Origin: Lysobacterales bacterium
GTDB taxonomy: Bacteria; Pseudomonadota; Gammaproteobacteria; Xanthomonadales; Xanthomonadaceae
Assembly: GCA_017302035.1 (NCBI GenBank)
Contig: JAFLEA010000016.1
Location: 1-51,604, forward strand
Length of the DNA: 51,604 bases
Direction of reading: 5' to 3'
A program made the position numbers and the translations under genes. Below the pieces are notes generated by a model that saw only the letters and a list, made by a program, of their open reading frames with translations, was not told the DNA's origin and did not search any database. Shown here piece after piece: positions 1-51,604 of this stretch (positions are counted from its first letter, which is position 1; each line of letters opens with the position of its first letter).

Positions 1-1093
1 GCAGGGCGCGAGCCGGGGGCCGCTCGTCGGTGTACAGGCCCACGATCGCGCGGGTGGCCTGGAACAGCGGCCAGCAGCCGCGGCGGTGGCGGCGCTGGTA
101 GCGGGCCAGCAGCGCCGGATCGCCCAGGTCGCGGCCCTGGGCGATCGCGGTCGCGGCCAGGTCGGACAGGCGCTCCACGCTGGCCAGGCCGAGGTTGAAG
201 CCGTGAGCGGTGACCGGGTGCATGCCCACCGCCGCATCGCCGGCCAGGGCCAGGCGCGTGCCGACGAAGCGGCGCGCCCAGGTCGCCACCAGCGGATAGA
301 CGTGGCGGCTGCCGACCAGTTCCATGCGCCCCAGGCGCCCGCCGTAGCGGCGTTCGAGTTCGGCGGCGAAGGCGGCCGGCTCCAGTTCCGCCAGCGTGCG
401 CGCCTGCTCGCCGGGCAGGGTGACCACCGCGCCGGCCAGATGCTCCTGCAGCGGCAGCAGGGCCAGGGTCTGGCCCAGGCCGAACCATTCCCAGGCGGTA
501 TGCCGGTGCGGCAGGTCGTGGCGGACCCGGCACACGAGCATGCTCTTGCCGAAGTCGTGCAGGTCCGCGCCGATGCCCAGCGCGCGCCGGGTCTCGGAGA
601 AGCGGCTGTCGGCGGCGACCAGCAGTCGCGCGCGGACCAGGGTGCCGTCCTGCAGTTGCAGGCGCGCCTCGTCGCTGCCGGTGTGCACCGCCTGGATGCG
701 GGCGTCGGCGTGCAGTTGGATGCCCGGGGTCTCCTGCACCGCGAGCCAGGCCGCATGCCGGATCAGTTGGTTGGCGACCAGGCTGCCCAGCCGGTCGTGG
801 CCGCCGTCCTCCGGGCCGATCCGCAGCTCGTGCGGCAGGTCGCGGTCCATCACCCGCGCGGTACGCAGCGGGAACACCTGGTCGGCGGGGACATGGGCCA
901 GCACTCCCAGTTCGCGCAGCATCCGGAGCGAGCCGTGGGTCATGGCGATCTCGCGGCCGTCGAACGCAGGTTCGGCCAGCGCCGCCTCGGGCTGGCGCTC
1001 GACCAGCGCCACGCGCAGGCCTTGCAGGCCCAGGGCCCGTGCCAGGCACAGCCCGACCGGGCCGGCGCCGACGATGGCGACATCGTGTTCCAT
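1..1093 (-). CDS. ubiM: FAD-dependent ubiquinone-biosynthesis hydroxylase, UbiM-like (3' end outside window)
   Basis: A flavin monooxygenase of the UbiH/UbiF/COQ6 family that would hydroxylate the aromatic ring of a ubiquinone precursor. The start at 1093 gives MEHDVAIVGAGPVGLCLARA, a Rossmann FAD-binding GxGPxG motif, preceded by a good GGAAGG ribosome site. A second FAD motif, GDAAVGMHPVTAHGFNLGL, lies near residue 285. The stretches AFDGREIAMTH, GIGADLHDFGKSMLVC and TAWEWFGLGQTLALLPL resemble, from memory, the UbiM subgroup rather than UbiH or UbiF. 364 codons are present and the frame is still open at base 1, so the C-terminus is missing. It is divergent from smc. The family is sure; the assignment to UbiM and its ring position is less so. 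Confidence 0.8.
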   Translation of the reverse strand, partial: MEHDVAIVGAGPVGLCLARALGLQGLRVALVERQPEAALAEPAFDGREIAMTHGSLRMLRELGVLAHVPADQVFPLRTARVMDRDLPHELRIGPEDGGHDRLGSLVANQLIRHAAWLAVQETPGIQLHADARIQAVHTGSDEARLQLQDGTLVRARLLVAADSRFSETRRALGIGADLHDFGKSMLVCRVRHDLPHRHTAWEWFGLGQTLALLPLQEHLAGAVVTLPGEQARTLAELEPAAFAAELERRYGGRLGRMELVGSRHVYPLVATWARRFVGTRLALAGDAAVGMHPVTAHGFNLGLASVERLSDLAATAIAQGRDLGDPALLARYQRRHRRGCWPLFQATRAIVGLYTDERPPARAL

Positions 1094-1390
1094 GTCCTTC
1101 CTCCGCGTGGGTCCGGGCCAGTCTAGGGCCGCTGCCGGCGCCCGCCCTGATCTCGGTCAAGCCGATGCGCGCGTCCTTGCCCCGGGCGCCAGTGGTGGTT
1201 CCGGGCCGCCGCGGCAGCCCGCTGGTGCTTGCCGCTTCGGAGCGCCCTGCCGGCCGGCTATACTGCACGGTCCCGATCCAAGAATCGGATCATGCGCATC
1301 TTGTGAATCAATCACTTGTAGCGTATTTCTGATAAAAAACTTCACTTGGTGGCGCGCGAGGCCGCACCACCCCAGGGGTTCGACTGCCGC
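1094..1390. promoter_or_regulatory. ubiM-smc divergent intergenic region
   Basis: No gene is seen in these 297 bases. The smc-proximal part is AT-rich in an otherwise GC-rich neighbourhood. TTGTGA at 1301-1306 and TATTTC at 1324-1329 are 17 bases apart and could be a weak sigma-70 promoter for smc. The same stretch holds TGTGA-N5-TCACT, close to but one base short of the N6 spacing of a CRP/Clp half-site pair. These are sequence matches only. Confidence 0.35.
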
Positions 1391-4300
1391 ATGCGCCTGT
1401 CCACGATCAAGCTGTCCGGATTCAAGTCCTTCGTCGACCCCACCACGCTGCACCTGCCGACCAACATGACCGGCGTGGTCGGTCCCAACGGCTGCGGCAA
1501 GTCCAACATCATCGACGCGGTGCGCTGGGTGATGGGCGAAAGCTCGGCCAGCCGCCTGCGCGGCGACTCGCTGACCGACGTGATCTTCTCCGGCTCGGCC
1601 GCGCGCAAGCCGGTCAGCCAGGCCACGGTCGAGCTGATCTTCGACAATTCCGACCATGCCATCGCCGGCGAATACGCCGCGTTCAACGAGATTTCGGTCA
1701 AGCGCACGGTCAGCCGCGACGGCCAGAGCACCTACTACCTCAACGGCACCAAGTGCCGCCGCCGCGACATCACCGACCTGTTCCTCGGCACCGGCCTGGG
1801 CCCGCGCAGCTACTCGATCATCGAGCAGGGCATGATCAGCCAGATCATCGAGGCCCGGCCCGAGGACCTGCGCATCTACCTGGAAGAAGCCGCCGGCATC
1901 TCCAAGTACAAGGAGCGGCGCAAGGAGACCGAGACCCGCATCCGCCATACCCGCGAGAACCTGGACCGGCTCAACGACCTGCGCGAGGAGGTCGACAAGC
2001 AGCTCGAGCACCTGCGCCGCCAGGCCCGCCAGGCCGAGCAGTACCAGGCGCTCGCGGCCGAGCGCAAGGTCAAGGACGCCGAGTGGAAGGCGCTGCAGTT
2101 CCGCGCCCTGGACGGGCAGTTGCAGGGCTTGCGCGAGCGCCTGGCGCAGGAGGAAACGAAACTCGAGCAGATCGTCGCCGGCCAGCGCGAGGCCGAGCGC
2201 GAGATCGAGACCGGCCGGGTGCGCCGCGAGGAAGCGGCGCAGGCGCTCAACGTCGCCCAGGCCGGGGTCTATCAGGTCGGCGGGGTGCTGGCCCGGATCG
2301 AGCAGCAGATCCAGCACCAGCGCGAACTGGCCAGCCGCCTGAACCAGGCCCGCGACGAGGCGGCCACCTCGCTCGACGAACTCGACCGGCACATCGGCGA
2401 GGACCGGCAGAATCTCGAGGCGCTGCAGGCCGCGGTCGAGGAGGCCGGGCCGCGCCTGGAGCAACTTCGCGAGGACGACGTGTTCAAGCAGGAGGCGCTG
2501 CGCGAGGCCGAGGCCGCGCTGGCCGACTGGCAGCAGCGCTGGGAGGCGCATGGCCGCGAAGCCGCCGAGGCCGCGCGCGCCGGCGAAGTCGAGCGCACCC
2601 GCGTGGATTACCTGGACCGGCAGGCGCTGGAGGCCGATCGTCGTCGCGAGACGTTGTCGGGCGAGCGCACCGGACTGGATCTGGCGGCGCTGGCCGCCGC
2701 CTTCGAGGAGGCGCAGATCCAGCACGAGACCCAGAAGGCCGCCCTGGATGGCCTCAACGAACAACTGGAAGCGCGCAAGCAGGCCGTGTCCGGACTGCAG
2801 GAGCAGCAGCGCACCGCCCAGGCCGAACTGGCCGACGTGCGCAAGCAGGCCCAGGCCGCGCGCGGCCGTCTGTCCTCGCTGGAAACCCTGCAGCAGGCCG
2901 CGCTTGGCCAGGAACAGGGTGCGGCGCTGGCCTGGCTGAAGGCGCGCGGGCTGGATTCGGCCGCGCGCGTGGGCGAAAAATTGAGCGTGGAGGACGGCTG
3001 GGAGAACGCGGTCGAAAGCGCCCTGGGCCAGTTGATCGAGGGCGTGCTGGTCGATGCCCCCGAGACCCTGGTCGAAGCGTTGGCTGACCTCGGCGAAGGC
3101 CGCATCGCGCTGGTGTCGGGCGAAGGTGGCGAGGAAGCGTTCGCGCCGACCTCGCTGGCGGCCAAGGTGCGCGGCCCGCTGGCGGTGCGCCGGCTGCTGG
3201 CGCGCCTGCACGCGGCCGAAGACCTGGCCCAGGCCCGGCGCCTGCTGGCGCAACTGGGCGAGGGCGATTCGATCATCACCCGTGGCGGCGAACGCCTGGG
3301 CGAAGGCTGGGTGCGGGTGTCGCGGCAGGGCGCCGCCAAACAGGGGGCCTTGCTGCGCGAGCGCGAGATCCAGTCGCTGCGTGCGGCGATCGAGGAGCTG
3401 CAGCAGCGCGAGGCCGCTCTGGAGGACAGCCTGGCCCAGCTGCGCGACCGCCTGCTGGCCGCCGAGCAGCAGCGCGAGGACGCCCAGCGCCAGCTGTACA
3501 TGGCCCACCGCGGCGTCTCCGAACTGGCCGGCCAGTTGCAGAGCCAGCAGGGCCGGATGGACAGTGCGCGCCAGCGGATTGAGCGGATCGAGGGCGAACT
3601 GGCGCAGCTGGCGCAGACCCTGGACGACAGCCGCGGCCAGGCGCGCGCAGCGCGCGCGCGGCTGGAGGATGCAGTCGTGCGCATGGGCGAACTGGAAAGC
3701 GCGCGCCAGGCGCTGGAAGGCGAACGCCGCCAGTGCACCGAGGCCCGCGACCTGGCCCGCGATGCCGCCCGCGCCAGCCGCGATGGCAGCCATGCCCTGG
3801 CCCTGGCCCTGGAGTCGCAGCGCACCCAGATCGCCGCGCTGACCCAGTCGCTGCAGCGCATGGACGCCCAGCGCGGGCAACTGGATTCGCGCCTGGGTGA
3901 ACTGGCCGCGCAACTGGCCACCGGCGATTCGCCGGTGCAGGCGCTCGAGACCGAGCACCAGTCCGCGCTGGCCGAACGCGTGCGCGCCGACCGCGCCCTG
4001 GGCGAGGCCCGCTCGCTGCTGGAAGGCATCGACAACGATTTGCGCGGCTTCGAGCAGACCCGCCACCAGCGCGACGAGCAGTCGCTGGCCCAGCGCGAGC
4101 GCATCGCCCAGCGCCGCCTGGATCAGCAGGCGCTGGCACTGAAGGCCGAACAGATCGTCGAAGCCATCGTCGCCGACGGCCTGACCCTGGAGGAGGTGGT
4201 CAACACCCTGCCGGAGGTCGCCGATCCGTCGCAATGGGAGCAGGCGGTGGGCCAGATCGACGCGCGCATGCGCCGGCTGGAGCCGGTCAACCTGGCCGCG

Positions 4301-4894
4301 ATCCACGAGTGCGGCGAGGCCGAGCAGCGCAAGACCTACCTGGACGCGCAGAACACCGACCTGACCACCGCGCTGGAGACCCTGGAGGACGCGATCCGCA
4401 AGATCGACCGCGAGACCCGCGGCCGCTTCAAGGACACCTTCGACCGGGTCAATTCCGGCCTGCAGCAGCTGTACCCGCGCCTGTTCGGCGGCGGCCACGC
4501 CTATCTGGAACTGACCGGCGAGGACCTGCTCGACACCGGCGTGGCGATCATGGCCCGGCCGCCGGGCAAGCGCGTGTCCAACATCTCGCTGCTGTCCGGC
4601 GGCGAGAAGGCGATGACCGCGGTGGCCCTGGTGTTCGCCATCTTCCAGCTCAATCCGGCCCCGTTCTGCCTGCTGGACGAGGTGGACGCACCGCTGGACG
4701 AGGCCAACGTCGGCCGTTTCACCGGCATGGTCAAGGAAATGAGCGAGAAGGTGCAGTTCCTGTTCGTCAGCCACAACAAGGCCACGATGGAGGCCGCGCA
4801 CCAGCTGTCCGGGGTGACCATGCGCGAGCCGGGCGTGTCGCGCCTGGTCAGCGTGGACCTGGAGGAGGCCGCGCGCCTGGCCGGCGCCGCCTGA
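1391..4894 (+). CDS. smc: Chromosome segregation protein SMC
   Basis: A chromosome condensation/segregation ATPase of 1167 residues, the usual SMC length, acting as a dimer on DNA. The N-terminal head has Walker A GPNGCGKS at residues 31-38. Long Glu/Arg/Gln-rich coiled coils follow, interrupted near residues 530-640 by a Gly-containing hinge. The C-terminal head carries the ABC signature LSGGEKAMTA near residue 1066 and Walker B FCLLDEVDAPLDEAN near 1093. The frame is open 15 codons further upstream, but ATG at 1391 (MRLSTIKLSGFKSF) matches the family start. It is the first gene of the smc-zipA-ligA block. A terminator-like hairpin follows directly, so zipA probably has its own promoter or depends on readthrough. 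Confidence 0.97.
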   Translation: MRLSTIKLSGFKSFVDPTTLHLPTNMTGVVGPNGCGKSNIIDAVRWVMGESSASRLRGDSLTDVIFSGSAARKPVSQATVELIFDNSDHAIAGEYAAFNEISVKRTVSRDGQSTYYLNGTKCRRRDITDLFLGTGLGPRSYSIIEQGMISQIIEARPEDLRIYLEEAAGISKYKERRKETETRIRHTRENLDRLNDLREEVDKQLEHLRRQARQAEQYQALAAERKVKDAEWKALQFRALDGQLQGLRERLAQEETKLEQIVAGQREAEREIETGRVRREEAAQALNVAQAGVYQVGGVLARIEQQIQHQRELASRLNQARDEAATSLDELDRHIGEDRQNLEALQAAVEEAGPRLEQLREDDVFKQEALREAEAALADWQQRWEAHGREAAEAARAGEVERTRVDYLDRQALEADRRRETLSGERTGLDLAALAAAFEEAQIQHETQKAALDGLNEQLEARKQAVSGLQEQQRTAQAELADVRKQAQAARGRLSSLETLQQAALGQEQGAALAWLKARGLDSAARVGEKLSVEDGWENAVESALGQLIEGVLVDAPETLVEALADLGEGRIALVSGEGGEEAFAPTSLAAKVRGPLAVRRLLARLHAAEDLAQARRLLAQLGEGDSIITRGGERLGEGWVRVSRQGAAKQGALLREREIQSLRAAIEELQQREAALEDSLAQLRDRLLAAEQQREDAQRQLYMAHRGVSELAGQLQSQQGRMDSARQRIERIEGELAQLAQTLDDSRGQARAARARLEDAVVRMGELESARQALEGERRQCTEARDLARDAARASRDGSHALALALESQRTQIAALTQSLQRMDAQRGQLDSRLGELAAQLATGDSPVQALETEHQSALAERVRADRALGEARSLLEGIDNDLRGFEQTRHQRDEQSLAQRERIAQRRLDQQALALKAEQIVEAIVADGLTLEEVVNTLPEVADPSQWEQAVGQIDARMRRLEPVNLAAIHECGEAEQRKTYLDAQNTDLTTALETLEDAIRKIDRETRGRFKDTFDRVNSGLQQLYPRLFGGGHAYLELTGEDLLDTGVAIMARPPGKRVSNISLLSGGEKAMTAVALVFAIFQLNPAPFCLLDEVDAPLDEANVGRFTGMVKEMSEKVQFLFVSHNKATMEAAHQLSGVTMREPGVSRLVSVDLEEAARLAGAA

Positions 4895-4930
4895 CCGCCC
4901 GCGCAACGGCAGCGGCGCGGCGGGGTTTTT
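4895..4930 (+). terminator. Rho-independent terminator after smc
   Basis: CCGCCCGCGC at 4895-4904 pairs with GCGCGGCGG at 4915-4923 (one bulged C), followed by GG and five T residues at 4926-4930. It begins on the base after the smc stop codon. Confidence 0.6.
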
Positions 4931-4988
4931 CCGCGACCGCCGCTCGTGACATGCTTGTACCTTCTGGTTCCCGTGGGAGACGCGCCCG

Positions 4989-5747
4989 ATGTCCGACAAA
5001 GACCTGCTGCGCATCGGCATCCTGGCCGTCGGCCTGCTGCTGCTGGCGGCGATCTGGTTCTTCGGCCGCAACCCGCGCAAGGAACAGCAGGGCCGCCGCC
5101 GCGAGTCGCGGGAATCCCCGGCGCCGGGCGCCGGGCCGGGGCGCGCCCGCCACGAGCCTTCGCTGGACGGCGAAGCGGTGGACGGGCTCGGGGACCCGGA
5201 CCACGCCTACAACGGCGAGGGCGTGAGCCAGCCGGAGCTGGGGCTGCCTTCCGAGCCGGCGCCCAACAGCGACCTGGGCCGGCGCGAGCCCCAGGATTTC
5301 GACAAGATCGTCTCGCTGTACGTGGCCGCGCGCGCCGGCAGCATCCTGCGCGGCGAGGACATCGTGGTGGCCGCGGAGAAGACCGGCATGGTGTTCGGCC
5401 ACATGAGCGTGTTCCACCGCCTGCTCGAAGGCCACCCGGAGCGCGGGCCGGTGTTCAGCATGGCCAGCATCATCAAGCCCGGGAGCTTCGAGATGGCCAC
5501 CATCCGCGACCTGGAGACTCCGGCCATCGCCTTCTTCCTGACCCTGCCGGCGCCGGTGCCGGCGCTGGATGCCTGGGAAAAGATGCTGCCCACGGTGCAG
5601 CGCATGGCCGAGCTGCTCGACGGCGTGGTCCTGGACGATGGCCGCAACGCCCTGGGCCGCCAGCGCATCGCCCACATCCGCGACGAGCTGCGCGCCTACG
5701 ACCGCCAGCACGAAGCGCCGCCGCTGACCAAGGCGCCGCGCTGGTAA
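4989..5747 (+). CDS. zipA: Cell division protein ZipA
   Basis: An inner-membrane divisome protein that tethers FtsZ polymers to the membrane. The 252-residue product starts with MSDKDLLRIGILAVGLLLLAA, a single N-terminal membrane segment (about residues 8-26) preceded by few residues. A charged Arg/Pro/Glu-rich linker follows to about residue 105. The C-terminal FtsZ-binding domain covers about 106-245 and includes MVFGHMSVFHR and SFEMATIRDLETPAIAFFL. A GGAG element lies about ten bases before the ATG. The order smc-zipA-ligA supports the call. Confidence 0.93.
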   Translation: MSDKDLLRIGILAVGLLLLAAIWFFGRNPRKEQQGRRRESRESPAPGAGPGRARHEPSLDGEAVDGLGDPDHAYNGEGVSQPELGLPSEPAPNSDLGRREPQDFDKIVSLYVAARAGSILRGEDIVVAAEKTGMVFGHMSVFHRLLEGHPERGPVFSMASIIKPGSFEMATIRDLETPAIAFFLTLPAPVPALDAWEKMLPTVQRMAELLDGVVLDDGRNALGRQRIAHIRDELRAYDRQHEAPPLTKAPRW

Positions 5748-5779
5748 CCAACCCGAAATCCTTGGGTGTGTTGCGATAG

Positions 5780-8627
<2,848 letters not shown>

Positions 8628-8631
<4 letters not shown>

Positions 8632-8666
8632 GCGAAGCCTTGCGCCTGCGTGGGTGCCACGCATGA
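8628..8666 (+). CDS. 12-residue coupling ORF between the acetyltransferase and epmA
   Basis: ATG at 8628 overlaps the preceding TGA (ATGA). The frame reads [12 protein letters not shown] and stops at 8664-8666, overlapping the epmA ATG at 8663 (again ATGA). It would let a terminating ribosome pass from the acetyltransferase gene to epmA with no gap. Whether it is translated, or merely a chance frame, cannot be told from sequence alone. Confidence 0.3.
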
Positions 8667-9691
8667 GGTTCCAGCCCGGTCCCGGTTGGCGTGACGGTAT
8701 CGACGATGCCGCATGGGCGCCATCGGGCACGCGCGATGCGTTGCGCCTGCGCGCTTGGCTCAGGCGTCTGATCCGCGAGTTCTTCCACGCCCGCGACGTG
8801 CTGGACGTGGAGACCCCGATCCTGTCGGCTGCGGGCAATACCGAACCGAACATCGACGGCTTCCGGGCCGACTTCAGCGGCCACGTCGATGCCGGATCGC
8901 CCGTGCGCTGGCTGCGCACCTCGCCCGAATACCCGCTCAAGCGCCTGCTCGCCGCCGGCGTGGGCGACTGCTACGAGCTGGGCCGGGTGTTCCGCAACGG
9001 CGAGGCCGGTGGACGCCACAATCCGGAATTCACGATGCTGGAGTGGTACCGCGTCGGCTGGGACCACCTGCGACTGGCGGACGAGGCGGTGGAACTGGTG
9101 CAGCAGGCGCTGGCGCTGGTGGGGCGCCGCGCCGATGTCGTGTCCACGACCTATCGTGGACTGTTCATGGAGGGCGCCGGTGTCGATCCATTCACCGCCA
9201 GCGACGAACGACTGCAGGCGCCGCTGCGCGAGTTCGGCATCGACGGCGAGGGCCTGTCACGCGACGACTGGCTGGACCTGCTGATGACCCACCGCATCCA
9301 GCCGTATTTCCCCGCCGACCGGATCACCGTGGTCCACGACTGGCCGGCCACCCAGTGCGCGCTGGCGAAGATCCGCCAACCCGCCATCGGCAGCGACGAC
9401 CCGCCGGTGGCCGAACGCTTCGAGCTGTACCTGGGCGGCTTCGAACTGGCCAACGGCTACCACGAACTGACCGACGCGGCCGAGCAGCGCGCCCGGTTCG
9501 AACGCGACAACCGCGTGCGCGCGGGCAGGGGCGCAGTGCAGCCTCCGCTGGACGAACACCTGCTGGCCGCGCTCGCCTCCGGCATGCCCGCCTGCGCCGG
9601 CGTGGCCCTGGGCATTGAACGCTTGCTGATGGCCATGCTCGGTACCGACCGCATCGCCGACGTGCTGGCCTTCGATTTCGCCCGGGCCTGA
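8663..9691 (+). CDS. epmA: Elongation factor P--(R)-beta-lysine ligase EpmA
   Basis: A class II lysyl-tRNA synthetase paralogue that attaches (R)-beta-lysine to elongation factor P. The 342-residue product consists of the catalytic core only, without an anticodon-binding domain, as expected for EpmA/PoxA/GenX. Motif 1 is in [18 protein letters not shown]. Motif 2 is in [20 protein letters not shown] (the R...E and [11 protein letters not shown] region). Motif 3 is in [15 protein letters not shown] three codons upstream (8654) is possible, but ATG at 8663 is preferred. Neither efp nor epmB is in the window. Confidence 0.92.
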
Positions 9692-9716
9692 GCGCCTCCC
9701 CGGTAGAATGCCGCCC

Positions 9717-10775
9717 ATGACCGATCCCTTCGATTTCGACCGCTACGACCACATCCGCCCGATCCTCTGGACCGGCGACGCGCTGGAGCTGCTGGATCAG
9801 CGCAGGCTGCCGTTCACGGTCGAGCACGTGGCCTGTAGCGACAGCGACGAGGTTGCCCGGGCGATCCATGACCTGGCGGTGCGCGGAGCCCCCGCCATCG
9901 GCATCGCCGCGGCCTGGGGTGTGGTGTTGGCCGCGCGCGCAGTGCAGGCCGCCGACGGCGCCGAGGCCGCGCGGAAGCTGGAGCCGGCCTTGCAGCGCCT
10001 CAACGCCGCGCGCCCGACCGCGGTCAACCTGGCCTGGGCACTGGCGCGCATGCGCCGCGTGCTGGTCGGCGCCGGCGGCGACTGGCGCGAGGTGCTCGAG
10101 CGCGAGGCCCGCGCCATCGCCGACGAAGACCTGGCGGCCAACCGCCGCATGGGCGCGCTGGGTGCGGCGCTGATCGCCCCGGGCAGCGGCGTGCTGACCC
10201 ACTGCAACACCGGCTCGCTGGCCACCGCCGGCTTCGGCACCGCGCTGGGCGTGATCCGCGCCGGCGTGGCCGAGGGTCGCATCGCCCGCGTGTTCGCCGG
10301 CGAGACCCGCCCCTGGCTGCAGGGCGCGCGCCTGACCGTGTGGGAACTGCAGCAGGACGGCATCGACGCCACCCTGATTGCCGACTCGGCCGCCGCGCAC
10401 CTGATGAAGACCGGTGCGGTGCAGTGGGTGGTGGTCGGCGCCGACCGCATCTGCGCCAACGGCGACACCGCCAACAAGATCGGCACCTACCAGCTCGCCA
10501 TCGCCGCCCGCCACCACGGCGTCAAGTTCATGGTGGTGGCCCCGTCCTCGACCGTGGACCTGGACACGCCCGGCGGCGAGGCCATCGAAATCGAGCAGCG
10601 CGACCCTGCCGAGATGCTCGGCATCGGCGGCGTGCGCACCGTGGCCGAGGGCATCGCCGCCTGGAACCCGGTATTCGACGTGACCCCCGCCGGCCTGATC
10701 GACGCCATCGTCACCGAGCGCGGCGTGGTCGAGCATCCCGACGCGGCCCGGATGCGGGCCGCGTTCGCTCCCTGA
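9717..10775 (+). CDS. mtnA: S-methyl-5-thioribose-1-phosphate isomerase MtnA
   Basis: Methionine salvage enzyme converting 5-methylthioribose-1-phosphate to the ribulose form. The 352-residue product is of family length. Conserved stretches are [14 protein letters not shown] near residue 60, [19 protein letters not shown] near 162 (with the catalytic cysteine), and [20 protein letters not shown] near 238 (with the catalytic aspartate). There are two in-frame ATGs, at 9708 and 9717. The first sits inside TAGAAT (9704-9709), which looks like a -10 element, so the second is chosen. No other methionine-salvage gene is nearby. Confidence 0.93.
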
Positions 10776-10788
10776 TCCATCCGCAAGT

Positions 10789-10812
10789 GCTTGTTTCTGC
10801 GTAGAAACAAGC
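10789..10812. terminator. Perfect 10-bp hairpin between mtnA and gyrA
   Basis: GCTTGTTTCT at 10789-10798 and AGAAACAAGC at 10803-10812 form a perfect stem with loop GCGT. No T-tract follows on the plus strand, so it may be a weak or Rho-assisted terminator for mtnA or an element of the gyrA leader. The gyrA promoter should lie between here and 10925; TAGGAT near 10835 is a possible -10 element. Confidence 0.45.
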
Positions 10813-10924
10813 TGCGGCCAGGGCCCCGCCTGTGGTAGGATTGATGGGTTGCGCGTAGTCCTTCGCGCAGCGCCCCGCGCGGCCTCGCGCCGGGCCGCCA
10901 GACAGAGCCAGCCGAAGATCCCCG

Positions 10925-13537
10925 ATGACCGATTCCGCGAAAGAAATCATCCCGGTCAACCTCGAAGACGAAATGCGCCGCAGCTACCTCGATTACGCCA
11001 TGAGCGTGATCGTCGGCCGCGCGCTACCCGACGTCCGCGACGGCCTCAAGCCGGTGCACCGGCGGGTGCTTTTCGCAATGAACGAACTGGGCGCGCACAG
11101 CAACAAGCCGTACTACAAGTCGGCGCGCATCGTCGGCGACGTGATCGGCAAGTACCACCCGCACGGCGACCAGTCGGTGTACGACACCCTGGTGCGCATG
11201 GCCCAGCCGTTCTCGCTGCGCTACCTGCTGGTGGACGGGCAGGGCAACTTCGGCTCGGTCGACGGCGACGCCGCCGCGGCGATGCGCTACACCGAGGCGC
11301 GCATGTCGCGCCTGACCCACGAGCTGATGGCCGACATCGACAAGGAAACCGTCGATTTCCAGCCCAACTACGACGAGAAGGAGCAGGAGCCGACGGTCAT
11401 GCCGACCCGGTTCCCGAACCTGCTGGTGAATGGTTCCGCCGGCATCGCAGTCGGCATGGCCACGAACATTCCGCCGCACAACCTGACCGAGGTGGTGAAC
11501 GGCCTGCTGGCGCTGATCGACGAGCCCGAGATCGACGTCGAAGCGTTGATGCAGCACATCCCCGGCCCGGATTTCCCCACCGCCGGCATCATCAACGGCG
11601 TCGGCGGCATCCACCTGGCCTACCGCACCGGCCGCGGCCGGGTGCGCATGCGCGCCAAGGCCGAGGTCGAGGTGGCCGACAATGGCCGCGAGTCGATCAT
11701 CGTCACCGAGATCCCCTACCAGGTGAACAAGGCGCGGCTGATCGAGAAGATCGCCGAGCTGGTCAAGGAAAAGAAGATCGAGGGCATCTCCGAGTTGCGC
11801 GACGAGTCCGACAAGGACGGCATGCGCATCTACATCGAGGTCAAGCGCGGCGACTCGGCCGAGGTGGTGCTCAACAACCTCTACCAGCAGACCCAGCTGG
11901 AATCGGTGTTCGGCATCAACATGGTGGCGCTGGTCGACGGCCGCCCGCAGCTGGTCAACCTCAAGCAGATCCTCGAGGCGTTCCTGCGCCATCGCCGCGA
12001 GGTGGTGACCCGCCGCACCATCTTCGAGCTGCGCAAGGCGCGCGCCCGCGCCCACGTGCTGGAAGGCCTGACCGTCGCCCTGGCCAACATCGACGAGATG
12101 ATCGAGCTGATCAAGACCTCGGAGAACCCACAGGTGGCCAAGGAGCGCATGCTCGGCCGCAGCTGGGAGCCGGGCCTGGTCGGCGCGCTGCTGGCCGCCG
12201 CCGGCGCCGAGGCTTCGCGTCCCGACGACCTGCCTTCGGGCGTGGGCTTGGTGGAAGGCAAGTACCAGCTCACCGAGGTCCAGGCCCAGCAGATCCTGGA
12301 AATGCGCTTGCACCGCCTCACCGGGCTGGAGCAGGACAAGCTCACCGACGAATACCGCCAGCTGCTGGATACCATCCGCGGCCTGATCGACATCCTCGAA
12401 AATCCGGACGTGCTGCGCGAGGTGATCCGCACCGAGCTGACCGAAGTCAGGGACGAGTTCGGCGACGCGCGCCGCAGCGAGATCCGCGCCAGCGAGGAAG
12501 ACCTGGATATCCTCGACCTGATCGAGCCGGAGGACGTGGTCGTGACCCTGTCCCACGCCGGCTATGCCAAGCGCCAGCCGGTGTCAGCCTACCGCGCGCA
12601 GAAGCGCGGCGGCCGCGGCCGCAGCGCGGCGGCGACCAAGGAAGAGGACTTCATCGACCAGCTGTGGCTGGTCAATACCCACGACACCCTGCTCACCTTC
12701 ACCAGCAACGGCAAGGTGTTCTGGCTGCCGGTGCACCAGCTGCCCGAGGCCGGCTCCAATGCCCGCGGCAGACCGATCATCAACTGGATCCCGCTGGAGG
12801 AAGGCGAGAAGGTCCAGGCCGTGCTGCCGGTGCGCGAGTACGCCGAAGGCCTGTACGTGTTGTTCGCCACCCGCGACGGCACGGTCAAGAAGACCCCGCT
12901 GACCGAGTTCGCCTTCCGCCTGGCGCGCGGCAAGATCGCGATCAACCTGGACGAGGGCGATGCCCTGGTCGGCGTGGCCCTGACCGACGGCGCCCGCGAC
13001 ATCATGCTGTTCGCCTCCAACGGCAAGGCGGTGCGTTTCGACGAGTCGGAGGTGCGCTCGATGGGCCGCACCGCCACCGGCGTGCGCGGCATCCGCCTGG
13101 CGGCCGGCGAGGAGGTCGTCAGCCTGGTGGTGCCGGAGGGCGAGGGCGACGTGCTCACCGCCAGCGAGCGCGGCTACGGCAAGCGCACCCCGCTGGAGGA
13201 GTATCCGAAGAAGGGCCGCGGCACCCAGGGCGTGATCGCGATCCAGACCACGGCGCGCAACGGCAAGCTGGTCGGCGCGATCCAGCTGTCCGAGCAGCAC
13301 GAGGTGTTGCTGATCTCCGACGGCGGCACCCTGGTGCGCACCCGCGCCGCCGAGATTTCACAGGTCGGTCGCAACACCCAGGGCGTGACCTTGATCCGCC
13401 TGGGCGAGGGCGAATCGCTGCAGGCGGTGGAGCGGGTGGATGCCTCGCTCGACGACGAGGGTGACGCGGCAGTCGGCACCGGGGCAGGCGACAGCACCGG
13501 CGACGCGGCGGCCGTGGAATCCGCTCCCCAGGCCTGA
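10925..13537 (+). CDS. gyrA: DNA gyrase subunit A
   Basis: The breakage-reunion subunit of DNA gyrase, 870 residues. The catalytic tyrosine is Y122 in AMRYTEAR. The quinolone-resistance region reads [10 protein letters not shown], so position 83 (E. coli numbering, which coincides here) is Gln and position 84 Ser, while Asp87 is kept. Gln83 is the natural residue reported for Stenotrophomonas. The C-terminal beta-pinwheel includes the GyrA-box-like [15 protein letters not shown] near residue 560. An acidic, Gly/Ala-rich tail follows (about 840-870). The mRNA end has an 8-bp hairpin. Confidence 0.97.
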
Positions 13538-13538
13538 A

Positions 13539-13559
13539 GTCCGGGTTCCAGACCCGGAC
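13539..13559 (+). terminator. Hairpin after gyrA
   Basis: GTCCGGGT (13539-13546) and ACCCGGAC (13552-13559) form a perfect 8-bp stem around TCCAG, beginning one base after the gyrA stop. There is no T-run, so termination may need Rho. The rest of the stretch to 13717 holds no visible gene. Confidence 0.45.
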
Positions 13560-13717
13560 CGTGGCGCCGGCCGGCGCCGAAGGCAGGCGCCGACGGATGA
13601 TCGGCGCGGTTCCCGCGGAGAGCGGGCGGACGGGCGATCCCCGCTACCGCCGCCCGCGCCGCCCGCGCCGTGCCACCGTGCCGGTGCTGCCCCGGTCGGT
13701 GCCCGGAGCGCGATCGA

Positions 13718-14680
13718 TCAGACCGTCCGGCACTGCCTCCAGCGCACCTTCTCCTCGGTGCCCGGGCGCGGGTTGAGTTGCACGCGCACGGTGCGCAGCG
13801 AGGGATAGCGCTCCAGTTCGCCGCAGATGAACGGCCAGACCAGTTGGTCGGTGCCGCTGCGGTCGATCACCAGGGTGGCGCGGGTGAGCCAGTAGGCGCG
13901 GGTGATGCCCGGCACCATGGTCAGAGTGCGGGCGATGTCGGCCTGGTAGCGCGCCTCGGTCGCTTCGTCGGGGTTGTCCTGGATGCGGCCGTCGTAGGTC
14001 GTCGCGGCAGGCGAGGCCGGTTCCGCGGAAGCCGGGACGGTGCTCGCCGGATCCCGGGCCGGGACGGCCGCGGCGCTCGGCTCCACCGGACCGGCCGGGT
14101 CAAGGTGCAGTGGCAGCACCGCCACCACCAGCCCCAGCGCGAGCGAACCGCCGAGCGCGATCAGGGTGTGCCGCCTGGCCTGGGCATTGGCCGCGCCGAC
14201 GATGCGGGCCGTGGTCTCGGCCGGCATGAACGGCTTGAGCAGTTGCCACAGGCGGCGGCCATCGATGACCTCGATGCCGCGGTCGGCCGCGGCGGCCAGC
14301 GCGTCGCGCTCGGCGCGGCCTTCGGTGAGCAGGATGCCGTTGCGGGCACCGGCCAGGTCCATGGACGAGGCCAGTTCCTCCACGCTCGCCGCACCGAGGT
14401 GGTAGGCCATGCCGTGCTTGCACGACAGCAACCAGCGGCTGTCGCCGTCGGTCATCACCATCTGGTCGGAGCCGGGCTCATTGCCGTGCATGGCGTCGCG
14501 CAGCCCGCGTTGCTGCATGGCCTGGCCGACGATGGTCGCGAATTCGCGCCAGCGCAGGTCGGCCAGGGCGCGCAGGCCAGCGGCGTTCTCGGTGGCGGGA
14601 CGCCGTACCAGCCACAGGAACAACACCGACAGCACGGCCGCCAGCAGGCCCAATGCCAGCCCTAGAATCCACGAAGACAT
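13718..14680 (-). CDS. Membrane protein with Mrr-like restriction-endonuclease-fold domain
   Basis: A 320-residue protein. Residues 1-27 (MSSWILGLALGLLAAVLSVL...) form an N-terminal membrane anchor. Residues about 40-160 look like an Mrr_cat/PD-(D/E)XK-like domain: an aspartate in MTDGDSRWLLSCKHG with the QxK-like LLSCKHG strand, then ARNGILLTEG and the IEVIDGRRLWQLL ending typical of these domains. A second membrane helix (TLIALGGSLALGLVVAVL) lies near 190. An Ala/Pro-rich linker and a C-terminal domain with paired hydrophobic strands follow. It stands alone, with no methylase nearby. The function is unknown, and a housekeeping rather than a restriction role is likely. The fold assignment is from motif memory. 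Confidence 0.65.
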   Translation of the reverse strand: MSSWILGLALGLLAAVLSVLFLWLVRRPATENAAGLRALADLRWREFATIVGQAMQQRGLRDAMHGNEPGSDQMVMTDGDSRWLLSCKHGMAYHLGAASVEELASSMDLAGARNGILLTEGRAERDALAAAADRGIEVIDGRRLWQLLKPFMPAETTARIVGAANAQARRHTLIALGGSLALGLVVAVLPLHLDPAGPVEPSAAAVPARDPASTVPASAEPASPAATTYDGRIQDNPDEATEARYQADIARTLTMVPGITRAYWLTRATLVIDRSGTDQLVWPFICGELERYPSLRTVRVQLNPRPGTEEKVRWRQCRTV

Positions 14681-14906
14681 GCGCGGTGACCCCCTGCCTG
14701 GTTCCGATCGTCGTGCCGGTGCGCGATGTTACACGGCCTGTGCGGCACGCACCGGGAAGAGAAATAGAAGTGGCCCGCCAGCCCGGTAGCCGTAAGGGGA
14801 GGGGAGCAAACGGCAGGTGGGCTGGCGGGCCGATTCCGATTCTGCCGCAGTGTTTTGTGCTTCGCAACAAATTCCCGGACCCCGTTCCGGATCCGGCCGG
14901 GAGGGC

Positions 14907-15182
14907 TCAGCCCAGCCGCTCGCCGAGCACGCGCCGGATCTCGCCCTCCACCGGGCCGTGCAGGGCCGACAGCAGCAAGCCCAGGTCCGCCGTCACCCGG
15001 ACCTGGCCGGGCGCGAGCCGAATCCAGCCATGCAGGCCCGGCCCGGACAGCGCCACCGCGTCTTCTCCCCAGTCGCCGGCCACACCGTAGCGCTGGTGCA
15101 ACTGATCGACGATGCCCTCCACGATATGGCGGGCTTCCTGGTCGCTGCGTCCATGCGGATGGAGGATGTCGATGCGGGACAT
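14907..15182 (-). CDS. Polyhydroxyalkanoic-acid-system family protein
   Basis: A 91-residue protein, MSRIDILHPHGRSDQEARHI... ending in EGEIRRVLGERLG. The pattern (strand, acidic helix EARHIVEGIVDQLHQRYG, then LHGWIRLAPGQVRVTADLGLLLSAL) matches the small PHA_gran_rgn family common in Xanthomonadaceae. Its biochemical role is not established, and no PHA synthase is in the window. The reading frame is open far upstream, but the ATG at 15182 fits the family. It is divergent from the FHA gene. Confidence 0.75.
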   Translation of the reverse strand: MSRIDILHPHGRSDQEARHIVEGIVDQLHQRYGVAGDWGEDAVALSGPGLHGWIRLAPGQVRVTADLGLLLSALHGPVEGEIRRVLGERLG

Positions 15183-15275
15183 GGCGGCTGGGAGAAGGCG
15201 GGGTGGCCAGCGTAGCGTCGACCAACGCCCCCGGCCAGAGTCCGCAGGCGCCGGATTTGCTAGGCTCTGCGGCCA

Positions 15276-16082
15276 ATGCCCGAGCTGCGCCTCCACTTCA
15301 GCAATCGCCAGCAGGCGGACCATCCGCTTTCCCCCGGCGTCCACCGCGTGATCCGCCAGCCCAACGGCATGCTCGCGATCGGCGACGGGCTGCCCGGCGT
15401 GCTGCTGGCGCAGGTCTGCCTGGATCGCCGTGGCCTGTGGCTGCAGGTGCCGACCGGCGCGCGCGGTATGCATGTCAACGGCCGCCAGGTGCAGCGCATG
15501 GCGCTGCTGCGTGCGGGTGATGCGGTGTACGTGGACGGCGTGGAACTGCTGGTGCAGGCGCCTTCGCGGCAATCGCCGGCACGTCCCGATCCCGGCGACT
15601 ACGCCGGCGACCCGCGCGTGGTCCTGCGCGGGGTCGGCGGGCAGCACCACGGCCGCAGCTTCACCCTCGGCCCGCCGCGCCTGGTCGGCGCCGTGCGCGA
15701 GGCCGACATCCGCATCGACGACCCTGCCTTCCCGGCCAGGCACGCAGTGCTGGAGCGACAGGGCGAGGCGGTGCTGCTGCGCGGCCTCGGGCCCGAGCCG
15801 AGCCTGGTCAACGGGGTGCCGATGATCGATGCGGCTCTCGGCGCCGGCGACCAGGTGGTGTTCGACGGCCAGCATCGTTTCGTGGTCGAGTTCCCCGCCG
15901 CCCCCGTCCCGGTGCCCGGATCGGTCGGCAGCGGGACGGAACCGGCACCGGCGCACGGCCGGGAGCCGGCGGGCGCCCGTTCCCGTTCCGCCCGCCGTGC
16001 CTGGCGCCTGCCCTGGCTGTTGCTGGCCGCCGCGCTGCTGGGCCTGGTGCTCGGCGCCCTGCTCTGGTTCGGTGCGCACTGA
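15276..16082 (+). CDS. FHA-domain membrane protein
   Basis: A 268-residue protein with two forkhead-associated-like units and a C-terminal membrane anchor. The second unit (about residues 110-208) is clearer: GRSFTLGPPRLVGAVREADI, a serine/histidine-containing loop, then EPSLVNGVPM, the usual xNG turn. The first unit (about 5-92) has the same outline with GMHVNGRQV. Residues about 243-265 (WRLPWLLLAAALLGLVLGAL) are a membrane helix just before the end. FHA domains bind phosphothreonine peptides, but no Ser/Thr kinase or phosphatase is in the window, so the partner is unknown. Confidence 0.75.
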   Translation: MPELRLHFSNRQQADHPLSPGVHRVIRQPNGMLAIGDGLPGVLLAQVCLDRRGLWLQVPTGARGMHVNGRQVQRMALLRAGDAVYVDGVELLVQAPSRQSPARPDPGDYAGDPRVVLRGVGGQHHGRSFTLGPPRLVGAVREADIRIDDPAFPARHAVLERQGEAVLLRGLGPEPSLVNGVPMIDAALGAGDQVVFDGQHRFVVEFPAAPVPVPGSVGSGTEPAPAHGREPAGARSRSARRAWRLPWLLLAAALLGLVLGALLWFGAH

Positions 16083-16162
16083 AGCATCCCGGCGCCTGCC
16101 TTGGTTGCGCCCGCAACCGCTGCACTGCGGCATACTGTGGAATCCTTCCCTTCGGATGATCG

Positions 16163-17245
16163 ATGGTGCGTGCGTACAACTTCAGCGCCGGTCCGGCGAC
16201 GCTGCCGGAGGCGGTCCTGCGCCACGCGCAGGAGGAGATGCTGGACTGGCGAGGGGTGGGCGCCTCGATCGTCGAGATTAGCCACCGCAGCGCCGAGTTC
16301 GTCGGCGTCGCCGCCCAGGCCGAAGCCGACCTGCGCCGCTTGCTGTCGGTACCGGACGACTACGCCGTGCTGTTCCCGGCCGGAGGCGCGACCACCCAGC
16401 AGGCGCTGCTGGCGCTGAACTTCGCCGCGCCCGGGCAGACGGTCGACTACGTGGTTACCGGGCACTGGGGCAAGCTGGCGGTGAAGCAGGCCGCTCCCTG
16501 TGCGCGGGTGAACCTGGCCGCCGATGGCGGACCGGGCTACCGCGACATCCCGCCGCGCGCCGGCTGGTCGCTGAGCGCGGACGCGGCCTACGTCCACATC
16601 ACCGCCAACGAGACCATCCACGGGGTCGAGTTCCAGGACACCCCGGACGTGGGTCCGGCGCCGCTGTTCGCCGATTTCAGCTCTTCGATCGCTTCCGCGC
16701 CGCTGGACATATCGAAGTACGCGCTGATCTACGCCGGCGCGCAGAAGAACCTGGGCCCGGTCGGCATCTCGGTGGTGATCGTGCGCCGCGAGCTGTTCGA
16801 GCGCGCCGGCCAGCCGCGCGCGCCGATCTTCAACTACGCCGAGCATGCCGCGCACGATTCGATGCTCAACACGCCGCCGACCTGGAACTGGTACCTGCTC
16901 GGCCTGACCGTGAAGTGGATGCTGGACGAGGGCGGGGTGGAGGAATTCGCCCGCCGCAGCGCGGCCAAGGCGGCGCTGGTGTACGGGGCGATCGACGCCT
17001 CCGGCGGCTTCTACCGCAACGATGTGGTCCCGCGGGTACGTTCGAGGATGAACGTGCCGTTCTTCCTGGCGGACGAGCGCCTGACCGCGGATTTCGTGGC
17101 CGAATCCACCGCCGCCGGGTTGCTGGGGCTGAAGGGCCACAAGGCGCTCGGCGGACTGCGCGCCTCGCTGTACAACGCCATGCCCGTCGCCGGCGCCCGC
17201 GCCCTGGTCGATTTCATGGGTGATTTCCAGCGTCGCCACGGCTGA
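16163..17245 (+). CDS. serC: Phosphoserine aminotransferase SerC
   Basis: PLP enzyme of serine (and pyridoxine) biosynthesis, 360 residues. The start [16 protein letters not shown] is characteristic. The PLP lysine is K195 in [22 protein letters not shown] binds the cofactor phosphate, and TWNWYLLGL and the C-terminal [11 protein letters not shown] belong to the family pattern. With pheA and aroA downstream it makes the serC-pheA-aroA order known in many gammaproteobacteria. 78 bases separate it from pheA. Confidence 0.96.
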
Positions 17246-17323
17246 GCCGGCCCGGCTTTTCCCGCAGGCGCATCCGCCGGGTTCCCGGCACGAACCGACC
17301 ACCGAGCATCACGGACTCTCCCC

Positions 17324-18484
17324 ATGGCGACACCGAAGAAACCCGCCGCCGGCAAGCCGTCAGCCAGGAAGCAGGCCGAATCCCGGGCGGCCAGGACTGC
17401 CGCGCCACCGCAGCTGGCCGACGTGCGCGCGCAGATCGATGGCATCGATCGCAGGATCCAGGAACTGATCGCACAGCGGGCCGGCTTCGCCCTCCAGGTG
17501 GGCAAGGCCAAGGGCAAGCTGGCCGCGGCGGTGGACTACTACCGACCCGAGCGCGAAGCGCAGGTGCTGCGCATGGTGGTGGACCGCAACGAAGGTCCGC
17601 TGTCGGACGAAGTGCTGGTGCACGTGTTCCGCGAGATCATGTCGGCCTGCCTGGCCCAGCAGGAGCCGCTGAAGATCGGCTACCTCGGCCCGGAAGGCAC
17701 CTTCAGCCAGCAGGCCGTGCTCAAGCACTTCGGCCGTTCGGCCCACGGGCTGCCGCTGGGCAGCATCGAGGAGGTGTTCCAGGAAGTGGAGGCCGGCAAC
17801 GCCGACTTCGGCGTGGTGCCGGTGGAGAATTCCGGGCAGGGCACCATCCAGGTGACCCTGGACATGTTCCTGACCTCGCAGCTGAAGATCTGCGGCGAAG
17901 TCGAGTTGCTGGTGCACCAGTACCTGCTCTCGCGCAGCGGCCGGATCGAGGACATCGAGCGCATCTATGCCCATCCGCAGTCCTTCGCCCAGACCGCCGG
18001 CTGGCTGCGGGCGAACCTGCCCCGGGCGGAGAAGGTGCCGGTGTCGAGCAACGCCGAAGGCGCGCGCCGCGCGCGCGGTGCCGACGACGCGGCGGCCATC
18101 GCCGGGGAGAGCGCCGGGCACGTGTACGGCCTGAAGAAGGTCATCATGCGCCCGATCCAGGACGACAAGGACAACACCACCCGCTTCCTGGTGGTGGGGC
18201 GGCAGATCTTCCCGCCGTCCGGGCACGACCGCACTTCGGTGCTGGTGTTCATCCACGACAAGCCCGGCGCGCTGTTCGACGTGCTCAGTCCGTTCGCGCG
18301 CCATGGCATCAGCATGAACCGGATCGAATCGCGGCCCTCGCACAATGCCAAGTGGGAATACGCGTTCTTCATCGACCTGGCCGGCCATGTCGAGGACGAG
18401 GGGATGAAGCAGGCGCTGGCCGAACTGGAGAAGGACGTGGCCCAGGTCAAGGTGCTGGGGTCGTATCCGGTGGCGGTGCCGTAG
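17324..18484 (+). CDS. pheA: Chorismate mutase / prephenate dehydratase (P-protein)
   Basis: Bifunctional enzyme of phenylalanine synthesis, 386 residues. A basic Ala/Lys-rich leader (about residues 1-25) precedes a chorismate mutase domain (DVRAQIDGIDRRIQELIAQR onward, about 27-112). The prephenate dehydratase domain starts at KIGYLGPEGTFSQQA (about 118-300). A C-terminal ACT domain for phenylalanine feedback includes KPGALFDVLSPFARHGISM and RIESRPS. All three parts look intact. It sits between serC and aroA in the same direction. Confidence 0.96.
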   Translation: MATPKKPAAGKPSARKQAESRAARTAAPPQLADVRAQIDGIDRRIQELIAQRAGFALQVGKAKGKLAAAVDYYRPEREAQVLRMVVDRNEGPLSDEVLVHVFREIMSACLAQQEPLKIGYLGPEGTFSQQAVLKHFGRSAHGLPLGSIEEVFQEVEAGNADFGVVPVENSGQGTIQVTLDMFLTSQLKICGEVELLVHQYLLSRSGRIEDIERIYAHPQSFAQTAGWLRANLPRAEKVPVSSNAEGARRARGADDAAAIAGESAGHVYGLKKVIMRPIQDDKDNTTRFLVVGRQIFPPSGHDRTSVLVFIHDKPGALFDVLSPFARHGISMNRIESRPSHNAKWEYAFFIDLAGHVEDEGMKQALAELEKDVAQVKVLGSYPVAVP

Positions 18485-18530
18485 GCCGCCCTCCCCGATG
18501 CATCGCAGGAACCGGAAGTACGGAGTACAG

Positions 18531-19832
18531 ATGTTGCAGCATTGGATGGCAGGCACGGGGCGACCGTTGCGCGGCACCCTGGCGATCCCGGGGGACAAGT
18601 CGGTCTCGCATCGCGCGGTGATGTTCGCCGCGCTGGCGGACGGGGTATCGACCATCGACGGTTTCCTCGAAGGCGAGGACACCCGCGCGACCGCGGCGAT
18701 CTTCTCCCGGCTGGGCGTGGGCATCGAGATGCCGTCGCCGTCGCGCCGGATCGTGCACGGCGTGGGAGTGGACGGGTTGCGGGCGCCCGACGGCCCCCTG
18801 GACTGCGGCAACGCCGGCACCGGCATGCGCCTGCTCGCCGGCCTGCTGGCCGCGCAGCCGTTCGCCAGCGTGCTGGTCGGCGACGAGTCGCTTTCGAAGC
18901 GCCCGATGCGCCGGGTCACCGAACCGCTGGCGCGGATGGGCGCGCGGATCGATACCCGCGACGACGGCACCCCGCCGCTGCGCATCCATGGCGGGCAGGC
19001 GCTGGCCGGCATCGCCTATGCGTTGCCGGTGGCCAGCGCCCAGGTGAAGTCGGCGATCCTGCTGGCCGGCCTGTACGCGAGTGGCGAGACCTCGGTGACC
19101 GAACCGCACCCGACCCGCGACTACACCGAGCGCATGCTCGCGGCATTCGGGGTGGAGATCGATTTCTCGCCCGGCATGGCCCGCCTGCGTGGCGGCCAGC
19201 GCCTGCGCGCCACCGACGTGGCGGTGCCGGCGGACTTCTCCTCGGCGGCGTTCTTCCTGGTCGCCGCCAGTATCGTGCCCGGCTCGGAACTGCGCCTGCG
19301 TGCGGTCGGGCTCAATCCGCGCCGTACCGGGCTGTTGCAGGCGTTGCGGCTGATGGGTGCCGATATCGTCGAAGAGAACCCCGCCACCCACGGCGGCGAA
19401 CCGGTGGCCGACCTGGTGGTGCGACACGCGCCGCTGCGCGGCATCGAGGTGCCCGAGGCGCTGGTGCCGGACATGATCGACGAATTCCCGGCGCTGTTCG
19501 TGGCCGCGGCCTGCGCCGAGGGCGCGACGGTGGTGCGCGGCGCCGCCGAGTTGCGGGTCAAGGAATCCGACCGCCTGGCGGCGATGGCCACCGGCCTGCG
19601 CACGCTGGGATTGCGCGTGGACGAGACGCCCGACGGTGCCACGATCCATCCGGGGCCGCTGGGCGGCGGGACGATCGCCAGTCACGGCGACCACCGGATC
19701 GCGATGGCCTTCGCGGTCGCCGCGCAGCGCGCCGGTGGCCGGGTGCGGGTGGAGGACGTGGCCAACGTGGCGACTTCCTTCCCGGGATTCGACGCCCTGG
19801 CACGTGGCTGCGGTTTCGGCCTGGAATCCTGA
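18531..19832 (+). CDS. aroA: 3-phosphoshikimate 1-carboxyvinyltransferase (EPSP synthase)
   Basis: Shikimate-pathway enzyme joining shikimate-3-phosphate and phosphoenolpyruvate, 433 residues. The N-terminal GDKSVSHRAVM binds shikimate-3-phosphate, and DCGNAGTGMRLLAG holds the PEP-binding GNAGT motif. LRVKESDRLAAMATGLR near residue 345 and SHGDHRIAMAFAVAA near 385 are the C-terminal signatures. An upstream in-frame ATG exists at 18498, but ATG at 18531 (MLQHWMAGTG) is preceded by GGAG with normal spacing and matches related proteins. Glycine in GNAGTG is unchanged (no obvious glyphosate-resistance substitution). Confidence 0.95.
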   Translation: MLQHWMAGTGRPLRGTLAIPGDKSVSHRAVMFAALADGVSTIDGFLEGEDTRATAAIFSRLGVGIEMPSPSRRIVHGVGVDGLRAPDGPLDCGNAGTGMRLLAGLLAAQPFASVLVGDESLSKRPMRRVTEPLARMGARIDTRDDGTPPLRIHGGQALAGIAYALPVASAQVKSAILLAGLYASGETSVTEPHPTRDYTERMLAAFGVEIDFSPGMARLRGGQRLRATDVAVPADFSSAAFFLVAASIVPGSELRLRAVGLNPRRTGLLQALRLMGADIVEENPATHGGEPVADLVVRHAPLRGIEVPEALVPDMIDEFPALFVAAACAEGATVVRGAAELRVKESDRLAAMATGLRTLGLRVDETPDGATIHPGPLGGGTIASHGDHRIAMAFAVAAQRAGGRVRVEDVANVATSFPGFDALARGCGFGLES

Positions 19833-19870
19833 CGGGCGTCGCCGCGGCGCGGGGGATCAGGCGCCGCGGC

Positions 19871-21908
<2,038 letters not shown>

Positions 21909-22065
21909 GGCGGGGATCGTGCGCGATGGGGTGCGCGAGATCGCTTCGCTGCGGGCGCCCCCCGCCAGTCCTTCCGCCGTCCGGCCGCGATGCCGACGGG
22001 TCGGATGACAGGGGCCTGGCTACGTTCTATTCTCGGCCGCACAGGCAGACGGGGCAGCTGCAGGG

Positions 22066-24012
22066 ATGGAGAGCGACGCGCGGACGGGGACGGGCGGGCT
22101 GCCTGAGGGCGGCTTCGTTTTCCTCAGCTATTCCCATGCCGACGCCAAGGCTGCCCGGACGGTGGTCGAATCCCTGGAGCAGGCCGGCTTCAAGGTGTGG
22201 TGGGATCAGCTGATTTCCGGCGGCGAGCGCTTCGGATCGAGCACCTCGCAGGCGCTGGAAGCCGCGCCCGCGGTGGTCGTGCTCTGGTCGAAGGCGTCGC
22301 TGGCGTCGCACTGGGTCCATGACGAGGCCGCGTTCGCACGCGACCACCACCGCCTGGTCCCGGTCTCCCTGGATGGCAGCGAGCCGCCGCTGGGTTTCCG
22401 CCAGTTCCAGTACATCGATGCGTCGCGCGAGGGCGTGCGCCCGGGAAGCGCGGCGATGCAGCGCGTGGTGGCCTCGCTGGCGGCGATGCTCGAACGTGCG
22501 CCGGGGCCGGTCGCCGCGCCACCGTCGAGGTCGCCGCCGCGCATCGGGCGGCGCGGGTTGCTGGTGGCCGCCGCGGTCGTGGCGATCGCCGCCGCCGGCG
22601 GCTGGGGAATCTGGAAGTTCGCCGGCCACCACGAGGTGTCCGGCAACAGCATCGCGGTGTTGCCGTTCGACAATTATGGCGACGCCGCCGACCAGGCGTA
22701 TTTCTCGGACGGGCTGGCCGCCGAGCTGCGTGGCCGGCTGGCGCGCAATCCGCTGCTCAAGGTAATGGGCCAGGCCTCGTCCAACCAGTTCCGCGGCGAC
22801 AAGGAGGATGCCCGCACCATCTCCAGCCGCCTGGGCGTGACCTGGCTGCTCGACGGCAACGTGCGGGTATCCGGGGGCAGGGTCCGGATCGCGATGGAAC
22901 TGATCGACGGCGAGTCCGGTTTCACCCGCTGGAGCAACAGTTTCGACCGGCCGTTGTCCAACATCTTCCAGGTGCAGCAGGAAATCGCGGAGGCGGTCGA
23001 TGCGATGCTGGCGGTGGAGGTGGGCGCCGGCGAGGAGACCCGGCAGGCGCGCGCAGGCACCACGAGCGACGTCGCCGCCTTCGACGCCTACCTGCGTGGC
23101 CGCGACCTGTTCGGGTCGCAGCGCGACGAGGCGAGCGACCGCGGCGCACTGGCCTATTTCGAACAGGCGATCGCGATCGATCCCGGCTACGCGGCGGCGC
23201 GCGCCGCGCGCTCGCAGACCCTGGCGGTGATCGCCAACCAGTACGCGCAGGCCGAGGAACGGCAGCGCCTGTACGTGCAGGCGGTGGCCGAGGCGCGCGA
23301 GGCGATCCGCCTGGCGCCGGAACTGGCCGATGGCCATGCGGCACTCGGCTATGCGCTGTTCTACGGCCGCCTGGATGCGGCCGCCGCGGAACCGCACTAC
23401 GCCACCGCGGAGCGCTACGGCGGGGGCAGCCCCGACGTGCTCGGCCGCTATGCGCTGTTCCGCGCCCGGCAGCGGCAGTTCGAGCCGGCCGAGCGCGCGA
23501 TCGCCGGTGCAATCCAGCTGGATCCGCTCAATCCGGCCATGTTCAAGACCCAGGGCCTGGTGCGCTACGCCCGCGGCGACCCCCAAGGCGCGATCACCGC
23601 GGCCCGCCGCGCCCTCGAACTCAGCCCCGAGCGCGCAACGCTGCACGGGGACATCGGCAACGCGCTGGTCCAGCTGGACCGGCTCGACGAGGCCGAGGCG
23701 GCCTTCGCCCTGGAGAAGGCCGGTCTGCTGGCACTGCCGGGCCGGGCGATCGTCGCCGCGCGCCGCGGCGACGGCGACACGGCGCGCGCGCAATTCGAGG
23801 AACTGGTGCGCCGGTACGGCGACAACGGGTTCTACCAGCAGGCCCAGGTGCTGGCGCAATGGGGGAAGTCGGAAGAGGCGCTGGATGCGCTGGAAAAGGC
23901 GTTGGCGGTGAAGGACTCGGGGCTGGTGACGTTGCAGGTGGACCCGTATCTGGACCCGTTGCGGGACGACCCGCGGTTCCATGCATTGCTGCAGTCCATC
24001 CACTTTGAATGA
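22066..24012 (+). CDS. TIR-TM-TolB-like-TPR membrane protein
   Basis: A 648-residue protein. Residues about 16-120 form a TIR/SEFIR-type domain: FVFLSYSHADAKAARTVVE, then FKVWWDQL, VVVLWSKASLASHWVHDEAA with a glutamate where NAD-cleaving TIRs have theirs, and LVPVSLDG. A membrane helix lies near residues 165-182 (GLLVAAAVVAIAAAGGWG). Then comes a TolB/FlgO-like domain (SIAVLPFDNYGDAADQAYFS onward, about 195-330) and TPR repeats to the end. The layout resembles CadC-like sensor proteins in which the cytoplasmic domain was replaced by TIR. Signal transduction at the membrane, or NAD depletion in defence, are both possible. The small lipoprotein gene starts eight bases after its stop. Confidence 0.75.
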   Translation: MESDARTGTGGLPEGGFVFLSYSHADAKAARTVVESLEQAGFKVWWDQLISGGERFGSSTSQALEAAPAVVVLWSKASLASHWVHDEAAFARDHHRLVPVSLDGSEPPLGFRQFQYIDASREGVRPGSAAMQRVVASLAAMLERAPGPVAAPPSRSPPRIGRRGLLVAAAVVAIAAAGGWGIWKFAGHHEVSGNSIAVLPFDNYGDAADQAYFSDGLAAELRGRLARNPLLKVMGQASSNQFRGDKEDARTISSRLGVTWLLDGNVRVSGGRVRIAMELIDGESGFTRWSNSFDRPLSNIFQVQQEIAEAVDAMLAVEVGAGEETRQARAGTTSDVAAFDAYLRGRDLFGSQRDEASDRGALAYFEQAIAIDPGYAAARAARSQTLAVIANQYAQAEERQRLYVQAVAEAREAIRLAPELADGHAALGYALFYGRLDAAAAEPHYATAERYGGGSPDVLGRYALFRARQRQFEPAERAIAGAIQLDPLNPAMFKTQGLVRYARGDPQGAITAARRALELSPERATLHGDIGNALVQLDRLDEAEAAFALEKAGLLALPGRAIVAARRGDGDTARAQFEELVRRYGDNGFYQQAQVLAQWGKSEEALDALEKALAVKDSGLVTLQVDPYLDPLRDDPRFHALLQSIHFE

Positions 24013-24019
24013 GGACGAC

Positions 24020-24373
24020 ATGAACACATCACGATCGATCGCCGCACTTGCCGCGGCGCTGCTGCTTGGCGCTGGCCTGGTGGCATGCAAGCCGCATCAA
24101 CCCCCCGTGGCCGAAGCCGCGTCTGCGGAACCCGCCCCGGCGCAGCCCGCGGCAAGCGAGCCGGTCCCCGAGCCGACCGCCGAATCCGCTTCCGGCCCGG
24201 AGGACGACATGGCGGCCGCCGAGCCGACCGACCATGGCAACACCGATCACGGCAATACCGATCATGGCAACACCGATCATGGCAACACCGATCATGGCAA
24301 CACCGATCATGGCAACACCGATCATGGCAACACCGATCATGGCAACACCGATCATGGCAACACCGATCACTGA
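24020..24373 (+). CDS. Lipoprotein with C-terminal (TDHGN)9 repeat
   Basis: A 117-residue predicted lipoprotein. MNTSRSIAALAAALLLGAG with lipobox LVAC (Cys23) is a signal peptide II. A Pro/Ala/Glu-rich stretch follows to about residue 69. From codon 70 there are nine copies of Thr-Asp-His-Gly-Asn plus a final TDH, so the tail is almost only this five-residue unit. GAGG precedes the ATG. It begins eight bases after the TIR-TPR gene and is probably co-transcribed with it. Function is unknown. The dense His/Asp content suggests metal binding, but that is inference. It is convergent with the protease gene. Confidence 0.75.
   Translation: MNTSRSIAALAAALLLGAGLVACKPHQPPVAEAASAEPAPAQPAASEPVPEPTAESASGPEDDMAAAEPTDHGNTDHGNTDHGNTDHGNTDHGNTDHGNTDHGNTDHGNTDHGNTDH
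24227..24370 (+). repeat. 15-bp tandem repeat, nine full copies
   Basis: Unit ACCGATCATGGCAAC (15 bp), copies at 24227-24361 plus a nine-base partial copy. The outer copies differ at third positions (GACCAT, GATCAC, AAT) while the inner copies are identical, as expected if slippage or unequal exchange is homogenising the centre. The unit length is a multiple of three, so copy-number change keeps the frame. Confidence 0.95.
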
Positions 24374-24391
24374 TCGGGCCGGGCCCGGCGA

Positions 24392-26374
24392 TCAGTCGGC
24401 GGCCGCGCGCGCCGCCGACTGCTCGTTCACCCGGACCACTTCGCCGCTGCGCAACTGCCCGCGTGCGAGGTCCAGCCAGGCTGCGTACCGGGAAACGTTG
24501 GTATAGACCGAGGGATAGTCGCCGTAGCCGCAGCCTCGCGACCAGGACGCCACGCCGACCAGCATGTCCTTGCCGTCGACTTTCCGGATCAGCGGGCCGC
24601 CGCTGTCGCCGCGGCAACTGAAGACGTGGCGCGGTGCCCGGCCGCTGCGCGGGTCCTTGCGCGATACCGCGCACAGCATGCGTCCGCCCAGGTCGTCGCC
24701 CATCTGCTTCTTGCACTTGTCCCAGCCCCTCGTTTCCAGTTCTCCCACCTGCAGCCTGCCCGGGTTGCGCTGCAACTCGCCGCCCTGGTCGAACAGCGGG
24801 TTGGCCTTCGGTGCGACCACGCCCGTATATCCCCAGCCGTAGGCGGCGACCGGCACGCCCGACGTCATCGCCGGAGTGCGGTCGCGTCCGGCAACCAGCG
24901 TGATCGGGGCGCCGGCGGCATGGGCCGAATCGCGATCGGGCTTCAACCGCAGCAGGGCGATGTCGTGCGGCATCTGGTCGGGGTCATAGGCGCCATGCAC
25001 GGCCATGGCGTCGATCGCGTAGGTGGTGCCGCCCTTGCCCAGTTCGTTGCTGCCCAGGCGCACCCTCCGGTTCGTCAACACCTTGATCGCGTTCTTGCCG
25101 GCGAAGTCTCCCTTGGCCACGCAATGGGCCGCGGTCACCACCAGGTCCGGTGCGACCAGGGTGCCGCCGCAGCGATGCGCCCGCTCGGCCGGACTGCGCG
25201 TGCGCAGATACTCCCGCTCGGCTTCGGGCTTGGCATCGTCGGCCATCAGTTCGGCTTCCTTGTAGGGCACCGTGGAGTAGAACTCGGCCATCCACGGCGC
25301 TTCGAAGTCGAGCACGTCGAGGCCACCGCCGATCGGCTCGATCGGGAAGCCGGACAGGTCGTGCCGGCTGACGGCGACCGAGACGCCGGCGCCCGGAGCG
25401 ATGCCCACGTTTGCCAAGTCCGCCGGAATCGGCCGATCCGACGCGACGGTCACCAACCAGTAGGCACCGCGGTTGTTGATCACCGTCGTGCCATCGCTCT
25501 GCGCCCACTGGCCCGGTGCGAGCGGATCGGCACCCTGCAGGGGTATCGGGGTGATCCGCTTGTCGCTGTCGACCAGCAGCAGGGCGATGTGCTGCGGGTG
25601 CTTGCCGCGGTTGCCGACCGCGAACCGGGCCGGTTCATGGCTGCGGATCGGTGCCTGTGGCGGCGTGTCGGTGGTCCGCAACGGCACGTCGCAGGTCGGG
25701 GCCACCGGCGTGGCCGAGCTGGGGACGAAGCAGGTGACCGTGGGCGAGCGCTGGGCCGGGGTCGCCGCGGCGAGCAGGGCGTTGGCGTTACCGAGCCGGT
25801 CCAGTGCCTCGCGCAGCGGGGCGGCATAGTCCTCGAGCACCAGGTTGCCCAGTTCGATCGTGCGTGGCGCGCGCATCGGCATTGGATCGTCGGTGGTCAC
25901 CGATTGCCAGAGTTCCTGCGGCTCCCAGACATTGACCATCTGCAGCGTCAGCGGGTAGTTGCGCCGGGTGCGGATTTCCACCTCCGCCGGTTCGGCGATG
26001 CGCGCGGCGGGGCTGGCCAGCACTGCCGAACGCACGGCGTCGGCCCATTCGCCCAGTTCCGGATCCAGGCGCACCCGTACTTCCGGCGAGGTGGGTGCGG
26101 GCGTGGCCGCTGCGATACGGCGCCGCAGGAGGCCGGGGTCGTCCGGGATCGCACTGCCCCGGTCGTCCGGAACGTGCGCGGGAGTGGTCCCGGTTGCGGC
26201 CGGCAGCGACTGCGCCTCCTGCGCCGGCTCGAGGCCGGCGACGGGAGCGCGCGGCGCTTCGGAGGCCGCGGACAGGGGGATGGCGCCGCCGGCCATCGCC
26301 AGCACGGCGAGGCCGCGGAGGGTCAGGCGGAAACGGCACGCCATGGACGTCAGGGGCAGGGCAGGCCGGTTCAT
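24392..26374 (-). CDS. Secreted trypsin-like serine protease with long N-terminal region
   Basis: A 660-residue protein. An N-terminal signal sequence (LRGLAVLAMAGGAIPLSAASEA, about residues 18-38) is followed by a roughly 340-residue region of unknown type rich in beta-strand patterns. The S1 trypsin domain runs from CGGTLVAPDLVVTAAHCV (catalytic His near 413) through HDIALLRL (Asp) to FSCRGDSGGPLIRK (Ser near 603) and SVYTNVSRYAAWL. All three catalytic residues are present, and cysteine pairs typical of trypsins flank the Ser and His. The frame is open 45 codons upstream; ATG at 26374 gives the signal peptide and has GGGAG about eight bases upstream. Its substrate is unknown. It is divergent from the next gene. 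Confidence 0.82.
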   Translation of the reverse strand: MNRPALPLTSMACRFRLTLRGLAVLAMAGGAIPLSAASEAPRAPVAGLEPAQEAQSLPAATGTTPAHVPDDRGSAIPDDPGLLRRRIAAATPAPTSPEVRVRLDPELGEWADAVRSAVLASPAARIAEPAEVEIRTRRNYPLTLQMVNVWEPQELWQSVTTDDPMPMRAPRTIELGNLVLEDYAAPLREALDRLGNANALLAAATPAQRSPTVTCFVPSSATPVAPTCDVPLRTTDTPPQAPIRSHEPARFAVGNRGKHPQHIALLLVDSDKRITPIPLQGADPLAPGQWAQSDGTTVINNRGAYWLVTVASDRPIPADLANVGIAPGAGVSVAVSRHDLSGFPIEPIGGGLDVLDFEAPWMAEFYSTVPYKEAELMADDAKPEAEREYLRTRSPAERAHRCGGTLVAPDLVVTAAHCVAKGDFAGKNAIKVLTNRRVRLGSNELGKGGTTYAIDAMAVHGAYDPDQMPHDIALLRLKPDRDSAHAAGAPITLVAGRDRTPAMTSGVPVAAYGWGYTGVVAPKANPLFDQGGELQRNPGRLQVGELETRGWDKCKKQMGDDLGGRMLCAVSRKDPRSGRAPRHVFSCRGDSGGPLIRKVDGKDMLVGVASWSRGCGYGDYPSVYTNVSRYAAWLDLARGQLRSGEVVRVNEQSAARAAAD

Positions 26375-26526
26375 GGAAGGCTCCCCGGTGGCAAGGCTGG
26401 CATGCAGCGGCGGCCACAGTATGCAGGTGAATTCCCCGCCGATTGCGCCGGTGGGCAGCCGGTTTCCGTGCGTCGGGCGTGATGTATGGTAGGCGATGTC
26501 CGGGGACACGGTGTGGTTCGGCGCCT

Positions 26527-27621
26527 ATGGCTGGGGATGGCTTCAAGAAGTTGACCGGGGACGAGATCGACGGCCTGGTGAAGTCCTGGGACAGGGGCGC
26601 GAAGCGGTCATGGTCGGGATGGATCTTCGCCCGGACCATGCGCGCGTTCGGATACGACAAGCCCCATCAGGGTTCGATCGAGTCCTGGCGGGGCGAACTG
26701 GAGTTCTGCCAGCACTGCGGGCTCGACGAGGCGCAATGGGCCAGGTTCGACGCGGTGGATCGCGCGGCGACCCGTGCCGGGCATCGCCACCGGGACAATG
26801 TCGTCCTGCTGCACATGCTGGCCGCGAGCGCGGTCTTCTTCGCCGTTTCGGGCGCGGTCGCGCTTTTCGGTACGGTGTGGCCGTGGGCCGTGCTGGAACT
26901 GGGTGTGTTGTGCGGGATCGTCCTGCTGGTGAGGCGGGAGCGCGCGAAGGACGGTTCCTCGGTGCCGGTCCATCGTGCATGGCTGGAACTGCGCCGGGAA
27001 GCCGAAGCGTTCCGGGTGAAGGCGATGCTGTACGGATTCGGGGTGGACCACGCGCAGGACATCCCGGAACTGGCGGAGAAGCACCAGGATCTGGACCTGG
27101 CGTCCCGCGCCACCATCGATCGCGGGGCACAGCGCAAGACCCTCGCCTCCCTGCTCAGGGACCAGATCGGCTACCACGCCGAGAACGAGGAACGCTGGAA
27201 GGCGGTGCGCCACGGCTTGGAGCGGGCCATCCGCTGGATCTTCTATTGGGTGCTGGTCGCGGTCGTCCTGCACCTGGTCCCGTTGGTGGTGCACTGGCTC
27301 GAGCACCTGGGATGGATCAGGCTGGACGGCTTCCATGGCGTGCTGGATTTCCTCCACAGCCCCAAGTGGCTGTTGTTGACGGCTGCCGGTCCCGCCTTTG
27401 CCGCCGGCCTGCATGGGGTTGCGGTCAAGCTGGAAATCCAGCGGCTCGAGCGGTCGTCGCACGCGATGGCGGAGCGATTGCGGAATTTCCGCCAGGCGCT
27501 GGAGAGCGACCCGGACATCGACATGAAGCCGTTGGCGCTGGCGGTTGCCCGCGCGATGTACGCCGAGCACGATGCCTGGTTCAATCTCATGGGCATCAAC
27601 GACATCCAGATGCCGGCCTGA
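26527..27621 (+). CDS. Four-helix membrane protein, SLATT/DUF4231-like
   Basis: A 364-residue protein with two pairs of predicted membrane helices: about residues 91-115 plus 118-136, and about 237-257 plus 280-300. Between them is a charged helical stretch (AWLELRREAEAFRVKAMLYG, LLRDQIGYHAENEERW). The two-helix unit preceded by an RDQIGYH-like helix resembles SLATT-type domains, proposed membrane effectors in nucleotide-sensing conflict systems. I recognise the outline, not a firm family. Its stop overlaps the next ATG by one base (TGATG), so the two are surely co-translated. ATG at 26482 is an alternative start. Confidence 0.55.
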   Translation: MAGDGFKKLTGDEIDGLVKSWDRGAKRSWSGWIFARTMRAFGYDKPHQGSIESWRGELEFCQHCGLDEAQWARFDAVDRAATRAGHRHRDNVVLLHMLAASAVFFAVSGAVALFGTVWPWAVLELGVLCGIVLLVRRERAKDGSSVPVHRAWLELRREAEAFRVKAMLYGFGVDHAQDIPELAEKHQDLDLASRATIDRGAQRKTLASLLRDQIGYHAENEERWKAVRHGLERAIRWIFYWVLVAVVLHLVPLVVHWLEHLGWIRLDGFHGVLDFLHSPKWLLLTAAGPAFAAGLHGVAVKLEIQRLERSSHAMAERLRNFRQALESDPDIDMKPLALAVARAMYAEHDAWFNLMGINDIQMPA

Positions 27622-28007
27622 TGAAAGCGCGGAAGAAGCCAATCGCCGTTCCGGTCGAGTTCGCCATCCGGGGAGGCACCCTGCAGACCATGGAGGGGCC
27701 GGTTGCGTACCGTGCCGGGGATGCGTTGATGACCGGAGTCAAGGGCGAACGATGGCCTGTCCGGCGCGAAGAGTTTGCCGAGGGCTACCTGCCTGCGGGG
27801 GCGCAACCCATGTTCGCGGACGGCGAGTACCTGAAGCGACCGGTGGTGGTGGACGCCGAGCAAAGGCAGGTAGCGTTCTCGGTGTCGCTGGGGGATGGAG
27901 GCGTGCTGTGTGGGCAGGCCGGCGACTGGCTGGTCACCGGTGCCGAGGGCGAGCAATGGGTGGTGGCGGACGACGTGTTCGTCGCGACATACGTCCGGAT
28001 CGACTGA
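27621..28007 (+). CDS. PGDYG-like protein with two tandem repeats
   Basis: A 128-residue protein built of two similar halves. Each starts with Lys-x-Pro plus a strand (KKPIAVPVEF; KRPVVVDAEQ) and continues with a Gly-Asp turn and a Gly-Glu loop (YRAGDALMTGVKGERWPV; GQAGDWLVTGAEGEQWVV). Each ends in a similar phrase (FAEGYLP; FVATYVRID). This resembles the PGDYG domain, usually found as a single copy. It overlaps the SLATT-like gene by one base, so it likely regulates, or is sensed by, that membrane protein. Function is unknown. Confidence 0.6.
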   Translation: MKARKKPIAVPVEFAIRGGTLQTMEGPVAYRAGDALMTGVKGERWPVRREEFAEGYLPAGAQPMFADGEYLKRPVVVDAEQRQVAFSVSLGDGGVLCGQAGDWLVTGAEGEQWVVADDVFVATYVRID

Positions 28008-28144
28008 CGCGGGACGGCGCAGCCGGCGATTCCGCCCCCTCGTCCGTCGCGCTGGCAGGATGGCCGGGAGGCCCGTGTTTTGTTGCGTCATTGGGACAAG
28101 CGTGCTTGAATGCTGCCGTTCGTTGCGCAAATGGAAATATCGCC

Positions 28145-29137
28145 ATGCAGGATCTCAACGACCTCTACTACTTCGCCATGGTGGTCGAACACGGCGGGTT
28201 CGCCGCCGCCGAGCGTGCCCTGGGCATTCCCAAGTCGCGCCTGAGCCGGCGCATCAGCCAGCTGGAGACCGACCTGGGCGTGCGCCTGCTGCAGCGATCC
28301 ACCCGCCGTTTCGCCGTCACCGACGTGGGCATGAGCGTGTACCGCCACGCCCAGACCATGCTCACCGAGGCCCAGGCCGCGCGCGAGGTGGTGGATCGGC
28401 TCAGCGCCGAACCGCGCGGCCTGGTCCGGGTCAGCGTACCGGTGTCGCTGGCCCAGCAGCAGTTGCCCAGGCTGCTGCCGAAGTTCCTCGAGCAGTATCC
28501 GCAGGTACGCCTGCAACTGCACATCGGCAACCGTCGCGTGGACCTGATCAACGAAGGTTTCGACGTGGCCCTGCGCGTGCGCTCGCGGCTGGACGACGAC
28601 GGCAGCCTGGTGATGCGCAGCTTCGGCCAGGTGCAGGAATTGCTGGTGGCCAGCCCCAGATACCTCGATCGTGCCGGCCGCCCCCGGGATCCGGCCGACC
28701 TGGCCTCGCACGTGACCCTGAGCATCCACGAGGACGAGGCCCACCAGCGCTGGGAACTGCACGGTCCCGACGGCGAGGTGCGCCGGGTGGACCTGCAGCC
28801 GCGACTGTCCGGCTTCGACTTCCCCTTGCTGCAATCGATGGTGAAGGACGGCTTCGGCATCACCATGCTGCCGGAGACGGTCTGCGCCGAAGCCGTGCAC
28901 CGCGGCGAACTGGAGGTGGTGCTGCCGGAGTGGTCGCTGCCGCAGGGCATTTGCCATGCCGTGTTCGCTTCGCGTCGCGGCCTGCTGCCGGCGGTACGGG
29001 TATTCATCGATTTCCTGGCCGAGCATCTGCCGCAGCAGCTTGAATCCTCGCGCCTGGAGTGCGGCAACTGCGGCGCCAAGGCCAAGGCCAAGGCGAGGGC
29101 AGGGGCTGACACCGTCGAATACGCCAAGGCCGGCTGA
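28145..29137 (+). CDS. LysR-family transcriptional regulator
   Basis: A 330-residue regulator. The N-terminal winged helix-turn-helix is clear (MQDLNDLYYFAMVVEHGGFA, then RALGIPKSRLSRRISQLE and RRFAVTDVG). The substrate-binding domain runs from about residue 90 to 300 (GLVRVSVPVSLAQQQLP, FDVALRVRS, GFGITMLPE). The last ~30 residues form an unusual Lys/Ala tail (AKAKAKARAGAD). The long open frame upstream is not used; ATG at 28145 gives the standard LysR start. It closes the chromosomal part before the tRNA. Its target gene is not evident; no divergent partner is adjacent. Confidence 0.92.
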   Translation: MQDLNDLYYFAMVVEHGGFAAAERALGIPKSRLSRRISQLETDLGVRLLQRSTRRFAVTDVGMSVYRHAQTMLTEAQAAREVVDRLSAEPRGLVRVSVPVSLAQQQLPRLLPKFLEQYPQVRLQLHIGNRRVDLINEGFDVALRVRSRLDDDGSLVMRSFGQVQELLVASPRYLDRAGRPRDPADLASHVTLSIHEDEAHQRWELHGPDGEVRRVDLQPRLSGFDFPLLQSMVKDGFGITMLPETVCAEAVHRGELEVVLPEWSLPQGICHAVFASRRGLLPAVRVFIDFLAEHLPQQLESSRLECGNCGAKAKAKARAGADTVEYAKAG

Positions 29138-29186
29138 TCGCCGTCGGACCGCATGCGACAATCCTGCCTGTCCAGGCGATGCACCA

Positions 29187-29233
29187 GTTGTCGAATGGAG
29201 AGATGGCCGAGCGGTTCAAGGCATCGGTCTTGA
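29187..29233 (+). repeat. Duplicated 5' half of tRNA-Ser (tRNA remnant)
   Basis: These 47 bases match 29298-29344 at 44 positions with no gap. The match begins ten or so bases before the tRNA and ends exactly at the anticodon (GGTCTTGA). The D-arm (TGGCCGAGCGG) is kept, but the anticodon 3' arm, variable arm, T-arm and CCA are missing. It is a half-gene, not a functional tRNA by this reading. The stretch between the copies (29234-29297) contains a GC-rich inverted repeat (GCGTCGGC-GTA-GCCGGCGC). Confidence 0.8.
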
Positions 29234-29307
29234 CCCGGAGGCCGCAGGCCCGCAGGGCGCGTCGGCGTAGCCGGCGCAAAACCGGCGGGAAGTACCCGTT
29301 GTCGAAT

Positions 29308-29397
29308 GGAGAGGTGGCCGAGCGGTTTAAGGCACCGGTCTTGAAAACCGGCGTAGTGGCGACACTACCGTGGGTTCGAATCCCACTCTCTCCGCCA
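29308..29397 (+). tRNA. tRNA-Ser (anticodon UGA)
   Basis: A 90-base serine tRNA with encoded CCA. Acceptor GGAGAGG (29308-29314) pairs with TCTCTCC (29387-29393). The anticodon stem CCGGT/ACCGG surrounds the loop CTTGAAA, giving anticodon TGA at 29342-29344. A long variable arm (TAGTGGCGACACTA) and T-loop GTTCGAATC follow. It is the integration target of the island that begins just after it. Confidence 0.97.
29380..29397 (+). repeat. attL candidate (3' end of tRNA-Ser)
   Basis: ATCCCACTCTCTCCGCCA, the last 18 bases of the tRNA, recurs at 49324-49341 with one mismatch. The integrase gene starts 85 bases after it, the normal arrangement for tRNA-targeting elements. Confidence 0.75.
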
Positions 29398-29471
29398 ATG
29401 GCGCCTCATAAAATTCTGATTTTAAAGGAATTTTTGGCAGATTCGGCGCGATGGTTGTAGGACTCATATTG

Positions 29472-29488
29472 GCGCATACCTTATGCGC
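29472..29488 (+). promoter_or_regulatory. Inverted repeat spanning the integrase 1 start codon
   Basis: GCGCAT (29472-29477) and ATGCGC (29483-29488) flank ACCTT. The second arm contains the start codon itself. TTGGCA at 29434 and TAGGAC at 29458 are a possible promoter pair (spacing 18). Confidence 0.4.
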
Positions 29489-30940
29489 ATTCCCCACTAT
29501 TTGACCCGTTCCCTGACCTCTGGACGGTGGTCGTTTCGCCAGCGTGTTCCCACCGACCTCCAGCGCGTGCTGGGGTGTCGCGTCATAAAACGGACGCTTC
29601 GCACGGGAGACCTTCCCGAGGCTAAGGTGCGCGCGGTGTGGCTGACGGCCGGTTATGCTCGTCTCTTCACACTGTTGAGGGACCAACGCGTGGACAAGCT
29701 GGGGAAGAAAGAGGCTGACGAGTTGGTTGCGCGACTGACCGCATCCAAGGATCTGCGGGATCTGACGCTGCACCGCAGCCGGGCGCCGGATGGGACCGTC
29801 ACAGAGCGCTGGCAGATGGACGACGAAAAAGACGTCCAACTGTTCCGCTCGATGCAAGAGATCTATGCAAAGGATCCCTTGCTCGAGGCCGTCCACACGC
29901 CGTTTCCGTCGCGGTCTTCGCCGGTGGCCAAGGCCGCCTTGGAGCCGTTGACCTTGGGCAAGGCCCGCGACGCTTGGCTGGCCACGCTGAAGGCCTCGAC
30001 GCTTCCCAAGACCTACACGATCAAGAAAACCGCTATTGAGTCATTGGTCCGCTTCCTAGGAGATAAGACCCAGCTCGCGACCATCCACCGGTCAGATCTG
30101 GCCAGGTGGTATCAGCACATGCGCCAAGAAGGCGCCTCCACACCCACGCTGACGAACAAACAAAGTTACGCAGGCGGGAAAGGGGGATTTTTTGATTGGG
30201 CGATGGCTTCGGGGTATTACCCCAAAGGGGATAACCCGGCCGCAGGGCACGTGAGCTATTCGACCCGTGAGAAGCGGTCGCGACGGAAGCTGGGCTTTAA
30301 GGCCTATGACCGGGAACAAATCCAAGCTCTATTCGCGCCTGAGGCCTTTGGGCATCTCTCGCATGCCGCGCGCTGGGCTGCACTGCTCGGTCTTTATACG
30401 GGCGCGCGGGCGTCGGAAGTCGGGCAGCTATTGGTGTCGGATGTGATCGAGGAAGAAGGCATCCTCTGCATCCGCATTTCAGACGAAGGGCCTCACCAGA
30501 AAGTGAAGACCGACGTCAGTCTTCGAACCGTGCCTGTCCACCCTGATCTCTTGGCATTGGGCTTCAAGGAGTGGGTGAACTCGCTAAAGGCGAAAGGCAG
30601 CAAGCGTCTCTTTCCAGCCGCGAAAGCGGATGCCAAGAATGGCCAGGGGAACTGGATTTCGAAGGCTTTCAGCCGCCACTTGGCGGTAGTAGGGAAGGGC
30701 TGGCCAGAGGCCAAGAGGGGCTTCCATTCCTTGCGAAAGACTTTCATCCAGGAGTTGCAGGGCGCTGGGGTCGTGTCCGAGTTGCGTGCGCAGATCGTTG
30801 GTCATGAGCTGGATGACGAGCACCACGGGACCTACAGTAGAGACTTCACGGTTGGTGAGAAGCTAAACGGATTGGGGTCTCATTCTCCCGGACTAGCAAT
30901 TCTTCGTTATCAATTGGAGTTGAGTAAGAAGCACGTCTGA
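29483..30940 (+). CDS. Tyrosine site-specific integrase (island integrase 1)
   Basis: A 485-residue integrase placed directly after attL. The N-terminal part (about 1-130) is DUF6538-like (MRIPHYLTRSLTSGRWSFRQ, then VPTDLQRVLG), followed by a SAM-like core-binding domain and the catalytic domain. Catalytic residues visible: Arg in LYTGARASEVGQL (near 308), HSLR in GFHSLRKTF (near 413), His in IVGHELDDEH, and the Tyr nucleophile in HGTYSRDF (near 450). There is no clear ribosome site. The ATG lies inside a small inverted repeat (29472-29488), which might hold translation low. Probably catalyses integration and excision at the tRNA-Ser site. Confidence 0.93.
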   Translation: MRIPHYLTRSLTSGRWSFRQRVPTDLQRVLGCRVIKRTLRTGDLPEAKVRAVWLTAGYARLFTLLRDQRVDKLGKKEADELVARLTASKDLRDLTLHRSRAPDGTVTERWQMDDEKDVQLFRSMQEIYAKDPLLEAVHTPFPSRSSPVAKAALEPLTLGKARDAWLATLKASTLPKTYTIKKTAIESLVRFLGDKTQLATIHRSDLARWYQHMRQEGASTPTLTNKQSYAGGKGGFFDWAMASGYYPKGDNPAAGHVSYSTREKRSRRKLGFKAYDREQIQALFAPEAFGHLSHAARWAALLGLYTGARASEVGQLLVSDVIEEEGILCIRISDEGPHQKVKTDVSLRTVPVHPDLLALGFKEWVNSLKAKGSKRLFPAAKADAKNGQGNWISKAFSRHLAVVGKGWPEAKRGFHSLRKTFIQELQGAGVVSELRAQIVGHELDDEHHGTYSRDFTVGEKLNGLGSHSPGLAILRYQLELSKKHV

Positions 30941-30994
30941 AAGAAATCGCGGGTCCAGCTTTTTGCATGGATTGAAATCTAGAGGGGGTATTCA

Positions 30995-32842
30995 ATGTGG
31001 ACCGATAACGAGACCGAACGCGATTTCCTGAACTTCTCTGGCGTGGCAGATACCATTGCCGAAATCATCGCGCAGGCTCAGGGCAAGCCGATTTCAATCG
31101 GCGTGTCCGGGCAATGGGGCAGGGGCAAGTCTTCGCTGATCAAACTGACACGAGCATCGTTGGCGGGTCGTTCTAAGAAGAGCGGTGATCGGGACTTTGT
31201 TTTCGTGGAGTTCAATGCGTGGCTTTATCAGGGCTATGACGATGCTCGGGCGGCATTGATGGACGTCATCGCCGAGAAGCTGCAGGAGGAAGCCGAAAAG
31301 CGGGGCAAGGGCAAGAGCAAGGTCCTGGAGTTCATCAAACGGATCAAGTGGTTTCGCGCAGCCAAGCTGGTAACTGGAGACGCCATTGCCTTGGCCTTGG
31401 GGCTGGCTCCAACCGGCCTGTTGGGCGGGCTCTGGCGCACGGCCAAAGGCATGGCCGATGGCGTGAGTCAAAAGGAGTTCGAGCAGGGTAAGGAGCAAGC
31501 CAAGGCAGCAGCCGACGAGGCAGGCTCCCTGCTGGGGCCTAAACCCGACGACTCCCCTCCTAAGGAAATTCAGGCGCTTCGCGATAGCTTTGAGGAAGCC
31601 CTAGAAGAGCTCGGTATCACGCTCGTCGTATTGATCGACGACTTGGACCGTTGCTTACCGCCCACCACCATCTCGACGCTCGAGGCTATCCGGCTCTTCC
31701 TGTTCTTAAAGAACACGGCGTTTGTGATCGCTGCCGATGATGGAATGATCAAGCACGCGGTGCGCAAGCATTTTGAGGGGCTTGAAGACGATACGCTGGT
31801 CACCAACTATTTCGACAAGCTGATTCAGGTGCCCATCCGTGTGCCCGCACTGGGGACGCAGGAAGTTCGTGCATACATGATGATGTTGTTCGTGGACAAC
31901 AGCGAGCTTGAAGCATCGGTCAAGGAGACTATCCACCAGAAGGTCGGAGAACGTCTCCGCCAGAGCTGGCTCGGAAAGCGCGTGGATCGTGCTTTCATCC
32001 AATCGCTGGAACTTGACCTTCCCCCTAGTTTGCTCGGGCAGCTGGACACAGCAGATCGGTTGGCGCCTTTGATGGTTGCCGCGTCGGACATTTCGGGCAA
32101 CCCGCGGCTCATTAAGCGGTTTCTCAACGCGCTTTCGATACGAATGACGATTTCGAAGGCTCAAGGAGTCGGCGTTGATGAGGCCGTTCTCGCTAAGTTG
32201 CTGCTGTTTGAGCGCTTGGGCGATCCAAAGGCTTACGGCCAACTCATTGCTTCGGTGAGCTCGCATGACAGTGGTCACCCAACGATCCTCGCGGAATGGG
32301 AGGAGAAGGCTGCCAGTGGTATTTCTGTTGAATTGGCTGCACCTTGGCAAGGGTCTTTCGTGCAAGAGTGGTTGACGTTGCCGCCTGCGTTAGCCAAAGA
32401 AGATCTTCGTGGCGCGCTATACGTTGGCCGGGAGCATGCGCCTCTGATCATGCCCGAAGACAGGCTGTCGTCAGACGCTGCGGACGTGTTGACTGGATTG
32501 CTGGCGAGCCCAGACATGGCGGGTGCACTGAAACCACGCTTGGCGGCCATCAGCCGTCCCGAGATTGCCATCATGATGGATCGCCTTTTGGATCGGGCTC
32601 GGCAGGAGCAACAGTGGGGCGTTCCAGAAATCTTGGAGGCTTGCTTGGTCGTTGGGGAGCACGATCCTGCCCAGGGGCTGCGTCTGGCGTCCTTCCTTCG
32701 TGATCGGCCGATCGCGCAAATCCAAGCCAGCATCGTGCCGAAGGTCGATGGCCAACCGTGGGCGGACAGTCTTTTCGAACACTGGCTCAAACAAGGGGTC
32801 GGTGGTCCAGCGAAGAAAGCAATCCAGCAAAGGACGAGCTGA
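30995..32842 (+). CDS. qatA: QatA, KAP-family P-loop NTPase
   Basis: First gene of a QatABCD anti-phage operon, 615 residues. The KAP NTPase has Walker A GQWGRGKSSL (residues 39-48), EFNAWLYQGYDDARAAL, and Walker B LVVLIDDLDRCLP near 208-221. A hydrophobic stretch (AIALALGLAPTGLLGGLW, about 129-146) sits between them, as in KAP proteins with inserted membrane segments. SGNPRLIKRFLNAL is the sensor-2-like arginine region. A strong GAGGGGG ribosome site precedes the ATG. It overlaps qatB by one base. The identification rests on motifs plus the exact gene order with qatB, a QueC-like and a TatD-like gene. Confidence 0.9.
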   Translation: MWTDNETERDFLNFSGVADTIAEIIAQAQGKPISIGVSGQWGRGKSSLIKLTRASLAGRSKKSGDRDFVFVEFNAWLYQGYDDARAALMDVIAEKLQEEAEKRGKGKSKVLEFIKRIKWFRAAKLVTGDAIALALGLAPTGLLGGLWRTAKGMADGVSQKEFEQGKEQAKAAADEAGSLLGPKPDDSPPKEIQALRDSFEEALEELGITLVVLIDDLDRCLPPTTISTLEAIRLFLFLKNTAFVIAADDGMIKHAVRKHFEGLEDDTLVTNYFDKLIQVPIRVPALGTQEVRAYMMMLFVDNSELEASVKETIHQKVGERLRQSWLGKRVDRAFIQSLELDLPPSLLGQLDTADRLAPLMVAASDISGNPRLIKRFLNALSIRMTISKAQGVGVDEAVLAKLLLFERLGDPKAYGQLIASVSSHDSGHPTILAEWEEKAASGISVELAAPWQGSFVQEWLTLPPALAKEDLRGALYVGREHAPLIMPEDRLSSDAADVLTGLLASPDMAGALKPRLAAISRPEIAIMMDRLLDRARQEQQWGVPEILEACLVVGEHDPAQGLRLASFLRDRPIAQIQASIVPKVDGQPWADSLFEHWLKQGVGGPAKKAIQQRTS

Positions 32843-33690
32843 TGGGAACCTCTCAGAGCAGTAAAGGGCCAGGGTCGGGCGTGCCGATGATTCCACCGTG
32901 GGCGGACGGCTCGGCGCCTGGCGGTCCACCTGGGGATGATCCTGGGCAGGGCGGACAACAAGGACAAGACGGACAGCCGGCTGAAACTCCCACGCCCACT
33001 CCCACCCCGACGGCACCACCGGGTAGGTGGGGGACGACCCGCAGGAACTTGGGGGACTACGCGCAAACCGGCGACAGCAGGTCGATGCGTAGGGCGCTGA
33101 AAGGATATGTGCGCAGCGGGTATGGAGGATCCGGCACAGCGTCTCGCCGGATGGGCAGCACAGCAACCACCGCAGGGACCCTGTCTACAGCTCTCAGCAG
33201 CTTGGCCGGAGGGGCGACGCCCGATCCCAGTGCGGTGTTGGATCGCGCTTTGCTGGTCGGACGCAACGCCGACGAGATCATGGATGCGATCGTCGAAGCC
33301 GTGCGGCCGGTGGATGGCACCCAAGATGCGGAAGCCTCACGAGCAGCGATTCGAGACGCTTTGTCCGAGCTCTTGGCGCGCTACGAGAACGCCAACCTGC
33401 TGCAGCTGACGGACGAGCAGCGGGAATTCGCGATTGAGCGTTTCACGGCAAACGACGTCGTTCGTCGGTTCGAGCTCGATACGGGCCAAGTCATCATCGA
33501 AAAGGCGCCTACCACTACCATGGGTTTGGCGAGGCTGAAGGAGATTCGCAGCTACATCAAGCAGGCGGTGTCAGCTTCTTTTCGGGCGTTAAAGCAGGCA
33601 GGTCGCCAACTGAATTCCGGCAGGGTCACCCAAGTGGTGAGGGACGCGCTACGGGAGACATTCACGGTGTTCGAGGAGTATGTATCTTGA
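32842..33690 (+). CDS. qatB: QatB
   Basis: A 282-residue protein of the Qat system. The first ~75 residues are low-complexity: Gly/Pro/Gln-rich, with a Pro-Thr run (PTPTPTPTAPPGRWG). The part RNLGDYAQTGDSRSMRRALKG followed by YGGSGTASRRMGSTATTAGT resembles QatB, and helices follow to the end. No catalytic motif is visible. Its ATG overlaps the qatA stop by one base, and its stop overlaps the qatC start by three. Biochemical role unknown; required in the described Qat system. Confidence 0.85.
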   Translation: MGTSQSSKGPGSGVPMIPPWADGSAPGGPPGDDPGQGGQQGQDGQPAETPTPTPTPTAPPGRWGTTRRNLGDYAQTGDSRSMRRALKGYVRSGYGGSGTASRRMGSTATTAGTLSTALSSLAGGATPDPSAVLDRALLVGRNADEIMDAIVEAVRPVDGTQDAEASRAAIRDALSELLARYENANLLQLTDEQREFAIERFTANDVVRRFELDTGQVIIEKAPTTTMGLARLKEIRSYIKQAVSASFRALKQAGRQLNSGRVTQVVRDALRETFTVFEEYVS

Positions 33691-34964
33691 AGATCTTCTG
33701 TGCACCGAAGGGCTGTCCGGTCCCGCAAGGCCACGATCTAGAGGTTCTGCTCTACGGCCAGCGCAACCGGTCTAATGATCGCCAGGGCAGTGCGGGAGAA
33801 GCCGTGCAGCGGGAAATCTTCCGCGCTGGACTACTGCCGGATCAACGCGCCTGGGACTTACTCTCGTTGGCATTGGCGGTGGTGACGGCAGACGTCTCGG
33901 TGACGCGCAGTGACAGCCCGGATGGGTGGACGCGCCAGATAGATCTGGTCGTTGCCGTTTCGGATCCGGGCTTCTGGTCCACCCAATCCGATGCCATCCA
34001 AGCAATGCTGGGCTTTCTGTCCACGGATCGCTGGAACATCAGTTTTGTTGAAGGTGGGCACACACCCAGAGCACCATCGAAGTTGGTTCGCCCCAAGGAA
34101 GACTGCGTCGTGTTGCTCTCCGGGGGACTGGACAGCTTGGTCGGTGCGATCGACTTGGTGGAAGAGGGCTATTCGCCCATGGCTGTGAGCAATGTGGTCC
34201 GAGGCGATGCGGACAATCAGAACGTGTTCGCTGAGCGTATCGGTGGAGGCCTTAAACACTTAGCTCTCAATCACAACGCTACCCCACCGTGGGACAAGGA
34301 AGATTCACAGCGTGCTCGATCCATCATCTTTTTAGCATTCGCCGTTGTCGCGGCAACCACGCTCGAGCGCTATCACGAAGGCGAGGAAGTTCCCGTGTTT
34401 GTCTGCGAGAACGGATTCATCGCCCTTAATCCATCTCTCACCCACACACGGTTGGGCAGCCTGAGCACCCGCACGGCGCATCCGGAGTTCTTGAGCCGGC
34501 TGCGCGATCTTCTGGCCGTAGCGGGCCTGAGAATTCAGCTGGAGAACCCTTACGAAGACAAGACGAAGGGTCAGATGTTGAATGAATGCAAGGATCAAGC
34601 CTTGTTGGAAGAACTTGCTCTATCTTCCGTCAGTTGTGGCCGCTACCGCGTGTTTGGTTACCAGCATTGCGGGCGCTGCGTTCCTTGTCAGGTCCGTCGG
34701 GCGGCCATCAATGCGTGGGAGCACGTGGACGGCACGGGCTACAAGTTCAAGAAACTGGGTAAGAAGGACACCGATCACGCGAAGTTCGATGACGTAAGAT
34801 CCGTCGCCATGGCCATTGCCGAAGTGAAGGCAGATGGGATCGATGCTTGGCTCTCTTCCTCCTTGTCGTATCCGCGGATGGGGGGCAGGGCACCACGCCG
34901 AGCGCTCGTGCAGCGCGGGCTCGCTGAGCTTGAGAGCCTGCACGCCGTGCTTGGTGTGACGTGA
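33687..34964 (+). CDS. qatC: QatC, QueC-like PP-loop protein
   Basis: A 425-residue QueC-like enzyme. The PP-loop ATP motif SGGLDS is at residues 145-150. Four cysteines near the end (C317, C328, C331, C334 in CGRYRVFGYQHCGRCVPC) would bind zinc, as in QueC, which makes the 7-cyano-7-deazaguanine nucleobase. An N-terminal ~135-residue extension absent from QueC is typical of the defence version. The start is TTG (TTGA overlap with the qatB stop), the only start that keeps the coupling. It overlaps qatD by four bases. Possibly modifies a protein or nucleic acid during phage defence. Confidence 0.9.
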   Translation: MKIFCAPKGCPVPQGHDLEVLLYGQRNRSNDRQGSAGEAVQREIFRAGLLPDQRAWDLLSLALAVVTADVSVTRSDSPDGWTRQIDLVVAVSDPGFWSTQSDAIQAMLGFLSTDRWNISFVEGGHTPRAPSKLVRPKEDCVVLLSGGLDSLVGAIDLVEEGYSPMAVSNVVRGDADNQNVFAERIGGGLKHLALNHNATPPWDKEDSQRARSIIFLAFAVVAATTLERYHEGEEVPVFVCENGFIALNPSLTHTRLGSLSTRTAHPEFLSRLRDLLAVAGLRIQLENPYEDKTKGQMLNECKDQALLEELALSSVSCGRYRVFGYQHCGRCVPCQVRRAAINAWEHVDGTGYKFKKLGKKDTDHAKFDDVRSVAMAIAEVKADGIDAWLSSSLSYPRMGGRAPRRALVQRGLAELESLHAVLGVT

Positions 34965-35698
34965 TCGACTTTCATTGCCACTTGGATCTGTATCCGGATC
35001 CGCAAGCGGTCGCCGCGGCGTGCCAGGAGCGGGGCCTCTACGTCCTGTCGGTCACCACCACGCCATCGGCTTGGAATGGCACCTCGGCCTTGGCGTTGGG
35101 CAAGAGCCGTATCAGAACCGCCTTGGGGCTTCATCCCCAAGTGGCCCATCTGCGCAAGTCGGAGCTGCCGCTCTTCGAGAAGTTGGTGGGGCAGACGCGC
35201 TACGTGGGCGAGATTGGGTTGGATGGGGCGCCTGAGTTCAAGCCCCACTGGAATGACCAAATGGAAGTCTTCGAGCGAATCCTTACAGCCTGCTCCAACG
35301 CGCAGGGCAAGATTCTCTCGTTACATAGCCGCCGCGCGAGCAAAGACGTTCTGAGTCGTCTGGCAGAGCATCCGAGGGCTGGAATTCCAATCCTTCATTG
35401 GTTCAGCGGCACGGCGAAAGAGGTCGACAGGGCCGTTGAGCAGGGGTGCTGGTTCAGTGTGGGCCCGGCGATGTTAAGCAGCTCGAAAGGTCGCTCCCTA
35501 GTGGAACGTATGCCGCACGATCGCATCCTGACTGAGTCAGACGGTCCATTTGCGCAGCTAGAAGGACGTTCCATCTTGCCCTGGGAGGCTTCCTGGGCCG
35601 TGCTCGGTTTAAGTGACGCGTGGGCGGTGCCTCCGGCGGAAGTGGAGCAGCGACTTGCCCAAAATCTTGCGCGCCTAGGCTCCGCTTCTCTAGGCTAA
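34961..35698 (+). CDS. qatD: QatD, TatD-family metal-dependent nuclease
   Basis: A 245-residue TatD-like protein and last gene of the Qat operon. All metal ligands are in place: H5 and H7 (DFHCHLD), E84 (GEIGLDG), H122 (LHSRRA), H146 (HWFSG) and D194 (TESDGPF). TatD proteins are 3'-5' DNA exonucleases, so this is the likely nuclease effector. The GTG start overlaps the qatC stop (GTGA). Four consecutive 1-4 base overlaps bind the operon into one translational unit. Confidence 0.92.
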   Translation: MIDFHCHLDLYPDPQAVAAACQERGLYVLSVTTTPSAWNGTSALALGKSRIRTALGLHPQVAHLRKSELPLFEKLVGQTRYVGEIGLDGAPEFKPHWNDQMEVFERILTACSNAQGKILSLHSRRASKDVLSRLAEHPRAGIPILHWFSGTAKEVDRAVEQGCWFSVGPAMLSSSKGRSLVERMPHDRILTESDGPFAQLEGRSILPWEASWAVLGLSDAWAVPPAEVEQRLAQNLARLGSASLG

Positions 35699-35796
35699 GA
35701 TTGGGATGGTCAGCCTTCGGCTCGCTTCTTTGCTGCTCGACTCTTGAGTGAGTAGCCGCTGGCTTACTGGCGCTAAACAGTGCCCAGACCCCGCTC

Positions 35797-35825
35797 TTGC
35801 AAAACGAAATTTGCAAGGCTATAGT
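35797..35825 (+). promoter_or_regulatory. Promoter with embedded operator for the XRE-ImmA gene; leaderless
   Basis: TTGCAA (35797-35802) and TATAGT (35820-35825) are exactly 17 bases apart. TTGCAAA (35797-35803) and TTTGCAA (35810-35816) form a perfect inverted repeat with a six-base centre, covering the -35 and spacer. The ATG at 35832 is six bases after the -10, so transcription should start at or next to the start codon. The likely binder is the encoded XRE protein (autorepression). Confidence 0.65.
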
Positions 35826-35831
35826 GTTCGT

Positions 35832-36983
35832 ATGACTGCTCATGCATCCGTCCCTGACCCGGCCAAAGCGCTGGGCGCACGCCTTTCTTTCGCTCGCGAT
35901 GCCGCCGGTCTCACGCAGGAGAAGTTGAGCGCAATGCTCGGTTTTTCCGATCGCCAGACATTGTCGAGCATCGAAAACGGGCAGCGCCGCATCCAGCCCG
36001 ATGAGTTGGAAAAGATAAGCCAGGTCGTGGGTAAGCCCGTTGACTGGTTCTTGGATCCGTTTGTAATCGCTGGCGAAGGCGCGTTTTCTTGGCGTGTTAG
36101 CCCCTCTTTAGCCAAGGAAGACTTGGATGCGTTTGAGTCTCGGACAGGCAAGTGGATTGGGCTATTGCGGTTTCTGAAATCAAGCATGGGGACGCAAGAG
36201 CGCCTTCTTGCTGAAAGTTTGGAAGTCGACGCGAACATGCGTTTTGAAGAAGTTTGCGCGATGGGTGAACGCGTTGGAAAAATGTTGGATTTGGGCGCCA
36301 TTCCTGCCGAGCGCTTGGTTGAGAGAATTGAAGAACGGCTAGATATACCAGTGCTGTATTTTGATGGACATGCGGCAGCGGGTGATATCTCTGGTGCGAT
36401 GTGCAAGATGCGAAACTTTCGCGCAATTCTGATCAATCGGTCGGAACCTCGAGCAAGACGGAGTTTCGATGCGGCGCACGAGTTGTTTCATGCCCTGACT
36501 TGGTATGTTCTCACGCCAGAGCATCGCGAGAGTTCGGAGCCAACCGATGATTCAAGCAGGCTGACGGGGTCAAAAAAGAAGGCGCTACGTATCGAGCGAT
36601 TGGCTGATAATTTTGCCGCCGGCCTCTTGATGCCGAGAAGCAGTCTTGAGCGGGTAGTCGAGCCGGCTCGTGCTGGCGATATTGATCACTTGGTGGAGGT
36701 GGCTCACTTGTTGCAGGTTTCTTATGCCTCGCTCGCATTTCGCCTGTTTAATGCAGGGATGATTGAGCGAGACACCTGCGTGGCGTTGAAGGCTAAGCGT
36801 GGCATTCGCAATCAAGATCCGCGTCCGAAGCCTTTTTCCATGACTTTTGTTAAGTTGTTGGCATCCGGAATTGATGATGGTCATGTGTCTGCGCGTAGAG
36901 CTGCAGGTGCATTGGGTATGACGTTGCCGCAACTGGTTCAATTGTTCGAGCAATACGACTTCCATCCACCTTTTGATGTTTGA
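35832..36983 (+). CDS. XRE-ImmA/IrrE protein (HTH plus zinc peptidase)
   Basis: A 383-residue protein. The N-terminal XRE helix-turn-helix covers about residues 11-72 (LGARLSFARDAAGLTQEKLS, SIENGQRRI). A C-terminal ImmA/IrrE (DUF955) domain holds the zinc site HELFH at 216-220 and a second part, ADNFAAGLLMPRS, that supplies the third ligand region. Such proteins are antitoxins, or anti-repressor proteases that cleave a repressor in response to a signal. Codon use is strikingly AT-rich compared with neighbours, pointing to recent transfer. The PIN-like gene starts at or just after its stop. Confidence 0.9.
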   Translation: MTAHASVPDPAKALGARLSFARDAAGLTQEKLSAMLGFSDRQTLSSIENGQRRIQPDELEKISQVVGKPVDWFLDPFVIAGEGAFSWRVSPSLAKEDLDAFESRTGKWIGLLRFLKSSMGTQERLLAESLEVDANMRFEEVCAMGERVGKMLDLGAIPAERLVERIEERLDIPVLYFDGHAAAGDISGAMCKMRNFRAILINRSEPRARRSFDAAHELFHALTWYVLTPEHRESSEPTDDSSRLTGSKKKALRIERLADNFAAGLLMPRSSLERVVEPARAGDIDHLVEVAHLLQVSYASLAFRLFNAGMIERDTCVALKAKRGIRNQDPRPKPFSMTFVKLLASGIDDGHVSARRAAGALGMTLPQLVQLFEQYDFHPPFDV

Positions 36984-37505
36984 GTGGCACGGATGCCCAA
37001 GACTCGAGTTTTTGTCGATACTTGCATCATCATTGAAGCATTCCAAACCAGCACTTGGTCAAGTTTGTGTGAGCGATACGATGTCGAGACCGTGGAGAAA
37101 TGCGTTGAGGAGTGCTCGACTGGTGACGTGACATTGCCAGATCGGGCAAACATTCCCGAGGCGCGTTTACGGGCTGATTTGGCGAAGATCCATGCGGTAT
37201 CCACGAAAGATTTGATGGCGCTCACCGAGATCGCCGGCCTGCCAGTTATTGACGAGGGCGAGCGCCATCTGATGGCATGGCTTTATGCCAATCGGCCGAA
37301 GAATGTAGCTGTGCTTGTATCAACTTCAGACCGGGCGGCTGTTCGCGCTGCACATGTTCTACGGTTGTTAGACCAAGTTCGTTCCTTGGAATTTCTTTTA
37401 AAGAACGCGGGCGTGAGCCCAAAAAAGATCGAAAAACTGCGTAAGCATTTCTTGGACGAGTGGATGATTCAGGCGCGCACGCGCATCGTCATGAACGTGC
37501 TTTGA
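36984..37505 (+). CDS. PIN-like domain protein, candidate toxin
   Basis: A protein of about 173 residues with the outline of a PIN ribonuclease. FVDTCIIIEAF carries the first acidic residue (D9 counted from the ATG at 36993). E40 in the next helix, DEGERHLMAW near 87-96 and LVSTSDRAAVRAA (D113) give the remaining acids. The GTG at 36984 follows the XRE-ImmA stop directly, and ATG at 36993 is an alternative. Pairing with an XRE-ImmA gene suggests a toxin-antitoxin or regulated-effector pair. AT-rich like its partner. Confidence 0.65.
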   Translation: MARMPKTRVFVDTCIIIEAFQTSTWSSLCERYDVETVEKCVEECSTGDVTLPDRANIPEARLRADLAKIHAVSTKDLMALTEIAGLPVIDEGERHLMAWLYANRPKNVAVLVSTSDRAAVRAAHVLRLLDQVRSLEFLLKNAGVSPKKIEKLRKHFLDEWMIQARTRIVMNVL

Positions 37506-37750
37506 AGGGAATCATCGAGCTTCGCGCTCCGTTAAGAAGAATAGGGCGCTAGTAGTGGGGGCGCATGCTTGGCTTGCGAAGATAATCCGTAATCCGCCGC
37601 CTTGACACGATGGTTTTCGAAGCGCTGAACTGAGCATTTAGATACGGGCGTGTGCATCGCACACCTCGCGGCTTAGTTTCTAATTGTGCTCGCTCCCGGA
37701 TGATGACATGCCCATCATCAAATCTGTTTCGAAAGAGGTCGACGTAACAT
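37506..37750. other. Intergenic region before the H-NS-like gene
   Basis: No gene is supported in these 245 bases. A short open frame on the minus strand (37549-37782) crosses into the H-NS-like gene and looks like a shadow. The promoter for the next gene should lie here. Confidence 0.4.
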
Positions 37751-38152
37751 ATGAGTAAGCTCACCTTGGACTCCATTGCCACCGCCCGCGCTAAGCTCTA
37801 GCAAGAGCTCCGAGGTCTTGAAGAGCAGGAGACCCAGCTCCGCCAGCAGCAGGCCACCGATGCTTTCGGTGACGTAATGAGCCTGCTGGGCCAATACGGG
37901 CAGCACTTCAGCGCCAAACAGAAGGCCGAGGTTGTGGCCGCTGTTGGTGCCAGCAGCCCGAGCCGCTTCAAGGCGCCGGCAGCGAGCGGGAAGAAGGAAG
38001 TCGCCCCCAAATATTGGCTCCCCCACTCGGGCGAGACCTGGACGGGGCGCGGCCGGACTCCGCGGGCTTTCGCTGCCTGGGAAGGCACGGCAGCCTATAA
38101 GGAGTGGAAGGCGAACCACCCGGATGAGAAGTTCCCGAAGTTTCCGGGATAA
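37751..38152 (+). pseudogene. H-NS-family nucleoid protein with amber codon at position 17
   Basis: A 134-codon frame coding for an H-NS-like protein, interrupted by TAG at 37799-37801. Before it lies MSKLTLDSIATARAKL. After it the typical coiled dimerisation segment continues (QELRGLEEQETQLRQQQA), and the C-terminal DNA-binding motif is intact (GETWTGRGRTPRAFAAWEG). No other damage is seen. Restart at ATG 37877 would give a 91-residue product lacking most of the N-terminal oligomerisation part but keeping the DNA-binding part. It may be a recent pseudogene, a suppressible gene, or a source of a short antagonist. Confidence 0.8.
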
Positions 38153-38173
38153 GGGCGCGGAACCATATCCAAG

Positions 38174-38200
38174 AAAAAGGCCCCGGATGCGGGCTCTTTT
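38174..38200. terminator. Bidirectional terminator after the H-NS-like gene
   Basis: GCCC (38180-38183) and GGGC (38191-38194) enclose CGGATGC, flanked by AAAAA on the left and TCTTTT on the right. It can end both the H-NS transcript and the leftward trio. Confidence 0.6.
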
Positions 38201-38237
38201 CGTTGAACGACCGAGGGCCGTGTTCACCTCATGATGC

Positions 38238-38537
38238 TCAGCCGAACATCCCGAGGAGCACGAAGAGAACCGTCGGTAGTATGACAAGCGCTCCGATCAG
38301 CCCCATGAGGCCGCACGCCGTGATGGCCCAGATTTGACCTGCGTTGAAGTGACCGGCACTCCGATGTTGAGCTTGAGCAGCGGCGAAGGGATGGAGGCGC
38401 TCCGCGCGCCTCCGAAGAAGACGTGAGAGCACAGGTCCAATGACGAGGCCGAATGGGCCCGTCAGCAGGACAGCGACGCAGAAGCACAGCGTGAAGCGTG
38501 CCTGCGGAGTCATCACCGAGACGGTAGGCGAGGTCAT
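38238..38537 (-). CDS. Small two-helix membrane protein
   Basis: A 99-residue protein with two hydrophobic stretches: FTLCFCVAVLLTGPFGLVIG (about 15-34) and IWAITACGLMGLIGALVILP (about 69-88). The loop between them is Arg-rich. The ATG lies seven bases after the stop of the upstream lipoprotein gene, so they are co-transcribed. Family not recognised. Confidence 0.55.
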   Translation of the reverse strand: MTSPTVSVMTPQARFTLCFCVAVLLTGPFGLVIGPVLSRLLRRRAERLHPFAAAQAQHRSAGHFNAGQIWAITACGLMGLIGALVILPTVLFVLLGMFG

Positions 38538-38544
38538 GGCCGGC

Positions 38545-38868
38545 TCAGGGCTTGTGCGCCGTCCAGGTGCCCGACGCCTTGGAGAACCGAACCGGTTCCA
38601 CAAACGGCCTGGCTTGCGGGGTGCCGGCGATGTCCAGAACGACGGAGCCGCCCACGTCACACACCACGCCGTCGGCCGTCTCCGACTTCCGACAACCGCT
38701 CAGATCGAAGTCCCGGTATTCCCTCACCTGGACAGCGCTGCCCATTGCCCTTTCGAACGTGGCCGTGATGGCTTTCTGAGCCTCGGCATCCGAGGGCTTG
38801 CTGCCACCGCAGGCGGTCAACGCCAAGGCAGCAGAGAGGGCGAGGGTGGCGTTGCGAAAGATGGTCAT
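38545..38868 (-). CDS. Small lipoprotein
   Basis: A 107-residue predicted lipoprotein. MTIFRNATLALSAALALTAC is a type II signal with lipobox LTAC (Cys20), followed by Gly-Gly-Ser. The mature part has two further cysteines (SGCRKSE, VVCDVGG) that could form a disulfide, and ends in a SGTWTAHKP strand. AGGAAGAG precedes the ATG. Middle gene of the leftward trio. No family recognised. Confidence 0.7.
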   Translation of the reverse strand: MTIFRNATLALSAALALTACGGSKPSDAEAQKAITATFERAMGSAVQVREYRDFDLSGCRKSETADGVVCDVGGSVVLDIAGTPQARPFVEPVRFSKASGTWTAHKP

Positions 38869-38903
38869 GGTCTCTTCCTGGTTGAGTTGGGAGGGCGGGG
38901 CGG

Positions 38904-39659
38904 TCACTTATCGCGGTTGCCGGCGGAGTCGAAGCCCGCGATCCACATGCGGGTGTCCCGGAAGGGCGTGAGGATTCCCGAAGGACCGGGATAGAGGTCT
39001 TCCGCGCGCAGGTAGCCGGAAGCCCACGCCGCGCTCAGCGCCACCTTCCGGGCCTGCTCGGCCACCCCATCGCGGGACGTGGTGACGTTGAAGGGCTCCC
39101 GGGGCGGGTTCGGCCCTGTCGTCCGCTGGTCACCCGTGTTCGGTTTCCCTGGGCGCACCCTCAGCCCCACCATGAGATCTGTCGTGGCCTTCGCCCGAGC
39201 GTTGTCGTTGAGCTCGGCCTCTTCGCCCAGGTCGTCCCGGATGGTCAGTGGTGCATCGGCGCACGCTTGGAAGGTCTCGGTGGTGGATGCGGTGGCGCTG
39301 GTCCAGATCCGCGCTTCGACCGTCCAGCAGGGCAGGCTGGCTCCCCACTCCTTGAAGCTGAGCGCCACTCGGGGCCAGTCGAGGCGGCCCATCTGAGCCT
39401 GCTGGTGGTCCTCGTTCTTGAACAGTCCGACGATCTTCCCGGCACCGCTGATGGGGGTGTAGAGCGGGCCTGCCTGGGTGCTGGTGCTGGTGCTGGAGCG
39501 GGGCTTGGCGCCGATCATCCGCTGCCCAGCGTCCTTGAGGCTGCCGCCCAGTTGGCGGAAGAAGCCGGGCTTCTGCTCCGGCTGGTCCTGGGCGAGGGTG
39601 GAAAAGCTGGTCAGTGCCAGCGTTAGGAGCGCAAGGGCTCCGTGTCCTGCGTGCTTCAT
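38904..39659 (-). CDS. Secreted protein of unknown function
   Basis: A 251-residue protein with a signal peptide (MKHAGHGALALLTLALTSFS, cleavage likely after LA-Q near residue 23). The mature part contains FFRQLGGSLKDAGQRMIGAK, a Ser/Thr linker, and a beta-rich region with two cysteines (LPCWTVEARIW, FQACADAPL). It ends in RMWIAGFDSAGNRDK. First gene of a three-gene leftward unit with a lipoprotein and a membrane protein. Not recognised as phage, pilus or secretion protein. Confidence 0.65.
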   Translation of the reverse strand: MKHAGHGALALLTLALTSFSTLAQDQPEQKPGFFRQLGGSLKDAGQRMIGAKPRSSTSTSTQAGPLYTPISGAGKIVGLFKNEDHQQAQMGRLDWPRVALSFKEWGASLPCWTVEARIWTSATASTTETFQACADAPLTIRDDLGEEAELNDNARAKATTDLMVGLRVRPGKPNTGDQRTTGPNPPREPFNVTTSRDGVAEQARKVALSAAWASGYLRAEDLYPGPSGILTPFRDTRMWIAGFDSAGNRDK

Positions 39660-39675
39660 GTGTGGCCCCTGTAGA

Positions 39676-39703
39676 CCGACGAGTCGTCGGCATTTACGAT
39701 AAT
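39676..39703 (+). promoter_or_regulatory. Palindromic operator and -10 between trio and XRE gene
   Basis: CCGACGA (39676-39682) and TCGTCGG (39684-39690) form a perfect inverted repeat around one G. GATAAT at 39698-39703 is a -10-like element for the rightward XRE gene. The site lies in the divergent gap and is a candidate operator for that XRE protein. Confidence 0.5.
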
Positions 39704-39769
39704 CGCAGATGTGCAGACGGGGTCCAACCGGCACACTTAGGGGAGTTCAGCTGCCGTGCAATTTCCTCC

Positions 39770-40111
39770 ATGCCCCAGCCCAAAACGCCGGCGACGGTCT
39801 ATGGCAAGCGCCTGCGCAGTGCGCGGCTGGCCAAGGGCTGGACGCAGGCCGACTTGGCCAAGCGGATTGGCATGGTGGATACCGTGTCCGGGGCCACGCG
39901 CGTGAGCCGCTACGAAACCGGCACACACGATCCGGATCCGGCCACCGCGGAGGCGCTAGCGAAAGCGCTCGGTCTGCCCCTGGCTTATTTCCACGCCACG
40001 TCAGACGTGTTGGCAGAGATCATCCTTGTGGTCTCTCAGCTGCCGGTCTCAAAGCAGAAGGCGGCGCTGGAGCACCTCCGCCAGATGGCGGATAAAGTGG
40101 CAAAAAGTTAG
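39770..40111 (+). CDS. XRE-family transcriptional regulator
   Basis: A 113-residue protein. The helix-turn-helix covers about residues 10-67 (YGKRLRSARLAKGWTQADLA, VSRYETGTHDPDP). A short C-terminal helix (LPVSKQKAALEHLRQMADKV) could serve dimerisation. The ATG at 39770 is chosen as the start of the homologous part; the frame is open far upstream without a convincing start. It is divergent from the envelope trio and probably controls it and itself. Confidence 0.85.
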   Translation: MPQPKTPATVYGKRLRSARLAKGWTQADLAKRIGMVDTVSGATRVSRYETGTHDPDPATAEALAKALGLPLAYFHATSDVLAEIILVVSQLPVSKQKAALEHLRQMADKVAKS

Positions 40112-40225
40112 TCCTGAGCAATTTCGCAGGATAAGGCCGCTCTAACGGACTCCCGATCGCTGGCTTTGCCGCAATCCGACGGCAAGGCACGTCGACACGA
40201 CGATCTGGCAGCGCATAGCCGTGGC
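40112..40225. other. Gap between XRE and CoiA-like genes
   Basis: Convergent gap of 114 bases; no gene, and no strong terminator hairpin seen. Confidence 0.4.
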
Positions 40226-40882
40226 CTAGATCTTTAGCGTCTTCCTTGCGATAGCTCTATACCACGGGTCGATCTCCGCCTCGCTCATTTCAAACGGAAC
40301 AATCTCTAACGGGCTTGAGCGAGTGATTCGCCAGATTGATCGCCTCGGTATGTTGCGAAGATGCCAATAGTCGCTGGTCCCGGCGGATGGCTCTAAGACG
40401 AAGAAGATATCGTGCGATCGAGGTGCCTTGCCGTGGCCCGGAAAGAGATCCGCACAACAAAGAAGAACATAAGGAGTATAACCAGGATTGAAGCCTCTAA
40501 AGCTCCAGATGTCGTGGTCATTGGCGCGCTCGAGGAGAGCCAGGAGCTCTTTCCATGTCAGACCAGGGCACAGATGTCGACATCGTTCATAGATGCTTTC
40601 AAGATGTTGAAAAGTATATTCTTTCAAGCGTCTTGCATCGTCTTGGCTGCCGCGCGCAACTCTTGTGAAGATGTCGAAGGGTTTGGAATTCTCAGGCAAC
40701 GTGGGGCAATTCGATCCTCGATGATGCGCAAAGTGCGGCGTTACTTGAGTTGAAAGAGCCCCGCGAACCAGCACTTCTTCGCCGCAAACGGGGCACGTGG
40801 CCTTGTTATTACGGTTGTGGATTAGCCAGTCTTCAATTCGAATCAGGGGTGCACTAGATCCGCTCCTCAGCGCAACTTTCAT
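40226..40882 (-). CDS. CoiA-like zinc-site protein, unknown function
   Basis: A 218-residue protein. Near the N-terminus a CoiA-type signature is visible: CPVCGEEVLVRG, then TPHFAHHRGSNC, i.e. CxxC...HFAH...C. CoiA-like proteins include nuclease-like competence and phage-defence proteins. No clear PD-(D/E)XK core is recognisable behind it; the C-terminal half has SHDIFFVLEPS and RRSIWRITRS. A TTG start at 40900 gives six more residues and is possible. It stands alone. Confidence 0.55.
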   Translation of the reverse strand: MKVALRSGSSAPLIRIEDWLIHNRNNKATCPVCGEEVLVRGALSTQVTPHFAHHRGSNCPTLPENSKPFDIFTRVARGSQDDARRLKEYTFQHLESIYERCRHLCPGLTWKELLALLERANDHDIWSFRGFNPGYTPYVLLCCADLFPGHGKAPRSHDIFFVLEPSAGTSDYWHLRNIPRRSIWRITRSSPLEIVPFEMSEAEIDPWYRAIARKTLKI

Positions 40883-40950
40883 CGTGGGCTGCTCACTCAA
40901 CTGATGTTGAGCGATTCTACGCGCTCAGCCTGAGCGCGTGGAGAGTATCT

Positions 40951-41151
40951 TTAGCTTGATGCGGGCAGCTCGCCGATTGCTAGCAGTAGTTGATACCAGG
41001 CGACTAAACCCTCCGAGCTAAAGAACTCAGGATCGGGTGAGGCAGAGTAAGATTTCGGCAAGAAGACGATCCAGTGACCTTCTAGACCCGGTCTCTCGTC
41101 AGGTTCTATTGAGAATCCAGCTTCTCGAAGCTTTTTGACTGCGATGTTCAT
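40951..41151 (-). CDS. Small hypothetical protein
   Basis: A 66-residue product, MNIAVKKLREAGFSIEPDER... ending GELPASS. AGG precedes the ATG closely. Composition looks protein-like (helix, strand, helix), and it lies between two genes of the same direction. No family recognised. Confidence 0.45.
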   Translation of the reverse strand: MNIAVKKLREAGFSIEPDERPGLEGHWIVFLPKSYSASPDPEFFSSEGLVAWYQLLLAIGELPASS

Positions 41152-41253
41152 GGCCTGCTTCTAACTCGCTCCTGCGATTTGTCAAGACGATGAGCCACAT
41201 TTTCTCTAAGCCGCTGGGCTTCCCGTCCTAGTTCAACTGGATGGCACGCCTGC

Positions 41254-42654
41254 TCAGGGGAAGAACTTCTTTGGATCCATGAGCAGCTTGGCGAACTGAC
41301 CCCGCTGGTAAACCGGTAACTCAACTTTGGGCTGATAGAGCTCCAGCGCTTTGAGCTGCTTGGCGCGGGTAACCGACGGTCGCTTGTGCAGGTAGTGCCG
41401 GCGCAGGACTTCGACCCGGTCGCGCTGATCGCTGGTATGACCGGTGACCAACGCGATCTCCCTCTCCGGCACGTCCTGAACGTCGAGTTCGGTGGCCAGT
41501 GTGTGGCGGAAGGCATGGAATCCGATCCCTTTGGGGAAACCCAACGCCTTTAGGTAGCGCCCGAAGTCCACACCGAGTTGCTGGCTGTAACGTGCGTTCG
41601 TCTCTCCGGTCTTGCGGTTTACGCCCGCGGAAAGATGAGGAAATAGGCGAGGGTGGCCCGTGGCCTTCATGTCCTCGATGAAATCCAGGAAGCCCGCATC
41701 CAATAGTGGCTGGGCGATCGGCACCACGCGCATGCACCCTTTGCCCTTCATGCTTTGCCGGCTTTGACGTTGGCGCTTGGGGTCAGCAGCAAGATCCGCA
41801 TCGATGGTCTTTCGGAAAGCGAGACACCAGGTTCCTCGTTCCTGAAGGATGTCGATGAGCTTGAGCTGGCAGACCTCATTGATTCGGGCGCCGGTATACA
41901 GGCCGATCATAGGCGCCCACCACAGGTGCGGCTTCTTGGCCCACGGAATGAAGGTCTGCGGATTGAAGATGGCCTGGATCTCATCGTCCTCGAACAGTCG
42001 GATCGCCTTGTTCGGATCGATGGTGTAGTCCGGCTCAGGCTTCTTGAACGCGTCCATAGGTGAGGACGGAATGGCGCGACCGCGCACCAGGTGATTGAAG
42101 AAGGCGACCAGGAAGCGGCGATGACGTTCCTCGGTCGCAGGTGCCAGTGGCGGCACTTCCTGCTGCTTCCCGAGAGCGATGGCTTTCTGGAAAGACAGTG
42201 AACGAAGGAGGGGATCCGAAACCAAGTTCTTCGGTGCCCAGCGAAGCAGCTTCCAGAGTTCGTGGATGTGTTTGTAGTCGATGCGCGCGACGGAGATGTT
42301 TCCGCACGTCAGCAGGAGCATCTTAAGCGTGCGCTGCGTAGCGTCCACCGTCTTGGGGTCCAACTTACGCCGCCGCATGTCATCCAAGTGGTCATCAATT
42401 TCGTTCGCCAAGGGGCGAGCGGGAGTGCCCATGGGCAGGGGCTCTGGATACCGGGTTCCACCTTTCAGAGCCTTCTTCCGGCCGCTCTCGTCGAGGGCGG
42501 CCAAGATGCATTCTTGAAGATTGATGGCAGCTTCCCTGCCGTGGACGATGGCCTTGCTGATGCGAAAGCGCCCGACTTTGAGTCCCTCGAGTTGAAGGGT
42601 GCCGGCTGGAGCAGCAATGTAGTGGTTCAGAGCGGAGGAGAGCGATTGGTTCAT
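41254..42654 (-). CDS. Tyrosine site-specific integrase (island integrase 2)
   Basis: A 466-residue integrase unrelated in detail to integrase 1. Catalytic residues: Arg in LYTGARINEVCQL (near 255), HAFR in GFHAFRHTLATEL (near 380), His in LVTGHTSDQRD, and Tyr in RHYLHK (near 418). The core-binding domain lies near 85-185. The GGAAG ribosome site is inside the 3' arm of a hairpin (42661-42681). It may drive a separate element now nested in the island, or be a remnant of a second insertion; no second att pair was found by eye. Confidence 0.92.
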   Translation of the reverse strand: MNQSLSSALNHYIAAPAGTLQLEGLKVGRFRISKAIVHGREAAINLQECILAALDESGRKKALKGGTRYPEPLPMGTPARPLANEIDDHLDDMRRRKLDPKTVDATQRTLKMLLLTCGNISVARIDYKHIHELWKLLRWAPKNLVSDPLLRSLSFQKAIALGKQQEVPPLAPATEERHRRFLVAFFNHLVRGRAIPSSPMDAFKKPEPDYTIDPNKAIRLFEDDEIQAIFNPQTFIPWAKKPHLWWAPMIGLYTGARINEVCQLKLIDILQERGTWCLAFRKTIDADLAADPKRQRQSRQSMKGKGCMRVVPIAQPLLDAGFLDFIEDMKATGHPRLFPHLSAGVNRKTGETNARYSQQLGVDFGRYLKALGFPKGIGFHAFRHTLATELDVQDVPEREIALVTGHTSDQRDRVEVLRRHYLHKRPSVTRAKQLKALELYQPKVELPVYQRGQFAKLLMDPKKFFP

Positions 42655-42660
42655 GTCTAA

Positions 42661-42681
42661 CTTCCATCAGGATGATGGAAG
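42661..42681 (-). promoter_or_regulatory. Hairpin sequestering the integrase 2 ribosome site
   Basis: CTTCCATC (42661-42668) and GATGGAAG (42674-42681) pair perfectly around five bases. In the integrase 2 mRNA (minus strand) the 3' arm ends in GGAAG, six bases before the AUG. An additional stem AAATCG-TCTTG-CGATTT is at 42689-42705. Confidence 0.5.
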
Positions 42682-42705
42682 TAGGAGTAAATCGTCTTGC
42701 GATTT

Positions 42706-43038
42706 CGTCAACCGGGTTGATACAAAAATCTGCATCGATAGGAAACGCTTAGGCATTGGAGATTGGCAAGGTGAGCGTGCCCCGAAACGCAAAAACCGTT
42801 ACCTCACGATACTCGATTTGAATCAATCTCTTGCAGGACGATCGCGCTGATTTTCAGCAGTCATAACCGTACTGTTTGCAGTAAATAAGCTAACTAATCC
42901 AATCGAATCACTCGAGGTTAAGCTAACTAACCCGATTGGCGGCATGAACGCGAGATAAACAGTGTAAATTTTTGTTAGTTTTTATACTCTGTTTTCTTAT
43001 GATTTGCGTGCCACCGGGTGGTGGTGAGGAGACATGAC
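42706..43038. promoter_or_regulatory. AT-rich control region between integrase 2 and the 48-residue gene
   Basis: No gene is seen. TAAGCTAACTAA occurs twice, at 42886-42897 and 42919-42930, 33 bases apart (three helical turns). TTGTTA (42972) and TCTTAT (42995) with 17-base spacing, or TATACT at 42983, are promoter candidates for the rightward gene. It probably binds a regulator or recombination factor. Confidence 0.5.
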
Positions 43039-43185
43039 ATGGCTAAAAACGAGCAGACAGGCCCCAAGGCAGCGAAGGCCGCTAGCGATGTTTTGCGTGA
43101 CGGTCGCACCGGGAGCAAGTCAAAGACGGCGGCAGGCTCGGCATTGAGCCAAGCCCCTGACAAAAGTAAGAAGGGCAAGAAGTAG
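43039..43185 (+). CDS. Small basic Lys/Ala-rich protein (48 residues)
   Basis: MAKNEQTGPKAAKAASDVLR ... LSQAPDKSKKGKK, 48 residues with many Lys and Ala. GAGGAG precedes the ATG. It resembles a widespread family of short unannotated proteins containing the phrase TAAGSALSQ, often found on mobile elements. A 13-bp terminator follows directly, so it is transcribed on its own. Role unknown. Confidence 0.65.
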   Translation: MAKNEQTGPKAAKAASDVLRDGRTGSKSKTAAGSALSQAPDKSKKGKK

Positions 43186-43190
43186 AGTGG

Positions 43191-43229
43191 CAAAGGAAGC
43201 CAGTGGCGGTGCTTCGCTGGCTTCCTTTG
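43191..43229 (+). terminator. Terminator after the 48-residue gene
   Basis: CAAAGGAAGCCAG (43191-43203) and CTGGCTTCCTTTG (43217-43229) form a perfect 13-bp stem, five bases after the stop codon. It isolates SIR2-HerA from upstream transcription. Confidence 0.7.
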
Positions 43230-43236
43230 GTTTGCT

Positions 43237-43251
43237 CGTTACAGCGTAACG
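43237..43251 (+). promoter_or_regulatory. Palindrome upstream of SIR2-HerA
   Basis: CGTTAC (43237-43242) and GTAACG (43246-43251) flank AGC. It lies between the upstream terminator and the SIR2 gene, so it may be an operator for the defence operon. The rest of the gap (to 43431) shows no gene. Confidence 0.4.
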
Positions 43252-43431
43252 CGCAGTCACCAGAAGACTTTCCCAGAGCCTCATTTCGCTGCTAGTAGAA
43301 GACGTGATGTGCCCCCCAAAAATGGCGCGGTCAGCAGAGGAGGGCGGCCGAATGTAGACTGGGCCTTCGACAGGGGACGTTCTCGACCCGATTGCACGGG
43401 AGGGATCGCGCAGGGACGAAGGGAGGGGGGC

Positions 43432-44733
43432 ATGAGCGTCATCGCTTATCGTGGTGGAAAACCGATTTCGGACGAGGTTGAGTTCCAAGCGTATCTCGCG
43501 TCTCTCCTGAGATTGGAGAACGTGGGCCTGCTGCTGGGGGCCGGGGCGTCTTGCTCTGCTGGTGGACAGATAATGAGGGCTCTGTGGACCAGCTTCTTGG
43601 CGAAAAATGCGGCTGAGGCGGAATGGCTCTTCTCCCAAAAGTTCATCACAGAAGACGAGAAGAGGTTGCCGGCGCCTCCTCTTCCTGCGCTGCCTCCGGG
43701 CGCTGTGCCGATCCCACCCAATCCATTTATGGCGGCTCCGGTTGCAAGGCTGCCGAGCTTCGAAGTCCTTCTAGACAAGCTCGAGATCGCAATCCTTGAG
43801 TTGGAACGGCAAGGCAGCCAGGAACTAGCCCAAGCGCAGAAGGTGAGGACGGCCCTCTTTAGAGCCGTTGTAAGCGCCGCTAAGCTGAAGGAGGAATGGT
43901 GGACATCTCCGCTAGGCGCTGACCTAGCGCACGAGCTAGGGGCTCATCGGTCGATTCTTCAGAAGCTCACCGCCGCCCGACAGCCCGGCCAGCCGGCTCC
44001 TTGGGTTTTTACGACCAACTATGACCTGGCCATCGAATGGGCCGCGGAGTCGGTGGATCTTCAGGTCATCAATGGTTTCCTCGGTGTCCATAGCCGCCGG
44101 TTCTCACCTCAAAGTTTTGACCTCGGGTTTCGCAACGCTCAAGCCAAGGGTGAAGCCCGTTTTGGCGTCTACAACATCTACCTGGCAAAGCTCCACGGGT
44201 CACTGACATGGAAGGAGGTGGACCACAGCCTGTATGAGGTTCCGGCCTCCGAGGCATGGCGAGACCTAGATGAGTTTCTTACCGGCTTTGAAGAAACTTT
44301 GAGCTATCTGGTTCTTCCTCGTGCAGCCAAGTATCTACAGACCGTTGGGTATGTCATGGGCGAACTGCTGCGACGGTTCGCGGAGTTCATGGCCCGCCCG
44401 CAAACCGCCCTCATCATCAATGGCTATGGGTTCGGCGATGAGCACATCAACCGGCTCATCCGGTCCGCTTTGCTCAACCCGACGCTTCAAGTGGTCGTGT
44501 ATCTCCCCGAGTTCAACGGCGACCCCACCGCTGCCACGCTCCCGCAGACGGTGCGGAGACTGCTCTCCTTGCAATCCCCGCGCCTTACCATCGTCGGAGG
44601 CGGTAGCAGGGCCTATACCAGTGCATTGGCGGACGACCTCCCTGACCCCACTGTCTACGATCAGGAACTGGCGGACTTGCGAAGGCGACTGATGCCTGAG
44701 AAGCCTGACGCGGAGGAGGACGACGATCTATGA
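43432..44733 (+). CDS. SIR2-domain protein of a SIR2-HerA defence system
   Basis: A 433-residue protein. The NAD-binding SIR2 motifs are GAGAS (36-40, in LLLGAGASCSAGG), FTTNYDLAIEW with N196 and D198, and H255 in KLHGSLTW. INGYGFGDEHINRLI near 365 is the C-terminal signature of SIR2 defence proteins. Residues about 80-105 form a Pro-rich insert. A strong GGGAGGGGGG ribosome site precedes ATG 43432; the frame upstream to 43309 is rejected. In the described systems this protein cleaves NAD+ (or DNA) when activated with HerA. Its stop overlaps the HerA start (ATGA). Confidence 0.9.
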   Translation: MSVIAYRGGKPISDEVEFQAYLASLLRLENVGLLLGAGASCSAGGQIMRALWTSFLAKNAAEAEWLFSQKFITEDEKRLPAPPLPALPPGAVPIPPNPFMAAPVARLPSFEVLLDKLEIAILELERQGSQELAQAQKVRTALFRAVVSAAKLKEEWWTSPLGADLAHELGAHRSILQKLTAARQPGQPAPWVFTTNYDLAIEWAAESVDLQVINGFLGVHSRRFSPQSFDLGFRNAQAKGEARFGVYNIYLAKLHGSLTWKEVDHSLYEVPASEAWRDLDEFLTGFEETLSYLVLPRAAKYLQTVGYVMGELLRRFAEFMARPQTALIINGYGFGDEHINRLIRSALLNPTLQVVVYLPEFNGDPTAATLPQTVRRLLSLQSPRLTIVGGGSRAYTSALADDLPDPTVYDQELADLRRRLMPEKPDAEEDDDL

Positions 44734-46517
44734 GGAGCCGGCAGGCCATCGGCTACGTTGTCCAGATCGACGGCGTGGACATCACGCTGAACCTGATGGA
44801 TGTCCACCGCGGCCAGTTGGCTGCCCACGCCCATGGTGTCTCGGTTGTCACTGAAGTCGGGAGTCTTCTTGGGATCGAGTCAGGGGGCCGCGTGCTGGTG
44901 ATGAAGGTTCAGTCCTTATCGTTCGCCGAGCCTAAAGAGGTCCACCGGTTTGGGCTATCAGGAACCTCGGTCGCTTCTGAGCCATTGCGTCATCTCACTG
45001 GTCTAGTGGTCGGACGACTGAGGCGAGACCAGGGCGCACTGTCTTTCGTATCTGATTCGCTTTCTTCCCCAGCGCTGGGTGCTGAGGCCTACCCACTCAC
45101 AGACGAAGAGCTGACTTCAATCCTGGGTGGGTCTGTCACCTCGCCGGCAGACATTCACTTGGGTGACGACCTCCGAGGTGGAGGCCGGCTGATGGTAGAC
45201 CTCGAGAGCTTAGTTTCCAGGCACGTCGCGGTCCTCGGGAGCTCGGGTCAGGGCAAGAGCTGCTTTACAGCTGCGGTGCTCCAGCAGGTCGTCAAGATGC
45301 CGAAGGCGAGAGTGGTAATCTTCGACATCAACGGTGAATACGAGGACGCTTTCCCAGTTTCCGACTATCCCCCGGGTGCCATCAAGGTCACCCGCATAGG
45401 CGGGTCAGACCCCAATAGCTACCGCATCCCTTACTACGCTTTGGGTCGCTTGGGATTGCAACGCCTGCTGTTGCCCAGCGACAAAACTCAGCGGCCTGCG
45501 CTCACATTTGCCCTGGACCATTTGAACAAGGTCAAGTGGTTCTCTGGAACTGGTGGTGCGGGCTTGGCAACAGATCCGCAAGCCTCACTCTTCGATGACT
45601 GTCGGAGCGACCGAGTCCTCGAGGCTCAGGCCATCATCGGTAAGCTGCGGACTGGATTAGTGCCGCTAGCGGCCTCATGGCCACCCATGCAGGCCCTTGG
45701 TCCTCTGATTGCGGATAGCCATGCGATTGCCCCGGCGCGAGGCACCTTCGAACGCAATGCCTGGAACTACGGAAATGTCGCGCCATTGATTACCCGAATC
45801 GCGAGATTCGTGGACGACGACATGTTCAAGGATGTTGTAAGCATAGACGGCGGGGCAGGGTGTGGTGGCCCCCTCAGTTGGCGCAACGAAGCCAAAGCAG
45901 TTGTGGAGCGACTGTTCGGCGGAGATGAGGTCGACTGGCGAGTGCACATCGTTGACCTACGCCGGGTGTCGCACGATTTGACGCCGTTTGTTTTGGGGGC
46001 GGTGCTGGAGCTCTACGCGTTCGAGCTCTTTAGTCGCGGGCAGGAGAACAAGCGAGAGACTCTGCTGGTGCTTGAGGAAGCGCATCACTACCTCCGGCAA
46101 ATGGGGACTGGCGATGAAGCTGTGAACAACGCTCTAGCCTACGAGCGTTTAGCAAAGGAAGGGCGAAAGTTTGGGTTGGCCCTGTGGCTCAGCACCCAAC
46201 GACCATCAGAGATATCTCCGACCGTGCTCTCTCAGTGCAATACTTGGGTCTCTTTTCGGCTTTCCTCGGAGAAGGATCTGTCTGCCATCCAGTCTGCGAG
46301 CGAGTGGGCCGATAGGCGTGAGGTGCGAAGGATTGCTGGGCTCGCCCGTCAAAACGCTTTGGCCTTCGGGGGAAGCCTGCAGATGGCAACGCTGATTAAG
46401 GCCCCGACGGCTGACCCTCTCCCTCGTTCCGAAGACGGCCGCTTCAACAGTTGGGCGTCCGACATGAGCGAGGAAGATCAAGAGGAAGACGATTTTGATA
46501 TCAGTGACTACCTGTGA
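44730..46517 (+). CDS. herA: HerA-family ATPase of a SIR2-HerA defence system
   Basis: A 595-residue HerA/FtsK-type hexameric ATPase. An N-terminal HAS-barrel-like region (about 5-80) precedes Walker A GSSGQGKS (170-177), VVIFDINGEYEDAF, Walker B TLLVLEEAHHYL (near 443-454) and LWLSTQRPSEISP, the sensor region typical of HerA. The C-terminus is acidic (EEDQEEDDFDISDYL). It overlaps the SIR2 gene by four bases. HerA normally works with NurA nuclease; with SIR2 as neighbour and no NurA present, the defence pairing is clear. It has no archaeal-type NurA partner in the window. Confidence 0.92.
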   Translation: MRSRQAIGYVVQIDGVDITLNLMDVHRGQLAAHAHGVSVVTEVGSLLGIESGGRVLVMKVQSLSFAEPKEVHRFGLSGTSVASEPLRHLTGLVVGRLRRDQGALSFVSDSLSSPALGAEAYPLTDEELTSILGGSVTSPADIHLGDDLRGGGRLMVDLESLVSRHVAVLGSSGQGKSCFTAAVLQQVVKMPKARVVIFDINGEYEDAFPVSDYPPGAIKVTRIGGSDPNSYRIPYYALGRLGLQRLLLPSDKTQRPALTFALDHLNKVKWFSGTGGAGLATDPQASLFDDCRSDRVLEAQAIIGKLRTGLVPLAASWPPMQALGPLIADSHAIAPARGTFERNAWNYGNVAPLITRIARFVDDDMFKDVVSIDGGAGCGGPLSWRNEAKAVVERLFGGDEVDWRVHIVDLRRVSHDLTPFVLGAVLELYAFELFSRGQENKRETLLVLEEAHHYLRQMGTGDEAVNNALAYERLAKEGRKFGLALWLSTQRPSEISPTVLSQCNTWVSFRLSSEKDLSAIQSASEWADRREVRRIAGLARQNALAFGGSLQMATLIKAPTADPLPRSEDGRFNSWASDMSEEDQEEDDFDISDYL

Positions 46518-46574
46518 TGCGATTACCTCGTGGCACTCAGGGCGGCATGACTCGGCCAGGCTACTCCCGTCGCA

Positions 46575-46841
46575 TCAATGAAAGCTAGCTTCCGCCGATT
46601 GACTCTTGCCGGTCATGTGATCTCGGAGCAGCGACTCTAGTTCCGCGTCATCCAGTGTCTGGGCGCCCGTCAGAAAAACTAGATCGGCCACACGCTGGCG
46701 TCGTTTCATTTCTTCCCGCCTCGCCGTTTCTTGCGCCTTGGCTTCGCGCCGCTGGTGGGATAAAACTTCCTTCGCTTGCAGCTGGGCCAACCGTTCCATG
46801 GCTCGTCCGATTTGGTCTCGGTATTGATTCGTTGCGGTCAT
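46575..46841 (-). CDS. Small TraD/MobC-like mobilisation protein
   Basis: An 88-residue helical protein. MTATNQYRDQIGRAMERLAQ, a charged Arg/Glu/Lys helix, and ADLVFLTGAQTLDDAELESL resemble the small conjugal transfer protein TraD found beside MobA/MobL relaxases. ATG 46841 has GGGAG six bases upstream and is preferred over ATG 46847. It is divergent from the relaxase, with oriT between them. Confidence 0.65.
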   Translation of the reverse strand: MTATNQYRDQIGRAMERLAQLQAKEVLSHQRREAKAQETARREEMKRRQRVADLVFLTGAQTLDDAELESLLRDHMTGKSQSAEASFH

Positions 46842-46965
46842 GCGCATCTCCCTTGGTCCTGGCAATAATTCAACCAGGGAAAAGCGCCTCGTCAAGTTTC
46901 GACAGTTTTCGAAGGTTCGAAGGTGACGGAATTCGTCCAATCTGAAAAACAGGGACTAGAGGAAA

Positions 46966-47015
46966 CAAGCAAGAGCGCACTTAGGCATTCCTACGGAATG
47001 CGTGCGCCAAGGGCT
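46966..47015 (-). other. oriT, IncQ-type nic region
   Basis: On the minus strand a perfect 7-bp hairpin (GCATTCC-GTA-GGAATGC; plus-strand 46985-46991 and 46995-47001) is followed after one C by TAAGTGCGCTCT (plus-strand 46972-46983). The IncQ plasmid RSF1010 nic region has the same layout, a hairpin followed by TAAGTGCGCCCT. It sits between the TraD-like and relaxase genes. Two further hairpins (CAAGGGC/GCCCCTGG and AAGCCG/CGGCTT) follow to 47053. Confidence 0.75.
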
Positions 47016-47098
47016 TCGCCCCTGGAACCCCAAGCCGCGTGCGGCTTGCGAAAATCAGAAGCCGAGGCATAAAGAGCAGAGCACGAACAGGAGCTCTG

Positions 47099-48661
47099 AT
47101 GGCCATCTACCACGCCCGCATCAAGACCTTTAGCCGAGCCAAAGGTCACTCTTCCGTCGCTGCAGCGGCGTATCGAGCTGGCCTGCTACTCGTCGACGAG
47201 AGGACAGGATCCCGTCATGACTACCGTCGGCGGGGCGGCGTTGTCGAGACTCGCTGCGTGGTCCCGACCGATGCGCCGGATTGGTCGATGGTTCCCGATC
47301 AGCTCTGGTCTGCGGCCGAGCATGCGGAACGGCGCAGGGATGCAACCGTCTGCCGCGAGTTCGAGCTCGCTCTCCCTCACGAGCTCACCGATGACCAGCG
47401 GTCTGCCTTGGCCGCCGAGCTCACCCGAGCTTTGGTGGAGCGCTATCGGTTCGCCGCGCAGGCAAGCATCCATTCGCCCGACGCCAAGGGTGGGCTGAAC
47501 TGGCACGTCCACATTCTCGCAACTACCCGTCGCCTGGACGCCGATGGGTTGAGCGACAAGACCAGGGAGCTCGACGGTGGTCCGACCGGCCGATCTTAGG
47601 TGGAGTGGATTCGGGAAATGGTCGCTCGAGTGACCAACGCCCACCTCGCAGCGGCGGAGATCCCCGCTCAGATCGATCACCGCAGCCTTGAAGCGCAGGC
47701 CGCCGCCGCCTTAGCACGGGGAGATGTCGTGTCCGCGGCGCTGCTGGAGCGCCAGCCCACTAAGCACGTTGGTAAGAACGCTTCCGCATTGTCCCGGCGT
47801 GGCGAGGACACCGAGCGCGCGGAGAACAACTCGGTCATCCAACGGGAGAACGAAGAACAGTTCCAGAGCCTTCTCGCGGCCTTCGAGCGTGAGGGAAGGG
47901 CGCTGCCGCCTTCTCACGACCGTCGCCCCAGTCAGGGGCGTGCCGCTCGATCGAGAGGCCAAAGCATTGATTTGATGCTATCGGACGGAAGTCACATGGT
48001 TGGCGTGCAGGGGTTCGCCGGCATGGCCATCGGAGGAATCGTCGTTCCGGCCCGGGGACCTGGGCCCTCAACGCAAGATTTGTTCGGGGAAGCAGTTCAG
48101 GTGTGGATGGACGGCGCCCTGGAGCCGTTGCTTGAGGTTCTAAAGGACTCGCGCCGCTTCCTAGAGGATCACGCGAGACGCCTTGCAGCCTTTGCGGATA
48201 GTCGCAGCTTGCGCGCTGACCTCCGAGAGCTGATCAAGAGATTGAAGACGTTGCGACGTTGGGCGACGGAATGGAAACGCCGGAGGCTGGCCGAGCGCAG
48301 CGCGCTAAAGTTGCTCCATCTGGCGGAGCACGCCCTGGAGCAGTTCGTCGAATCCAGTCCGAGACCAACGGATGGCACGGAGCGAGAATGGGCCAAACGG
48401 CGGGGGCGCCGCTTGGCCGCCATTGAGAAACGACTGGCTTCCTTGAAAACCGCAAGGGAGGCCGTGTCTCCAGGCGCCGAGGAGGAGTGCGAGAAAAGGC
48501 TTTCCGGCGCAGTGGATCACGTGGAAGCGTGGAGCAGCCAACTGCTCAAGAACTACCCGCTGGAGTCCGATTCGCTGCCCCCGGCCTCCGGGCCAGTCGA
48601 CAGCGCGAAGCTGAGGGCTGAAGCGACAAGGCCGCCGCCCCCCAAACCGCGGCTGCATTGA
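47099..48661 (+). pseudogene. MobA/MobL relaxase interrupted by an in-frame amber codon
   Basis: A 520-codon frame for a MobA/MobL-type relaxase split by TAG at 47597-47599. The first part (166 residues, MAIYHARIKTFSRAKGHSSV) has the catalytic-domain motifs: Tyr25 in AAAAYRAG and the His pair in NWHVHILAT (H136, H138). The second part continues without shift in the same frame (VEWIREMVARVTNAHL, DHRSLEAQAAAALARGD) through a long helical C-terminus. Removing one base change (GAG to TAG) restores the full protein. The gene is otherwise undamaged. oriT lies just upstream. Probably inactive unless the amber codon is suppressed. Confidence 0.85.
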
Positions 48662-48667
48662 ACGAAT

Positions 48668-48689
48668 ACGCCCCGCGATGGCGGGGCGT
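48668..48689. terminator. Hairpin between relaxase and the convergent small gene
   Basis: ACGCCCCGC (48668-48676) and GCGGGGCGT (48681-48689) form a perfect 9-bp stem with loop GATG. It lies in the gap of two convergent genes and could end both transcripts, though no T-tract follows. Confidence 0.55.
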
Positions 48690-48712
48690 GGTCATAACGC
48701 GTAGCTCTGATT

Positions 48713-49039
48713 TCAATGAAGGGTGGGGCCTTTGCGATCCGTCTTTTCGGGGGATGCATTGCCCTGACCCCGGCGTTGGGTAAGCAAGCCGCCCAGGGGA
48801 GGAAGGACCGGCCGTTCGATGACTCTTTCCTTGGTCGCCATTCTGGGGGAAGCCGTCCCCTCGGTCGGTGGTTTGTTGTCCAGTGTCGGCATACCCCGGC
48901 CCCGCTTGCTCAAGATTTCGGCGGCCACCTCCAGGGCGAGCTCAATGGCCTCTGACCGTTGTTCGGGGGTTTTGCCCTGGGTCTGGTAGAGCGTGCCGCT
49001 CAACAGTTGGGTGGCGATACGAACTTGGGGATCTGGCAT
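48713..49039 (-). CDS. Hypothetical protein at the right end of the island
   Basis: A 108-residue product, MPDPQVRIATQLLSGTLYQT... with an N-terminal helical half (TPEQRSEAIELALEVAAEIL) and a Pro/Arg/Gly-rich second half. GGAGC precedes the ATG. Possibly associated with mobilisation; no family recognised. Confidence 0.6.
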   Translation of the reverse strand: MPDPQVRIATQLLSGTLYQTQGKTPEQRSEAIELALEVAAEILSKRGRGMPTLDNKPPTEGTASPRMATKERVIERPVLPPLGGLLTQRRGQGNASPEKTDRKGPTLH

Positions 49040-49468
49040 GGTTGCTCCGGTTGCGGGGGAAGGAACTGGCAGCCAAGCAGCATTTACGAATTGCGCAAGT
49101 TCGCGCACCGGAATTACTTCACACAATTGATTATCGGCGTCAAAAAAGTGTCGCGTTCACCAAGATGGTGCGGCGGACGTAGGGGTGACTCGACGGTAAC
49201 TGCATGTAGCTATCGGCTTGATCCGACACCCCGTCCTGCCACTAGAATCCTCGGACACAAACCAGGAGACCCCGCCAAGCGGGTCTTGCAGTCAATTCAA
49301 GCGGTTAGGTGGAAGCTGCCTCCATCCCACCCTCTCCGCCACCCAGGCCGCCTCGTCCGCCACCGGCGTGGGATTATTCCTACGCCATTCTCAGGAATCT
49401 TCCCGCTTGTCTCCAAGCCACCGCAGGTCTAGTCTCCAGCGGCTAGGGGCATACGGGGGGGTATTGCC
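49040..49468. other. Right-end intergenic region with attR and the response-regulator promoter
   Basis: No gene is supported. It contains a stem AGACCC/GGGTCT near 49270-49289, the attR candidate at 49324-49341, and a promoter candidate TTGTCT (49407-49412) / TAGTCT (49430-49435), spacing 17, upstream of the regulator gene. Confidence 0.5.
49324..49341 (+). repeat. attR candidate
   Basis: ATCCCACCCTCTCCGCCA matches the last 18 bases of tRNA-Ser at 17 positions, in the same direction. It lies where the sequence returns to the high-GC core. Confidence 0.7.
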
Positions 49469-50116
49469 ATGACCATCCGGGTTTTCATGGTCGACGACCA
49501 CGCGCTGGTTCGTGCCGGCCTGCGCATGATCCTGTCGGCGGAGACCGACATCGAGATCGTCGGCGAGGCCGAGAGCGGCGAGGCGGGGTTGCCGCTGATC
49601 CGCAAGCTCAAGCCGGATGTGGTCCTGTGCGACCTGCACCTGCCGGGCATCAGCGGCCTGGAAATCACCGAGCGCATCGTCCGCGGCAAGCTGGAATGCC
49701 GGGTGGTGATCGTCTCGGTGCTGGAGGAGGGGCCGTTGCCCAAGCGCCTGCTCGACGTCGGCGCGCACGCCTACGTGGGCAAGGGCGGGGACGCGCGCGA
49801 GTTGTTGCATGCAGTGCGGGACGCGGCGCGCGGCAAGCGTTACCTGGGCAGCAGCGTGGCGCAGAACATGGCGCTGGCCAGCGTCAGCGGCGGCGACTCG
49901 CCGTTCGATCAGCTTTCCCCGCGTGAACTGGAAGTGGCGATGCTGCTGGTCCAGGGACTGCGCCAGGACGCGATCGCAAAGCGCCTGAGCCTGAGCGCCA
50001 AGACCATCAACACGCACAAGTCGCGACTGTTCGAGAAGATCGGCGTGCACGACAGCATCGCCCTGGCGCGACTGGCCACGCGCTACGGGTTGATGGATCC
50101 GGGCAGCACGCTCTAG
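49469..50116 (+). CDS. LuxR-family response regulator, GacA/UvrY-like
   Basis: A 215-residue response regulator. The receiver domain has the acidic pocket VDDH (D9, D10), phospho-acceptor D55 in LCDLHLPG and K105 in AYVGKGGD. The LuxR helix-turn-helix lies near residues 147-200 (LSPRELEVAMLLVQGLRQDA, SAKTINTHKSRLFEKI). Length and domain order fit GacA/UvrY, and its neighbourhood to rne is known for Xanthomonadaceae. No histidine kinase is nearby, as is usual for GacS/GacA. Assigned with moderate confidence to GacA. Confidence 0.85.
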   Translation: MTIRVFMVDDHALVRAGLRMILSAETDIEIVGEAESGEAGLPLIRKLKPDVVLCDLHLPGISGLEITERIVRGKLECRVVIVSVLEEGPLPKRLLDVGAHAYVGKGGDARELLHAVRDAARGKRYLGSSVAQNMALASVSGGDSPFDQLSPRELEVAMLLVQGLRQDAIAKRLSLSAKTINTHKSRLFEKIGVHDSIALARLATRYGLMDPGSTL

Positions 50117-50218
50117 CGCACATCGTCAACCGGAAGCCGCGGGCGGTGGCCGCGGATTCGCGGCGCCCGGGCCACTCGCCCGGGGCCCCGCGCAGATGTG
50201 CGCGGGGCCGTTCCTGGC

Positions 50219-51604
50219 TCAGGCTTGCTGCGGCGGCCGTGCGTCGGTTCCGGTTTCTTCCTCGGCGGCGGACGGCGGCGCGGCGACCGCGTCGATCGGA
50301 ACAGCCGACGGAGCCGGATCGAACAGGCCGGCGGTAGTGAATACCGGCGCCGGGACTGGCGTGTCACTGCCGGCTTCGGCCTCCTCTGCAGCAACTTCTT
50401 CCGCCACGGGCACAGGGGCAGGTTCGGCAACCGCAGCGGTCGGCAGCGTCTGCTGCGTGGCGATGGTGGCCTCGGCGGCGATACTTGCGCTCGGCGTGGT
50501 TTCCGCGACAGCCGCCGGCTCATCCTGTCCGGCCACGGCTTCGATGCCGCCTGCGCCTGTAGCCGGCGCGGGATCGTCCTCGGTCGCGGTCGCGGTCAGG
50601 GTCGTCGCGGCCGCGCCTTCGGCCAGATCGACGGCCTCGGGCCGCGGCTCGATCGGAGTGGTGTCCACCGGTGCCTGCGTCGTTGCGTGGACCCGGGGTG
50701 CCGGCGCAGGCACAGCGATGTCGTCGAAATCGAATTCGGGCTGGTCGGCGCGCACCGTGCCGGCATCGGCCGTTGCGCTGGAGGGCGGGCTGTCGGCCTC
50801 GTCGCCACCGGCTTCATCCAGGTCGCTGCCGTCGTCGAGCGTGTCGCCGGCCTCGGCTTCGGCCAGTGCGCCCCCGGCCTCGCCGCCACGGCGACGGCGG
50901 CGGCCACCACGACGGCCACGGCGACGGCGACCTCCGGCTTCGGCGGCGGCTTCCTCGCCAGAGGCCGCGTCCGTGATGGCCCCTTCGGCCGTTGCCATGG
51001 TCTCGGCACTGGCGACCGCTTCGGCCGGGTCAGTGGCGCCGACCGTGGCGGCGGCGGTGATTGCGGCGGCGGGTGCGGCGATCAGTGCCTCGGCTTCGAC
51101 AGGCACGCCGCGCAACAGAGCCTCATCGGCCTGCGGTGACCGTTGCGCCTCCTGCGGCTGCCTGTTGCCGGCAGCCTCCAGGTTCTCTTCGGCGGGCTTG
51201 CGCTGCCGGGGCTGCGGTTGCTGCTTCTGCTGCCGCTCCTGCTTGGGCTGCTGCTGGCCGCCCTGGCCCTGCTGCGCGGCCTTCTGTGGCTGCGGCTGTT
51301 GCTGGCGCTCCTGCTTGGGCTGCTGCGGGGCATTGCCGCCGCCCTTGCCCGGTTGCTGGCCGCGCGGTTTCGGCTGCGGATTGCCGCCGCGGTTGTTGCC
51401 CTTGCCCTGCTGGCCGTTGCCGGTCTCGCCACGACCGCCATCGCGGCGGTTGTTGCCACGATTGTCGTTGTGCGGTTGGCGCGGCGGCTGGGGCGCCGGC
51501 GCAGCCTCGCTGCCGAACAGGCGCTTGAAGAAGCCGACCACGCCGCCGGAGGCGGCCGGCGCGGCGGCAACCGCCGCGCGCGGGGCGGGAGCCACGGGCA
51601 CCGG
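50219..51604 (-). CDS. rne: Ribonuclease E, C-terminal part (5' end outside window)
   Basis: The last 461 codons of a long gene whose beginning lies beyond the right edge. The visible part is low-complexity: FFKRLFGSEAAPAPQ, a Gln/Asn/Arg/Gly-rich region (QPGKGGGNAPQQPKQERQQQ), and a cluster RRRRGRRGGRRRRRGG. A long Ala/Glu/Pro-rich acidic part with short conserved blocks completes it. This is the pattern of the RNase E C-terminal scaffold (RNA-binding arginine-rich segment and degradosome-partner region). GFFKRLFG resembles the amphipathic membrane-anchor motif. The catalytic N-terminal half is not in the window, so the name rests on the C-terminal pattern and on context. Confidence 0.75.
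   Translation of the reverse strand, partial: PVPVAPAPRAAVAAAPAASGGVVGFFKRLFGSEAAPAPQPPRQPHNDNRGNNRRDGGRGETGNGQQGKGNNRGGNPQPKPRGQQPGKGGGNAPQQPKQERQQQPQPQKAAQQGQGGQQQPKQERQQKQQPQPRQRKPAEENLEAAGNRQPQEAQRSPQADEALLRGVPVEAEALIAAPAAAITAAATVGATDPAEAVASAETMATAEGAITDAASGEEAAAEAGGRRRRGRRGGRRRRRGGEAGGALAEAEAGDTLDDGSDLDEAGGDEADSPPSSATADAGTVRADQPEFDFDDIAVPAPAPRVHATTQAPVDTTPIEPRPEAVDLAEGAAATTLTATATEDDPAPATGAGGIEAVAGQDEPAAVAETTPSASIAAEATIATQQTLPTAAVAEPAPVPVAEEVAAEEAEAGSDTPVPAPVFTTAGLFDPAPSAVPIDAVAAPPSAAEEETGTDARPPQQA

Follow-up and report, generated by a model that had tools for sequence, protein, structure and literature searches.

A complete qatABCD operon on a tRNA-Ser island, and the relation of QatC to host-made CDG

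The window, a 51,604-nucleotide stretch of DNA from a Lysobacterales bacterium, carries four consecutive Qat genes close behind an integrase gene, within an island that targets tRNA-Ser. The operon and the features that delimit the island are listed below.

29308..29397, + strand: tRNA-Ser(TGA) (ARAGORN), the island target, its 3' end serving as left attachment site
29483..30940, + strand: tyrosine integrase, island integrase 1 (DUF6538 and Phage_integrase by Pfam)
30995..32842, + strand: qatA, ATG start, 615 aa (PADLOC QatA 6.9e-138; Pfam KAP_NTPase 1e-64)
32842..33690, + strand: qatB, ATG start, 282 aa (PADLOC 6.8e-42; NCBIfam 144.5 against a cut-off of 100)
33687..34964, + strand: qatC, TTG start, 425 aa, QueC-like (PADLOC 3.3e-99; NCBIfam 322 against a cut-off of 280)
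34961..35698, + strand: qatD, GTG start, 245 aa, TatD-family nuclease (PADLOC 1.4e-93; NCBIfam 343.7 against a cut-off of 230; Pfam TatD_DNase 7e-46)
49324..49341, + strand: inexact repeat of the 3' end of tRNA-Ser (18 nt, one mismatch), probably the right attachment site

The four open frames lie on one strand in the order A-B-C-D, and their junctions overlap by 1 nt (qatA/qatB), 4 nt (qatB/qatC) and 4 nt (qatC/qatD), which agrees with the overlaps of 1-4 bases described in an earlier note on this DNA. PADLOC names all four proteins QatA, QatB, QatC and QatD with E-values, given above, at which chance resemblance is no issue. The profile search that the note had proposed thus places four of four proteins by PADLOC and three of four over the NCBIfam cut-offs, and together with Pfam it confirms a KAP NTPase, QatB, a QueC-like and a TatD-like gene in the Qat order. 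No ATG, GTG or TTG start other than this TTG is available to qatC within 60 nt of where qatB ends, and the TTG is credible because the blastp alignment of QatC to its nearest relatives (L003) begins at residue 1; the 4-nt overlap of qatD with qatC comes from a GTG start. By gene content, order, profiles, solved QatB and QatC homologues and motifs, positions 30995-35698 are supported as a complete qatABCD operon.

QatD carries D194 in TESDGPF together with FHCHLD, EIGLD, LSLHSR and ILHWF, TatD motifs that presumably hold the metal ligands. QatB begins with MGTS, followed by a Gly/Pro/Gln/Thr-rich tail, which its composition suggests to be disordered, and then by a conserved core. In phmmer searches, QatB matches the solved chains 9vll_A (1.1e-17) and 9zee_A (1.3e-14). 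QatC matches the solved QatC chain 9zee_B (2.5e-53). The window QatC contains SGGLDS at residues 145-150, the Qat-specific STRT at 260-263 and the zinc cysteines C317, C328, C331 and C334, and judged by its length and alignment it has both the N- and the C-terminal extension. SGGxDS, ST[RK]T and the zinc cysteines are retained in all 37 aligned QatC proteins. Following the residue roles given in PMC13279940, the Tyr/Asp that recognise 7-carboxy-7-deazaguanine (CDG) are absent from the window QatC, in which STRT stands instead.

QatA scores 448.6 bits against an NCBIfam equivalog cut-off of 600, a shortfall of 151 bits. Seven more QatA proteins were scanned with the same model; six (L003, L009, L021, L077-L079) score 387-453 bits and fall short likewise, so the cut-off looks narrow, and only a second copy from the same genome passes, at 938 bits. 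The plasmid gene tables of R. tropici and D. radiodurans similarly name qatB, qatC and qatD and list QatA as a generic P-loop protein. Walker A K45 and Walker B D215/D216 are invariant in 15 of 15 aligned QatA proteins. The note's statement that active-site residues are kept holds for K45, which is the Walker A lysine, for D194 of QatD and for the other motifs tested. A sequence search with QatA against solved structures gives no match at E-values up to 0.01. Its structural model (pLDDT 77, pTM 0.57) finds RADAR RdrA rings as the best PDB matches in Foldseek, weakly (best E 3.7e-05, TM at most 0.35), with other AAA+ proteins such as ORC and Apaf-1 close behind; these model-based matches hint at a ring and would fit the QatA heptamers or octamers described in PMC13279940.

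The anatomy of the operon was compared across 31 loci, comprising the window, the second copy and 29 relatives, among which L015 lacks qatB and L003/L004 are near-duplicates. A QatB start encoding M/V/L-G-T-S is available in all 30 loci with qatB, the window and second copy included, and seven further loci with full QatC (L052-L058) hold qatB in six, each with an MGTS start. A qatC start that gives a 4-nt overlap with the end of qatB exists in 25/30 loci (window included), a qatD start with a 4-nt overlap on qatC exists in 24/30, and qatA overlaps the M/V/L-G-T-S start of qatB by 1 nt in 18/30. The junctions and motifs of the window are therefore typical of its relatives. The earlier note had credited the TTG of qatC with preserving the coupling; the start and its overlap stand, but the coupling is not special, since relatives keep the same junction with ATG, GTG or TTG.

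The QatC alignment and a quick tree exclude L004, which nearly duplicates L003, L015, in which neither qatA nor qatB was found, L018, whose qatC is truncated, and L034 (G131, with a stop inside qatC), and the tree also excludes the solved QatC chains; L005 was kept although its qatB and the end of its qatC look decayed; QatC-like proteins without detected qatABD (L031-L033, L035-L038, L059-L064) do not enter the Qat counts. The nearest relatives found are the Xanthomonas operons of X. arboricola (L003) and X. euvesicatoria (L004), which share the gene order and 67%, 57%, 59% and 64% identity in QatA, QatB, QatC and QatD; they reach the 4-nt overlaps with ATG in qatC and TTG in qatD, whereas the window has TTG and GTG. 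The P. aeruginosa and E. coli Qat proteins (9zee, 9zef, 9vlk, 9vll; PMC13279940) resemble those of the window in the MGTS start, QueC core, SGGxDS, threonine pair and zinc cysteines. Their solved QatC chains are longer, at 465-466 residues, which may include tags. Behind the first zinc cysteine these chains have an insert like that of the second copy in the window genome, and the window QatC lacks it.

The right attachment copy was found with a 20-nt pattern allowing 3 mismatches, for which 0.01 matches are expected per shuffle; a direct-repeat search (at least 18 nt) returned four families, none copying the tRNA end. Seven same-genus relatives were compared at loci around a homologue of the response regulator at 49469-50116 of the window. 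In L084 and L085, tRNA-Ser has the left gene (judged LysR-type by eye) on one side and the right-hand flank on the other, with 140 bp and 81 bp from the tRNA to the right-hand match, while L086-L088 hold about 1.0-1.4 kb between tRNA and right-hand flank and L082 and L083 show no tRNA on the compared stretch. Because L084 and L085 display the empty site, about 20 kb, from 29398 to about 49341, has been inserted in the window, and G+C drops from about 70% to 52-67% across it. As the earlier note had it, qatABCD is the first cargo after integrase 1, whose stop lies 54 nt before qatA; it is thus the first cargo of this island at tRNA-Ser. Further along, the island holds SIR2-HerA, an XRE-ImmA gene, another integrase and a region with MobA/MobL. 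Behind qatD follow the XRE-ImmA gene and a PIN-like gene, which were considered as Qat parts and rejected: neither has a blastp match in L003-L021 (flanks up to 7 kb), including the Xanthomonas flanks (7 kb each side in L003, about 2 kb downstream in L004).

Two readings would detach the locus from a working Qat system. That it is a different, uncharacterised defence operon merely resembling Qat draws on the low QatA score; however, QatB, QatC and QatD pass their NCBIfam cut-offs, the QatA proteins of six relatives fall short alike, QatB and QatC match solved Qat chains, and on the tree the window QatC groups with the RefSeq-named QatC of the D. radiodurans and R. tropici plasmids, which makes this reading extremely improbable. 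An inactive passenger of the island is somewhat less remote, though still improbable. A simple scan of 30850-35900 finds no sigma-70-like site 5' of qatA, and its lone hit lies downstream of qatD, where 0.8 are expected by chance; in a host of high GC such a scan carries little weight. Against this reading, all four frames are open, and neither the overlaps nor the tested motifs show damage, whereas the copies L005 (short qatB, no qatD) and L034 (short qatB, stop inside qatC) look decayed. The locus is thus confirmed as an ordinary, well-formed member, on a mobile island, of a known defence system, to which it adds one intact-looking example.

Published work on the P. aeruginosa and E. coli systems supplies a scheme for its function. 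According to PMC13279940, QatB binds QatC 1:1, and this complex by itself protects from some phages; QatC binds ATP, and defence requires its ATP site and threonine pair as well as Gly2 of QatB. P. aeruginosa QatA or QatD mutants retain some protection, QatA and QatD alter the phage range, and QatA binds DNA. QatC activity was not reconstituted there and its reaction was left unresolved; PMC13329287 describes carboxydeazaguanylation of QatB as the reaction proposed for QatC, and neither paper, in the portions available, demonstrates a modification of QatB.

Applied to the window, this scheme would begin with removal of the initiator Met of QatB, exposing Gly2 of a flexible tail. The tail would enter the active site of the QatC bound 1:1 to QatB, and QatC, using ATP, would attach an acyl-type group to the QatB N-terminus and so arm QatB; the KAP NTPase QatA, which probably assembles into a ring, and QatD, a nuclease of the TatD family, would widen the range of phages stopped. 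Every sequence feature of the QatBC scheme that could be checked is present in the window, and by analogy the window copy probably works in this way, with covalent modification of QatB as a presumed step. A qatABCD operon on a tRNA-Ser island, acting through QatBC, is in our judgement a highly probable account of the locus. Since QatBC suffices against some phages and the loss of QatA or QatD function by mutation leaves part of the protection, QatB Gly2 and the QatC ATP site are sharper mutation targets than K45 and D194.

The donor used by QatC can be approached through Cap9 of type IV CBASS, a QueC-family enzyme that acts on the N-terminal Gly of its partner (PMC13279940; see also PMC11996544), as is proposed for QatC. 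No match to the CD-NTase partner of type IV CBASS occurs among ten island proteins scanned. Cap9 and QueC have the CDG-binding Tyr/Asp, in whose place QatC has Thr/Thr (PMC13279940). No comparison of QatC with the CDG pathway across genomes was found in the available portions of PMC13279940 and PMC13329287, and the new element here is the test of whether QatC needs host-made CDG as Cap9 does. Its premise is that hosts of an enzyme using host-made CDG should carry QueD, QueE and usually QueC; the test covers hosts whose chromosomes were searched, which leaves out the D. radiodurans and Enterococcus copies.

Among 389 alphaproteobacterial genomes, QatC is over the cut-off in 9 and QueC in 158; some QueC match occurs in 375, most of those under the cut-off being weak. 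QueC passes in 4 of the 9 genomes with QatC (G418, G473, G602, G035) versus 154 of the 380 without (Fisher p = 1, related genomes being treated as independent). In the other five (G099, G453, G632, G689, G723), the best weak QueC matches range from 1.7e-4 to 3.5e-7, PTPS (QueD) has no match, and QueE has none or at most 24 bits with TIGR04349 and none with TIGR04508, a model that scores over 350 bits in G035, G418 and G473. Complete, open qatABCD with MGTS QatB is present in G632, G723, G099 and G453, genomes estimated to be 96-100% complete; G689, on whose stretch only QatC was found, is not counted. Kaistia terrae (L009, G402) provides a fifth complete operon, with QueC at no more than 31 bits, no PTPS, and a QueE match that reaches 20.9 bits in one of the two models and is absent in the other. 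These five operons are scattered on the QatC tree, along which QueC presence changes at least 8 times (two MAGs and G689 being among the QueC-negatives). G723 belongs to the window's own clade, with 69%, 58%, 58% and 62% identity in QatA, QatB, QatC and QatD. The QueC-negative MAGs G407, G408 and G413 are not among the five, and G413 has PTPS.

Profiles detect the pathway imperfectly: G602 and G405 carry QueC while lacking PTPS and any QueE-level match, G418 has QueC and QueE without PTPS, and G346 has QueC and PTPS without a QueE-level match. Tgt is present in 12 of 12 genomes tested, and salvaged 7-deazaguanines may be present in such genomes; we know of no case of CDG salvage. A qat operon may also sit idle in a host unable to supply CDG. 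Taken together, the genome comparison argues with moderate strength that host-made CDG is not an obligatory donor for QatC.

That QatC nevertheless works exactly like Cap9 concerns the donor only and is nested within the favoured account of the locus, so the odds are not meant to sum to one. It is consistent with the shared fold and SGGxDS, with a partner bearing an N-terminal MG motif, and with the reaction named in PMC13329287, as far as that text was available. The window's own host encodes QueC (196 bits), QueE (370 bits) and PTPS (132 bits). QueC is over the cut-off in 9 of the 10 genomes with QatC in a Pseudomonadota-wide sample of 397 (own genome included) and in 15 of 19 genomes of another set, so most QatC hosts could supply CDG. 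Against it stand the threonine pair in 37/37 QatC proteins here, the independence of QatC from QueC in the alphaproteobacteria and the five complete operons whose genomes show neither QueC over the cut-off nor PTPS nor a QueE-level match; we regard this donor as a possible but rather doubtful one. The alternative is that the QueC-family chemistry of QatC has switched from host-made CDG to another donor common to every host; Qat would then modify protein N-termini by a chemistry of its own instead of being a second deazaguanylation system. In our estimate this has an even chance of being right. The five complete operons in genomes that lack a detectable CDG pathway make the open question of the QatC donor testable, and the window's clade contributes to them.

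The other qatABCD operon in this genome (L051, on contig C38 of G000) is a distant one, with the same four genes and an MGTS QatB, and an integrase-like gene (by eye) lies 2.7 kb away. Its QatA, QatB, QatC and QatD are 36%, 26%, 39% and 40% identical to those of the window over the aligned parts, and its QatC branches apart on the tree. Both its QatC (544 bits) and its QatA exceed the NCBIfam cut-offs, whereas the window QatA does not. Two distant Qat systems in one genome allow the interchangeability of QatB/QatC pairs to be tested.

The qatABCD operon shares its island, the insertion at tRNA-Ser, with further defence-type and mobility genes, and the same genome carries a second copy of the operon on contig C38, with locus coordinates given for the stretch L051:

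35832-37505 (window), XRE-ImmA/IrrE gene abutted by one of 173 aa, the next genes past qatD
40226-40900 (window), minus strand, CoiA_N-like protein, inside the island
41254-42654 (window), minus strand, second tyrosine integrase, inside the island
43309-46517 (window), SIR2 and HerA anti-phage pair (NCBIfam), on the same island as qatABCD
7116-12061 (L051), second qatABCD of the window's own genome (G000)

Both members of the anti-phage pair score above their NCBIfam cut-offs, SIR2_antiphage at 617 bits and HerA_antiphage at 886 bits. The 173-aa gene abutting XRE-ImmA/IrrE has a PIN-like appearance by eye (VDTCIIIEA), and a Pfam scan of it returned nothing above cut-off. Among the mobility genes, a MobA/MobL match spans two abutting ORFs in the same frame at window 47039-48661 (6.7e-39 and 2.4e-05, the latter just under the cut-off), so that it appears to be split by an in-frame stop. 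About 2.7 kb from the second qatABCD, and just beyond a gene resembling guaA, lies an integrase-like gene; both identifications were made by eye.

QatC-like proteins also occur at loci where the partner genes were not found. In L036-L038 and L061-L064, a distant QatC-like protein is encoded by frames of 460-537 aa and has no qatABD detected beside its gene; both of the sequences inspected carry the motif S[ED]GMDS. At all seven of these loci, a frame of 195-212 aa comes before the gene and one bearing HExxH comes after it; in L036-L038 the latter matches the XRE-ImmA protein of the window by blastp. This arrangement possibly represents another QueC-derived system. In L031-L033, L035, L059 and L060, the QatC-like frames span 621-686 aa and are overlapped upstream by a 265-305-aa frame, and blastp for qatABD found none at these six loci.

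Plasmids carry qat loci as well. Deinococcus radiodurans R1 plasmid CP1 (L077) holds qatABCD, and because its MGTS tail, the QatB N-terminal start, is out of frame with the annotated QatB body, this copy looks broken in that record (L077 4160-4995). On Rhizobium tropici CIAT 899 plasmid b (L078), the annotated QatB is about 290 nt too short (4117-4408), and the qatA stop is abutted by an in-frame MGTS start of QatB. Plasmid pY3-1 of the lactic acid bacterium Enterococcus lactis (L080) bears a qat locus in which qatC and qatD are named and follow two genes, one for a P-loop NTPase and one without a name.
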